64,000 bases of DNA from Bryopsis sp. KO-2023 (lineage: Eukaryota > Chlorophyta > Ulvophyceae > Bryopsidales > Bryopsidaceae): the NCBI GenBank assembly GCA_030272585.1, contig BSYQ01000010.1, positions 2,356,001 through 2,420,000 on the forward strand. Reading direction: 5' to 3'. Made by a program: the position numbers and the translations under genes. Each line of letters starts with the position of its first letter. Within the stretch, counting starts at the first letter, position 1. This document shows, one piece after another, positions 1-64,000 of this stretch. The notes below the pieces were generated by a model that saw nothing but the letters and a program-made list of their open reading frames with translations, made no database searches and had not been told where the DNA came from.

Positions 1-241
1 GTACCCTGCAACCCACCAAGCGGGTGGAGGGACATTTTGTTGATCCAAGGAAAATCTCATTAAAAAATTCGATTTCCCAATAATGAGTGAGTCCTTCATT
101 TTTTCGTTCACAAGCTTTTGCCTTCTGGAGCAGCACTGGTAGATTCTGCCAATGTCTCGGAGACACCAAAACGATGTCAGGACGTTCGATGAAACTTGTT
201 TTTTCACACTTCTTGCCTAGGCCTTTTTTTTAAATTACATG
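1..241. other. Left flank of the retrotransposon, no gene seen
   Basis: No coding region is supported in this short flank. The last four bases, CATG at 238-241, are the left copy of the retrotransposon target-site duplication; the matching copy is at 7161-7164. Confidence 0.5.
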
Positions 242-567
242 TGTTGGACCGGGTAGAACACAAGTACTGAAAGACAGACATAAGAGCGTCACATCAACAA
301 ATTCACACAACGGACACTCATTTCTAATGAAAGTACTACCACACGATTTGACTCTGAGAGCGATGTCAAATCTGTTGAATCGACTGGTCAGTGCGGGTGA
401 GAGGCCCATGGCAGTAGGGGATTTACGTTAGAAGTACGAGGTATGAGTCAGTGGAGGAAGTGTGAGAGTTGAGTGAGTCGGGAAGGAAAGTCTGTGAACG
501 GGAGTTCGGGGTTGTCTTTTTGTTGTAAGACTTTTTTTGCGGAAGGCTCGTTCTTCCAGTAACAACA
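242..567 (+). repeat. 5' LTR
   Basis: This is a 326-bp direct repeat of 6835-7160 with no difference seen by eye. It starts TGTTGG and ends AACAACA. The primer binding site begins at the next base. As a 5' LTR it should carry the element's promoter, but no TATA-like box could be assigned with confidence. Confidence 0.95.
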
Positions 568-3500
568 TGGTTTCGGAGCGAACAGGGTGGATCCTGGCCT
601 TTGGGGGCTTGGCTCTACTAGCCGGTATGTCGCTGCTGTTACAGCGACCACCGACGATATCAGATCAAAATGCGGCGCCGGCAACACCAGCCGGAAGGGC
701 GCCAGCAACGTATCCCCCATCACCTCCTCCATTCTCTACGCCTCACACGCCCAGAACGTCTCCACACGAGCTCTGGCAGAGGCTGATGTGGTCGATCAGA
801 CATCGACACTCACATCGTGCCCTACCCTCCCCTTCACCGAACCCCGCTGCTGCGTGGGACACCCTGGAGCTTGTGCAGCTTGCAGACAGGATGCACAAGC
901 TCTGGGGTGTCTTGCGGGGATCCAACGCCAACCTGGTCGGAGCTGGGATCGCCTCCTCGCTTCTGCTGGGGTACCTCCTGAAGTTCCTCGACAAGGGTTC
1001 TGCATGGTTACGGCGGCGTAGAACAGAGACGGCGATGAGAAGGGAAGTTTTGGAGCTCGGGAGCGCGGCGCCTGCGGCTTCGGTTTCGACGGAGGGATCA
1101 GCCACGTTGGACAGACTTCGGCGGCTGCAACAAACGGAGGGGGAGACGGAGTTGGAATTTTTGCAGCGTTATTTCTTGATGTTTTTAAACACTGGACAAG
1201 CGGCGGAGGTGGAAGAGGAGAAAAAAGCGGTCAGGTTACTCGTAGCCCGGTTACCGGGAAGAGTGTTGAGCCGCGTCGTGGTGGAAACAGAGTTCGAAAA
1301 ACTGACCTTCAGCGGACTTCGGGAGCTGTTGGATCGAATGAAGAGGAGGACGGAGTACAGGGAAGCAGTGCTCGCGGAAGTGAAGAAGGATGAGGAGGGA
1401 AAGACAGAAGGGAAAGTGGAGGCTAAAGCAGAACCTAATGCGGGAACGAAAGTTCTGGTGGCGGACCGGCCACCTACTCGGACAGGCGAGACCCCTCTCT
1501 GCCAGTTTTGCGGACGGAAAGGGCACTGGGAAGCGCAGTGCCGGACGAAGAGGAGAGCGCAGGTGGCGAGCGTGAACGACGATGCTTTCGGCGAGCTGCT
1601 GGAGGCAATACAAAACGAGCAGTCGTCGTCGGCGTGCCATTCGGTCGCAGCAGGGACACCCGCTGGAGATACAGTGCGCAAGCAGCTTCGTGTGAAACTC
1701 AGGTTGGAAGGAGAACAGAGAGGAAGTAATCAACTCTTCGAAGCGTTGGTCGACAGTGGAAGTGGATGCTCCATCATGCCGTGGAAGGTTTGTCAAAGAC
1801 ACGGATGGGGAGTCGCTCCTCCGAAAGGAGTGTTAACGCTGACCGGGTTCAACGGAAGCAAGGAGAACGTGCGAGGGACGGTGACGCTCGACGTCAAAAT
1901 AGGACCGTGGGAGGGAAAAGAAGTGTTTCTGGTTTCGGAAAACACATCCCAGATTATCCTGGGCGTCCCCCTCCTCGCACACCTTTCCCTCACCGTCGAC
2001 TGCGCTCGCAACTGCCTCTGGGGCAAGAACGGAACGTCCATCCCTTGCCACGCAGTCATGAAGGTAGGGGAGAAGTCGGGGGAGTTAGAGCGGGGTGTGG
2101 TTCGAGTGCTGCAAGACCCCCTCACGAAAAAAGGACGCAGGATTCGTTTAGTGGGGAAGGATGGGGAGTTTCGGTTACCCCTGGGTTCGTCGTTGGTTCT
2201 GGGACCCTACGCGATTAAAACGGTTGTTCTTCCTTTTCGAATTACTGGGCCTGGCCTGTTTTCGTTAATGGCCATAGGACAACCCCACAACCTCCTTCAC
2301 TCTGTGACGACGAACTCCGACGGAAGAGTTCGACTCACGCTGTATAACGCCCAGTTGGAGGCGAGGATGCTTACTGCAAAACTGTGTTTGGTTAGCTTCA
2401 GGGTGGCTGAGGGAACGCCGGTGGTGATAGAGGAAGGAGGAGCAGAGGAGGAATGTGTCGAACAGGAGGAGGATGGTTTACTGCCCCATGGTTTGGATCT
2501 CAGAGAGAAGGAGGAAGTGGAACCTGAGGAGGAGGGGTGTTTTGGGATTGAAAAGAAGGGAGATGGAGGATGTCAAACAGTTTCTTTTCCACCACAGGAA
2601 GTGGAATCTGAGGAGGGGGGGTGTTCTGGAATAGAAAAACAGGGAGATGGAGGATGTAAAAAGGTTTCTTTTCCACCACCAAAGAATGACTGTGGGTCAC
2701 TGGAAGTGTTTGACAGAACCAGTGGTTCAAAGGGCAGTTGGGGCACAATGCAGTCGAATCAGGACTGGGATTCACAAACAGGCCAGCTTGCATCTGTTGA
2801 ACAGCAGTTGAGCCCAGAGGGGGACAGTAGAGTACTATCGAATTCTGCCCAAAACAGGGATATACCGACCATCAGTTCAGACTCTGGAGAACAGCATCTC
2901 AGTTCAGGGGATGGGTGTGTGTTACGGAGTTTAACAACACAGAACAGTGAGGCTGTAGCTACTGAGAATCCAACAAACAGTGCAACACTGAGGAAGAGCC
3001 AGAGCACAGCCTCTCTCACAGAACTGGATGTGAGTTCTGCTACGCACTATCCACTCAGGGACAGGATTGAGGGGAAAGACTCTGAGAATGAGGGGAGAAC
3101 ACAGACATCAAACACAGACTTTGAATGTCAGCCCAATAACTATAATGCTACTGGACAGTTCATCAGTTCAGCTAGGGAGAAGGGAGGAAAGATTTTTGGC
3201 TTACAAACCAGCAGTTCAGAGGCTGTACATCACTTACCCAAGTCAGATACTCAGGGCAGGGTACAGCAGTCGAAATTCCACACACAGGAGGAGAATGTAG
3301 CTTCTGAGAGTCCTGCAAACAGTGCTACACTGGGGACAAGCCAGGGTACATTCTCCACCCCCCAGCAGGATCAATGGAGGGACTTACCAAGGGGGAGAGA
3401 GGGACAGACATGTGGGGAAAACCAAGGCACCCAGAGTGTCCTCACACCTAACCGCCTGACTGCACACAGCACTCTGCTGCAAGAAAGCAAAGCTGTAGCT

Positions 3501-6500
3501 ACTGAGAGTCCTACAGACAGGGAAACATTGGGACAGAGCCAGAGTACAGTTCAGAGTTCACAAAAGGAAAAAGGGGGCTGCTCACCCAGGGGGGGGGTAG
3601 TCGGGGCAGTGGAACAAACACACAATGAGGGACCGACTGTAACTACTGAGAGTCCCACTAACAGTGACATACTGGGGAAAAACCAGAGTTCAGTCTCTCA
3701 CCTTCAAGAGGAAACATTACTCTGCTCACCCAGGGGGGGGGTAGGGGGGACAGTGGAACAGGAGCACCTTGATCTCTGGAAGTACTGGGAAGCCCTCAGA
3801 GGGAAACCACCAGGCAGAAGTTTTAGCGAACACACTACATCCTCTTTATCTCACCTGACGACGATTTGGGAGGAGGTGGCTGACGACCTTCTCGACAACA
3901 CCACAGCAGTAGGGACAGGGGAAAGACTCTGGAACGGACATACTGCTACGGTGCAAACCACTCAGGAACAACCTGCCTGCACGTCGGAAACGCAGTCAGA
4001 GACGGAGGATACAGGCTCAGTGGAATACTGGCGACGCGAATTTCCGAACGTGATTCGTGACGACCTTAGCAGAGACGCAAAGGCGACTGCTGCTCCTCTT
4101 CGGGTTTGCCACAGGGAGGTGAAATGGCGCGTTCCCTTCCACAGGATTCCGCTGCACAACACGGGGATACGGTACTACGCCACCGACGTCGCGCCTAAGG
4201 AGATTCGAAAACTGCTTACCTCGTTGCAGGGGCAAGGCGTCATCCGTCCCCTGGGCGTCGGCGAGCGGGCTCTGTTCTCCCCCGTACTTTTCCTAAGGAA
4301 GCCGAATGGAAAGGTCCGTAAGACGGTGGATTTTCGTTTGCTGAACTCGTACTCCGACGCCTGGAAGACGTCCCTGCTCCATGTCCGGGATGTGCTGAAG
4401 TCGATCCCACCTGAGTGGGACTACTTCACCGTCCTGGATCTGGAGCAGGGCTTCTTCCAGGTGGACGTTTGCGATTCGCTCCAGCCCCTCTTCGCGTTTG
4501 AAACCGGAGAGGGGGACTACACTTACCTCCGCCTTCCACAGGGATGGAATTGTTCGCCAGGGCTGTTCCACTCCCGCATTCGGAGCTCTATCCACGGATA
4601 CCCCGGTCGTAACTTCGTCGACGACCTCATAATCGGCGGAGAAGGCGTCGAAGGCCATGACAGGAACCTGCGACGTGTTCTGACCAGGCTCGACGAAATG
4701 GGATTACGGATAAACAGGGCAAAGGCGGTCGTCAGACAAAAGGAGGTTACCTACTTGGGGTACACGGTCACGAAGGGGAGCTACGGCCTTCGACGCTACG
4801 TCGACGACCAAGTGCGTCAGTTGCCAGAAATGCGCGACGTCAGGGACGTCCGTCAATTCGTCGGCATGCTTAATGTCTGCAGGGGAGTTTGCCCGAATTT
4901 CCATAACATCATTCAACCTCTGCTGGAGCTTCCCAAGGGATCGAATCCGAAACTCATGCAACAGTTGGTGGCAGAAGCATGGAAATCCATACTGACTAAT
5001 AATGTCAAGTTGGGTAATTCAGATTCTGGAGAGTATAATCTGTTTACAGACTGGTCATCCTCTGGGTGGGGGTATGTTCTGTTCAGAGGTACCCCCTCAG
5101 AGGGGTGTATCGTCAGCCTCAACAGTCGAAAGTGTGCGGATAAGGGAGGAGAAAAAGTCAGCTCCTATTTGGGGGAGCTTCAAGCTCTCATATGGGCATT
5201 GAAATCGGTTTCACAGGTGGTGGCTGGGGGTCAGCTAACCCTGCACACTGATTCGAACTCAGCAGTGCAAAGGATTACGAAGTTAGCACCGAAAGAAGTC
5301 GTGGAGGACATCAGAGTGGTGCGTCTCTTGGCTTGGTTGGCAGAGAACTACCCCTCCCCTGGAAGGTTGAGGGTTCAATTCCTGCCAGGGACATCTAACC
5401 CTTGGGCTGATCTCCTGTCTAGATGGTACAGTAGGCCAACACAAACACAAGGGCAGGTGTGTGCACTTGAACCACAAGAGATGCATATCAGTAAAAACAC
5501 AAGCATGGAATCAGGAGGATCCAACAGATCAACAGAACAGGTGCTGGAGCAGGCTGAGGCAGTGGACTCTAAAGAGAGTGATTCAGGAAGGTCTGGCATG
5601 TCAGGAAACACAGAGTTGGGACATGCATATACAGGAGGCTCAAGGGGAGAGGAGTTGGGCAAGATAGCGGAAGGGAAAGAGCTGAGCAGAGATCAGCTGG
5701 AACGGTTGCACAAGGAGGGACACTGGAGCCCACAAAAATTGCTATGGCTGTGTGCACAACATGGATGGAAGGCTAATAGAGGAGATCTGGAGGAAATTCA
5801 GAGGTACTGCCAGACCTGCCAGAGGGTAGCCCCTAAGAAGGAAAAAGAACTTCTTAGGGGAGCTGGGCATCTAACCCACCCTGGTCAAACAGTGGGCATG
5901 GACATCATCGGTCCACTACCCTCTGGTAGGTCTGGCCACAATCATATAGTAGTGGTGGTGGACCACCTCTCTCGTGATTCGATGGTTTGGAAGACAAAGG
6001 AGGTGAAGGGGAAACAGGTCAGAGAGTGTTTAGGTGAGTGGATAGCGACTCATGGATCTCCAGACAACCTATTATGTGATGGAGCTGCCTACTTCCATTC
6101 GAAGGACATGAGAGCATGGTACAAAGACAACCACATTCAGGTTTGGAGGACACCCCCTTATCACCACAGAGCGAATGGAGTGGTGGAAAGGAGGAACAGA
6201 GCTCTGATTTCTAAAATCAGAGTACTGTTGTTGGATCATGGAGGGTATTGGGATGATTGGCTGCAGAAGGCCAACTGGATGGTCTGCAACATGGTGAATA
6301 GAACCACTGGATGGCCACCATGCAAAGTGTGGACACTATCAAGCAAGGAGTGGGATAGAATTCAACAGAGATTGAAGGAAAGCAGAGAAAAGGTGAATGC
6401 ACAGAAAAAATTGTCTGACTGGAATCATTTTCTGGGAGAGGAGGTCCTTTTATATGATTCAGCAAGGGCTGAAAAAAAGGATCAGAAATTTAGTGCAAGT

Positions 6501-6635
6501 TGGAAGGGACCATATAAAATAGTGGAACTGATTTCCCCCAGTCGAGTCAGGATTGAGGAAATCAATGGCAAACTCAGGAGGGGTAGGAAACCTTTCCTAG
6601 AAGTGCACAAATCACAGATCAGGCACTTCTTCTGA
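567..6635 (+). CDS. Gag-Pol polyprotein of Ty3/gypsy retrotransposon
   Basis: This is a single 2022-aa ORF with no frameshift between gag and pol. The first ATG (567) uses the last base of the LTR. Hydrophobic segments occur at about residues 8-25 and 122-139, which is unusual for a Gag. A CX2CX4HX4C zinc knuckle lies at residues 312-325. The aspartic protease motif (D396-S-G) follows. A Ser/Thr/Gln-rich linker with internal repeats runs from about residue 620 to 1150. Reverse transcriptase has an FVDD box with the catalytic pair D1352/D1353, followed by RNase H with its DWSS and HTDS acidic motifs. Integrase has an HHCC zinc finger and the triad D1779, D1838, E1874 (a D,D35E spacing), then a GPY/F-type C-terminus. 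All catalytic residues that I checked are intact. The flanking LTRs are identical, so activity is plausible. Confidence 0.95.
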   Translation: MVSERTGWILAFGGLALLAGMSLLLQRPPTISDQNAAPATPAGRAPATYPPSPPPFSTPHTPRTSPHELWQRLMWSIRHRHSHRALPSPSPNPAAAWDTLELVQLADRMHKLWGVLRGSNANLVGAGIASSLLLGYLLKFLDKGSAWLRRRRTETAMRREVLELGSAAPAASVSTEGSATLDRLRRLQQTEGETELEFLQRYFLMFLNTGQAAEVEEEKKAVRLLVARLPGRVLSRVVVETEFEKLTFSGLRELLDRMKRRTEYREAVLAEVKKDEEGKTEGKVEAKAEPNAGTKVLVADRPPTRTGETPLCQFCGRKGHWEAQCRTKRRAQVASVNDDAFGELLEAIQNEQSSSACHSVAAGTPAGDTVRKQLRVKLRLEGEQRGSNQLFEALVDSGSGCSIMPWKVCQRHGWGVAPPKGVLTLTGFNGSKENVRGTVTLDVKIGPWEGKEVFLVSENTSQIILGVPLLAHLSLTVDCARNCLWGKNGTSIPCHAVMKVGEKSGELERGVVRVLQDPLTKKGRRIRLVGKDGEFRLPLGSSLVLGPYAIKTVVLPFRITGPGLFSLMAIGQPHNLLHSVTTNSDGRVRLTLYNAQLEARMLTAKLCLVSFRVAEGTPVVIEEGGAEEECVEQEEDGLLPHGLDLREKEEVEPEEEGCFGIEKKGDGGCQTVSFPPQEVESEEGGCSGIEKQGDGGCKKVSFPPPKNDCGSLEVFDRTSGSKGSWGTMQSNQDWDSQTGQLASVEQQLSPEGDSRVLSNSAQNRDIPTISSDSGEQHLSSGDGCVLRSLTTQNSEAVATENPTNSATLRKSQSTASLTELDVSSATHYPLRDRIEGKDSENEGRTQTSNTDFECQPNNYNATGQFISSAREKGGKIFGLQTSSSEAVHHLPKSDTQGRVQQSKFHTQEENVASESPANSATLGTSQGTFSTPQQDQWRDLPRGREGQTCGENQGTQSVLTPNRLTAHSTLLQESKAVATESPTDRETLGQSQSTVQSSQKEKGGCSPRGGVVGAVEQTHNEGPTVTTESPTNSDILGKNQSSVSHLQEETLLCSPRGGVGGTVEQEHLDLWKYWEALRGKPPGRSFSEHTTSSLSHLTTIWEEVADDLLDNTTAVGTGERLWNGHTATVQTTQEQPACTSETQSETEDTGSVEYWRREFPNVIRDDLSRDAKATAAPLRVCHREVKWRVPFHRIPLHNTGIRYYATDVAPKEIRKLLTSLQGQGVIRPLGVGERALFSPVLFLRKPNGKVRKTVDFRLLNSYSDAWKTSLLHVRDVLKSIPPEWDYFTVLDLEQGFFQVDVCDSLQPLFAFETGEGDYTYLRLPQGWNCSPGLFHSRIRSSIHGYPGRNFVDDLIIGGEGVEGHDRNLRRVLTRLDEMGLRINRAKAVVRQKEVTYLGYTVTKGSYGLRRYVDDQVRQLPEMRDVRDVRQFVGMLNVCRGVCPNFHNIIQPLLELPKGSNPKLMQQLVAEAWKSILTNNVKLGNSDSGEYNLFTDWSSSGWGYVLFRGTPSEGCIVSLNSRKCADKGGEKVSSYLGELQALIWALKSVSQVVAGGQLTLHTDSNSAVQRITKLAPKEVVEDIRVVRLLAWLAENYPSPGRLRVQFLPGTSNPWADLLSRWYSRPTQTQGQVCALEPQEMHISKNTSMESGGSNRSTEQVLEQAEAVDSKESDSGRSGMSGNTELGHAYTGGSRGEELGKIAEGKELSRDQLERLHKEGHWSPQKLLWLCAQHGWKANRGDLEEIQRYCQTCQRVAPKKEKELLRGAGHLTHPGQTVGMDIIGPLPSGRSGHNHIVVVVDHLSRDSMVWKTKEVKGKQVRECLGEWIATHGSPDNLLCDGAAYFHSKDMRAWYKDNHIQVWRTPPYHHRANGVVERRNRALISKIRVLLLDHGGYWDDWLQKANWMVCNMVNRTTGWPPCKVWTLSSKEWDRIQQRLKESREKVNAQKKLSDWNHFLGEEVLLYDSARAEKKDQKFSASWKGPYKIVELISPSRVRIEEINGKLRRGRKPFLEVHKSQIRHFF
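568..585 (+). other. Putative tRNA primer binding site
   Basis: The sequence directly after the 5' LTR begins TGG, the complement of a tRNA 3' CCA end, and continues TTTCGGAGCGAAC. That is the expected place and form of a minus-strand primer binding site. The tRNA species was not identified. The site overlaps the start of the Gag-Pol ORF. Confidence 0.5.
2514..2681 (+). repeat. 84-bp tandem duplication inside Gag-Pol
   Basis: There are two adjacent imperfect copies of an 84-bp unit (2514-2597 and 2598-2681). They encode a duplicated acidic/Gly-Cys-rich 28-residue block just downstream of the protease. The period is a multiple of three, so the frame is kept. Confidence 0.85.
2943..3700 (+). 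repeat. Four dispersed copies of a ~54-bp coding repeat in the PR-RT linker
   Basis: Similar blocks start near 2943, 3300, 3495 and 3643. Each encodes a variant of a T/S-E-S/N-P-T-N-S...L-G-x-S/N-Q-S motif. Between and after them sit two copies of a Gly-rich block beginning CSPRGGV, near 3578 and 3726. All copies lie in the low-complexity linker between the protease and reverse transcriptase. Confidence 0.75.
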
Positions 6636-6834
6636 GTAGAATGGTGGTGATGAGAGAATAGGTAGGACCAGAAGACATAGTAAACGGAGGAGAGAAGGTT
6701 TCTTTTACATCCGGTGAGGGATGTTTTTTCTGATGAAACACAGTGTAGGAGAAGGCTACACTGGTGTGGAAGTGAGGATATTAGTTTATTCTACCACGAG
6801 TAGAACTTTTTCGGAGGTTTGAGGCAGTGAAGCG

Positions 6835-7160
6835 TGTTGGACCGGGTAGAACACAAGTACTGAAAGACAGACATAAGAGCGTCACATCAACAAATTCACA
6901 CAACGGACACTCATTTCTAATGAAAGTACTACCACACGATTTGACTCTGAGAGCGATGTCAAATCTGTTGAATCGACTGGTCAGTGCGGGTGAGAGGCCC
7001 ATGGCAGTAGGGGATTTACGTTAGAAGTACGAGGTATGAGTCAGTGGAGGAAGTGTGAGAGTTGAGTGAGTCGGGAAGGAAAGTCTGTGAACGGGAGTTC
7101 GGGGTTGTCTTTTTGTTGTAAGACTTTTTTTGCGGAAGGCTCGTTCTTCCAGTAACAACA
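6835..7160 (+). repeat. 3' LTR
   Basis: This LTR looks identical to 242-567 over its full 326 bp. The right target duplication CATG follows at 7161-7164. Confidence 0.95.
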
Positions 7161-7164
7161 CATG

Positions 7165-8405
7165 TACATATATATTGTTGAAATCCTTTAAATCACCTTG
7201 ATGCTGAAATCCTGTAAATTACCTTTGAAGTTCATTACACAACTGGACACAGAATGGGAGGAGGAAGGCATGCTTGTCAGTGTGTCTTGGCCTCTTTCTG
7301 TAAGATGTTTGTGTGTACAAACTATATACATGTACAACTATGTACAACTATGTACAACTATATATATTTATATATATATATGAATGAATAGGCAAACATG
7401 CCCAACGAAGGCCGCCCTCAACGAAGTGATCTAGCCCTGCCCTTAGGAAAAATCCAGCTCAATATAGTCAGTTCTAGAAAACCCTTCACATTTGCATCTA
7501 TATACATGTATATATTTATTTGCATTGCTTGGTTCCACTTGCCCCTCTTGTAACCAACACAGTCAACCCTGTGTCATATATTCTCCATCGGTCAAAATTC
7601 AGGGTCAACAAAACAGTTCAAAAACACCGAAGATTGCTATGTGTGTTTCAGAAGGAAAACCAGCGACAGTCAGAAATCATCCTTAAACCATGATTAAAAC
7701 TGAAGGAGAGAGGGTCCTATCCTTTTCCATTCACCCCACCACACACCCATGTCAATTGCATCTACACCTCTATTGATAAATAAAATAGCATTTCTTGTCA
7801 CACCTTTCCCCCTTTTTTTTTTTTTTTCAAAAAATAATCTTAAGCAAAAAGGAAAGGGATTGCTTTCTCTATCTCTTTTTTTTTCTGTTTGTTTTTTTCG
7901 CTACCTTGCTGTTGAGAATTTTTTTTTTCACTCCCTGTTTGTTCGCTGAGATTTTCTTCTTCCTTTTTTTTGCTTGTTTTTTTTTCTTTTCCTCCCCCCT
8001 TTCATGAAAATAATTTTCACGACTATTCTATGGTACCTTTTTTTTTTTAATCTTCTCATCACAACCCCCCTCCCCCAAAAAATTTTCCACACATTTCCTA
8101 TTTTTCCCTTCTGAAAAAGAAAAAAAAAGAGGTCCAAATCTTAGAAAGAAGATTTTTTTATTTTTTTTCACAGACTGAACGTCTTCCCTTCCTCCCTCGA
8201 AAAAGAAAAAAAAGAAAAAAAAAGCTATCCAACCATACCAGAATTTTACACCTCCTCCTGTACCCCCCCCCCCCCCCAAAAAAAAAGGCCAAATAGAAAA
8301 CCAATAGACCGGAAATTATACGAGACAGAAACCCAAGAAAGAAAAAAAACATAAAAAGAAAGAAAGTAAGAAAAACCCACCCACGAACATGACCAAAAAA
8401 ATAAA
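7165..8405. other. Intergenic low-complexity DNA
   Basis: No gene is supported here. There is a short AT microsatellite near 7345-7382. From about 7810 to 8380 the sequence is long poly-T and poly-A tracts, ending in C15 directly followed by A9 at 8263-8286. The many ORFs in this stretch are translated homopolymers. Confidence 0.6.
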
Positions 8406-8411
8406 TTTATT
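8406..8411 (-). terminator. Possible polyadenylation signal for the kinase gene
   Basis: On the minus strand this reads AATAAA, 11 nt after the kinase stop codon at 8423-8425. The position is very close to the stop, so the real signal may lie farther downstream. Confidence 0.35.
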
Positions 8412-8422
8412 AAAACTGGCCA

Positions 8423-10191
8423 TCAGCACTCCGGCCAGGGAGGCCTCTCCTCGACCCAATCTTCCAACAGCATCGCAGCCAATCGGGATTTCAGATCATC
8501 GCACATGGGCCTCCGAAAATCCATCGTCTCGATATTGTCGTGGTCAAACCTCAAACATTCCTCCACCAAATCCCTCAGCGATTTCGGGCAATCGCACCTC
8601 ACCTTGGTCAACCCCCCCCATTTAATGCACGCCCCCGTTTCGGTGTCAGTTTGAGACTGAGTGGCTTCATCGTCCTGTTGGGAATTGTCCGGCCCCCCCA
8701 CCGGAGATCGCATAATGCATTCCCACATCATCGCCCCGAGGGAAAACACGTCGATGGATTCGTTTACGCGGATTTTCCCGCCTGAAATTTGTTTCACCAG
8801 TCCGCCGTAGTAAGCCTCAGGGGCGATATATCCTGGGGTCCTGCGCATATCAAGATTCATTTTTTTTTACATTCTTGAGGCGAGAATTGACGAACAGATT
8901 CTCTCTTTTTCCAACTACCCCACGTTGCACATCAGGAAGCCAATGGCCAAGTTTCTGCATCTGGGTGCCTTCCAGCCCACAGTTTTTCTTCCAAAGAGAA
9001 AAAAATACGAAGTCGACTCTACCCAGCCGCCACCAGTTTCAGTGGTGAAAATACCTGGCCTTGATTCATAAATCAGTCATAAATTTTCCATTTTTTTCCG
9101 TCAGAAATCAATCAGACATCTTCCATAAATTTGTTCCCTCATTAGAAATCAGTCAGACATCTTCCATAAATTTCCCTCAATCAGAAATCAGTCAGACTTT
9201 TCCTCATAAGAAATCAGTCAGACATCTTCCATAAATTCCCCTCAATCAGAAATCAGTCAGACATCTTCCATAAATTTCCCTCGTCCAGAGAGGATGACCT
9301 AACAGAAGCACCCCCACCCACTCACCCCCTGATGGTCGCCGTGATAGACCTTCTCAACCGAATGGCCGATGCTCCAAAGTCAGCCAGCTTAGGGTCCAAA
9401 TCCTTCGACACCAGCACATTCGAAGGCTTTAGGTCGTGATGAATCACGTTATGGCTGTGCAAATGCTGCAACCCAGCAACAATGCCATGAAAAATCTCCA
9501 GCAAATCCCGATACGTGCATCTCTGCGCAAACGGAGCATTGCTGTGAATCAGGGAACTCAAATTCCCAGGCAGGAGCTCCTCCACGATAAAAAAGTCCTT
9601 CCCATCGGCCCGTTCTTTCCCCGGCTCCCCCACCTTTCCCCCCAGATATTCCACGATGTTTTTGTGCGGGGGGATTCGCTCGAACACCGCCATTTCCTTT
9701 TTCATTGCTCGACAAGCTTCGGTCCGACTGAGGGCTTGTGCATGTTTGATTGCTACCTCTTGGGACCTCCCGCTCGCGTCGGTGATAACCCCAACTGTTA
9801 CATTTCCGAAACTCCCGCTCCCCAGGCTGGTTTCTGCAACATGTCTCAAACTTTGGACCTCCAAAGAGTGGTGCTTTGCGCTCGGTTGAAATCCGTAAAG
9901 GGGCACCAGAGGGGGGGCCTGCGCTCCATCGAAGGGTGATTGCGTCAGCATGGGAGTCCCTTGACTCAGAGCTTCCATAGGAGAACCCAACGGAGGTTGG
10001 GCGTAATGGCCGCCTGCCCCTGCCGGCTCCGGAGCTAGAGTGGGGGCTGAGAATCGACTGGGGGCGGCGTTTCTCGCATTCTGACCGCCGTTGCTTTCAA
10101 AATCAAAGTCTTCGAAGTCCATTTCCATGCCGTCCACGTCCATTTGGGAGAACCGCTGGGAATTGGGTTGGGAGGTTTCCATTAAATCCAT
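8423..10191 (-). CDS. Serine/threonine protein kinase, two exons
   Basis: The exons are 10191-9326 and 8840-8423, with a GT-AG intron at 9325-8841 that splits the codon for the Gly before TPGYIAPE. The spliced protein is 427 aa. A disordered N-terminus of about 115 residues precedes the kinase domain. The Gly-rich loop GSGSFGNV begins at about residue 124, followed by the VAIK lysine, HHDLKPSN catalytic loop, DFGAS, and the activation segment ending in APE. The catalytic loop has His where RD kinases have Arg, so this is a non-RD kinase. The domain resembles STE/MAP3K-like or plant-type kinases, but I cannot name a subfamily. The reading frame stays open upstream to 10404 and an acceptor-like TTTGCAG precedes it, so an extra 5' exon is possible and the Met at 10191 is a conservative start. 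Confidence 0.85.
9105..9288. repeat. Tandem repeat array inside the kinase intron
   Basis: Five units begin with AAATCAGTCAGAC (or one variant) at 9105, 9146, 9185, 9211 and 9250. Unit lengths are about 41, 39, 26, 39 and 39 bp. Most units share the core ACATCTTCCATAAATT; the third is truncated. A degenerate copy may precede the array at about 9067. The whole array lies within the single intron of the kinase gene. Confidence 0.9.
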
Positions 10192-10404
10192 GGCGTTTGG
10201 TGTCGGAGCCCCGCAGGGGTTTCGGTGGCAGGTGGATTGAAAACAATTGGGCTGTTTGAAAGTTTTTGACAGGGCTTCAGGCGGTGTGGAGGAAGTCGGG
10301 GGGGGTAACCATTCCACTCGGGGTCTGCCGAGTCCGGCCTCCGAAGAAGGATTTGGGGGAGCTATGCTCGATGCTTCGGGACGCCCACCGTCCTGCAAAT
10401 ACAC

Positions 10405-11433
10405 CGAACCGTGGTTTTAGCGTTCTCCCAGCCCCCCTTTTTCCTCTTCCAAATTTAGAAGAATTTTCTCAACCCCGAGTGCTCCATCAGACAACCACAG
10501 TTTGAATTTTGTCAGCAAAATTTTTGAGGGGGTTCCAGAGGCCAGGTGTCTTTCAGGCGAAAGGAAATCACATGGCCTGTCAGATTCCCTTCCACACCGG
10601 GCTTCATTCTAGCTCCCCTGCTTTTTTTTGAAAATGCTTTGGGAAAAGTGAGCCACTGCTGCACACAGATCGAATCCCCCATTCTTCCCCGAAAATTTCC
10701 AATTTTTTTTCTGTAATTGAAATAGAGAATGCAGAAAAGAAAAAAGGAATTCATTGCTAGTCTTTGTGATAAATTCAGCCCCCTGTCTTCCTTCATGGAC
10801 GAATATTCAAAACAGAAAAAGGCAAAAAAAAAAACCTTTGTTGAAAAATCCAGCATTTCTAAAGCAGGAAAAACAATAAAGGAAGGGAAAAAGCACCAAG
10901 ATATCCAACCATCCCACACCCCTCCTCTCAAACCCCCTTCCCCATTGATCTTTTCCTTCTCTTTTCAAAACCCCACACCTTCACAGGCTGAACTGGAGGC
11001 TCGAGTCACACAGGTAACACCGCTAACCACTCGAATCTTTCCCTGACTATTTGCTTTTTTTTCTGCCACTGTACCCGTTGTTCCAGCGAAATAATTGTTA
11101 CGAGCTGGTGAGAGATGTCGGACGATGGCAAGGAATCGCTGCGGGCTTATCTTGTTTTTTTTTTCTCCGCTTTGTCGAACTGGGGTGTGAAATATTACAA
11201 GACGTCCGAGGAAGAGGGGCGGTCTGTGGGAACTCCGTCTTCCTGGGGCAAGCGCTGGACACACAAGGCTCAAACAATGCTCTGTGTTGCTTTTCGTTTT
11301 CTCGTAAGGGTGGTTGATCGTCCATTACTGAGCGTTACGACTGTAACACCCAACCACACAGTCATTTTCAGCTCCAATTCGGGGCCCCAATTCGTTTTCG
11401 CATCCCCCAAAAGTGAGCAACACTCCCGTTGCG
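10405..11433. other. Intergenic region between divergent kinase and lipase genes
   Basis: No convincing gene is seen. The kinase is transcribed leftward and the lipase rightward from here, so both promoters should lie in it. Possible upstream non-coding or short coding exons of either gene cannot be excluded. Confidence 0.45.
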
Positions 11434-12840
11434 ATGTCGAAGGTTTGTCCGCCTGCAGCCAAACAGCCGACAATCGTCTACCTTCACGGACTCGGAAGAG
11501 GTCCAAGATGCTTCGAAAAGATGAAAAGGTCGACGGCGTCCCCAAAAGAACCATCGCGATCTATGTCGTCGATCTTGTTCCTGTCAAAAACACACACGAG
11601 CTACTCCAAACTAAGATCGCTTTGAACGCTCGGATCTAGGTACGTGAAGGAACGCACTGGTCTGGATGGATTAGCCCTTCAATACGCAAGCTGGTCCCGG
11701 TCGAAGAGCTTAAAAGACGTCGCTTCGGACGTCGCGTCTGAGATCAGGACAGCCGTTGGGGACGGCGGAAAAGTGTTCTTGGTGACCCACTCGATGGGGG
11801 GCGTGGTGGCTCGCTGTATGCAAGACCTGCCCGAGAGAGGACAGGTGGAATGGTGTGGATCGGTGCTGATGGCGCCCCCGAACTCTGGCAGCTCTTTAGC
11901 GAGAACAGTAACTGCAGCCGTGGGCCCTTTGTTTAAAATAGTTTGGGGTAATTCGATTCTTGTTTTCAGTTCTGCAGTGTTTGGTGCGTTGGACTATATT
12001 GCAACGTGAGAAAAGCAACGCACCCTGATCGCTTTGCCAGGCCTTGTGAAAGAGATACAATAACGGTATTGGTTAAGATTTGAGCGTAACTCTGGCGCGT
12101 CTAGCACGGAAAACACACATCATATCGTGTCGAAGTTGATCATTTTAATTTACTGGTCGGGCATGCGTCACCGACCTGATATTGGGAAATTTGCTTGCTG
12201 GACTGAGGTTGATCCCAATTCTGGCTTCTCCAGTGAGCTGTTTCTATTTTCTTTGAAGGGAGGTGTGCATCTGAGCTGCTCGGAAATGGAGAAGATTGGC
12301 CGCCGCCTCCTAGACCTTGTGGAGTGATCGTAGGCACAAAGCCAATCAGCATCAACCCAATTTCTTGGGTGATGACAGGTCTCTCCTATTCTGGGGCCAT
12401 TCAAGGTGATACCCCTTTCATTGCAAAACTTCCCTATGCTGTGGCTCGTCAGTTTCACTACCAGACATGCTTGAATTCAGATCCATCTTGGCATTGCTCC
12501 ATTCCTCATTGGCCTCGGTGGCAGAGACTGAACGCTGTTGAAATTCGACTGCCTCTCTGTTCACCACTCAAAATTCAGTCCATCTTTTGAGCTCCGTTTC
12601 CTTTTCCCTGCTGAATATGATTGATTTTTCGATGGTAAACCCTCCGGAAACTTGTTTCTGAGGCTAGTGTTGTTATTAGGGCCGCACGATGGGACTGTGA
12701 CTGTGGCAGAAACGAAATTGCCAGAGGATCAAATGGACGATTACATCGAGTTCCATGGCAGTCATTCTTGGTTGATGCAGTATCAAGAGGCTTGCGTACT
12801 CGTCGCTGATTTTATCAACACTGGAAGATTCAATAAATGA
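11434..12840 (+). CDS. Small alpha/beta-hydrolase (lipase/esterase), four exons
   Basis: The exons are 11434-11528, 11640-11947, 12259-12378 and 12680-12840, giving 227 aa. All three introns are GT-AG and the reading phases agree. The protein has YLHGLGRG near the N-terminus (oxyanion-hole strand). The nucleophile elbow is THSMGG with Ser83. A block matching the family's conserved G-V-I-x-G-T-x-x-I-N-P lies in exon 3. The motif GPHDGTVTV supplies a likely catalytic Asp178, and GSHSW the likely His203. This pattern matches the short bacterial-type lipase/esterase family of about 200-220 aa with an alpha/beta-hydrolase fold. The natural substrate is unknown. No signal peptide is seen, so it is probably intracellular. 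The last acceptor (12679) was chosen because it restores the family GPxDGTV motif; a nearby AG at 12667 would insert four residues. Confidence 0.85.
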
Positions 12841-13587
12841 TTGCTGGAGATAATAATAGAACTGGCATCAGCGCTGCGACCTGCAGTCACTTTTTGGTTG
12901 TCTTGGACCAGATGGAAAAAATATGATATTGATTATTGCTTATTTTATGTTTCTTCTCTTTTTTGTTTTTTGGGGGACGGGGAAGTCCTGTCCAGAGATG
13001 GAATTGCTGCTTTTTAGAAGGGGGGGGTTATTTTAAAGGCTCTTTCTTTGGCACACTCATTCGCAGTTGCCTTCATCGATTCTTAAGTCCAAAAATCATT
13101 GAGGAATGGAACGCCCCTATGGCCAGATCTTGTTCTGCAACTGCAGACTTCTGATAATAATGTTGCTGTAAACTATAAACACAAAGGAATGCTTTCAATT
13201 GGTGGGCTGATTGTTCATTTTAGCACACATGTACCTCCTGTGAAACCTGTGACAAACCACCAGCGAAAGGAGGAAATTGTGATGGTCTGGCTTTCCTCGA
13301 GTTTTGTTGACAATGTCGAGAGGAGCTTTTTGGACCTGGTGTGACTTGCTGTAAGAAACTTGGTTGGGCGGCACTTCGACAACCAAAAAAAGGTTATGTG
13401 CACCAAAATCCCCAAGTTTCGTTTAAGAAGCACCTCGGGTGAAATGCCGTTGCCCATTCTGTAGAATGGTTCTAGCTTTGGGCGTGCAACTACATCCGCT
13501 CGATAAAACCAAACGTTTTCAATGAAGAGAATCAAGTTTCATCACTAGCCCATGCCAACTACTCCCTGCTCTTGCTTTGTGCATTAG
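12841..13587. other. Intergenic region or upstream exon space
   Basis: No recognisable gene. There are T-rich tracts and several short ORFs without family resemblance. One or more 5' exons of the next gene probably lie here, because that gene's first visible exon starts at an acceptor (CATTAG at 13582-13587) rather than at a clear initiator. Confidence 0.4.
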
Positions 13588-16500
13588 GCACCCCAGCGCC
13601 TCAACGCCGACCTCGAAGTGGATCAGCCAATGAGCAAACACGCCATGAGCGACCTGCTCGGGCTGCAGGGGCCCCACGCTATCATGAAGAGGGTGCGTGA
13701 CAGCACCGAGGGCCACGGCGGAGGTGGGGAATTTTTGACGGTTATTTCAACAGGATCGGACCAGGCCACGGCTTTCCTTTATGTTCACTACTTTTTTGCG
13801 TTTGTCGGGACAGGGAACCACACCTCGTCAGGCTCGTCCAACGTCACAGAATGGCTTGCTACAGGAGCAGATCTCGGGAACTTCTTTGGGCGGGATCGAG
13901 AAGAGCACCAGGAACACACGAGACCGCAAGGGTACAGTCGTTACTACAGCACTCTGTGGGATCGTCAAGGTATTTCGCGCGATCTCGACTCCTCCGTTGA
14001 TTTCCAGTCGTATGCAAGCTTGGCCGCAGCGTGGACCACCCCTTCCAACACAGCTGGAGTCATAGCGCTCCCAAATAGTGCAAGGATCAAGGCCTCAAGT
14101 CCTAAAGTGGCAAGCGACGCAGCCAGACAGGGACGTCAGTCACACCGTGACGACTCCACTGGGGATGGCTCGACCACAAGTCAAGAAAGACCGATCCCCA
14201 CTGATGGCACGTTGTCAGAGAGAACGCAAGTCGTGAAGAAGCAACTGGAAGAGCTTCGTGAGTCGAACTTCTTGTCGAAGTGTAAGAACCTGTTGGGTGT
14301 GCCCGTCTTCGGCACGCACCTTCCGCAGCACTCAGACCCACAGGTTCACGAAAGCTTTGAAGGAGAGTCTACATCCTCAAAGCTCCAGGTTCGGATCGGA
14401 AAGGGGGCCGATTCGGATGGCTCGTCACAAGAGAGCTATTCTCCTTTGGCAAGGACTGGTTCGAACAAGGATAAAATCGAGTCGACTCGTGAAACCGAGG
14501 CCGCTATTGAGACTGGCTACGGCTCTTTCCCAGTCGAGGTGCGTAACGATTCTGGTGCCATAGTGCTTGCCTTCTGGCGTTTTTATCTGACTTTACGAAT
14601 TTGCCCTTTTCATCCACAGGTAGCGCGTGGTGCTTCCTTGGAGACGATCCAGACCAGCAATGAATCGGAGCATGGTCAAATTGAGAGGCCACAATCTCAG
14701 ACTGGCCGAACTGAACCCAAGGTATGTTGCTTATGAAAACTCAGCGCCTTTTCATCTGGATTCCCCTCCATCACATGGAACTTGTGCTGTGTTGTTCTTC
14801 TAGCTTGGTGGGCATGTCTATCGCTATGCACACTATGACGAGTTTGGAAGCGACGAATCGACGGCAGACGAGGTGGTCTTGCAGCGGCCGCAGAGTGGTG
14901 TTGAAGATTACAAGGCCGACGAGTTCCATGCGAGGGTAGGTGATTTCTAAGACTCCGTATCGAAACCAAAAACCAGTCAATGACCATAGCTTCTGTATTT
15001 TAAACAACACGGGGTGGACAAACAGCGATACGAGTCGATTTGCCTACACGCTGGATAAGTCGTTCTTTGTACTGTCAGGATTATTATGCGAGCTTGAATG
15101 ATTGCCCAGCAGACGATCACAACGAAGGAAAGGGGGTGCCCGATGTGGATGGACGCATTGAGAACAGTGGTGGGGTAAAAATAATAAATCAATCGCAGAC
15201 GAGCTCGGGGACGGATGACCTGGGGACTCAGTTCAATGATATGAGCCAAGCCAGCGATAAGAACCACAGGAAGAGGTCCACAACTGTTTCGGTGCCATCT
15301 TCCTTTTTTGCGTCGGCCAGCAGCCAGACAACGGGTGAAGGGTATCGTGGTGAATCACAAGAGCGTTTCAGCTCGGTATCCACTGAGTGTGTGCGCAACG
15401 TGCTGGAATCGAGCTCCAGTGAGGGGGTTGAGAAGGTGAGCGATGAGAGAGGGTGCTTTAATCCCATGTCGGCCCACACCACAGGGAGAACTCTACACCA
15501 TGGGAGGAAATCAATTGAGAAAGCATCTTTCCCCGATTCGGATCAAGAAAACAAGGTATGCTCTGCTGGAGAGAAGCCTCCGACGGCTGAGCTGACCGCT
15601 GAAAATGGCATCGACACCGCCATTCACACCAGAGCCTTGTCGGTGTTGGGGGAATCGAGGAATTTTGAAAACGAAAAGGAGAGAGTGAAGGAGAGGATTG
15701 CAGACATTCCTACTGAAATCAGTAAGGCTTCGAGGGATTGCGAGATCTGCGCTGACGAGCCTGGAAATGAAACAAGGAGTGCCAACGGAGGCACAATTGG
15801 GATTCAGACCGAAAGAGAATCGTTGATATTGAGCAAAACCAAAATTAGAAACAAGCAGGAGCAGGCTCGGCTTGACAGGTCGACACAAACTTCAAGCATG
15901 CAACCCATTCCACAAGGCCACAACAGGGTGCAGCTGAATGACACCAAGAATCAACAGTCAGGGACGGATTGGCCATCTGGAGTCATTCCAAAAGAGCTTT
16001 TTGACAGATTCGGTCTGGAGGGAATCACTAACAGGGCCACAAGAATTGTTCCTGATCAGTTCCACCTGCATTTGCACTTTGCTGAGAAGGAATCCTCTGC
16101 GGATACAATAGTTGAAACAGGGACTGAACAGAGGGACTATGAGGTAGCAAGAAATGACAAACCACCTTCAGGGCCAAGCTCGCAGGCGTCAATTCAACAC
16201 TACCCAAAGAGTCTTCCTCCAGAAGAGGAAATACAGCCACGCACCTTGAAGGAGCCCTGTCACAGAGTTCAGCCAGGGAGGCCTTCTATTTCTGATTCAG
16301 ACGGAGGTATCGAAGGAGATGAGAATGGAGAGGCGTCATGGGATGCGCTCAGGTCACTCTGTAGAACAATGGGGGACACTGTCCAAGTGGCATGTCAAAA
16401 ACTGTCCGAGTCTGAACCCACCACAGATAAAGACCAGAGCGTTCATGGCAATCCCCACGACAATGAGCACGATGCCTACAGGGACGAGTCAATTCGTACC

Positions 16501-17319
16501 GAGACACCAAGGCAATCATTTTTGAGCCAGGATTATCGTCCAGCACAACATGCCAGGGACCATAGCAATCAGTTTTTGAGGAACGAAGCGCCAGAAGTAC
16601 AAAAACGTTACCAAAGGGAAGGGCTCCAAGATCAACAAAAGGACTATGAAGGATACTGCAAAGAACCACACCATGTCAGACAACGAGAGCGAAGCCATTT
16701 TAAACGTCACCATAAAGATTACAACGAAAAATCAAGGAGGAACACGTCTCTGGGAGGCTCCAGATCCAGGAACTTTCGGGATAGGGCCTATTTTGTCGAA
16801 GACCACGCTCGCCAGAATCACAACGCCTTCTCCACTGCAGCAATGGAGCGCTTTGCTCCCAACCAACGAGGTATGAGTGTGTATGCATCCAGAGATGCCG
16901 CACAGAGTCCATATCCTCAATACATGCCCAGCGAGCAGCACTTCCAACCCGTTGATGAGCACTATGGGTACCCAGAAGCGTTCGTGAGCGACCTCAACAG
17001 CTTGCCACACATCTTTACGCCGGCTGTAGTCGACCGATCGGTCCACGAAGCCGATGAGAGATGGAGAGTGCACCAAGAACACTTGATGAACAGACTCAGG
17101 CAGGTCAACATTGGCTCTTCTGGGGATATACCTAGGCGTGGCAAATCTCGACATGCGGCAAGTCGCAACGGCTCGAAGGGGGATCCTCGAGCAGAAGGAA
17201 GGATGCGCGAAGAGAAGAGGCAATCGGGGAGCGGAAAGCCCGGCAGCAGCGCCTTGAAGCAAGTTGCTAGAGACATGGAGATGCTGTCCCACCGCCTCCA
17301 GAATGGATCCAGGAAGTAA
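13588..17319 (+). CDS. Large unrecognised hydrophilic protein, 5' end incomplete
   Basis: The proposed exons are 13588-13723, 13814-14538, 14620-14721, 14804-14935 and 15079-17319, which code for about 1111 aa. The first visible exon begins after an acceptor; in-frame ATGs at 13630 and 13645 are alternative starts. Three of the four introns are phase 0. The 81-nt and 90-nt introns are multiples of three with no stop, so retention would simply lengthen the protein. I recognise no domain. The protein is polar, rich in Ser, Glu, Arg and Gln, with a basic His/Arg/Tyr-rich stretch near the C-terminus and no membrane segment. It is probably largely disordered. The neighbours are unrelated, so context gives no function. 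Confidence 0.65.
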
Positions 17320-18162
17320 CCTTGCCTTTGTTCCAACCTTGATTGCCTGTGTGTGACGGATTCGCTGACGAGGGGAAGAATTTATTGACAAAAAGGATAC
17401 TGTATGTGTTTGAAGCTGATGAATATGTGAGGACCTGTGTGGGTTGAGGGAGCTTTTTCCTAACTTTTTTGAATGTTTTTACTGGGTCTGCCTACGGGTC
17501 GCTACTTTGTGACCTGGTGCTTTTCAAAATGAAATTCGTTGGGTTATCAACAAATTGGCTTCTTTTTCACGATAGAAAGGAAGACGGCACAACAAGAGTA
17601 TCTTCACTCACAGGCTGTGCCAAAGAAAGTGTAAACTGACTCCTGATTCCTGATTCACTGTGCCACGTCATATGCCTTCTGACTTGTACAGTGGTGGTGG
17701 TTGGTTACAAAAGCCTGCAGGGCAATTTGAAACTTCTATGTCCTTAAAAACTGAACCGCGCCAATATCACTATCCTTTTCCTCAACGTTGAGGGTTAACC
17801 CCTTCACAACGATCAACAATGGTCCCCTTCCATTTTATCAAGCAGAATTTTCTTCAATTCCACAGGCAATCTGGATCTCACGCACACAAAGATAACGCCC
17901 ACTATGATAACGGTTGTTTCCCTTTATTTTTTTTATAAAGGGGGAAATCGAGATTTTTGACCGTTTTTTCCCTAGTCTTACTTTCTTTTTCCCTTGATTG
18001 GACCATTTCCCACCATGGATCGTATTTCATTGCATATTCGTCATCTACATAACACGATTACACGCAAAGCGTTCATGCTGAGGGTGGTCCTTCGAACCCA
18101 AAACGAGAATATAATGCCGCACTGTATCACTTTCCTTGTAACCTGTCAACTTCAACAATGTA
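17320..18162. other. 3' flank of the unrecognised gene
   Basis: No gene or recognisable element is seen. The first part should be the 3' untranslated region of the preceding gene. Confidence 0.4.
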
Positions 18163-18382
18163 AATGATGTTTGTTTGTTTGTTTGTTTGTCAACTTCAAC
18201 TCGGCGGAATGAAGTTATTATCGATCGGAACCCAAGAACCCAAATATTACCTGCGTAGAATCTTACCTGCAGAGTCTGCAATATACTTTTTTGTGACCCA
18301 TTGTGGCCCTTTTGGCCCATTTTGGCCCCCCGAAAATTCAGAATGGCAAATTTGGGGGCCACAAAAGGGCCAAAACGTTTTA

Positions 18383-18852
18383 CTGTAATACGCAAATCTT
18401 TTCGCGCTACCTTATTTTCGCGCGCGGACCAAAGCACGAAAATAAGGCAGGCGAAAATAAAGCAGGCGCGAAAATAAAGCAGGCGCGAAAATAAAGCAGG
18501 CGCGAAAATAAAGCAGGCGGAAAAGAAAGGGCTGTTCAGATACGCAAGTATGCAGCTACAGATTGTACCAATCACGCGCGTGGACTCGTATACCAATCAC
18601 GCGCGTGTGGACTCGACGCGCGTGATTGGCGAATTCAAAACACGGCCACAGAATGTGTGGAAACACATTCCACACTCTGACTTTGAGAGTGTTTTTTTTT
18701 ACGCCACGAAAATCTTTCACATTGCTTTATTTTCGCGCCTGCTTTATTTTCGCGCTACCTTGTTTTCGCGCGTGGACCAAAGCGCGAAAATAAGGCAGGC
18801 GAAAATAAAGACTAGCGATCCTAAACCAATCTGAAAGATTTGCGTATTACAG
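18383..18852. mobile_element. 470-bp MITE with terminal inverted repeats and TA duplication
   Basis: The left end reads CTGTAATACGCAAATCTTT and the right end is its exact reverse complement over 19 bp. The dinucleotide TA flanks both sides (18381-18382 and 18853-18854), as in Tc1/mariner insertions. The interior holds subterminal repeats of a GCGAAAATAAAGCAGGC-type unit: a direct tandem run at about 18435-18520 and inverted copies at about 18721-18810. A central imperfect palindrome carries CACGCGCGTG near 18570-18630. There is no transposase ORF, so mobility would depend on an enzyme encoded elsewhere. Confidence 0.8.
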
Positions 18853-19120
18853 TATTACAAGATGAATTTGGGGCCACAAAAGGGCCACATTCACCCGAAG
18901 TTTGTAAGGCCTGGGCCACATCCAAGAAATCAATCGAGTTTCCACAAAAATCAAAACCAACAACATTAAGTAAATGCTATATAAACACCCAGCCTTGTAA
19001 TTTCTGTTTTTGAAGTTGGGGCCACATTCTATTTTTTTCGGACAAATTGGGGCCACGAAAGGGCCATAACTGGATGAAACGGCCAAATTTAGGGCCACTT
19101 TGGGGCCAGTGAAATTGAAA

Positions 19121-19160
19121 AATATTTCTCCTACACAATGTAATTGATGTTTGTTTGTTT
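19121..19160. repeat. Dispersed 40-bp repeat, copy 1
   Basis: This 40-bp stretch, starting AATATTTCTCCTACACAATG, recurs at 63564-63603 with no visible difference. Shorter relatives lie near 18156 and 22957. It sits at the edge of the GGGCCA-rich repeat region and is probably the end of a dispersed transposable element. Confidence 0.7.
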
Positions 19161-19168
19161 GTTTGTTT

Positions 19169-19721
19169 GAAATTGAAAAAAAATACACTGCTGCAGACCT
19201 ATTATTGGACATGGTCTGAAGAATTAGCGGGATATCGAGTCCCGCTATTTCCGTACAGTTGTTCGAAGAACATGGTCAGGCATGCGCAGCTACGCTAACG
19301 CCACCTCAGCGAGCAAGCAAGATCGACTTAGTCATACTCAAAAAGTCGCGCGACCGCGATCACCAGCCCCAAGAAAGAGCTGGAGGCTCGCCGCTGCCGG
19401 CGTTTCGACAACCCGACGCAGGAAGGAAGACGAACGCACGCGACTCGCGACAGCTGCGCGCGGAACGCTGCGATGTGTCATGTAGAACTGGTCCGTCATG
19501 CTGCTGTGAAAATAGCGTTCGTGAATTGGACTTGGTGATATTGCCAACTCAGTCAGACGGAAATTTAGGGGGTTTTCGAGACGCCGCCCCATTAGTCCAA
19601 GTGCGTGTCAAGATTTTTGTGGCTACGATCACCAGATTTACGTTAGTCACAATCCCTGACGAGTCTCTCCACCTCTTTTTGCCTTTTCGTGTTCGCAGGT
19701 TATTTGTTCCATTCCGTAAGC
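19169..19721. other. Upstream region of the cyclodipeptide synthase
   Basis: This stretch is more GC-rich than its surroundings. A long ORF crosses it in another frame but resembles nothing. A good splice acceptor (TTTTCGTGTTCGCAG, ending at 19698) lies 23 nt before the CDPS start codon. The gene may therefore have a 5' untranslated exon and intron here, or an unseen N-terminal coding exon. Confidence 0.4.
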
Positions 19722-20453
19722 ATGGGGGAAAAGGCGACGGAACCCTTGAAGCGTCAAGCCACGTCTGGTGTGGTTCTTTTTGGAATGTCGCCAGGTAACG
19801 GTCACTACACCAGAAAGAATATAACCGCAAGGTTGCAGTATCTACTTTCGACGCTTCCCGATGGGTGGACCGTGCACCCATGTGTTCCACAGGGACCGTC
19901 GGTTTGGACATATCTAGCACTTGGCTACACGGAGATCCACGCCAGACGCACTGCGCGCAAGAAATGGAGGGAACTATCTAAATACGCTCGCGACGCAGCT
20001 ACTGACAACCCACGCTACAAGGACTACAAGTGGGACGACCTGACAGGAGGATCCGCGAATGCCTCCTACGCTGCAGCCGTGGAACGAATGGAAAAAGCTT
20101 ACGAAACGAACGACGCCTTCCGGCGTGACATCCAGACGACCACGCTGGGCGTGTTGGAAAAGTTCGGCAAAGCGACTGAGGAGTGTGTGGCTGTGGCTTC
20201 CCGCTACTTGCTCGAAGAATTTGCTGGCCTGACACTCGTTCGAGAAGTGCTTGGTGCGCACGAGGTGGTGTTGGTTTACCACAAACGGTTTGTTCCTCTG
20301 GAGCGGTTTCTCGAGGGTGCGCCGTATGGGCTGCCTCCAGTGGCGAATTTCTCATATGCTGTTGTAAACGCACCAGCAGACCGCTCGACAGAGTTGAACG
20401 ATGACGAGCCGGGCGGCTTCTTCGTGTGCAATCATGATTTGATTAAACGATGA
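19722..20453 (+). CDS. Cyclodipeptide synthase (CDPS), NYH type, intronless
   Basis: The protein is 243 aa, the usual size for the family. CDPSs take two aminoacyl-tRNAs and join their amino acids into a cyclodipeptide (diketopiperazine), using a class-Ic tRNA-synthetase-like Rossmann fold and a serine nucleophile. The signature GMSPGN places the catalytic Ser at 23. Tyr162 and Glu166 sit four residues apart in YLLEE, and Tyr186 lies 20 residues after the Glu. These spacings equal those of the bacterial model enzyme AlbC (Ser37, Tyr178, Glu182, Tyr202). Asn26, Tyr186 and His187 fit the NYH subfamily. Basic residues follow in an RRTARKKWR helix (about 75-83), where tRNA is bound in known members. 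No intron is seen, unlike the neighbours, and eukaryotic CDPSs are rare, so transfer from bacteria is a reasonable inference. The two amino acids used cannot be told from the sequence. Confidence 0.9.
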   Translation: MGEKATEPLKRQATSGVVLFGMSPGNGHYTRKNITARLQYLLSTLPDGWTVHPCVPQGPSVWTYLALGYTEIHARRTARKKWRELSKYARDAATDNPRYKDYKWDDLTGGSANASYAAAVERMEKAYETNDAFRRDIQTTTLGVLEKFGKATEECVAVASRYLLEEFAGLTLVREVLGAHEVVLVYHKRFVPLERFLEGAPYGLPPVANFSYAVVNAPADRSTELNDDEPGGFFVCNHDLIKR

Positions 20454-22495
20454 ATATTTATAGATGGACGTGGAGTTTTAATGGTATATTTATTGAATTT
20501 ATTTTTTTTACACTTTTTTTTTTCTTGCCCGTCAATGGGCCATGCAACAGGACTTTGTTTTTGTGTTACATTTTCGATGTGGCGGACATACTGATCAGAG
20601 TCAATATGTGCAAGAGGGACAGGCCAAACGGGGTAGCGTTGGGGGAATGTCAATTGGGTCAGGCTGAAGGGAGTTGGCAGTTTTTGGACTTGTTGGATTG
20701 TTTTGTGTGCATTCGATCGAATAAATTCGCGAATGGGCATTGTTACATTTCAGAGAAACCAGTTTCTCAACAAGCTTGTAACCAAAAAGAAAAATATTCT
20801 TTTTTCAGGAGAGGCGATAAAGGAGTAATGCTGGCTCGTGCCTGTCTTTTTGTTCAATCTTTGTATTGATCAGAGCTACCTTATGAGCTGCCTGCGGCAC
20901 TACCCTCACGAACCCTCTCACTCCAACTTTCAAAGTCGAAGTTCGACACTCGCTTCCCCACACAAATCGAAAATACCCATCTCGTCCCCTTTCATAGAAC
21001 ATTTTAACAACGAGAAGGGTTTGGTGGCTGAACGAACAAATCTGAAAAAAGAAAACTCTTGTTAGAACTTAAGGTACTGAAGTCTCTACAAGAGTTACTC
21101 TTTTTCAGATTCGTTTGCAATTTTTTGGACGGCAAAAGGGTCAAAATCTGTTTTTATAAGACAATTTTTAGGGCCACAAAAGGGGCTAAAGCCTCAACAA
21201 ACAAATCACCCCCTATTCTGAGGAAAGATGCCACCTCCCTATTTTATGTTGCTCGAATGTAAAAAGAACGAATAAGTCCATATGACAAGGACTTGGAGGA
21301 GGGAAAAAAAGTGTCGATCAAAAAGTACACAGAGAACGAGAACGTAGAATTTGTTGTGGGTTCTAAAATGGAAAGATAATTTCACTCATCAAGGGATGTA
21401 AATTGGCGTGGATTGAGCTCTTCCTCACAGCACAATTCCCAACAAAAAAGCATTTTTGTACTTTTCAATTGACTGTTTTTTGTTTTTGTTTTTCCTGCAA
21501 TATTGGGGATGATGGCTTGGTTGCTTCTTTTGTGTTTTTGTTGAGTTCTTTTTATTGGGTAGCTCTGACAAGTGATCAAAGGACGGAGAGGGTGACATTA
21601 GAAACATGCTGCAGATATCATCCTGTCCCCCCCCCCCCTCTTTTTGTACCTGTTTCAGCATCATGGAGGGTTAACGATTGCACACTGTTGGTAACCAAGC
21701 ATCTTTTGCTTGATTATTCACAAGATGGCAATGTCCAGGACAGACTCGGATCAATGGGCAGATCGACCCGAAAGGTCCCACCGTATTGTAAGATATCCCG
21801 AAAAATGAACCTCCTTACAGTATATATTTCTCTCCACCCCTCTCCCATAGTTTTTTCGATAGACTTTATTTCAGCGAAGTTTGCTCTAATTTCGGAAGGA
21901 CTCGCCTCTGGTGGATACGCAGGATGAACTCCCGAGCTGACGGCAGCCTGGGAGTCGGCGGAAGACGCAAAAGATTGGTTAGCAGCGGACCAGTACAGTC
22001 CCGACACTAAGATCGAAACAAGTGTCGACAACAGTCACCACATAGCTTGCCAGAAACTGATTCTCCCAGTTCTCTCCGCAGTCCGCACCCACCAAAAGCA
22101 AGCGTAGTGCAAGGCGATACATCGTCTCAGAGCGTCCCCTTTGACTGAACCAACATAAATATCGAACAGCTTGCAAGACTCTAAGAGTGTGCAAGGAAAG
22201 TAGTTCTGCTCTTGGGTTCCCAAAAGTCAGTCGGTCTGGTCGTCGTCCTTCTCTGGGAGAGGCATGCAGCACGCTGTCGACGGCCAGATTCGGATTCTGG
22301 AGGGGGGAAGTCTTGTTCGTGAGGGTGGGGAGGGGTCAGGCGAGTCTACAAGGGTGAACAGCCAGCCAACACGTCCGTCAAATCTTGCTTGTTCGTTTGT
22401 TGCGCTCTCAAGCGCAAATTGGCTTCCAGCAACTCACTGATACATTTCAACCTTTCAGATATTTGTGTGTGGAGTTTCTTTGAGATAAATGGGCT
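20454..22495. other. Intergenic region with possible coding relics
   Basis: No intact gene is supported. Near 21170 is a short GGGCCACAAAAGGGG fragment like the repeats at 18-19 kb. At about 21925-22108 on the plus strand there is a 60-codon open stretch ending in TAG that reads like ordinary soluble protein but matches no family I know. Confidence 0.4.
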
Positions 22496-23376
22496 GTGTG
22501 GAGGTTTTCGAATGGTTTTCACATTGTGACGCAGGTCAGAGTCGTTTCGGGCAAAAACGAACCAGTCAGTATCATGTTTTTTTCAGCGATACCAACAACG
22601 GAAGAACAGATTGCGTTGTTGACGGCCCAGATTGAAGAGTTACGAAAGGCCGCGGCGAACGGGATCCCCAAGTCGGATTCGGAGTTGTTAGGAGACCTAT
22701 TGACCAAGTTGCAAGGGAATACACATATCCCAACAGATCTCGCGGCCACGCTCTGTGACAAGTCGGGACGCCCCCTCCCTCACGCACCGTCTAACCCAGT
22801 TGAGAGACCTGCTCACGCGGCTTTTGGACGATTCTTTGACGTCCAGGATACTGTGGGTGGACAGCGGATTGCTGCAACGTTGGGAGAGCAGTCGGGTTAT
22901 TTTCGAGAATACGCAACTTAGGCACCAGTCGTTTGGCACTTCTTTTGAAATTGATGTTTGTTTGTTTCTGTTTGTCACTTCTTGATATTTGCAATTGACC
23001 AAGTTTGTCAATCACCCCGACCAACCAGAGGCGGTTAAGAAGGCGCTCACACCGTTCATGCTGGCCATTGCTCCCATAATTCATTTGGTCGCGTCGTCTA
23101 ACAAGGTCCACCCGCTCAGAACTTTTTTTCGTTGAACAAAAATTCCAAACCAAACCAAACGAAACGAAACTGGCATTGTAAGTTCGATTGCATTGTAGAC
23201 TGTGGGAGGATGTAGCGGTTGCGTTGAACCATGCACACAGCCTGTTTTATAAAGGGGCTGTCAAAAAGGGAATACAAATTCAAAGGACGGATTCAGCGTT
23301 TTCACAAAGAACAACCCTGGGCCAAAACGTTTGCCCCTTTGCCCAACCAGTAGATGGAGCAAAGCTTGCACATTGA
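22496..23376 (+). pseudogene. Unrecognised decayed or fragmentary coding region
   Basis: Several plus-strand segments read like normal protein but in different frames. One at about 22584-22760 is amphipathic (TTEEQIALLTAQIEELRK). One at about 22755-22940 is rich in Leu and Arg. One at about 22996-23125 reads through HPDQPEAVKKALTPFM. One at about 23200-23376 ends in TGA after CPFAQPVDGAKLAH. No clean splice sites join them all. They could be exons of a real small gene or the remains of a transposable-element gag-like gene. No function is assigned. Confidence 0.3.
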
Positions 23377-23515
23377 TTTGCTGGGGTTAGCTAATCCTGC
23401 CCACCTGTCACGTAAATGGAAGTGCCAGAATATTTCAAGGGGCCACGGAAGCCCTCGACACCAAGGAGAAAAAAACAAAACCAAGTGCTGCTTTACAGAA
23501 ACGACAACTTGAACG

Positions 23516-24217
23516 ATGAAGGTGTGCATCGTCGGGATCTCGGGGAAACTCGGTCAGTATATGGTGAAGCACTGCTTGGAGAAAGGCTACGAAGTGGTGG
23601 GGGTATGTCGTGAGAAAAGCGTCAGCAAGCTGGACCAGTGGAAAGACAGCATCACCGTGTTTCCGGGACCGACCAACGACCGCGAGGTTATCAAGAAAGC
23701 GGTGGAGGGTTGCGATGCGGTGCTGGTTGTGCTGGCTCCGTGGGGTGTCGTCGACTACTCTTCCGGAACTGCCCAGGCGGTGATGGACTTTTCGCGTCCG
23801 GGGGCGAGGTTGATATTTTCTTGCGGATGGCATATCACTCGCGACGGGAAGGACAAGTATTCGAAAGGCTTCCTGTTTCTCGTGAGTGCCGTCGGCTGGC
23901 TGGCGCGGACATTGAGGTTCGTGGACCTCAAGGATCAGGTGAAGGCATGCCAGCTGATTTTCGACAGCGACACGCGCTGGACCGTCGTGCGGGGAAGCGA
24001 CCTGGAAGAAGGGGAGAGTCAAGGACTGCCGGTGTGGAGCGAACACGTGCAGGACCCCGTTCTGAAAAGCAACTTGACGCGTCGCACGGATTTCGCGCTC
24101 TTCATGGTGGAGGCGATCGAGAACGACGCACTGGTGCGTCAAGCGCCCGCGATTTGTGGATGTCAGACGCCTTCTGCGCTGGCGCACGCTGGGGAAGCTC
24201 CTGAGGGAACCAGTTGA
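23516..24217 (+). CDS. NAD(P)-binding NmrA/atypical-SDR family protein, intronless
   Basis: The protein is 233 aa. It opens with a beta strand and the dinucleotide-binding motif G7-I-S-G10-K-L-G13 (GxxGxxG), followed by a VVGVCR segment at the second strand. Later blocks (EGCDAVLVVLAP near residue 70, and RWTVVRGSDL near 160) match the NmrA-like/atypical short-chain dehydrogenase layout. It lacks the classical YxxxK catalytic pair in the usual place, as many NmrA-like proteins do, so it may be a reductase, a lyase or a redox sensor. There is no signal peptide. The single-exon structure differs from most neighbours and is shared with the CDPS about 3 kb upstream on the same strand. A role in modifying the CDPS product is possible but only inferred from proximity. 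Confidence 0.8.
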   Translation: MKVCIVGISGKLGQYMVKHCLEKGYEVVGVCREKSVSKLDQWKDSITVFPGPTNDREVIKKAVEGCDAVLVVLAPWGVVDYSSGTAQAVMDFSRPGARLIFSCGWHITRDGKDKYSKGFLFLVSAVGWLARTLRFVDLKDQVKACQLIFDSDTRWTVVRGSDLEEGESQGLPVWSEHVQDPVLKSNLTRRTDFALFMVEAIENDALVRQAPAICGCQTPSALAHAGEAPEGTS

Positions 24218-24990
24218 ATTTGGGTGTTGTTTTTTTTCACATCTCTGGGACGACCAGCGAATCCAAAGGACCTCGAAGCGGTTCGCGACGTTTTCTTGAA
24301 ACCTCTGGGATTCGGATGGTGGAGGGGGGCCTTCTCTGCATTCTCGATGTCTCTGGAGTCGAGGGTCTTCTAAGCGAAACACCACAGGAGAAAAAGAACA
24401 AACCGTCCTGTGATCCCAGCCACTGCATTTTTCTTGTCCTAATCAAGCTGACTTTTTTCTTCTTGAGACAGAAGCATGAGAGAATTCTGTTGATCTAGCT
24501 CATGGGGGTCGTTTTTGGAAGAATTGGGAGGGGAATGGTTTATTTTTTGGGAAGAATTAGCCGAACTGGACTGTGTGATCCTCATGTAGCCTCAAGACAA
24601 TTTCGGGGGTGGGTTCTGAGACATTGGGAAATTTCGTTGTAAAATACTGCTCTTGTCAATTTGATCCACAGGGTCAGATTTCTCAGGTGTGGTGAACGAT
24701 AATAAACCCAATGCTCCAAAATAACGCCTCGGATACCTTTCATTGGAATTTCCTCAGGGAATAATTCATGGAACTGGCCATGAGTGTTTTGCTCAGACAA
24801 GCAGAACATTGAAACGTAGAAACGATCACTCCTTCTTACCTTGATAATTTCCAACTGCCGTCGATTCCCTCCCCCCCCCCCCAAAAAAAACAGCCTATCT
24901 ATTGAGAAAGAATAAATTGTCTCATCATCAAAGAGAGAAAAAGCCAAGAAAAGAAAAAAAGAAAGATCGGCACCATCGAACCAGAGACCC
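24218..24990. other. Convergent 3' region between NmrA-type gene and DNAJC3
   Basis: No gene is seen. The stretch holds the 3' ends of two converging genes. A C-run joined to an A-run (about C14 then A8) lies at about 24869-24890. Confidence 0.5.
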
Positions 24991-27679
24991 TTAGTGGAAA
25001 TGGAAAGTGAAAGTTTGTCCATTTCCTCCTTGTCTGAAGAAGTCGCCTCCACCTCCAAAACCGCTTTCTTCCAAATCTTCCCCAGAATCATACCTTTGTC
25101 GTTTGTTTTCGTCAGAAAGGACCTGAATTTTTGAAGAGAAAAAGACAAAAATTGGTGAGTAATGGTTTGACATTGTAAAATAATTAAATCCAATAATTCT
25201 TTGAAAAAATAATCTTAGAATCACAAAAAATTAACAAAACATAAAACAGAAACTATATTCTCGACTTGCTACAAGTTTTCCCCCCTCATCGCAACCCCAT
25301 CCCTGTCAGGTTTTTTTTTTCCCTTAATTTCCTCACTTCGTATGCTTCTGCTACTTCCCGGAACTTCTCCTCCGCTTCCTTTTTGTCCCCTGTCGCTCTG
25401 TCCGGATGGTGTTTCTTTGCGGCAGACCGATACGCTTTCTTGATGTCCGGCAAACTCGCCATTCGATCCACCTCCAGAATCTTGTAGTAATTCTTCCGTT
25501 TGCTCATTTTCAGCCTCTTTTCCGTCTCCATTTTCAATTTCAAAAATTTGTTACGGTTCGTTTCTTTGTGGCGCTCCAGCGCTTCCGTCGCCTTATAAAA
25601 CAAACACAGACCTTTTTCAACCATTCCTTCTTTTTTTTTCTTGAAAATTTCGAAAAAATTTCGGAGGTCACTGAGAAAAAACACAACAGACGAGGATTCT
25701 GCCCACCTCCGTAACAGCTCGTTCGTACTCCTCGTTTTCCATCAACGATCGAATTCTGAGGTCCGCCGCCCCCACATGGTCAGACTCTCTCTCCAAAACC
25801 TCCCCACACGTAACCATCGATTCTTCGTACTTGTGTTGGTTGTACAGCGCCTGGCAGCGCCCCCACCTCATTTCATGGACGAATTCCGACAAATCAGGGT
25901 TCATCCCCATGGCTTCCGCAAACAGCGCATCAGCACCCGCCCAATCTCTGGACTGCAGGGCACCTTCGGCTGCCCTTTGCTTTCTTTGCAGAGATTTGAC
26001 AGCTCCAAAACCATCTTTCGCAGGCTTGTAGTCCGCATCATGCCTGGAATTTACCCCCCCTCAAAAAAACAATTCTGAGTTGAATTCTCCAGCACCGATA
26101 CTGTGCGCAGACAAAAAAACGAGAGGAGAGTTTTTTTCTCAACCCCCAACTTTTCCCCTCGTTCGATTTTCATGGTTCCTAAAAATCTCTAACAAAAAAA
26201 ATGACAAAAAACACAGAAAATGACCCAAAAAAAAATGGCTCACCTCAGGGCTTCTCCAAAGTGTCTTTTCGCCATGTCGAAATCGTTCAGGTGCATGTGG
26301 GCTGTTCCTCGAATCACCAGAGCATCCAGGTTGGAATTGTCAGACTTCAGCAATCTGCCGGTCTGAGCAATGGCTCGCTCGAAGTCGCCCTCTTTCATGG
26401 ACATGGTTGCTTCGAGGAGACGTGCAGGCAAGCAGTCACGAGCCAAGTCAAACAGTCGATTCAATGCTGTTCTGAGGATGCACACAAGAAAGAAAAAAAA
26501 AAAACGAAAAACATTCAACTCGCTGTGAGAATTTCATTCTTTTTCTCACTCTTTTGCTCACTCTTTTTCTCACACTTTCATAGAACATAACGCATCGGGA
26601 CGAAACTTCACACAGACTTCACCTTCCTCCCTCGTTCGTTTCAATACATTACATATAATACATTAAATATTAAATCTATTGAATTTTGTATGTATATTTA
26701 TATCTATAATGAAGCATAACCCCGACCAGCCAGTCATCTTCTAAAGGTTCTGAAAAGGGCATTCCATCAAACCTACCTTGCCCCTTCATAATCGCCCTTT
26801 TCGAAGAGGTCCTGCGCCTCCTTGAGCGTACCCCTGGCCTCCGAGACTTTCTCAACTTCTTTCGTCGCCACTTTGTGTCCAGCTTTCAGCGACAGCACTC
26901 GCTGAAAATCAGCCTCAGCTTTCAGAAATCGACATATTTCCAAATACGCCTTGCCACGTTGAGTGAAACCCTGTCAGAAAACGACAGAAAAAAAAGGATT
27001 TAATGAATGTCGAATGTTACGGGGCAAAAAAAAACTGAAGAAAAGGGGAAAGGGGGGGGGGGTTGAATATATATCCACTAACCTGTAGATAATTTGGGTC
27101 GATTTCGATTGCTGTATCAAGATCTCGAATTGCACTTCCATGTTGCCTCATCCCAATGTATGCAGCTGCCCTCTTGTTATAAATCATCGGCGCGCGTGGA
27201 TCTAATTCGAGGGCTGTGGAATAATGCCCGACCGCAGATGTGTATTCAGCCCGAGAAACGCAAGCATCTCCTTCCTGGAAAAAAAAAAAATTGGACAGTT
27301 TGAAGCAGATCCGTTGGCCAAACGTTCTCCATTGTACCAATACTCCATTTTGTCAAAATTAAAATACCCCAAGTTTCAAGATGCCCTTTTGCTTTTCTTC
27401 TTTGGACCGAAGAACCTCTGTGTTTATAATGTGGAAAAAGTAGCAGGGTTTGGTGGATTTCAAAGGGAATGAATTCTCTGTTTGTTTTTTTTGTTTGGTT
27501 TCTTTTTCATTTATTGGAAGGTGCAAACGAATTTTACCTAATCATACCTTGAGCTCCTGCTGGATGTCGGTGCCACTGGTGGGGTAGAAAAGAATTGACT
27601 GAAACAAAGCTGCCAGAAGGAACACGCTGCCTGAAGAAGGGCCGAAACTGGAAGCCGCTGATTGGACTCCAAGACCCAT
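24991..27679 (-). CDS. DNAJC3: DNAJC3/P58IPK-like ER co-chaperone (TPR + J domain), seven exons
   Basis: The exons are 27679-27548, 27274-27083, 26970-26777, 26471-26244, 26043-25707, 25591-25337 and 25122-24991. Every junction is GT-AG and the phases agree, giving 489 aa (vertebrate DNAJC3 is about 504). The N-terminus carries a hydrophobic signal segment (about residues 19-33), so the protein should enter the ER lumen. Consecutive TPR helices fill residues 45-360. The J domain starts at about residue 394 with KNYYKILEV and contains the HPD triad at 423-425. The tail is Gly-rich and ends FTFHFH, like the family's Gly/Phe C-terminus. No KDEL-type retention signal is present, as in other members. 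Family members bind misfolded lumenal proteins through the TPRs and pass them to BiP, stimulating its ATPase through the J domain. Confidence 0.92.
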
Positions 27680-28389
27680 CGCTAGACACCAATCTTTGCA
27701 AGAAAAAAACAAAGCAAACAAGAAACTAAGTGGGAAATAAGGTCTTTCCCCCCAGCAGAATCCTGCACAAGAGGCTCAACGACTGTAGCACAGCCGATTC
27801 TCGAAAAAGCACTGGTTCAGATTACACCGTTATTTCCTTGATATTAACCTATCCTCCCTGTCGAGATCCCTTTCGAGACTGCTCGACAAAACGACACTGC
27901 AAATTCCAACCACCCCTCCTTACTTCAAACTCTTATGATAGACCGTGAAAAGCCTCCCGAAGATACTGCCAAAAAGTCCTTTTCGCCCTTCTTTTGCGCT
28001 GAAAGTTTGGCCGAGCACCAAGGTCGAGAACTGGGGTGCGTGTGTGTCACCACGAAGTAATGGGAAGTGGGCCAACACCATTCCTTGGCGGAATTCCGCC
28101 ATCTCCGTACAGATGGATTTCTGGCATCTCGTCCCCAAAACATCCCCCCACTCACCATCCCTCGAAGTCGTCAAGATGAATGGCAGTCCCACAAAATCCA
28201 AGGGGAGAACTCCCAGGCCTGAGATGAAGTCGATTAGGCCTAGGAAAGGTTCGGGTCCATTCCTCTGTGTTGCATCCAGGCCATCGTGCGCATGAAAATT
28301 TCAGTCGCTCACTCAGCGTTGGCCAGAACCACCACTTCTCTCGCTGGTCCCATTTTTAATGTACCGATGATCGATTTTGTGGGTTTCAG
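27680..28389. other. Divergent region between DNAJC3 and the CEP131-like gene
   Basis: The promoters of both genes should lie here. One or more 5' exons of the CEP131-like gene are probably included: an ATG at 27935 opens a polar stretch (MIDREKPPEDTAKKSF) that reaches a possible GT donor near 28021, but it could not be joined with confidence to the next exon. Confidence 0.4.
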
Positions 28390-31300
28390 TAGTGACGAAA
28401 GCAAAAAGGGCGGCCAAAACAGTGTCCGGTGTTCATGGCCGCGACAAAAAAGCAACAAAGGCGTCTGGCGAGACTTCTTTGCATTCGGAACCCAGTGCTG
28501 TGCCTTCTGCCGCGAAAGAGACTGCTGATGAGAACACTTTGCGGGTTTGTTCAAACGTTCAGGACGCCAGACCCCTCGACACCCACTCCGCAGATGAGAA
28601 CGCCGACGAAAGAGCTAGATCGTAAGCTCGATCAAAAGCCGTCGCTTTTCCCGCAGGGGCCAGGTACATGAAATTGAAGCATGTGTGCTGCCGAGCAGGT
28701 CCATTGAGTCGCTCCAGGAAATAGAATTCAGAGCGCTTCTGGAAGAGGCCTCAGCCAGGGTCATCCAGATGTATTGGAGGCGCCACAGAAGCCATAAAAA
28801 AATGGTATGATATGCTGAGGTCTGAAACGGGATGAGCATTGTGGTTGAGAGGAACAAGGTCCAGGAAAATACTGAACAAAGAAGTTGAACTTCCAACGCG
28901 ATGTTTTTGAAGGAATCCGAGACTCTCAGCGACAAGCGTCGTGCCTCGACAAAAGGGACACTCCAGAGCAGCCAGGAGCCCAACCTTGTGAGCAACCAAA
29001 CCGCTTCTGGCGAAGACCTGGCAGCTGAAAAGAGCGAACACATAGCGATTGCAGAGGGAAAAGCCCTGAAGGTTTTGGAAACAGTCCGTGCAAGTGTTGG
29101 ACCTTTTCCTGACGAAGTATCAACACGAGATCGATATGAAGATGTGGAAAACGTCGAACCGACGTCGTCTGATGGTGATTGCGGGTCTGCACGCGACCCC
29201 AGGCCAAGGTCTTGCGGCTTCCTGTTCGAGTCCGATTTTATGTGCCGTGAAAGGAATGGGGAATCAATTCCATCTGAAAGCTGCAGAAACGAGAAGAGAT
29301 CTCTTCGCGTGGAAGCTAGTCTCTGCACCCATTCGCAGAAACAATGTTGGAGGGATGGCGGCACTCATGATCTATCTACTGGGGAGCCAACAGCGATCGA
29401 ACGAAGGGTGCCCGTTGATGAAAATACGCCATGCATTGGAGTTCAGAAGCGCTCGGGGAAGTCGAGGGATCAGTTCCGTGCGAGCGAGAAGGTGGAGAGC
29501 ATAATGAATCTGCTCAAGAGGGCGGAGAGACAGGTGGGCAGCTCTTCTTGTGAACTCTCTAGTCGGCTCCGACTGTTGAGAAGTGTGGTTTGATTCTTGC
29601 TGCTTCCCTACGCTGCAGGAAATACCCAGTGATGCGTGTTCGTATCGGGCTGCTTTCGTTTCAGACACATCTGGGAGCTCTTCTTCAAACCACGCAGACG
29701 ACACTGTATCCACGAGCGGGTCTGTGGGTGGATTCAGCGCCAAGTCTTCTGGAGTGAAGTCAACTCAGCTCGCAGAATCCATTTATGATGGTTTCAAGAG
29801 TAAGGTTCAGTCGCTCAGGAAAGAGTTGGAGGGAAGAGACGCCAGAATCGTCAGACTGACTCAGGTTCGACATTCTTACACCAACGTGATGCTCGCACTC
29901 CTGGACGCCCCTTTTGCCATATCCAGCCATAGATGAACGTGTCAATGAAAGTCACCTTGCCTCTTCAGGATTTGGAAAATGCTCAGGCTCAACACAGGAA
30001 TCGATTGGAAGAGTTGAAACAAAGTCAAGCCAAATCTCTTGAGCAGCAGAAAGTGATGCAGGAGGCAGATTTGAGGCAAAGACTTGAGTTCATAGATGCG
30101 TTGCTCGTGGATAAAGACAAACTATCTCTGGAATGTGAAAAGCTCTCAGCAGAAGTCAAGGTACAGGATAAATTGTAACTGAGGGTAAGAAGAAGTGCTG
30201 AAAGGGTTCTTTTTGATTGAAAACTGGTATGTGTCTGCTTCGAAATTATGAACAGGAACAACAAAACCAGCATGAAAAAGAGGTCGAAGCCCTCAAGCAT
30301 AGGTGGTCTGACGAACTCAAACGCCAGAGGGAGACATGGCAGGCGTCAGAGAAAAGCAAACGAGATCAATGGCAAGCTCAGAAGAAAAAGGAAATTGCGG
30401 AAATGACCGCAAAGGTCCGTCTTGAAGAATCGAGATTGTGCTCCTCTGGCGCCTCCTTTTCACTGTCTCTGACCGATTGCGTTTCTTGTTGTCCAGGCAA
30501 TGGAGCCTAAATTTGTCCAGATGGCTGAGAACTACACGTCAGAAGTGAACAGGTTGAAAGACAAGATTTCAACGCAGGAACGTCTGTTAGAGGAGCACGA
30601 GAGGCACTCGATGCAGCTGCGAGACCGACTGATGAAGGTAGGTGAAAAGTGAAGAGAAAACGCGCAGGAGCAGTATTCCGGACTCGCTACTGTTTTGTTG
30701 AACTTCCAACTCTTTTGCTTGAAAAAAAAGGAAAGAGAGGATGCAGTCGAGAAAGAAAGAGTTACGGCTCACGCTCGCCTCATGCAAGAGAAAGAGAAAC
30801 ACAAAATGGAGATTGAGAGCGTGATGGATAAGGCGGGAACCGACGTGGAGAGAGAAAAGAGGTCAGCCGCCACGAGGATCGAGGAGTTACAGAAACGGCA
30901 CCAAGAAGAGCTGACCAACGAAATCCGTCGGTGGGAGGAGGAAGCGAGGAAAGGAAAGATTGAAGTCGAAAGGTAAGCCAAGCCAGGAAAGCGCTCTTAA
31001 TTCAACCACCACCATAGTTGAAGCGAGTTTTTGTGAGGGTAGCTGTGCTGTGGTAGAGAGAAAGCTGCTGTTGAGCAGAATCACTCCAAAGCACTGTCGA
31101 GGGTCCGCGAAGAGTGTGGAGCCGAGAGAGAAGGTTGGAAGGAAGCTATCCGAGAGCGTGCCGAGAGGCAAATGCGTTCTGAGTTGGAGAAGCGCAAGAA
31201 ATTGTTGGAGCAAGAAAGAGATGAAGAGATCCAGGCATGACCAGTGACTGAGCTCTACCTTGGAAATATACTTAGTATATGCGATACTGTTATGGGAAAT

Positions 31301-32326
31301 TGCCTGATTTGGACTGAAGTCCACAGTGTTCTGTTCCAAACTATTTCGCATGCCAAAACACACAGACTCACAGTGCCAAACGACACCACATTTCTTCTTT
31401 CCGCAATTGTGGTCAAAAAGCCTCTCAGACGATTGCATGTGACAGGTGGTCTTGATGCGGCTGGAAGAAGAGAAAAGGGCTCTCAGGGAAGAAATCCAGG
31501 AAAAAGACTCCAAATTTTCAGCGGAGAGGCAGGTTGCTGGTCAGGCCTTTGCGAAGAGGGAGGCCGCAGCGGAAGCTCGAGTATCTTCGGCTGAAGAGGG
31601 GCAGCGAGCTTCAAGAGAGAACGCTGAAAGGCAAGATGTCTGATCGTTTCTCCTGAGAGACTGCGTGGTTAGGAACAGAACTAAAACGATCAACTTCTTT
31701 CAGGATGCAGCAACATGCAGCGGAGCTTTCAAAGGAACTGGACAGAAGAGCTGAAACGATAAAATGGCTCGAAAGCCAGGTGACAGTGGTGTTTTTTTTC
31801 TGTTTTTTTAAATCTTCTCAGCCGCCGTTCTGCTTAGAGTCACAGGGAAGGAGGGGAAACTCTGGGTGTGGTTTTGTGACGATTCAGGTGTCCAAGATAC
31901 GACAAGAAAGTTTGGACAGGGAGGCTGATTTGTCCAGACGGTTCAGTAACAAAGAGGCAGGCATGAAAGTCGAAATGGAGACTGTTGCTCAAGAGAGAGC
32001 CTCTCTTTGCAATAAAGAGAAGGCAGCAAAGCAGGTAGGGAGCGCGTGGAATTATCTCGCGAACAAGCTTGCTATGCAATTCGCTGGCAGCAGTTTTTCG
32101 AAATGTTGACATACTTTGTGGGGCTGCTTTGCTTTTGCAGCAAGTCAGCAATCTGAAACGGCACCATCAAGCCGAACTGTCCAGGGTTGAGGTCCGAGTG
32201 AAGGAGACGCTGTTGGCCAAGGATGCGAAAATCAACACACTGCAGGAAGAGATCAACGGGAAGCAAGCGGAAATAGAAAACCTGAAAAGAACTCTTTTGA
32301 AGCACAAACAAGAACTGGACATATGA
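28390..32326 (+). CDS. CEP131: CEP131/AZI1-like centriolar-satellite coiled-coil protein, 5' incomplete
   Basis: The exons are 28390-28621, 28657-28804, 28913-29533, 29619-29864, 29969-30160, 30256-30414, 30497-30637, 30731-30972, 31057-31234, 31446-31630, 31704-31779, 31888-32034 and 32141-32326, coding for about 916 aa. The second exon encodes an IQ-like motif (ARVIQMYWRRHRSHKK). The C-terminal two thirds is continuous coiled coil. The segment HRWSDELKRQRETW and the following AxxMEPKFVQM resemble the conserved CEP131 core (WTEELKR... GLEPE). The end (HHQAEL...VKETLLAKD) resembles the CEP131 C-terminus, as does an LMRLEEEKRAL block. CEP131 acts at centriolar satellites and the transition zone and is needed for cilia or flagella in several lineages. 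The introns after 31234 and 31630 begin with GC. The intron at 28622-28656 would be only 35 nt. A generic coiled-coil protein is the alternative. Confidence 0.75.
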
Positions 32327-33471
32327 TATCCTGGTCGTGCCTCTGTCTTCCCTTAATTGCTCATTGTTTTCTTGGCTTGGGTTTTAACTGTTGGTTTTTC
32401 TTCTCCTCTCAAATTGGCTTCTTTTGTAAATGGCTCCAGGTTTTTCAGGGTTTTTTTTTTCTGGGGGAGATCCATCTTTTTGGAAAGGAAAAGGCATGCT
32501 CTTTCGACCTAAACGATATATAGCAGGCACAATTTTTTCGATCCGTTTCAACACGGCCCGGCTTTTCACGCTTTGGTGAAAAACAAAAACAAAAAACCAA
32601 TAACTGGGGGAAATCACATCACTGGTAGCATTTCTGAGACACGCCATATCCAAATCATTTCATTTAAAAACTTCTCTCCCACTAGACTGATTTGCAACAC
32701 AATGACCACTGCGTCCATACATCAAACGAAACAAACGTCCCCCTCGATACACTCCCTCCCCCCAAAACTTAATTTGCTTTTTTTTATATATAGTGCCCAC
32801 GACACAACGTAACCCCCCCCCTCCAAGAATCCAAGGAGGCCGCTAATGAAGAGAAAAGAAAAACACAAATATAATCAATCAATATCATATACCATATCAT
32901 ACCATGCCCATATCATATCATCCCAGGGAGGGGGTCCATGGTTTTTCCACCCATGTCAGTTATTGACCAGCGATTCCTGCAAGATGTTCGAATCTTGCGC
33001 AAAAACCGCCAGGATTTTTTTTTTTTTTTTTTGCCCCCTTTTATATTTCCCCCCGGCCATGTTATCCTAGCACATATCAGTAACTTTGCTTCCAACAGAG
33101 AAAAAGGCCTACCCTTGCCCCCATAACTGTGCTGCTAATGTATCCACTTGTTCACGATTCCTCAAAGTAATTTTGTTCTTGATGTTTTGCCACTACGAAT
33201 TTTTCCTCGGCACTCCATTCCCCATTTTTGTTTTTTTTGGGGGTGCGTTCCTTTTTTTTCCGGTTTCGGTGTTTTTCTGAATAGTTTCGCATGTATACAT
33301 CATCGAAAATTTCAACCCAACCCCCCCCCCCAAAAAAAAAAGAAAAAAAGAAACAGGGTGCCTTTCCTTTCCTGCCAAAACTTAAAAAGAAAAAAAAATA
33401 GAAGAAGGAAGGATGAACGAAATCTAATAACTCTGTTTCTCTCTCTCTCTTGCCCAATCCCCAACCCCCAG
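32327..33471. other. Convergent 3' region, low complexity
   Basis: No gene is seen between the CEP131-like and GT2-GH9 stop codons. The stretch contains poly-T/A tracts and another C-run/A-run junction at about 33320-33341. Confidence 0.55.
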
Positions 33472-36400
33472 TCAGGTATCCACTACTTTTAACCATTCGA
33501 ACACACCGAATCCATGATAGCATTTGGAGAAGTCTGTGTCGCTTGCTAGAGCACCCAACGCCGACGTGAACCCTGCATTATTCATGAGGGAAACCCGGCT
33601 CTGCTTGACATTTCCCCTCAAATCCTGGAAACCGTCATTATCGTCAGGGCCAGCCACCAGAGCTCCAGTCAGTTCCTGTGGGTTAGCAAACTTGCTCCGC
33701 TGATACGCGGCCGGGCACTCCGCAGGATGATCAGGGCAAGACGCCCCCTGATGGATGGGCTGAGTCGGTGAATCATCCCCCCACCCCACCACGAAACTCC
33801 TCCCGCTGTCCCCGAGGGCGTAACCCACTTGCGACATGGCCCAGCACTGATAACCCCCGAGTTTCGACCTTTTGACCCCCTCGTTTTTCATGTATTTGTT
33901 GTAAACGAGAGCTATGAATGCGATGTTGGACACTCGTGGCAGAGGGTCGGTTTCCCCTTCCCATGCCAGTCTGGCGGGGGTCACCAGAACTTCGTCCTTC
34001 CATGTGTCCAGGTGCTTCTCGGCGCACTGGATGTAATCTTCGACCCTCGTCACTTTCGCCAGGAGGGTGCAGACAGCTGGTCCAACGTTGTCATAGTCAA
34101 ATACGTGGGAATCGCTCTGGAACGCATTCATATGCTCCCTGGCTGCATCTATGTACTTCTTTTCATTCGTTGCGAGGTACAGCCAAGCTGCAGCCCATGC
34201 CAGATCGTCCTCAAAGCTGGTGGAAACGTATGCGGGGCTGAATATCACATCGGAGTAGAGTCCTTTAGACTTTACACCGAACTCGTACAGCTGTATGGCA
34301 TGTTCCAGCAGTGCCTTTGAATATGTCGGGTCTGACTGACTGAACACCACCGAGGCCGATGCCAGAGCAGCAGAAGTCGCCCCAGCCACATCACTCCCCG
34401 GAGCCCCAGGCGATATTTTTTTCCCGACCCTTCGCCTGCCTTTCAACACGTCCCGGGGGCGGCCAGATCTCGACACGCTGTTGACCAACACATACAGCTC
34501 ATCCTCCGCTGTGTGTGCCTCCAGGAAATAGTCTGTCGCCCAACGAATCGTCCCTTCTGCATGTTTTTTCTGATCTCCGTACCCACTCGGGAACTCGATC
34601 AAACCCCATGCCAGAATGCTGGTCGCCACAGCCATTGGAAATCCGTGCTTCATGGTGTCCATCCCGTCATAGTAGCCACCGACGAGCGAGGTGCCCTCCA
34701 CAGTCCTATCCAGCACACCGGAATCGGATCGCCATGGGATTCTGTTGTCTGGGGGGAGGAAGCCAGACCTCTGAGCATCGTAGAAAAGAAGCGATTTCGA
34801 CAGAGCCGATTCGTAGTCCCAGACCTCAAAATGTCTCAGCCACATCCCAGCAATCGCCGCTCCCAGAGCAGCGACCGACACGATGGCTGCCAGAATTGCC
34901 ATGCCTTTCATCAGCCTCGTTTTGAACAATGTGTAGTACAGAACCACCACTGGGGGAACGGCATTATAAACACACAGCGCAATGCTCAGAATTATGACGC
35001 TCTTCGAGTTTGGCTCTGGGTAGCCTGCCAGGAGAAACAGCCCAGCGACCAGACTCCCTATTGAAATCACCAAGGTGAGGGCAGCAACCGTTACTTCGAC
35101 AATAACGCACGGCTGCTTCACAGGCCTCTTATTGGGTGTGGAGTTGCCCGGGGAGAAAACAGAACCCTCCGATCTGGCCTCTTCGGTGAAACTGGTCCCC
35201 GAGGCAGCCCCAGTGATTTCGGATGAAGATAATGGCCCCCCACTGTTGGCAGGCTCCTTCTCCCCGATCGAAATCAAATACGGCTTGTCCGTGGGTTCAT
35301 TGGCTGGGCTCTTGGTGGTGGTGCCGGCCGGAGTGTCCTCTGCGTTGCATTTTTTCATGGTCTCCACCACGCTGTCCACAGTGGCAGTGAAATCGTCGTG
35401 GCAATGCATTTTCCGGCTCAGTGCTTGTGCCAACCCTCGGAAGAAGGCGATCCAGAAAAGCTGATCAGCCAAATTGGACAGCCAGATTTGCAGCCCTGAT
35501 GAGGGATACCAGGGAGCGTACATCGTTACGGTCAATAGTGGGTAATATACAATGAATCCCTTCAGAAATTCCTCGTTCAGGACGGCAGGCATGACCCCCA
35601 GCCATATTGCCAGTGCTGGTACCAGCAGAGCGATCGGAACCAGCAGCATGGACACCAGCTGAGAAAGAGTGGCTGCCAAATAAACGAATTTTTCCAGAAT
35701 GGGGAATGAGCTTCCAAAGAGGGGATTTCGCCTTCCGAAAAGCACCAACACGGAGGACAGGGCCCTGCAAGGAAAATCAAAGTGAATGTGTAAGCAAAAC
35801 CAACTTTTTACAGGTGAACTTGCTCTCTTGGCCAATGGATTTGTTAACAGTTGAGGCAAGGTAGAAGAAGAGGCTGGCCAAATGAGGTTGAACTGATGGT
35901 TCCACGGATGGAGTGTTTCTGTGGGTGAGGGTTGGAGATTTTCTGATTGCATGACACATAGCACGTTTCACAGAGTTGATTTTTTGGCAGCTTCGATGGA
36001 AGAAAAGGGCAAGGCACGCACCAGTTCGATCGGTCGGAAATCAGCCTTCCGATACCAGGGGCGCGTTCCGACGTCGCCAAGGGGTCCTCCAAATATATGA
36101 ACTTCTCCCCTCTCTTGGCCATTTCCGCCACCAGGGCGTAATCTTCGGAAGGAACAGTTTTGTCGAACAGGTCAACTCTCTTCAGCACATCCAACCGAAC
36201 GGCGAAGTTCATCCGCAGAGAGGTGGTGGGAATGTTGCCCAGGGCCGAGCCCACGCCAGTCGTTCGTAGTCTGCGTGCAAGGAAATTCGCGACGAAAGAG
36301 TCACTCGGCAGTCCTTGGGGAGACAACACAAGGCCCGTGTGCTCCAGCACAGCCAGCTTCGTTTTGAAAAATGTTTCGTGACAGATTTGGCCGGCGTCGA

Positions 36401-36998
36401 CGACGAAAACAACATCCTCGGTTTCATCGTCGCCCTCGGGAATGTTTGCTTTGAACGAGAGGCCATAAAGTCTCGCGAGCGTGTAGTTGAAGGAGCGAGC
36501 CCGCGAGTTGAACTCCTGCTTCCCAGCATCCCGAGATACATATTCCACGACCGTGCCGTCGTTGTCAACCTGCTTCTCCACCCAGTGTTTCTTCTCGTAA
36601 TCCCCGCAGTCGTCCACCACGTACAGCGCTTTCTCGCAGGTGGGGGGAGCGGGAGCTTTCAACAGAGCTTCCACAGTGTTCTGCAAGCTTTTTAGGGAAG
36701 CATCGGTGGTGTGGACTAGCACGCGCAAGGTTCTTCTCGATTTATTCGAGTCCTCCTTGTTGCTGTCGTTTTCGTTATGCCGAGTGGACGCCGTGAGAGC
36801 GATTGCTGACAAAAGGGCCGCAAAACCAGACAGTATTTCCACGACCAGGACGAACACGCCATATCCATACCACTCCACTTCGAGTGTGTGCAGCGCTCTC
36901 TGTCTGAAGTAAAATCCTGCAGCCGTTAAAGTTATCCCAAACAAAACCCATCGTAAAAGAGCAGCAGCAGCGTGTACTACACACGAGGCTCCCCCCAT
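33472..36998 (-). CDS. GT2 (cellulose-synthase-like) fused to GH9 domain, membrane protein
   Basis: The exons are 36998-36022 and 35764-33472, with a GT-AG intron at 36021-35765 inside a Trp codon, giving 1089 aa. Two N-terminal membrane segments precede a cytosolic GT2 domain. Its acidic motifs are D129-D130, D201-A-G and S-E-D286. The motif normally written QxxRW reads DRSNW (322-326), followed by the family's ALxS...NPL helix. About six more membrane segments (roughly residues 345-560) lead to a GH9 domain, presumably on the outer face. It contains GGYYDGMD with D692 and D695, the GH9 nucleophile-side pair. The usual general-acid Glu, before the NNAGFTSAL block, is Arg1049, and the HHR loop reads IHQ. 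The fusion would couple beta-glucan synthesis with editing or release. The missing residues (second Asp of DxD, Q and R of QxxRW, GH9 Glu) suggest altered or lost catalysis. The GH9 half also aligns with KORRIGAN-like enzymes. Confidence 0.85.
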
Positions 36999-38441
36999 GT
37001 TTTCTTTTTCTCTTGCTCGACCGCGGCCCTGGAGTAGCTTTATCCCTTGCGTGACTTCGAAGAGGTCGTACAATGACTAGTTTCTTGCACGCACGTGTCT
37101 CACGGTGCGTTTCCGTTGTAACTCATCACCACCAGCGTAACGGCTGCAGGCGGCTGGGTGGATTTCTATTTCCGGGCGGGGGGGTTGGTGGTGTTCGTTT
37201 CTGCCAGACTTTCAACCCTCTGCTTGTCGCCCAGGGACACATCTCGGTGCGGTTTGTTGGTTGCGTTGGATGTTGGCTCGATCACGAGGCTTGGTTCGTT
37301 CGTTTGGATGAAGGAGGAACGGGTGCCAAAGAATGCTGCATCACAGCAACGACTCGCAGGAGTGCAGGAATTCACTTTGATTTCGACGGGGTTTTCTTGA
37401 CACTTGAGATCGAACCTTTTTGGACGGAGAGGTGCCACACGGTGTGCGACGGCAAAGGAAGCCACCACGAACTCGTTCTCATATCAGTTCGCCACGAGAA
37501 AAGGATGGATGGCGTAATTCCATGCACCTTCCCGAGACGGCGATAGCCCGTAATTCCTGCGCTACGCAATCACGCCGTGCTCAACACACCGGAGAGGGAG
37601 GGGCTTTTTGAAAGCAGGGAGCCGACCCTCTGTTTGGGGAAGCCTCCATCACGAAACCGAGAAACTGCGCACAGCAGTACGCCCTGGTGACAGATGATCA
37701 GTCAGAACAGCCCGAACACGATCAGACAATTGGGGTGTTGGCACAGAAAAATAAGTAAAGCGTTGTCTCGTTGTCCCAGTGGAATTTCTGATCGGTTCCA
37801 AATGCTCGCACGTCCAACCGACGATAAAAGTCCACTGATATGAATGATGGATTTGGAGAAAGCCCAAACAAGCGCGGCACTTGATACTGGCGCAATTGTG
37901 ATACGGCCGCTTAGGTCACATGATTTATGCATTCGAGGTATGACTGGCTTGGTGCAGGCGTAGTCCCACGTTGTCGAGACAGTTTGGGTTGTGTTGTGAC
38001 ATGGGGTTTGGAAATAGGTTGAATCATATGACTCTGGATCCAGGCCTAGGTACGAGGTAGGAGTTGGCAATTCGTTCCAGAGAGAGGGGAAAATGTCAAA
38101 AAATGAAGATGAGGAGTGGTTGCAGTGAACAGTTTGTAACACAATTAACTTTCGCCTACTTGTGAAAAACATCACAAACATCTCACACTACCCGGGGCAA
38201 AAAGAAAGAAAAAAACAGAAGGAAAGGAGACTCCCCAGCAACAACACACATTTTGCTGGAAATTCGGAAATTCTCTAATTCACCCTTTCTTTTGGTGCAA
38301 GATCCGATCCACACAATGTGTGTCAGACGGAGGCAGCGATCGCTTTCCGGATCGGCTTGGAAACTGGGGTCGATGAGGGAGCCATCAAATTCCCCCCTTT
38401 TAGTGTGTGTTCCTTTCATTCGTGTCGTGCGCGCGCCTCCG
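36999..38441. other. Divergent intergenic region between GT2-GH9 and KTI12
   Basis: No supported gene; the ORFs here resemble nothing and look like chance. The two flanking genes are transcribed away from each other, so promoters for both are expected. Confidence 0.5.
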
Positions 38442-40972
38442 ATGCCACTGATCGTTATCAGCGGCCAACCGTCCAGTGGCAAGAGCACAGTGGTGCAATC
38501 TCTGGCAAAGCGCTTGGAAGACAAGCAACAAGAGGTGGTGGTGGTGGATGAGCCTGGATTGCTGCTGAAGCGTGACGAATCGTACAAAGGTGTTGTTGCA
38601 TGGACAGCACATTGGTGTTTCGTTTTTTTGCATGGGAACCCCCTGTCTTGAATCATGATTTCTCTGCAACCAGACGCTGTCTGCCAGAAAAACACTCGGG
38701 GCAGCTTGAGGTCTGCAGTGGAGCGAGCTGTTACGAAGACGGCTGTTGTGATTTTGGATTCTATAAACAACATCAAGGTAGCCTCCCGGGTTCTTTTGAA
38801 TTTATTAGAAGAAAAAACGAGGTTTGAAAGAGGAAAGCATCCCCATAAAAAAAAGGAAAATCGACAGGATGGGCACTCTCTTAAAAAAATAAAATAAAAT
38901 TGTTGATTATTTTGGGATCGAAACCATGGAATATCAATTCAGATAATTTTAAGCATTTTTTTTGTTGGGAGTTGTGACAAGGAGCGCTGGGGGTGTTTGA
39001 GGAACGGAAGGTCGTAATGCAACAAAACGCTTCTTTCTTGTTTGCCTAGGGATTTCGATACGAACTTTGGTGCATTGCGAGAACAGCAGGGACTAGGTAT
39101 TGTGTGGTGAGTATATATTGACACCCTGCTTCTTCGCTGCTTTTTTTTTGGGGGGGGGATTGTTGTTGTTTTTTTGGCTGGCAATATGAGAACTGAGCGG
39201 TGAACAGCTACGACCTCAGCTTTTTTTTTCCCACGCAAGTTTTTGCTTGCAAGATGCGTGCTCCATTTTTCTTGTTTTGTTTGTTCTTCCCCTTTTTTTG
39301 GGGGGTGGGTTTGCCATGAACGGCTTCTGATTTTGTTTTCTGTTTTTTAAATCAAAGATCCACGTTGATACCAAATCCGAAGTCTGCGAAAGCTGGAACA
39401 AGGACAGGGAGGGAGACAAGTACAGCGACGAAATGTGAGCTCAAATGGAAAAAAAAAACGACGCACTCACAGACAGCAGTGAAAAAAAAAAGAAGAAAAA
39501 AAAAATCCCACTTCTTTTTCAAACCCTCTCTGTCTCTCTCACATTAAAATTTTCTTGACAAGGGTTAATTGCCAATGCAAGCAAAATTTTTAAATTCTAT
39601 TTTTGATTTTATTTCAATTTTATATTTAAATTTATTTCGATTCTAGTTTTAGTTTTATTTAAAATTTAATTAAATTAATTATTTTTTTGTGGAAATTAAG
39701 TGTATGTCAGTGACCTGATTTTTGGACTTGTCTGTTGGATGGTGGCGTTTCAGATTGGAAGATCTTTTGAGATCGTTCGAGACCCCTGATTCCAGGAATC
39801 GTTGGGACCATCCTTTGTTCACAGTCAAACCAGGTTAGTTGAAGAAACAGAAAGAACCTCATTCAACACTTGATCCGAAATGGCGGAAATCTACCTACTG
39901 GATTCTTTCACCTTGACGATTTGTCTTGTGGGGCCAAGGAGGTTTATTCGCTCAATTAATTCCTGCTTATTCCCGCTTGCATTTCTCCTTTTGGACGCAA
40001 TCAAACCCCCCCCCCCAAAAAAAAAAAAAAAAAAAAAAAAAAAGAAATAAACATGGAATAAGTTATTGGCATTGGATGCATTCACCGATGTTAGATTGTA
40101 GAGCATGATCTGACCCCCACCCCACCTTCTTGTTTTTTTAAGCTATTGGTGAAATCGAGGTGCCCTTGACCGCTGCTGTGAACGCCATTCTCGGAATCAA
40201 CGATCAGAATTCGAGGGGATCCATTGCCAGAAACCTGACTCCCACATTGGCCACCGTAAACGCATCGCTTTCTGCAACCAACACTCAGTACGAAATCGAT
40301 AAAGCTGCCCAGGTGGGAAACGATTGAATTTATTTATTTAATCAATTAATTAATTAGTTCTTTTTCTTGGTTTGGTATATATGTACATGTATTTTTGGTT
40401 GGCATCGGTCAATTTGCGAATCAATTGACAATGTTTTGAATGTGCCATTTAGACAGTTTTGGACGAAGTGGTGAGAGCTCAGTCTGAGGCGGGTGGGGAA
40501 GCTGCAGGGATTGTGGAGTTTGAAAAGGAGCTGCCGACTTTGCGGCTGGACAGACACGTGACAGTCGCTGGTGAGCTCTTCGTACACCAAACTCGGACAA
40601 AAAAGAAACAAGAAATAAAAAAACAGACTTAATTCGAATCGAAGAAAAATAAGGAAAATAGGGGGGGGGGAGGCAATGCTTGCCATTGTTTCAATTCAGA
40701 AGAAATTAAAAAAATAAAATAAGAATTGAACGTAGAAAAAAACTTGTAAAAAAAAAAGCTCGACAATTAGCTTCTTCTTGTGAGTTTTTGTGTGCTTTTT
40801 TGCTGTGTTGGTTGTAAGGCTCCAATTTCTCGTTTGCTTCTTTTCAACAGAGCTCAGGAGACTGAAGCGTGGGTTCCTGAAACTTGCCACTCAAATCCAA
40901 AGGTCCAGAGTTACGGATTCTCAGAGCGCAAAACGGCTATTCATAGGATACTTAGAAAACGGGATTCAGTGA
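38442..40972 (+). CDS. KTI12: KTI12-like P-loop protein (Elongator partner), eight exons
   Basis: The exons are 38442-38589, 38674-38777, 39051-39107, 39358-39434, 39754-39833, 40143-40312, 40453-40570 and 40851-40972. All are bounded by GT-AG with consistent phases, giving 291 aa. The N-terminus is the nucleotide-binding loop GQPSSGKS (residues 8-15) after a short hydrophobic strand. The order DSINNIKGFRYELWC and later NRWDHPLF matches the KTI12 family. KTI12 proteins are P-loop ATPases that associate with the Elongator complex and support modification of wobble uridines in tRNA; the closest relative is PSTK, the kinase of Ser-tRNA(Sec). The length (yeast about 313 aa) and the NRWD block favour KTI12. 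Introns carry long homopolymers, including C11-A27 at 40006-40043. AAR2 begins only 22 bp after the stop codon. Confidence 0.9.
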
Positions 40973-40994
40973 GAAGCAAAACCATACAATCACC

Positions 40995-42221
40995 ATGGCC
41001 AGCCCCAGTTTGTACCAAGTCGATTTAGACCCTGATTCTGCACTCGACGCGGTGAAATCAGGAGGGACGATATTGCTGGTCGACGTACCCCCCGGCACAT
41101 GCATAGGAATCGATCACAATGCATTTGCGGTGGGGGAAAAATTCGTTGGGGTGAAAATGGTGCCTCCAGGTGTGCATTTCATTTCCAGCTCGTCTGGGGA
41201 TTCCCAGGGGGGTTTCGCACCCGTGGTGGGTTTTTTTGTGCATGTCAGACCAGGGGACATCGTTGTTAGGCGTTGGAACAAGGAGGAGGAAATGCTGGTT
41301 GGCATGGAAGGGGGCGAATCGGAGGAGGAAGGGTACAAGCGAGGGGTGTTGAATTTTGATTTTGATTCCGGATTGGCCCCGTATGATTTGCGAGGGTGGA
41401 AGAAATGGAGGGGCTTGAGCGAGTTCATAACTGAGGAGATCGTTGAACGGGTTTCACCGGTGGGGGGTTGCATGTCAGTCATGGGGGAAGGCATCAAGAT
41501 GGATGTGAATGGATCCACTGTTGCTGAACGGGCTCTTTTGGAACAGTTGGGGAAAGGGAGGGTGGATTTGAAGGACGCCGGTGTCGAAGGGAAAGTTTCG
41601 GGGAATCTGGGCGGGCGTTGCTTCTACACCAAAATCCACAGCTTCGCGAGGTCCACAGAATTAACGGGTTCCGAACTCACAGCGATCCATTTGGACAAAT
41701 CTCCCATTCTGGAGAGTGTTTTGACATCAAAGTTTTCGGCAGATCCGGACGGGCTGCTGGGGGAACTGCAGTTCGCCTTTGTGAGTTTCGTCATGTGTCA
41801 GTCTCTGCAGGGGCTCCAGCAATGGAAATCCATCCTCGGCTTGATGTTGGGCTGCGAACATGCATGCCTCGACACCCATCGAGATTTGTTCGTCAAATTC
41901 TCTAGATGCGTTCGACATCAGCTAGCTTTTGGGCTGGGGACGTGGACCTCGTCAGACTCAGAGGCATCCAGCTCCAATTCGGAGGGGTTTCTGCTGGAAG
42001 GCATATTGGGCGATTCTGTGCTGGATGAGAGTTTTCTCAAGGGGGGGTTGATGGATTTTTTGGGTTGCGTGCATGAGGCTTGTGAAGGGGAATCTGACGG
42101 GGTCGATGTCGAGCTGTATGGGGAGTGTCTAAAAATCGGGGAATTAGTCAAATTAAAGTTGAATTGGGAATTAGAGGATGGAGAATGCGGCGAGTATGCA
42201 CCAGTTGTTGTGGACTTGTGA
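40995..42221 (+). CDS. AAR2: AAR2 splicing factor, single exon
   Basis: The protein is 408 aa and unspliced. The start is ATG in the context CACCATGG. The N-terminal half has the AAR2 beta-barrel motifs: GGTILLVDVPPGT near residue 20, a G.DH.....FxGVKMxPPGxHF block, and GFFVHVRPGDIVVRRW. The next conserved features are PYDL..W..LS with VERVSP, and then the helical C-terminal half (LLGELQFAFVSFVMCQS). AAR2 binds the U5 snRNP protein PRP8 during cytoplasmic assembly and is exchanged for BRR2 in the nucleus. The length agrees with other members (about 350-400 aa). No intron is present, unlike the KTI12 gene directly upstream, and the 22-bp gap leaves no room for an independent promoter outside KTI12 exon 8. 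Confidence 0.93.
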   Translation: MASPSLYQVDLDPDSALDAVKSGGTILLVDVPPGTCIGIDHNAFAVGEKFVGVKMVPPGVHFISSSSGDSQGGFAPVVGFFVHVRPGDIVVRRWNKEEEMLVGMEGGESEEEGYKRGVLNFDFDSGLAPYDLRGWKKWRGLSEFITEEIVERVSPVGGCMSVMGEGIKMDVNGSTVAERALLEQLGKGRVDLKDAGVEGKVSGNLGGRCFYTKIHSFARSTELTGSELTAIHLDKSPILESVLTSKFSADPDGLLGELQFAFVSFVMCQSLQGLQQWKSILGLMLGCEHACLDTHRDLFVKFSRCVRHQLAFGLGTWTSSDSEASSSNSEGFLLEGILGDSVLDESFLKGGLMDFLGCVHEACEGESDGVDVELYGECLKIGELVKLKLNWELEDGECGEYAPVVVDL

Positions 42222-42501
42222 AATCGCTGGATGCATGTTTTAGGGTTACTTAACGTTCAGACAGGAACCAGGAGTTTAACAAGAATCAGTTGTTGTAAAC
42301 CGAGATCAAGGGAGGTTACTCATTCAAAACCACCATGGATACTTGTCAGACATTGCAAACCACACTTCACTTTACCTTCATGTGTTGAAGGAAACCTGTG
42401 GGGTTTCACATTTAGCTTCGTTACAAGATATTCTCTACAGATTTCAACCAACCTTGTTCATGTTTTTTCCACTTGTATTTCGAACCCTGCTTTTTCAAGT
42501 T

Positions 42502-43196
42502 CTATGTCGCATTGTGCGCATTATCTATGTTGGGTGGTTGAAGTCCAAAGGCTGGCAGCACCACGCTGAACCAAGAAACTAAGAAATTCAAACCCTTCCT
42601 TTCCCCCCCTCCTTTGCCTTCGGAATCAGCGGGATGCCTTTGCTCTTTTAGCAGCAGACTCATGAAGCTGGGAGTCTGACATGGATGCACGAAGTACCAA
42701 GGGGTGTGCAAAAGGGGGTGTTCCTACATATCATACACGTTGTTTTCAAGTTCCAACTTTGGCATGCCTGCATGAAGCTGTCGCTTCAATATTAATTGCA
42801 CGGATGAATTGCCTTTTCCAAATTTTTTTCCAATTTATTTCTTCCAATTTTGGCAAAAAAATAAAAATTGCTGGTTTTCGACAGTCAGACCCAAGGAGGA
42901 GAACTGACCCTATCGAAAATTGAAAGTTCTTTTCCCTTGGAAATCTTACTGCAACCCAGATATGAACAAGCCGGTCAGCATACATTAGCAGAAACAGCTG
43001 CTGAGTCCCCACTCATTCGCTCTACTGCCGATCGAAGTTGGGGAAAGTCTTGAAGGATTTGCGTGAAGCCCAGCGGCGTGCCATCTGTCACATCAAAGAT
43101 CCCATCTCAGTAAAAAAAATAAAATCAGATCTGATCTGAAATCAGATGAAAGTGATCTAAACCCCATAAAGTGTGGTGGGAAGAGGAACCTATATC

Positions 43197-43232
<36 letters not shown>

Positions 43233-43233
43233 A

Positions 43234-43283
<50 letters not shown>

Positions 43284-43799
43284 TACCTGGAGTTTGCCCT
43301 CTGAACCACAAGACAGGCACTCGATACGAATGGCTGTAAATGACATGGAAATCGTAGAAGTGGGAATCGATCCCAGATGGTAAAGCTTTCATGCCGGCTT
43401 CGTCCTCTTGTTGATCGCATTCCTCTTCCTTTTCTTGGGGCAGTTCCAGATTTTTGTCCAAATAGATCACGTGTTTCACTGCCAGACACCCGGAATCCTT
43501 GGATCAGGGAACGACCAAATCAATAGGGGGGGCAATAAACGCTCGATATCCCATCGGCATCAAAGAAAACACTGTGCCAAAATGTCATTGTAATATTAAT
43601 AAGGCAAAAAGAGGCCATCACAACCCATAATGCAGGAAAATACAGAATCTTATTCACTGATGGGTGGCTAATTCCAGCTTACTTCCAGAGATTCTTTTCT
43701 GGAACTCGCCAGCCACTCCCATGATGGGCTGCCATCCAATCTTGAGCAACATTCAGCCAGTGCCCTCGCTCCTTCCTCAAACTCGATATATTCGATCAT
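42502..43799 (-). CDS. ATG10: ATG10-like E2 enzyme for ATG12 conjugation, four exons
   Basis: The exons are 43799-43683, 43497-43287, 43084-42984 and 42723-42502, giving 216 aa (human ATG10 is 220). ATG10 is the E2-like enzyme that attaches ATG12 to ATG5 during autophagosome formation. The family features appear in order: SWEW near residue 29, then DSGCLAVK, then HFYDFHVIYSHSYRVPVLWFR, then DGTPL just after the next junction. The active site is the HPC motif in WYFVHPCQT, with Cys158. FLVSWFSVVLPAFGL forms the final helix. Phases agree at all three introns. The second intron contains a (TATATG)n array that runs right up to the splice donor. The coding order and HPC motif separate it from ATG3, which is larger. 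Confidence 0.92.
43191..43283. repeat. (TATATG)n hexanucleotide microsatellite in an ATG10 intron
   Basis: About 93 bp consists of 15 or so TATATG units with one GAATATG interruption near 43231. The ORFs that read Tyr-Thr or His-Ile repeats through it are not real. The array ends at 43283, within a few bases of the splice donor of ATG10 exon 2 (GT at 43286-43285 on the minus strand). Confidence 0.95.
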
Positions 43800-44360
43800 C
43801 TTTTCCTGTTTACCCTTTCTTTTTCGCCTTTTTTCACCACCATCCAGAAAATCAGAGTGGCTTTACATCCACAAGCGAACTTTCCAGGAATGCGGCGCCA
43901 CAGCAAGTCGAGGAGAATTAAAAAAAAACCCTCTCCATTCTCCAAGAGGGTGACTTGGACGGCACGTGATCCCTTGTTGGTGAGATCCATGTCGATGGCT
44001 CCTGTGGCATGGTGTGGGTCTGACTCCACGCAGATGAACCGCACCTGCCTCCGACGCGTCCCGAACAGTTTTATCGTAGTGTTCGCGCTGTTTTGGAAAA
44101 CTTTCGTCCAGCAGGTATCGCGCGCAGGTCTTTTGCAGGTGGGCCGAACGCGAGGAACTTACTCCATTCTTTGTTTTTCGCACTCTCTTGTTTTTTTCTC
44201 CAGGCCACCTTGTGTTCTCTGTGTTGTATCGAGATGCGTTGGAGGGATACGGCTTGTGTGTTGGAGTTGAAGAGAAAATGCTGAACGGGCGTTGGTTTGT
44301 TTTTGGATTTCTTCCAGGTCGGTTCTCCAAGCACGTGTTCATAAGGAACTGGAATTCAAG
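43800..44360. other. Divergent region between ATG10 and the reticulon gene
   Basis: Promoters for both genes should lie here. A minus-strand open stretch at about 43915-44060 reads like genuine protein (RFICVESDPHHATGAIDM... ending in LLENGE), but no start, splice partner or family could be assigned, so it is not called as a gene. Confidence 0.4.
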
Positions 44361-46302
44361 ATGGCTGAACGTAAGGTGTCGCTTCCAATCTCCGACAAGA
44401 AAGGTGAGCCAAGGGCTCTTTGTCCTGAAACATTTGAACGTACATTTTCGAACCCTGGATTTCGGCGCTCCGAGTTGCGTCAGCGTTGGAGGACACACGG
44501 GATGATAGAAAAATGAACAAGCAGCCCAGCTTGCCTCAATGCCGACGGTTCAGACTGCCGTTAAGAACCTTCATTGATCTTTTCTGGAGACTTGTACCGC
44601 GCCATTGAGGTCGAGAACCGGTTTCAAATCTCGGCGTTGCCTTGATTGTCCTGCGTTTTCTGTTTGCTCCACGTTCGACGGACATCTTGTGTCGTCGTCC
44701 GCAGTCGAAGACCTCTTGATGTGGAGGGACACGAAAAAGAGCGGAATCGTTTTCGGTGTCGCCACCCTGGCGTATCTCATCTTGGAATGGAGCGGAAAGA
44801 CTATGTTGAGTTTGTCGGCCTACCTGGTGCTGTTCAGCGGTTTGGCATTGTTCGCATGGACTTACGGCGCTGCTTTCCTCCACAAGTAAGGAAACGAAAT
44901 CGCTTACACTTGCGTTCCCATTGCTAAGGTCGTCTTGATGAGATTCATAAGCATTGAAAGTATGGGTGTTGCCACAGGCCTGGTCCCCCAATTCCTGCTT
45001 TCATCAAGGAAGGAGTCGATGAGGAGGACGTCAAGAAGCTTGCTGCCAAGGCGGTTCCAGTCATCAACAAAGGATTGGGTGGGTTTTTCTTTATTTGAAA
45101 GACCCTCTGTGAAAACCTCTGTGCATCTGACATGAAATAGAAGAAAAATGGATTTTTAGAAGTGTGATTTTGGTCGCTTGTGGTAAGAAACAACAACGTT
45201 GGCATCCATATTGCCTGAAATCCTTTCATTTGACAAAACAAAATTTTGCATTGTTGACCATTTACAGCTGTTAAAAAATGTCACCCACTGCATGACTCAT
45301 AAGAAGCTTCTTCCCATGTTGTGCCATGTGGGTTTGCGATTAAGAAGAGTTTTGGTTCCTAACCTTCGCAGGTATCTTCATGAACATCATCAGCGGCAAG
45401 GATTTGATGTTGGCTGCCAAGGTGTGTGCTTTTTCTTTCCAAAATGCAACGTGAAGAAAAGACTAAATCAAGCATTGATCAGGGAATCAATTGTTCCTAC
45501 CCCTCACTGTTACTGGAATATTAGATAATTGCTGGAAGTATAGTCGCATCTTTTTTTTTCTGGCTGTGTTGTGGGATAGAGGGTTTGACGCGTGATGTCA
45601 AGAAGATGGCATTCTGGGTGGTTTTTTTGAAAGCTTGCTGACGATGCACCGTTGGGTGAATTTAGGTTGGAGGTGCTTTGTATGCGATTGCCAAGGTTGC
45701 CAACTGGTTCTCCTTCTTCACGTTGGGCTATATTGGTGAGATGCAGCAGGAACAACAGTTGATTGGTTTTTCGAGAATTGATTTTTGTGTCTGGTATGAC
45801 TGTGAAAAACGGAGGAAAATCATCGAAGCTTGGAAACCAGCTTCAACCCCCCACCTTTCATTAAAAAAATGATTCCTTTTTTCTTGGATCGATTGATCTC
45901 CTCCTGAGTGTTTTTTTCCCCCATCAACGCTAGAGTTACCCTTTTAAGTCAAAAATCCAGCTGCATTTCTCTAAGGAGCTTGGTTTTTCGACTCCACCTC
46001 GAACCAGGCCTACATTACACGATAATGATCATTTTTCACCTTTTCCCAACTAATGCTCCCCGGGACTTTACCACTGTCCGATCTTCCAACCTGGGGTTTT
46101 GGCATGATCGATTATATGTATTTTTGCTGCAGTTGTTGCGGGTGCTTTCTGCATCCCTAAGGTTTACGAGATGCGCAAAGAGGAAATCGATGCCCTCCTT
46201 GTGAAAGGGTTGGACCAATTCAAGCAGCTCACTTCCAAGGGACAGACCATGCTGAAAAAGATTCCAAGCGCTGCATCGGATGCCGCCAAAAAAACGGAAT
46301 GA
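44361..46302 (+). CDS. Reticulon-family ER membrane-shaping protein, six exons
   Basis: The exons are 44361-44403, 44705-44885, 44978-45078, 45372-45421, 45666-45735 and 46133-46302; the phases agree, giving 204 aa. The reticulon homology domain starts with VEDLLMWRDTKKSGIVFG (about residue 15). Two long hydrophobic hairpins follow: one of about 35 residues before FLHK, and a second around LYAIAKVANWFSFFTLGYIGVVAGAFCIPKVYE. They are separated by a hydrophilic loop (about residues 76-105). The C-terminal tail is Lys-rich and soluble. Reticulons insert as wedge-shaped hairpins that curve ER tubules. The size and architecture match plant and protist RTN proteins of the short type. No signal peptide is expected or seen. 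Confidence 0.92.
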
Positions 46303-49300
46303 GTCCTCATGTATCAACAATGAAAAAAAAAAGGGGGGGCTGGGGAAATTGTAGGGATGGGTAGTTTCTGGATTTACCCCAAAAAGCGAGAAACAGATAA
46401 AAGGGGGTTATCCGAGCATGAGTCAAAAGGAGGCTTGCAGTGGAGAAAGAGAGAGAGAGAGGGAATGGGTTTTTTTATTTTTCCTTTTTTTTATATGTGT
46501 GTGGGGTTAAAATTTGGTTTGCTAACGATAAAAAAAAGAATTGTATTTCCCAACCCAAGAGATGGAGAGAGAGAAAAAAAAAGGCAAAAAAAAATATGGT
46601 AAAAAAAAAGGAAAAGAATGCACATAGGATGAGAGAGGCATGAGATTTCACAGACGAGTGGAATGAGGTTACTCAAAAAAAAAAAAGTGTGAGAAAGTGT
46701 TAGGTTGGGTGGGTCGTCGGTCTATATATTCTTCGGTGTTTGTTTTCGAAAGGGGATGGGTTGCTTTGGAAAACTGAAAAAACTTGGGAGTTGATTGAGA
46801 ACGGGAAAAAAAAACCCAAGTTTTAAGAAGAGTTGTTGAAAGGGGAAAATGACCTTGGGTCGTCGAAGGGGGTGAGAAAAAAAAACAGCAGATGCATAAG
46901 CAGAGGTGTAGACACATTAGTGGAAAATTTTCGAATTGGAGTTGTGTGTATCCTTGTCATTCATGCTTTTTTTTCCCCAGTGAGCAACGAAAACGCTAGG
47001 TTTTCGTATTTCCCTGATCTTCTGTCGATAGATGTCGACATTTCAGCTTTTTCCGTTGGTTTGATATTGTTATTTTTCACAAATATCCTTTCATCTCTTT
47101 TTCGGCTTTGTGTGTGAACCCTTCCAACAAAAAAAAAAAGAACTGCATTTTATCTTATTTCTTCTTTCTTACATTTGAGGGTTCTTTCGCAAAATTTGGG
47201 ATGTGGGGTCGAGGAAATTTGACATGCACCGAAATGGATGAAATTTCTTTCGTTCTTTTCTCAATGGTGCTGGGTGTTGAATGGGGTTGGGAAAAAGAAA
47301 AAGGAAATTCCGAAGGTGGATGACTTGTTAGTGGTGGGGTATTTGAGAAGGAAGGAAAAGGAAGCTGGTTGGGAGCTTTTTGCTGAGCAAAAAAGTGCAA
47401 CCCTTTTCTTCCTTGATTTCTCTTCTTAGAGTCGTGCTTAATGGGAGGTTCCTGGCAAGGGCTCTTTTGTAATAATGTTCCTGAATTCAGAACTGGAAAA
47501 TGAAAACTGTATGTCAGACAAATCGAAGCATGTTCGGAGCAAGGCCTGATCAGGATGATTCCTTCTGATGTTTTATGTTCTGCAACCCTGTGCAGGGGAT
47601 GCTGTCCTCTCAAAACTGAGATGTTTATTTATTTCCCAACATGTTTTTTCGATGAAAAGTATCAATACATTTATAAAATAGCACTGGGACATAGCTGAGA
47701 CCTCAACATGAGATGGATATGATGACCCATTCATGACAGACTCTGGCATGTCCTGATACGTGTCTTCCATAGCATTGATTGCCAATGGCTTTGGCTGGCG
47801 CATGAGTTTCTCCGCCAACTCCGTCTTCTCCATGTGAAATATCCAAACTGGGAAACGTTCCTCAGTCAAAGAATTGATTGGCTCAATCATGGCTTTGGTT
47901 GCAGTTTCCCTGCCAGATCAACTGTCCGGAAAAGGTGGTGCATAGATATGTAGATTGTGATTCAGCAGACGTGGCGTTTCGCACAGAAGAAAAACAACAT
48001 ATCCACATAGGGAAACTGCAACCAGGGGCTAGGCAATCTCACTGCCCTGAAGCAAGGGGGTGTGAATATGACAGCAACTCTCACCTGTTTCTCCTGAATA
48101 TGTGCCTCGCAAATTCGCTGATGCTTATCTCGAATGGAAACCGAATTTTGCAACATGTAAGGAAAACAACTGCCTCAGAATATGCTATTATGGACAGTTG
48201 CAGTCTATCCTTAGCATGATGAACAGATCCACCTGTTCAGGCAAAAAGTCAGATCAATGCACCCCAACGCTTCACTCTGCATCCTAATTTGTGGATGGGG
48301 ACCACTAGGTCGAAGGTACTAACAGCAGATCAGTTCTGATCATGGATGTCCACAGGGATCAAACCATTTCCAAGCCTTGCTGCAATGCGGCCAGATGCGT
48401 TCTTCCATTCCAATTTCATTCTTGCCCACAGCTGCGAATCTCATTTGCTCCAATTCGAAGAGAAATAATCGAATTCCCTCCTTGCCTGTTGACCGGCTTC
48501 CCAATCACCAGAGTCCCCAACACAATTGTTGCAACCAGTGAAGATGGACTGGACGTCCAGGACATTTCCATGGGCGTCACAGGGTGCGAAATCTAGCACA
48601 AGATTGCCCCCTCCTTTGACGACGTCCGCAGATCCCAAAAACAGTCAGAATTTCCACCGTTGCGAAGCCACCACCTTGAGACTCAACAGAAGACGTCCTC
48701 CAAACCCTGTTGGCCAGCACCACCCACCACGAATATGTGCGTCAACCGTTCACAGCTCGAGCAAAACTGAGCGTCACAGTGAACCACATAGCCTGAGCAG
48801 GGGGTGCCCCAAAAAAGTGCTGGCCAACGAAACGGGGAAGAAGCACCCAGACTCGCTCAGCGCCTTCCTCAAGCGAAAGAAGAAAAAAAGAAACCTGGCC
48901 TCCATCGGCATTCGTGAACGGTCTTCCTTTCCAAAAACATCATTCAGGTATGCAGCTCCCACGATCACATCTCTTGTTTTCTATTTCGTCTTTTGTTTGT
49001 TCGTTCGACCACCCTCCTATGCGTTTTCTTCATCTGTCCACGCTGGATGACCCACGGAAGACTCCAGAGCTGGCGCGACATCCCATTGGCCAGACCCCCC
49101 CCCCTCCAAATGCAGGTGGAGAACTTATCCTTTCGCTCCTTGCATCCACGATCATAATTCGCATATGCACTCCCTTCCTTCTCCAGAAAAACTGGCTGCC
49201 AGCGCTTCTGTTTGCCCACTCCCCGTCCGCATGCCTCCCGATCGACCATCCACACCACATGAGTTCCTCATCTATTGGGTATGCGTTGACCGGCCGCCCA

Positions 49301-49956
49301 CACCACCGCTCATCCCCCGAGAAACAACCCTAGCTTGTCACCATCCACCAGAAAGACGTCCAACTGGGGGAGGAACAAGGGAGAGGCCGTGAGGAGGGGG
49401 TCGGACCGAAAAACAGAAAAACCAGCCGCCAATTCGTTAGGCGGTAAATCGCATCCTGCTGGCTTGATTGTGGGGCTTTGTGGAATTTTCCGTCCAATCT
49501 GGCGAGAGTGACCCATTCCAGAAATCGTTGCGGTTTAACCGTGCCGGGTGCTCGATGGCAAACCGTTTGGGTTTCGTTCGATTGCCGGGAAACTAATGGA
49601 GCTTGTCGCTGAGGTTTTCGTGTCGGCGCAAAACGCATTCTGAGTCTTGTTCATTTTTTTTTTGGCCCGTCCGTTCTGTTTTTCACGTTCGGCTCGGTCG
49701 TCTTGAGAGGGGGAACGAAAAAAAAAGCTCTCTGTTTTTCCTACACTATTTTCTTTTGCCCCCGAAAGAATCCTCGAGAAAAAATACGAGGGTGTTCGAG
49801 AGTCGGGTTGCCTCCTTTTGACTGTCCGTCAATTTCGTCCGGCTTGGGGTTCCCTCCTATCGTTCCGGGTCATTTTATCGCCCCGTTTTTCGAGAGGTGG
49901 ACACGTGTGGGGGGCGAAGGACAAAAAAATAGCCCATTCGAAGGAGGTGTTCGGCG
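46303..49956. other. Long intergenic region, no supported gene
   Basis: A-rich and T-rich low-complexity sequence fills about 46310-47120. From about 47620 to 48800 there are open stretches on both strands that read more like protein. One minus-strand example at 47573-47890 contains EERFPVWIFHMEKTELAEKL; another lies at 48441-48638. They have mixed frames and no recognised domain, and could be the remains of a retroelement. The last kilobase should include the promoter of the PZP gene. Confidence 0.4.
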
Positions 49957-52900
49957 ATGGACGCGCTCAACGTGGGTCTGGCGGAGCTGGAAAGTGTCCG
50001 GGCGAAAGCTGAGGAGGGATTATTCCCTAGACGGGATTTCAAAGCGCCCTTAACGTTCGCGGCTGCCCACACCGAAGTCCAACGAAGGGATGATGCGAGG
50101 AAGTTGAGGGAGGAATCCAGGAAGGATGCGAGGTCGAAGGGGCGCTCGCCCCAGTCCCGAGTCCCGACGAACAAAGGGGCCGTCATAGGGGGGCGCAGGG
50201 ATGACCTTTCGCCTTGGTGGCTGGTGATGAAGGTATGGGTGTTTTCGTTTGTTGGTTTTTTTCGTCGGCTTCGTTGTTGTTTTTCCTCTTCTTGTTCTCG
50301 GCATTATTTGCCTCGGTTTTCCCACCCCTTTCTGGACAACAGGGAAAAAAAAAAATCGCTTTCACATCATCGAATGCCGAGGCAAATTACCCCTGACCGA
50401 GCGACGGTTGTAGGGAAATAGTGGGTCGGCCCCCACCCGCCTCCAAACGGATTTTTGTTTCAACCGTGTGAATGTCTTTGTTTCTGGTTGAAATTTGCAG
50501 CTGATGTTTTCATGTTTCGTTGGCTTCGTAGGACTACTTCCGGGAGGTCACTCAGGAGGACGTGATGGCCGTCATCCCCTGTCGAGAGGCGCTGGACGCC
50601 ACCACCGACCCTGCCTTCCGAATCCCTCGCGTGGGTCGAGACACCGAGGTCATCGACGAGGCTGAGTTCTGGGCTAACCGCATCTCCAAAAAGCCCAGGA
50701 CTGACCAGAGCACCGAGGCCCCCCAAGCAGCAAACGGGGCTGATGGGAGGCCAGAAGGAGATGCTGTGGAGGATACACCACGCGGGGTGAGTAGTTGGGT
50801 TGCTGCTTTGTTCTCCTCGCCTTGTATTATCAAAAACTTGTATAGTATCCCCTATGGTTTCTCAAGAGGGGCCAGGCAATAGCCCCCCCATTGCATTGTA
50901 ATGACCGATGCCCCAAGTGCCTGCCCAAGACGACACCTTCAAGCAGCATTTTCCACAAGTTTGGTTTATTCTCAAGGTTCCTCATTCCAGAAGTGTGACC
51001 AGTCACACCTGGACTTGTCTGTCCTCAAGCAAGCACCAATCTGTCCAGACCCAATCGTGAATGCATTCCCATATCTTTTTTCTCAACACACACAGGCAGC
51101 CCTGGTGTCCCAGCGACGGAGCGACAGGCTCGCTTCGAAGCTGGCTGCCCGGGAGGGTTCTCTGTCACTGGCATTGGACTCTGGCCGGGCAGAGGAAATC
51201 GCGGAAGCCTCTCCGTGGCTCGGTCTCCCCCAAACTCCAGTCCAGGATGTGAGGCAGCACCTGCTGGATGTTTGCTGTGGGCATGAACTGGCAGTCCTCG
51301 CGTCGGAAATCGATGCGATCGAGGGGGGAAGGGGGCAAGTTTTGGGACTGGGGGTTGGGGAGTGTCAGGCTCGAGGCCATCAAGATGAGGACGATTTCGA
51401 TGTATCCACGGAGCAAAAGGCTGCTTTGCTGGATACATTGAACAAGGTCAGCCACCCTCCCCAAACACATGCACAATACCGTTTCAAGTTAGTTCAATCA
51501 TGGTTTCAAAAGGGGTTTTCCCAGTTGGGTTGCTCAAGTTTCAAGCATGCATTTCAAGTCAAGATTCAATTTCCGTCATTTGACCGAGTGTCAGACCAAG
51601 AGATTCGCATCAAGCGGGTTGTATGGTGTCCAGATTAAGAAAACAAAACCCTATGGAGTACACAAACACACTGCATATACCATGCATTGATCAAACTGGA
51701 GACTGCTTTTATTCACGTTCGATTGTTGCTTTTTCCCCTGCAGGCAGTGGTCAAGCATCCTCCACTCTCAGGGGATTTCGTGCCGGAAGTCGTTGCCCTT
51801 GCTCAGCCAGAGAAGGGCCAACCGAACGGCAATCTCGACGTAGAGATGACTGACGCTCCGGCTCAGTCAGCCGATTCCAATCGACAGCACCCCCCAGAGG
51901 CAAACGGAAACATCTCCTTGGCCAGCGCTCATCCATCGCCTGACGCCATGCACCAAGGGCCAGCCCAGGAATGCAACCAAAAAGGCTGCGACCCCATGCA
52001 TCCAGCCACTCAAATCCTTCTCAACCGAGGGCTGCCCCCTCATGTGTTGGAGTGTGCGACGTCCGTGGCGACTGGAATGATGAGTAATGGGCAAAACCAT
52101 CAGTTGCCTGGTATCCTGGAGAGCCCAGCCACCCCTCCACCAGCTCCTGGCTGTCAATCGGACGTGGAAACGCCTCCGAATCGTTACCTGTGCTCGTCGA
52201 ATGGCTTCCGTTTTCCTGCTTTGACAAACCCAGACTCCACCCCTGTGTTCAACTCCAAAACGAGGTCCAGCATGGAGGATCCAGTCGACCTCAATTGTCC
52301 GGTTATCGATGAGGGCAAGGGGGTGGCAGGTGGAAACGGGGATGTTCGAGGTTCGAAGTCGACCACCGCACGTCGGCGAAGGAAAGATGTGGATTATAAT
52401 GTGCTGGCTGGAGGTAAAACTGGACCCCCTCAGAATCAAACCGCCGGGAAGAGGAAGGCGCAGAAATCAGCATTCGGAAATCAAATGGAGGCTCTATCAA
52501 ATCCGACATATAATGCTGTCCAAAATGCGATCGCCCAAGGTATGTGTGAAGGGCACAACTGTCTGACTTTCTAGACATGGGGCCGAATGTATTTGATCTT
52601 TTCCCGTGTCTTGTTTTTATGTTTTGAGGGGAGGGGTGTGGGGGTTATCTTGTAGAGCAACCATTTCATCGGTTTTCCTATGGTCCAGAAAGCTGGCCAT
52701 TTCATAGGTGCTTGGACAAAAGTTTCATCCCCTTACCCCCCCCCCCCCCCCCCAAAAAAAAACAAAAAAACAAAAAAACATCGACATTTATATATATGTA
52801 TGCATAGACATTTGAAACTCTTAAAAAAAACAGTGCCGCTGAACTGGAGATTAGGCATGTGGACTGAGACTGTTTTTGGTGATATCGTTTTTCATAGGAG

Positions 52901-55900
52901 GTCCTGATGGCGACTTGGAGAGTCAATGGAACCAGCTTGACACCGCCCGAGAACAAGGATTGTTGGAGTATGCTCCGGACGACGAAATCATGGCGGAAAT
53001 CATTGCTTGCCAAGCGGAGCTCATTCAACAGAGTGCTGCCAATCGACAGAGGCTAGCGAAAACAGTGGGAGGCGTGCTCGAACACTTACCCAAGATGAAA
53101 GTCGACAGGGAACGGCGCTGCGAAATGGAAAAAGACATCACGGAATGCACGAAAGCCATCGGAGAGTATCGACGGGACAGGAAGCATGCGTCGAGGAAGA
53201 GGCAGTCTGACAAGGGAGGTGTGTCGGAAACCCCGGCGATCAGCCCAAGGCGGAGCCGGCCACCGAGACAGTATGGGGACGAAGGGTATGCTCTGGCTTC
53301 AACAGCCACCAGAAACGAAAGGTTGACGGCCCAAGGGGTTGGGTCGACCGAATTGATCGATTCTTTGACGGAGAGAGAACAAGGAGCGGACACCGTTTGC
53401 ATGGTGTGTGGTGAAGGGCATTCGGAGCCCCCCAACGTGATCGTTTACTGCGAGAGGTGCGATTTGGCGGTTCATCAAGACTGCTATGGGGTGTCCGATG
53501 TTCCAGCTGGAGAGTGGCTGTGCTGGCCTTGCGTCGTTCACGAAGAGAAACTACGTCGGGATGGTGTTCCGCAATCTGATATTCGGCCATCGAGAGGGCC
53601 TGGTTCGGACAATTCGAAATTGGAGGGTGGATCGAGGGGGGTGGAATGTGCGCTGTGTCCTGTCAAGTGCGGAGCGTTCAAGATGTCGTCTGACGGTCGA
53701 AAATGGGTGCATGTGGTGAGTACGGAGGAAATTCCGCTGAAGAGAATGTCAAGAAAAACTGAAAACTAGATTCTTCCGACAGACTTTTTACCGTCATCGA
53801 TCAGAAACAGTTAAAACACGACAAAGGTTCCAGTAGACTCCACTGACCCCTTTACCCCCGGATTGTCTTATTGGGTTGTCTTCTGTCAACTAATTTTTGA
53901 CATGCATGTCTCTATAGACTCAATGCCGCCCCCACCCCATTGTTTCTATTTTTACTGCTTGAAAACCGCCGCTGCTGGCTGCACCTCTAAATTCAACACC
54001 CCCTCGATTAGTTTACAGAATCCTTTTTATGTATGCAGGTTTGCTGCCATGCTCACCGCGAAACGTCGATTTTGCCCGGAAATATCTGCGAAGCTGTGGA
54101 AGGGGTTAACGACATCCCAAACTCGAGATGCAACGTGAAATGTGAGCTCTGTCAGCGTCGAGAGGGTGCAGTCATTCGTTGTTCATATGGAAGCTGTTCG
54201 AAAAATTTGCACGTGCTGTGCGCACGGAGGGAGGGCCTGGCTGTCATGACGCCGTCACAGAAACTCGGCCAGACGTCGCAGTTCACTTGCAATGCTTACT
54301 GCCGAGATCATAACATGTTGAGGAACATGGAAACCATTACGCCTGCTAGGGCGGTCACTCTCGCTGCTTCACAAAAGGTATGAATTATTTTTTTCAGTGG
54401 AAAATGGAAATATAAACACACCTCTTCTGGGTTTTTGTGGAATTTTTTTTTGAGGAAAAAGGAAACATGCACCCCTGTTGGTTTTTTGTGGAATTGTTTT
54501 TCTTCTTGTTTTTTTTTTTTGGGGGGGGGGGGGAGGGGGATTGGGAGGGTGAGAAGTGGTGTTTTAATTTCTGCGATAAAATTTAAAAGCATCCATATGA
54601 TGTTTTTTCTTGAATTTTTGTTCCCAGGATAAGTCAGCCAACCGAACTCTATTGGACTTCGACCTGAAAGGCTCCGATTCTCTGTCCGAACTGACCGCGC
54701 ATGCCGCTCCGCAAAATTTGCTGAAGGGAACGAACCCTCAATACATCCATCAGTTGGGCGGCAGCCTGCGATCTTCTCTCGACATGAAAACGGCACCGCC
54801 CGTGGGACAACCCATGTCCGAACAAGAACGGCAAAAAGCTTTGGAATCCCTCGCTGCAAAGCAACGTGACTACGAAGCACTGCGTCAGCTCAGGTGAGCT
54901 ATATATATATATTTTTAATGAAAATAATAGGCTCCATTTAGTGAAATCAAAGTTGATCGATGATTTGTTGACCTTATTTTTGAGCCCTGCTTTTTCCCTC
55001 TGCTTTTGGTGGTGATTTTGGTGCTGTTGGCTGGGTTGTACCTATGTCTGACTCTCCTGCCCCGTTTCCAGATTGAACCTCGAGACGGTGCGAGTCCTCA
55101 GCGATCAATGCAAGAAACGGGAACGAGCGAAAGCCGTCTTGACAAACCTCAAGATCACTCGATTCAAGTCGGTGCTGGCGGACGTCGAGAAGTACTACCC
55201 CTTGATGGACACGGTGCTTCCACCTCGACAGCAAGCCTCCGGGCGTTCCGCTGCACCGACCGAAGAGCCAGCAGCGACACCCACCATTTCCAACACGTTC
55301 GCTGGGTCAGCTTCTGAGCAGCTTCTTCCCGTCGCGTCAGGGCCTCCCACAAGGGGCCGACCGTCGGGATCGAGGTCAACCAGGGTGACAGCCAAGAGAA
55401 TGTCTGGTGCAATGGAGGTGGACAACGATGTCGGGGCTGCCCAAACATCCCGAAGAAATGCAAGAGGTATGGAAGTAGTCCAATAGATAACCCCCCCAAC
55501 CCCCCCCCCTCCCCCTTTTTTTTTTTAAACAGAGGTATTGCCATTTTTCTCAGCCCCGATTTTGGAGGTAAGGTTGTCTTTTGAAACTGGGAAGGAGCTT
55601 TTTCTCTTTTCTACTTGGGGAAGTGATGTGTACGATTTGATGCGATTGTTGGAATTCTGTGTATACGGACATTCTTCTAAAGGGTGGTTTTGTTAGGTAC
55701 CCAGGGCCGGGCAAGAAGAGGGATCGAGATGACCCCGCCCCCGGAATCCGAGACAGCAACTCCGGTGAACCTTGGTCTGTCCCCTCAATCAACGCCTGGT
55801 CAAACGAGGACTACCCGAGCCACAACCCGCCGCTCCACAAGAAACAGCGCTCAGCTGCTGCAACATCAAAATCCACCCCCGCATTCCCACCAAACCTCAC

Positions 55901-56253
55901 AGATACCCGACTCAGAAGCTGGCCCCTCGCAAAACGACGCGGGGCCATGTAACAACGTCCAGAAGAGCGGGGAGGGGGGAGGGGAGGCGGCCGGCCGGCG
56001 GCTGGTGTTGGGGAAGAGGAGCCGATCGAGAAGAGGGGGGGGGCCTGCTGGGCAAGGTACCGAAGGTGGAGAATCGCAGCAAACTCTGGCTCCGGAACGG
56101 GCGTTGACGGGGGATGAGGTGCAGGAAATCAATTCGGAGATTCGGCAGAGGGGTTACGCGTATGTTAGACAGGATGAGATGGGGGAGGAGGCGGATTGCA
56201 ACGGTGGCCCCAGGAAACTTAGTCGAGTGTCGGGGAGGGGGTTGAAACAATGA
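49957..56253 (+). CDS. PHD-zinc knuckle-extended PHD (PZP) chromatin reader, nine exons
   Basis: The exons are 49957-50232, 50532-50786, 51096-51446, 51744-52539, 52898-53715, 54039-54377, 54628-54893, 55072-55466 and 55697-56253. Their sum is an exact reading frame of 1350 aa. The centre holds a C4HC3 PHD finger starting at Cys727 (CMVCGEG... CERCDLAVHQDCYGV... WLCWPC). A C2HC knuckle (CALCPVKCGAFK... WVHVVCC, split by an intron) follows. The extended PHD (CELCQRREGAVIRC... LHVLC... FTCNAYCRDH) spans about residues 867-930. This unit, as in BRPF, JADE and AF10 proteins, reads histone H3 tails and contacts nucleosomal DNA. Short helical regions lie before and after the unit. The last exon is low-complexity with a basic GKRSRSRRGG patch. 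No bromodomain, PWWP or acetyltransferase is visible, so the partner complex (for example a MYST HAT) is unknown. Confidence 0.9.
52736..52764. repeat. C18-A10 homopolymer junction in a PZP intron
   Basis: A run of about 18 C is followed directly by a run of A. The mirror-image T12-G12 lies at 54509-54532 in a later intron of the same gene. Confidence 0.9.
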
Positions 56254-59200
56254 GGAAAAGAAAAGAAGAGAGTGCCGAAAAGAAAAACAAAGCCTTTGGA
56301 TTGATTGATTGATTGTCCGAACAGCTAAGGGAATCGAAACGTATTGAGGGGCTGAGAAAGAACACGGAGGGAAAGCAAAATAGGACAGACAAAAAGAAGA
56401 GGAATTTGATGATTATTCGAACAGAGATACTGATTTTGTCAAATGGACTTTGCTTGTGCTCTCGTGTCAATCGGATCCTTCCTCCCATGATATTGACCTT
56501 CGTTTTTGGGTTTTATCTGTTACTGGGCTGCCGCCGCCTCCCCCCCCTGGCGGATTCGTTGTGGTTTGTGTAGGATGTTTGGTAATGAAAATGGGGACAT
56601 CAGTTTGGCATGTGTTTTGACTTCTGGGGAACAGAAAAAAAAAGGAAAGAAAGAAAACTTTGACGAAGAAAAAAAAAGCCAGGAGAAGGAGAAAAAACGA
56701 TGGAGTCTTGAGTGAAGTTGAGAGAAGGATGTCTTCCCTTGTGGAACCCAAAAAACAGAAAAAAAAGAGTGAGGAAAATAGTGTGAGGAAAATCACATAT
56801 CCCGGTTCACACACACACTCTCGCTCTGTCTGTTTGTTTCTCTTCTCGTTTTTTTTTTCTTTTTCTTTGTTTGATATTTGAGGGCAAAAAGCCAAAGGGG
56901 GTTGGGGGAATGAAAAAAAATTGACAAATCGCAGTGTTTGGAGGGTGGTTGTAGGGTGTGTGTGAGAGAGAGAAAAACAATGTTCATGAGAAATGCTTTT
57001 TTTGTGTGTTTGGTTTGATTTGTTCCTTTGGTCGTTTTTTTTTTTTGTTTCTTTTTTTCTTTCCCTTCACAATTTGATTCGTTCGAAAAAAAAAGTCTTC
57101 TTTTGGCTTAACAGGAGCACATTCGACATGTTTATACATATCTTTCATTTCTTTTTTTAGCGTAGGGGTAGTTTTCCAAAAGGGAAAAAAAAACAAAAAC
57201 AGGAAACAGCTGGTGGTCTTTTTCTTTTGGCAGGAGATGTGTGGAAAAAAAAGAAAAAAAAACATTTCCAGAAAAAAAAATGCAAAGGGGTGACGGGAAA
57301 GGTATGAAGTTTGGGGGGGAAATCGATCAAGGGAATAGAGGATGGTTTCGGGAAAAAATGGGCGTTACTTTGGAAGGGTTTTTTTCACGGAGAGAAAAGA
57401 AAAAAAAAAAAGAAAAAAAAGAGGAGGGAGGGGTGGGGGAGAAGGGGTTTCAAGGGAATGGTTATAGGAAAGGAAGCTATTCTGACGATGGCGCCAAGTG
57501 TTGATGAAAATATGTAGCGTGGACCTTTTTATTTTGTTCCTTTTTCTTTTGTCAAGATACATATATCGTCTCTATTTCTGAATGTGGTGTTTTATTTCCC
57601 GCCGGGGCGACCAATCGCTTGTTTCAACCTGTTTTATTTCGTTCTAGGTTTCGAAAGAAGCCAAGGGTAATGTGACAGCCCAGGAAATGCTGAAATCCTA
57701 TTTCAGAGATGCCCTGTTTCTTTGAATATCTGAGGCTACCTGTCGCCACATACCCACATACCCCCCCCCTCTCGAACTTACCAGCTTCATGTATAATTCC
57801 CACCAAAGTCGCTCCTCCCCCACAACAATATCAAAAAGCAAAATGAAAACTCGTTTTTTTCTTTTTGTTTTTCCAACGAGTTGAAGCTTTTCTTCCACTT
57901 GCAGCACCGTCTCATTTTTTTTCCACTGATACGTACGCTTGTTCCCTGAAATCTTTGGTTGCTTCTTGGGAGTTTCCCAAATCGATTACGTCATCCACGT
58001 CACTGGGTAGGGCTCACCCGACAGGCATGGTACCGGTCGCTTCTTCGTTGGACATTCTGGACAGACGCAAAAACCGAAAAAGGGAACAGCCAGGGTTCGC
58101 AGCCACGCTATCTTTCGATTTCCTTACAACATGATGCGCGAGCAGCTTTTTCGTGAGTTGGTAGAGGTGCGTTTTTGGGCCCCCACCCCGAATATATTAA
58201 ACGATTGCACAACACACCGGAAACATGAGCAGAGAAGGTCGCGGTAGTTGGATAAAGGGTTGTGGGAGTTTTGCTTTCCTCTCGAGGAATTCGACAGGAT
58301 GGGGGGGGGACGGATAGACTGTGTTGCTGTGGCGTCCTCGCTTCGTTCTGTAGCAGCGAATGGTTCGTGAATTCGGCTTGGTTGCGTCCCCGTCAACCTT
58401 AGGCGTCAAAGAATCTCGACCATCGATATGCGCAAGGTCGGGCCTGTTTCGTTTTTGCCACGGTGGCTCTCGATAGGGAGACGGTGTCTGTTGTTCGGGA
58501 ACGCCATTTGGCCCTGCCACGTGGCGACGAAATTGCTGTGCTTCGGTTTGTCTTTGTGTTGGTCAAGAAAAAGGGATGCGGTTCCAGAAACATAGATATA
58601 GGATGGCCGACGCCTCATGAGCAGCGAACTCGTGAAAGCATTTCTGAACAAGAAATGCTTCTTTTTACGAGTTCGCTGGTCATCAGTGACGTCCGTTCAT
58701 CGACGCGACAACAGGTTCATTTGATTATCTCACTCTCTCTTTTTTTTCCACTGCTCTCTGTCTCTATTTGCTTGTGGAGACTTTTCTCACTCTTTTTTTT
58801 CCTTGGACTCTCTTTGCTTCTGGTGATTTTTTCTCTGGAATGCATATTCTCACTCTTTAATCAGAATACCCCGCCTGCCATGCAGCTTCCATGTATATTT
58901 TCATCAAATATTGATCTTTTTTTGTGTGTGTGTTTTGCAGTTTTTGTTGGTGTCTTAATAGCGAAGATTTATTTCGTTTTCGTCAGGAGAGCAATCCAAA
59001 GGGAAACAAAAAAAAATAAAAAAATTTACAAACGAGATCAGGAGAAAGAAAGGAAAAAAAAAACTTTCGAAGAAAAAATTCCCTAGAGACTTAGCCAGAA
59101 GAGTGGGCGAAAAAAAAAAGAGAACCACATCGAAAGCGAACAAAAAGAGTTCGAAAAAAGAAAGGGCTTCCCATTTCTCAAAGGTAAGATTTTTCGTTTC

Positions 59201-59485
59201 CTTTTTTTCGTTTCGATGAGCTGATTTCATTTTCCTCCACCTGGAGAATCCTACAAAAACATTTCAGTGTCGAAAAATTATATGTCTATATATGCGTATA
59301 TATATTTAGTGATCCCGAAGTTGCTGCAATTAGGGAAAGAAAAAAAAAGGAAAAATAAAAACAAAAAAACAGGGCATCATAAATGCATGTACAGAAATTA
59401 CGATCATCATGAACTTTACGTCTATTTACTGCTGTTTTTTAAACTATTTTTTTTTAAACTTTTTCTTTTTTTCAGGGAAGTGCTA
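56254..59485. other. Intergenic region between PZP and Arp genes
   Basis: Most of 56270-57560 is purine-rich or T-rich low complexity. At about 57649-57726 (+) a stretch preceded by a good acceptor reads VSKEAKGNVTAQEMLKSYF and ends in TGA after FL, like a last exon, but no upstream exon was found. At 58131 an ATG opens a short exon-like stretch (MMREQLFRELVE) before a GT. On the minus strand, 57790-57850 reads FDIVVGEERLWWELYMKL before a donor. These are unresolved and may belong to small genes or untranslated exons. Confidence 0.35.
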
Positions 59486-61135
59486 ATGGATGCCCACGAT
59501 CGTGATAGAATCGTGTGCGATGTGGGGGCATGGATGGTCAGGGCTGGGTTCGCCAGCGAGACAGTGCCATCCGAAACCTTTCCGGATGTTGTGGGCAAAC
59601 TGAGGGCAGTTTTTGAACGGGGAAAGCACCGCCACTTCGTGGGGGACGAGGCATACAGGTATTGAGCAGAATCTATTAAATAGAGCAATATTTTGGGGTG
59701 TGTGTGTGGGGGGTTGTTTTTTTAATATTTCTTTTTTTAGTCTTTTTTCGACAGTTTTACCCATTTTCTTTTTTACGAAGATCCGTTTTTTAATTTATTC
59801 CCACGCTTTAAAAAAGTTTGTTTCTGAACGACTTCAGAATGTCGGCCATTTTGCGATTGGACCAGCCAATGCGTCGGAGCTACTTCACCGATTTTGAAAA
59901 GGCGGAAATGATATGGGACCATTTGTTTCACGAGAAACTGGGGGTGCACCCCGTGGACCACACGCTATTAGTCACGGAGCCCCCCCTCTGCCCGAGATCG
60001 TGCCGAGAAAAACTGGTGCAATACCTGTTCGAAACCCACAGCGTACCAGCCCTGTTTCTCGCGAACAAATCTGTGCTGCCCCTGTATGCCAGGGGGTTGC
60101 TGACCGGAGTGGTGTTGGATTCGGGGGAGGCGAGGTCTTGGGCGGTGCCGATATACGAGGGCTATGCGATGCCCTATGCCATTCAGGAATCCGAGGTGGC
60201 GGGGGCCAAGCTGACGGAGCTCCTACAGCATTTGCTGAGGGGTTTACCCTGTTGCATACACGAGAGCCGGAAGTGTGTGCGGATGATGAAAGAGAGGTTA
60301 TGTTATATTTCTCAAGATTTCCCGGTGGAAGCCATACACCAGGTAATAAAAAAGGGGGGGGGGGGGGGGGGAACCTGGAAAACAATAAGAGAGAAATAAT
60401 GGGTTTGAGATTTCAGGAAGTATATATACCTCTCTCTTCTCCTCCTCCTGTTTTTCTGTTTTTTTTACCTTTTCCCCTGAAATTATTGCATCAAATCTTT
60501 ACCCAGATTTTCACAAACCTCCCCCGTTGAAAAAAAAAACCCTTCAAAAAGAGCCTTTCAGCATATGGCATTAGCTCGTAATTCGGTGCTGGAAAAAGGT
60601 TCCTTTCAGCAAATAGCACTGGCTCGTAATTTGGTGCTGGAAAAGTGTGAATTTTTTTTTATTTTCTTTCCATGGATGGCTGCAGGAAACTTGCTTCGAG
60701 GAAAGAATCGTGTATACTTTGCCAGACGGCCAGCTAATGGATGTGGGAGCAGAGCGATTCGTCTGCCCAGAGGTGTTGTTCGACCCCTCCATCCACGGCA
60801 TGAAGAAAACGCCTGGGGTGCACCACCTAGTCACACGAGCGATCGAAAAGAGTGACGTCGATTTGAGAAACATTTTGGCGGACAATATAGTGGTGTCCGG
60901 AGGTTCGACGCTATTTCCCGGCTTTATCGAAAGGTTGAAAAGCGAGTTGGGGATGTGCGGAGTTCGGGGTGTCGATCAGTTTTCGTTTCATGTGGAGGGT
61001 AGGCCGGAGCGGGATATGCTGACTTGGCTGGGGGGTTCTGCTTTGGCACAGCTGCCCACTTTTCCAGACATGTGCATGACTGCTAAAGAGTATCTCGACT
61101 ATGGGCCGAGCATTGTCCATAGAATGTCGTTTTAG
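59486..61135 (+). CDS. Divergent actin-related protein, closest to Arp2, three exons
   Basis: The exons are 59486-59658, 59838-60342 and 60686-61135, giving 375 aa, the size of the actin fold. Phases agree at both introns. Conserved pieces include VGDEA, the LLVTEPP strand, REKLVQYLFET, LYARGLLTGVVLDSG, PIYEGYAMPYAI, MKERLCYI and NIVVSGGSTLFPGF. The ARGLLTGVV and TEPP...REK..FET blocks resemble Arp2 more than actin or Arp3. The first phosphate loop, normally DNGSG or DNGTG, reads D12-V-G-A-W, and the second, normally DSGDG, reads DSGEA. Nucleotide binding may therefore be weakened or lost. Whether it works in an Arp2/3 complex, in chromatin remodelling or elsewhere cannot be decided; apicomplexan-type actin-like proteins are an alternative. 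The second intron holds a two-copy 46-bp duplication. Confidence 0.85.
60558..60650. repeat. Two-copy ~46-bp tandem duplication in an Arp intron
   Basis: Two adjacent copies share CTTTCAGCA, then GCTCGTAAT and GGTGCTGGAAAA. They lie in the intron between exons 2 and 3 of the actin-related gene. Each copy contains a TTTCAG that could compete as a splice acceptor. Confidence 0.7.
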
Positions 61136-63563
61136 TTGGATCTGTTTTTTCGATCTGTTTTTTCGTAATGTGTGTGTGTGTGTGTGTGGATATTTGGGTC
61201 GAGAAAGTTTTGTTGTTTTGATGGAGGGAGGAAAACAAAGGGGGGGGGGGATTTTAAAAGGTGATAAAGAAAAAAAAATGGTGGCAAAAAAAAAAGGAGC
61301 AAAAGAGAAAAGCAAAAGGGGGGTTTGGATGAAATTCTGGGTATGAGATTTGACGAAATCGTTTCGGGGGAAAAGAAAAAAAAGGGAAAAAAAGGAGGAG
61401 GAGGGGGAGGGAAAAGAAAAAAATTCTGATTTTTTTTGGGGTATAACTCTCCATGTTCTATGGAACCCACCCAGAGGGGAAAGAATAATTGAAAAAAAAA
61501 ATGGAGGGAGGGTTTTGTTTTGTTTTTGCAATCGGATGGCTGGCTGGGTGGTTTTCAGTGATTTTTTTTTCCCTTTTTTTTTTCTTCTTTTTGTACAATA
61601 GATTTGAAAAAAGAAAAAAATCGACAATCCAAAAACAGAAAAAAGAAAATCAGACGGCCTATTTAGTCAGTGGGATTGACTGTCGACAAAAATATGTGGG
61701 TTAATTTTTCTTCTCTTTTCTTTTTTTTTTGTCATTGACCAGGGGAGATTTTTAAGCAAAAAAAAAAAAATGCAGATATATGTAGTCCAAAGAAGTGAAA
61801 ATTTAAAAGAAAAAAACAACGGGAAATTAAAAGGCAATTATGTTCTTCTAGGTACGTTTTGAGGGAGGAAAAAAAAATCAAAGAAAAAAAAATAGAACAA
61901 ATGAATAGGGATTTTGAAAAAGAAGTTTGCTTTTGTTCTCAATCATTTTACTTCTTTTTTCCTGTCTTGAATTTTTTTTTTCCATATCAAATCCCAGAGA
62001 GAGAGGAAAAAAAAAGAGGTAAAAACAAGATAAAAAAAGAAATTGTGTGTTTCATCAGGCATCGACAGATGGAATTTCAAAGCTCAGAGAAAAAGGTTTT
62101 ATTTTGTGTATATAAAGAGAGAAGAAAAAAAAAATCTATGAGCCTATATTCGAGGAAGAAAGTTACCAAAAAAAAAAGAAGTTTGTCTGAAACATAGCAT
62201 TTCTCAAGAAAGGGAAGTAAGAACAAAAAAAAGATTGTGTTTTTTTTTATCCTTTGTTTTTGGGGGGTTTCATTCTTCTTCTTTTTTTTTTTTGGCTGTG
62301 AGAGAATCTTCCACCAAAGTTTTTTCTTTTATAACGGAATTTAGATGTACACAAACGAAGAACAAAAAAAAAAAAAAATGGAGTGTCTGGGAGGCTCTTG
62401 TTTTTTTTCCTTTCTTCGATTCAATTTTTTGTTTTTGTGCTGATATTATGTGTAGAAATATTTGTTTGGCTAGCTGGGTGAAAAAAAAAGATTAGTACAG
62501 ACGGGTGAAAAAAGGGAGAAGGAAAGACAAACAAAGGTTGAAAAAAAAAGAGTGAAAATAGGAGGGAAAAAAGAGTGTGGGAGAAACGGTTGGGAAAAAA
62601 AAAGGTCAAAGTGAAACTCACTTGAAAAAACGAAACAAGAAAGAAAAGAAAAGAATTGAAAAACTGTTTTTGTTTGTTTTTCTAGAGGCTAGCCTGTTTT
62701 TAATATAGCGGAGAGAGTGTGGGTCGAAGACGGTTTGTTCAGCAACTTTCAAATGTACCCAAGAAAAAACAGCAAAAAAATTCAAGGAGGGCATAATTGT
62801 TTTTGTTTTGTTCGTTTTTTTGGTGTGCGTGTTTCTCGAAAACTTTTTTCAAAAATTTCGGAGAGCACGTGAAAATCAACTTGACTAATATTGGTTTGGG
62901 CTAATCTTTGCTGTTCTCATCAAAATGAGGCAAAAATTTTAGGGAGGGTGGGGGCGGGAGATTTTTCTTACTGGATTAAAAAAAAACTTACATTTAATAT
63001 TTCAAAATGAGAAAAGAAAATGGTGCTCTCTGGGCTTCTCGATCTCCTTGGAGTCGGCACTGAGGATGAGCAAAAATCTATTCTTGCAACACTATTGCCG
63101 CATCCTACCTATGCTGACCATCGTTACATTAAAACAAGCATTGAACACACACCTTGAGTAGGAATCTTAGGAATCTGTTTACAGTCTCAATCAACGAGCT
63201 AAGTGCTTTTTTAAACCGGCAACTCATTTGGATCCTTTCAAAGCGAGGAAAGAGGTGTTCTGATACAGATGGTGAAGAGATTTTATCCTTGCACCCGACC
63301 AACATCCAATCGACCGTATACTGTGCCAGGGTGGATTGACAGTTAAAGGAGACAGCACTTTAGATTGACTAATGCACCGTTTGGGGGAAGAGGCGAGACA
63401 TCAGGGTGAACCGGTTTTTGTGAGCGTCGGTTCATGAATATTTGAGAGGGTGGAACGAAGAGGGGGTTGTCTATCGAACAGGTCGGGGATTGTAATAGAG
63501 GTGGTTTCTAACATTAAAATACACATGTTCACATTTGATGTTTACTGATCCTTGTAATAGGAG
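61136..63563. other. Intergenic low-complexity DNA
   Basis: No gene is supported. After the Arp stop there is a (TG)n run near 61170-61189, then about 1.8 kb of alternating poly-A and poly-T tracts. From 63000 on, the composition becomes more balanced but no coding region is recognised. Confidence 0.55.
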
Positions 63564-63603
63564 AATATTTCTCCTACACAATGTAATTGATGTTTGTTTG
63601 TTT
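63564..63603. repeat. Dispersed 40-bp repeat, copy 2
   Basis: This matches 19121-19160 in the same orientation with no visible difference. The surrounding sequence is not related to the 18-19 kb repeat region, so only this end segment is shared. Confidence 0.7.
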
Positions 63604-63865
63604 TGTAATAGAGGTGGTTTCTAAGGACTGGCACAATACAAATGATATAATTGTCCGCACCAACAAAAGAAGAAAAAACCCACAGGGTTCCAACGCTTGA
63701 TTCAATTTGGTGGCTGGGAAATACCATCAGCCAATCACACATGCAATTCCAAGGTTGGAAAACGAAAAGGAGAGGAAAGTACCTCGGCGGGGGTTCTTTA
63801 CAAAAGATGCCACAAGCGTTGGACTCGGTGCTGCAGCTTGACACCATTGGCTGGAGGCCAGCACC

Positions 63866-63917
63866 ATGGATCCCCGTTCCGCCGTTCCGATACTCGTTCT
63901 TGCTATTCTGGCGACAG
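63866..63917 (+). CDS. Possible first exon with signal peptide, gene runs off the window
   Basis: An ATG in the context ACCATGG opens 17 codons reading MDPRSAVPILVLAILAT, a short polar start followed by a hydrophobic core, typical of a secretory signal. The stretch ends at a GT donor (63918). The rest of the gene would lie beyond the window, so its product is unknown. A chance ORF is a real alternative. Confidence 0.35.
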
Positions 63918-64000
63918 GTGGGCGAGATCGCAGCGCTCCATCCACCATTCCGTTTTTACATGAAACCTCCACCGGTTAAAAGGCACGCCGATAGGATCGT

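Follow-up and report, generated by a model that had tools for sequence, protein, structure and literature searches.

The green alga Bryopsis sp. KO-2023 (Ulvophyceae, order Bryopsidales) carries in its nuclear genome a gene for a cyclodipeptide synthase (CDPS) of the NYH type, which is predicted to be working and belongs to a set of seven intact paralogues located on a single chromosome; we give this reading a probability of about four in five. The gene lies in the window, i.e. the whole stretch of 64,000 nucleotides analysed here (C10:2356001-2420000; contig C10 measures 5.14 Mb in an assembly of 91.09 Mb and 28 contigs). CDPSs, best known from bacteria, divert amino acids from protein synthesis and turn them into ring-shaped dipeptides. 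The Bryopsis protein is a member of this known family in an unexpected lineage, and what it adds is the expansion of the family and the variation of its substrate pockets.

The initial annotation had identified the open reading frame as a CDPS of the NYH subtype, and both parts of this assignment hold. The Pfam search that it proposed gives a significant match to PF16715 (72.5 bits against a cut-off of 27, E 5.3e-20), TIGR04539 is matched at 92 bits against a cut-off of 45 (E 3.8e-26), and the GMSPGN motif is present; by family match the frame is confirmed, at the level of sequence, as a real NYH-type CDPS. The predicted structure of the protein (pLDDT 87) has a Rossmann fold like that of class Ic aminoacyl-tRNA synthetases, and among the 50 structural matches listed rows 1-26 are solved CDPSs and rows 27-50 tyrosyl-type synthetases and engineered variants. 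In three of three MAFFT alignments AlbC residues Ser37, Asn40, Tyr178, Glu182, Tyr202 and His203 correspond to Ser23, Asn26, Tyr162, Glu166, Tyr186 and His187, where AlbC Asn40 and His203 are the N and the H of the NYH trio. The catalytic roles of the AlbC serine, Tyr178, Glu182 and Tyr202 are described in PMC7566563, and the catalytic cycle in section 3 of PMC5816076. The spacing of these residues, previously called exact, is that of AlbC from Tyr to Glu (4) and from Glu to Tyr (20), but from Ser to Tyr it is 139 against 141. With Asn26, Tyr186 and His187 the NYH trio is complete, His187 stands where the XYP type has a Pro after the catalytic Tyr, and in the tree a branch with support of 100/99 separates the NYH proteins from the five XYP rows. 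Counted against the reading are the weak matches of a single-sequence PDB search (best E 0.059), the low identity to bacterial CDPSs (about 20-30%) and the Ala found in paralogues L012, L014 and L015 at the position equivalent to AlbC Gly35.

Table 1. Features of the window and of contig C10 (window positions unless prefixed C10).
Feature	Position	Strand	Remarks
Retroelement, open frame of 2045 aa	498-6632	+	Reverse transcriptase, RNase H, protease-like, integrase; about 13 kb from the CDPS
Kinase	9325-10416		Eukaryotic kind
CAG, possible 5' UTR splice acceptor	19696..19698	+	16 of the 20 preceding nt are pyrimidines
CDPS coding sequence, 243 aa, intron-free	19722..20453	+	Open frame, start ATG 19722, stop TGA 20453; PF16715, TIGR04539; model matches solved CDPSs
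Codons Ser23 (predicted nucleophile) to Asn26 within GMSPGN	19788..19799	+	Aligned with AlbC Ser37, Asn40; identical in P0005 and all 7 intact copies
Codons Tyr162 to Glu166, predicted catalytic pair	20205..20219	+	Aligned with AlbC Tyr178, Glu182; invariant in the paralogue alignment
Codons Tyr186, His187 (Y and H of the NYH type)	20277..20282	+	Aligned with AlbC Tyr202, His203; invariant in the paralogue alignment
TGTAA, possible poly(A) signal	20777..20781	+	From the sequence
SDR, NAD(P)-binding, NmrA/epimerase-like	23513-24214	+	Downstream of the CDPS, same strand
GH9	33475-35967		Eukaryotic kind
KTI12	38166-38648		Eukaryotic kind
AAR2	40956-42218		Eukaryotic kind
PHD	52855-53766		Eukaryotic kind
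Actin family	59812-61132		Eukaryotic kind
CDPS fragment L018	C10:2883272-2883451	+	Near intact L013, on the strand opposite to L013

The coding frame is open throughout and its ATG has an A at -3 and a G at +4. The absence of introns noted earlier is true of the coding sequence; in the 5' UTR there is an acceptor-like site 23 nt before the ATG, with a score equalled before 2.7% of the 1874 ATGs of the window, and a 5' UTR intron is possible for this gene. Comparison of the upstream regions of the seven copies showed that such a site is not consistently common to them and that L015 has none; a 5' UTR intron shared by all paralogues was not borne out. The TGTAA downstream of the gene may be a poly(A) signal of the green-algal kind; the same pentamer is found within 420 nt past the stop codon in five of the seven intact copies and is absent there in two. 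Scanning the window for Rfam families and tRNAs gave no matches.

The gene had been regarded as a single one, a view which the genome searches overturn. The Pfam CDPS search of the whole genome gave eight matches, each over the cut-off and each on C10, and a protein search gave eleven rows, ten of which are CDPSs and fall into nine places on C10, from 107 kb to 2.88 Mb; these counts are lower bounds. Row L019 (E 0.148) was discarded as not CDPS. Seven copies (the window gene and L010-L015) have unbroken coding frames; L016/L017 constitute an interrupted copy and L018 is a fragment, both counted against our reading. Three proteins deposited for Bryopsis sp. KO-2023 as "hypothetical protein" (BSKO_11118, BSKO_11241 and BSKO_10830) correspond to L010, L013 and L015, respectively, at 100% identity over the full length and in one uninterrupted piece each. 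L012 and L016 lie within a 2.4-kb duplication of 89% identity, L010 and L011 have 864 bp in common at 90%, and L014 and L015 about 700 bp, also at 90%. The latter two matches are near coding-sequence size, but the 3' ends carry no poly(A) tract, and an origin as retrocopies is not claimed. Pieces of mobile elements that resemble integrases or endonucleases were seen near L010 (a match below the Pfam cut-off), L014 and L015, a hint of transposon-aided spread.

The initial annotation had placed the gene among eukaryotic genes and argued against contamination, and both points stand. Scanning of 15 of the 193 open segments of at least 100 amino acids in the window identified genes of eukaryotic kind on both flanks of the CDPS (Table 1). 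Bacterial contamination or misassembly, in favour of which it can be said that 50 bacterial MAGs are reported from the same culture (PMC12509668), is hardly credible: the copies occupy nine diverged places on one contig of several megabases with eukaryotic genes on both sides, the 2.4-kb duplication surrounds two of them, a repeat of 51 bp that precedes the CDPS by 0.6 kb (19110-19160) is present again 44 kb away (63553-63603, 92% identity), and the closest bacterial protein among the matches listed is only about 30% identical. That the CDPS genes belong to the nuclear genome of a eukaryote is supported by the length of the contig, by the nine paralogous places and by the three deposited Bryopsis proteins. 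The GC content of the seven coding sequences ranges over 0.539-0.569 and that of six neighbour segments over 0.523-0.588; for GC3 the corresponding ranges are 0.553-0.614 and 0.591-0.726, with four of the seven copies (0.553-0.584) just under the lowest neighbour (0.591), which we count against our reading. Among the scanned segments the enzyme nearest to the CDPS is the SDR, 3 kb downstream, which might have a tailoring role. An ORF beside L010 (near C10:2199874-2200179) looked P450-like by eye and was dropped after empty Pfam and PDB searches.

Over positions 15-215 the mean pairwise identity of the seven copies is 0.63, and it is 1.0 at the six catalytic positions and 0.43 at fifteen pocket positions (P1 0.50, P2 0.34), defined as in section 5 of PMC5816076. 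Of 5000 random sets of fifteen non-catalytic positions, drawn regardless of solvent exposure, 0.6% have an identity as low as that of the pockets; the pocket position AlbC 119 aligns with Trp104 in one alignment and with Leu107 in two, and Trp104 was used. The paralogues combine fixed catalysis with substrate pockets which are more variable than the remainder of the protein. For all 21 pairs of intact copies Nei-Gojobori dN/dS lies within 0.16-0.52, the values for older pairs being rough because dS is 0.55-2.29; in the four recent pairs it is 0.48-0.52, which is also compatible with relaxed constraint and counts against our reading. These data bear on the alternative that the Bryopsis genes, related to CDPSs as they are, have ceased to yield cyclodipeptides, either as decaying copies or because they catalyse another aminoacyl-tRNA reaction. 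We consider this unlikely. In its favour, the clade is divergent (stem of 1.47 changes per column), dN/dS is about 0.5 in recent pairs, there are one broken copy and one fragment, and fungal CDPSs are described as inactive in E. coli in section 14 of PMC5816076; set against this are the catalytic residues, all six of them the same in the seven copies despite variable pockets, and dN/dS below 1 in every pair.

Pocket motifs were scored with BLOSUM62 against the 32 motif pairs of Table 2 of PMC5816076. With P1 and P2 together, the window protein, L010, L011, L012, L013 and P0005 (a further protein described below) come nearest to a Leu plus Val/Leu/Ile enzyme, and L014 and L015 to a Pro-Leu enzyme followed by a Pro-Arg enzyme; with P1 alone, the window protein is nearest to a "Phe/Ile?" motif. 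The motifs weakly suggest, at low confidence, aliphatic or prolyl substrates. Activity, product and role of the Bryopsis enzymes are inferred, the reaction by analogy with AlbC. Pocket P1 would take up an aminoacyl group from one charged tRNA, and the enzyme would transfer it to Ser23; pocket P2 would supply the second aminoacyl group, to be linked with the first, and ring closure of the dipeptide would give a 2,5-diketopiperazine. The short N-terminal stretch ahead of the domain suggests that cytosolic aminoacyl-tRNAs would be the substrate. Duplication and pocket change may have led to several products, perhaps, and this is speculative, serving in defence, in interactions with microbes or in signalling. 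A secondary-metabolite route in Bryopsis, as suggested by the initial annotation, is a fair proposal.

The window protein, searched singly against 5.8 billion proteins, gave five hits: the query itself, three Bryopsis proteins and P0005, which is 46% identical and encoded on a contig of 1191 bp. An alignment search (best 8000 candidates) added at least one further protein, at 30% identity, a broader alignment used as query gave 35 hits, and a scan of prokaryote genomes confirmed eight loci among 35 pattern stretches. A survey of 369 genomes of one class gave a match at E 0.001 in eight and above the cut-off in three, and is uninformative on the donor. The initial annotation had called for a tree with bacterial, fungal and animal members and had suggested horizontal acquisition. 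In a tree of 51 rows, with bacterial members included and animal, ciliate and fungal CDPSs absent, a single clade (100/100) with a long stem unites the Bryopsis rows and P0005; the next group is made of eleven Patescibacteria- or Woesearchaeota-type rows, with weak attachment (93/48), and no bacterial donor is indicated. Inside the clade P0005 groups with L014 and L015 at 99/93, and the window copy, weakly, with L010-L012 (86/52). A topology with the seven Bryopsis copies together and P0005 outside is not rejected (p-AU 0.078), and the grouping of P0005 was dropped as evidence on the age of the family. A kinship of the Bryopsis rows and P0005 with four actinobacterial rows, a group picked after viewing the tree, was rejected (p-AU 0.018).

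Since CDPSs are mainly bacterial, the family was most likely acquired horizontally. Its source was probably a bacterium or an archaeon, and the length of the stem suggests that the transfer is old. An intracellular bacterial donor is conceivable by analogy, since plastids of Bryopsidales have genes of bacterial origin, with intracellular bacteria suggested to have aided the transfer (PMC4487195), and CDPSs are predicted in 'Ca. Megaira', which live as symbionts of algae (PMC10132079). Entry of the family through a giant virus instead of directly from a prokaryote is improbable. Powai lake megavirus has a CDPS (PMC6403294), the predicted fold of which matches our model at E 5.9e-11, but identity is 17%, the neighbours scanned are cellular genes and a retroelement, and no relatives were confirmed among the 54 and 56 pattern stretches from two viral-contig scans, whose patterns are Bryopsis-like and would overlook distant viral CDPSs. 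BFVD matches being distant as well, a viral origin was set aside.

Among solved structures the closest comparison is with the NYH-type enzymes YvmC (Bacillus licheniformis), BtCDPS and AlbC (Streptomyces noursei), to which identity is about 20%; the Bryopsis protein has three extra residues near 46-49 with respect to most bacterial rows, and differs from these enzymes in being encoded in an algal nuclear genome at nine places. The Patescibacteria/Woesearchaeota CDPSs (P0006, P0009-P0012, P0014, P0015, L020-L022), the weakly supported sister group of the Bryopsis clade, have in common with it the GMSPGN motif, a TYxALGY-like stretch and a Trp near 104. They are 26-31% identical to the window protein where tested (alignment with the window protein first), and unlike Bryopsis they are bacterial or archaeal and some are fused to other domains. 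In a Patescibacteria MAG (L022:1875-6543) the CDPS gene (4980-5624) lies between dnaK and dnaJ, with grpE upstream; in a Nomurabacteria MAG (L021:2330-3748) the CDPS is part of a fusion protein with a family 3 extracellular solute-binding domain; in a Woesearchaeota MAG (L020:3057-4858) it adjoins a divergent gene with Lrp/AsnC-type domains. Section 14 of PMC5816076 describes the CDPSs of Nematostella, corals and marine worms, which like that of Bryopsis are eukaryotic, marine and NYH, and fungal CDPSs, eukaryotic too but of the XYP type as opposed to NYH in Bryopsis. Animal, ciliate and fungal sequences were not recovered by the present searches.

A passage of a 2014 review (PMC4159871) gives Ascomycota, Annelida, Ciliophora and Cnidaria as eukaryotes with CDPS genes, and among the matches listed in the open-licence literature (titles and abstract starts) no report of a green-algal CDPS was found. 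The enzyme family, mainly bacterial, is already known; a family of CDPS paralogues in a green alga would be new. A wider reading, tentative and in our judgement somewhat short of an even chance, is that bryopsidalean algae have an old, chromosome-bound and still diversifying CDPS family, the first in the plant lineage, with paralogues that would make different diketopiperazines for defence or signalling. The presence of a whole family of such genes in a green seaweed would mean that tRNA-dependent peptide chemistry reaches into the plant lineage. The Bryopsis paralogues are natural variants, with catalysis fixed and pockets varied, for studies of specificity, and they offer a way to ask which partner, the alga or its microbes, produces the diketopiperazines that are found in algae. 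With an algal family at hand, the idea of a CDPS as source, as proposed for the diproline pheromone of a diatom (PMC8027222), would become testable.
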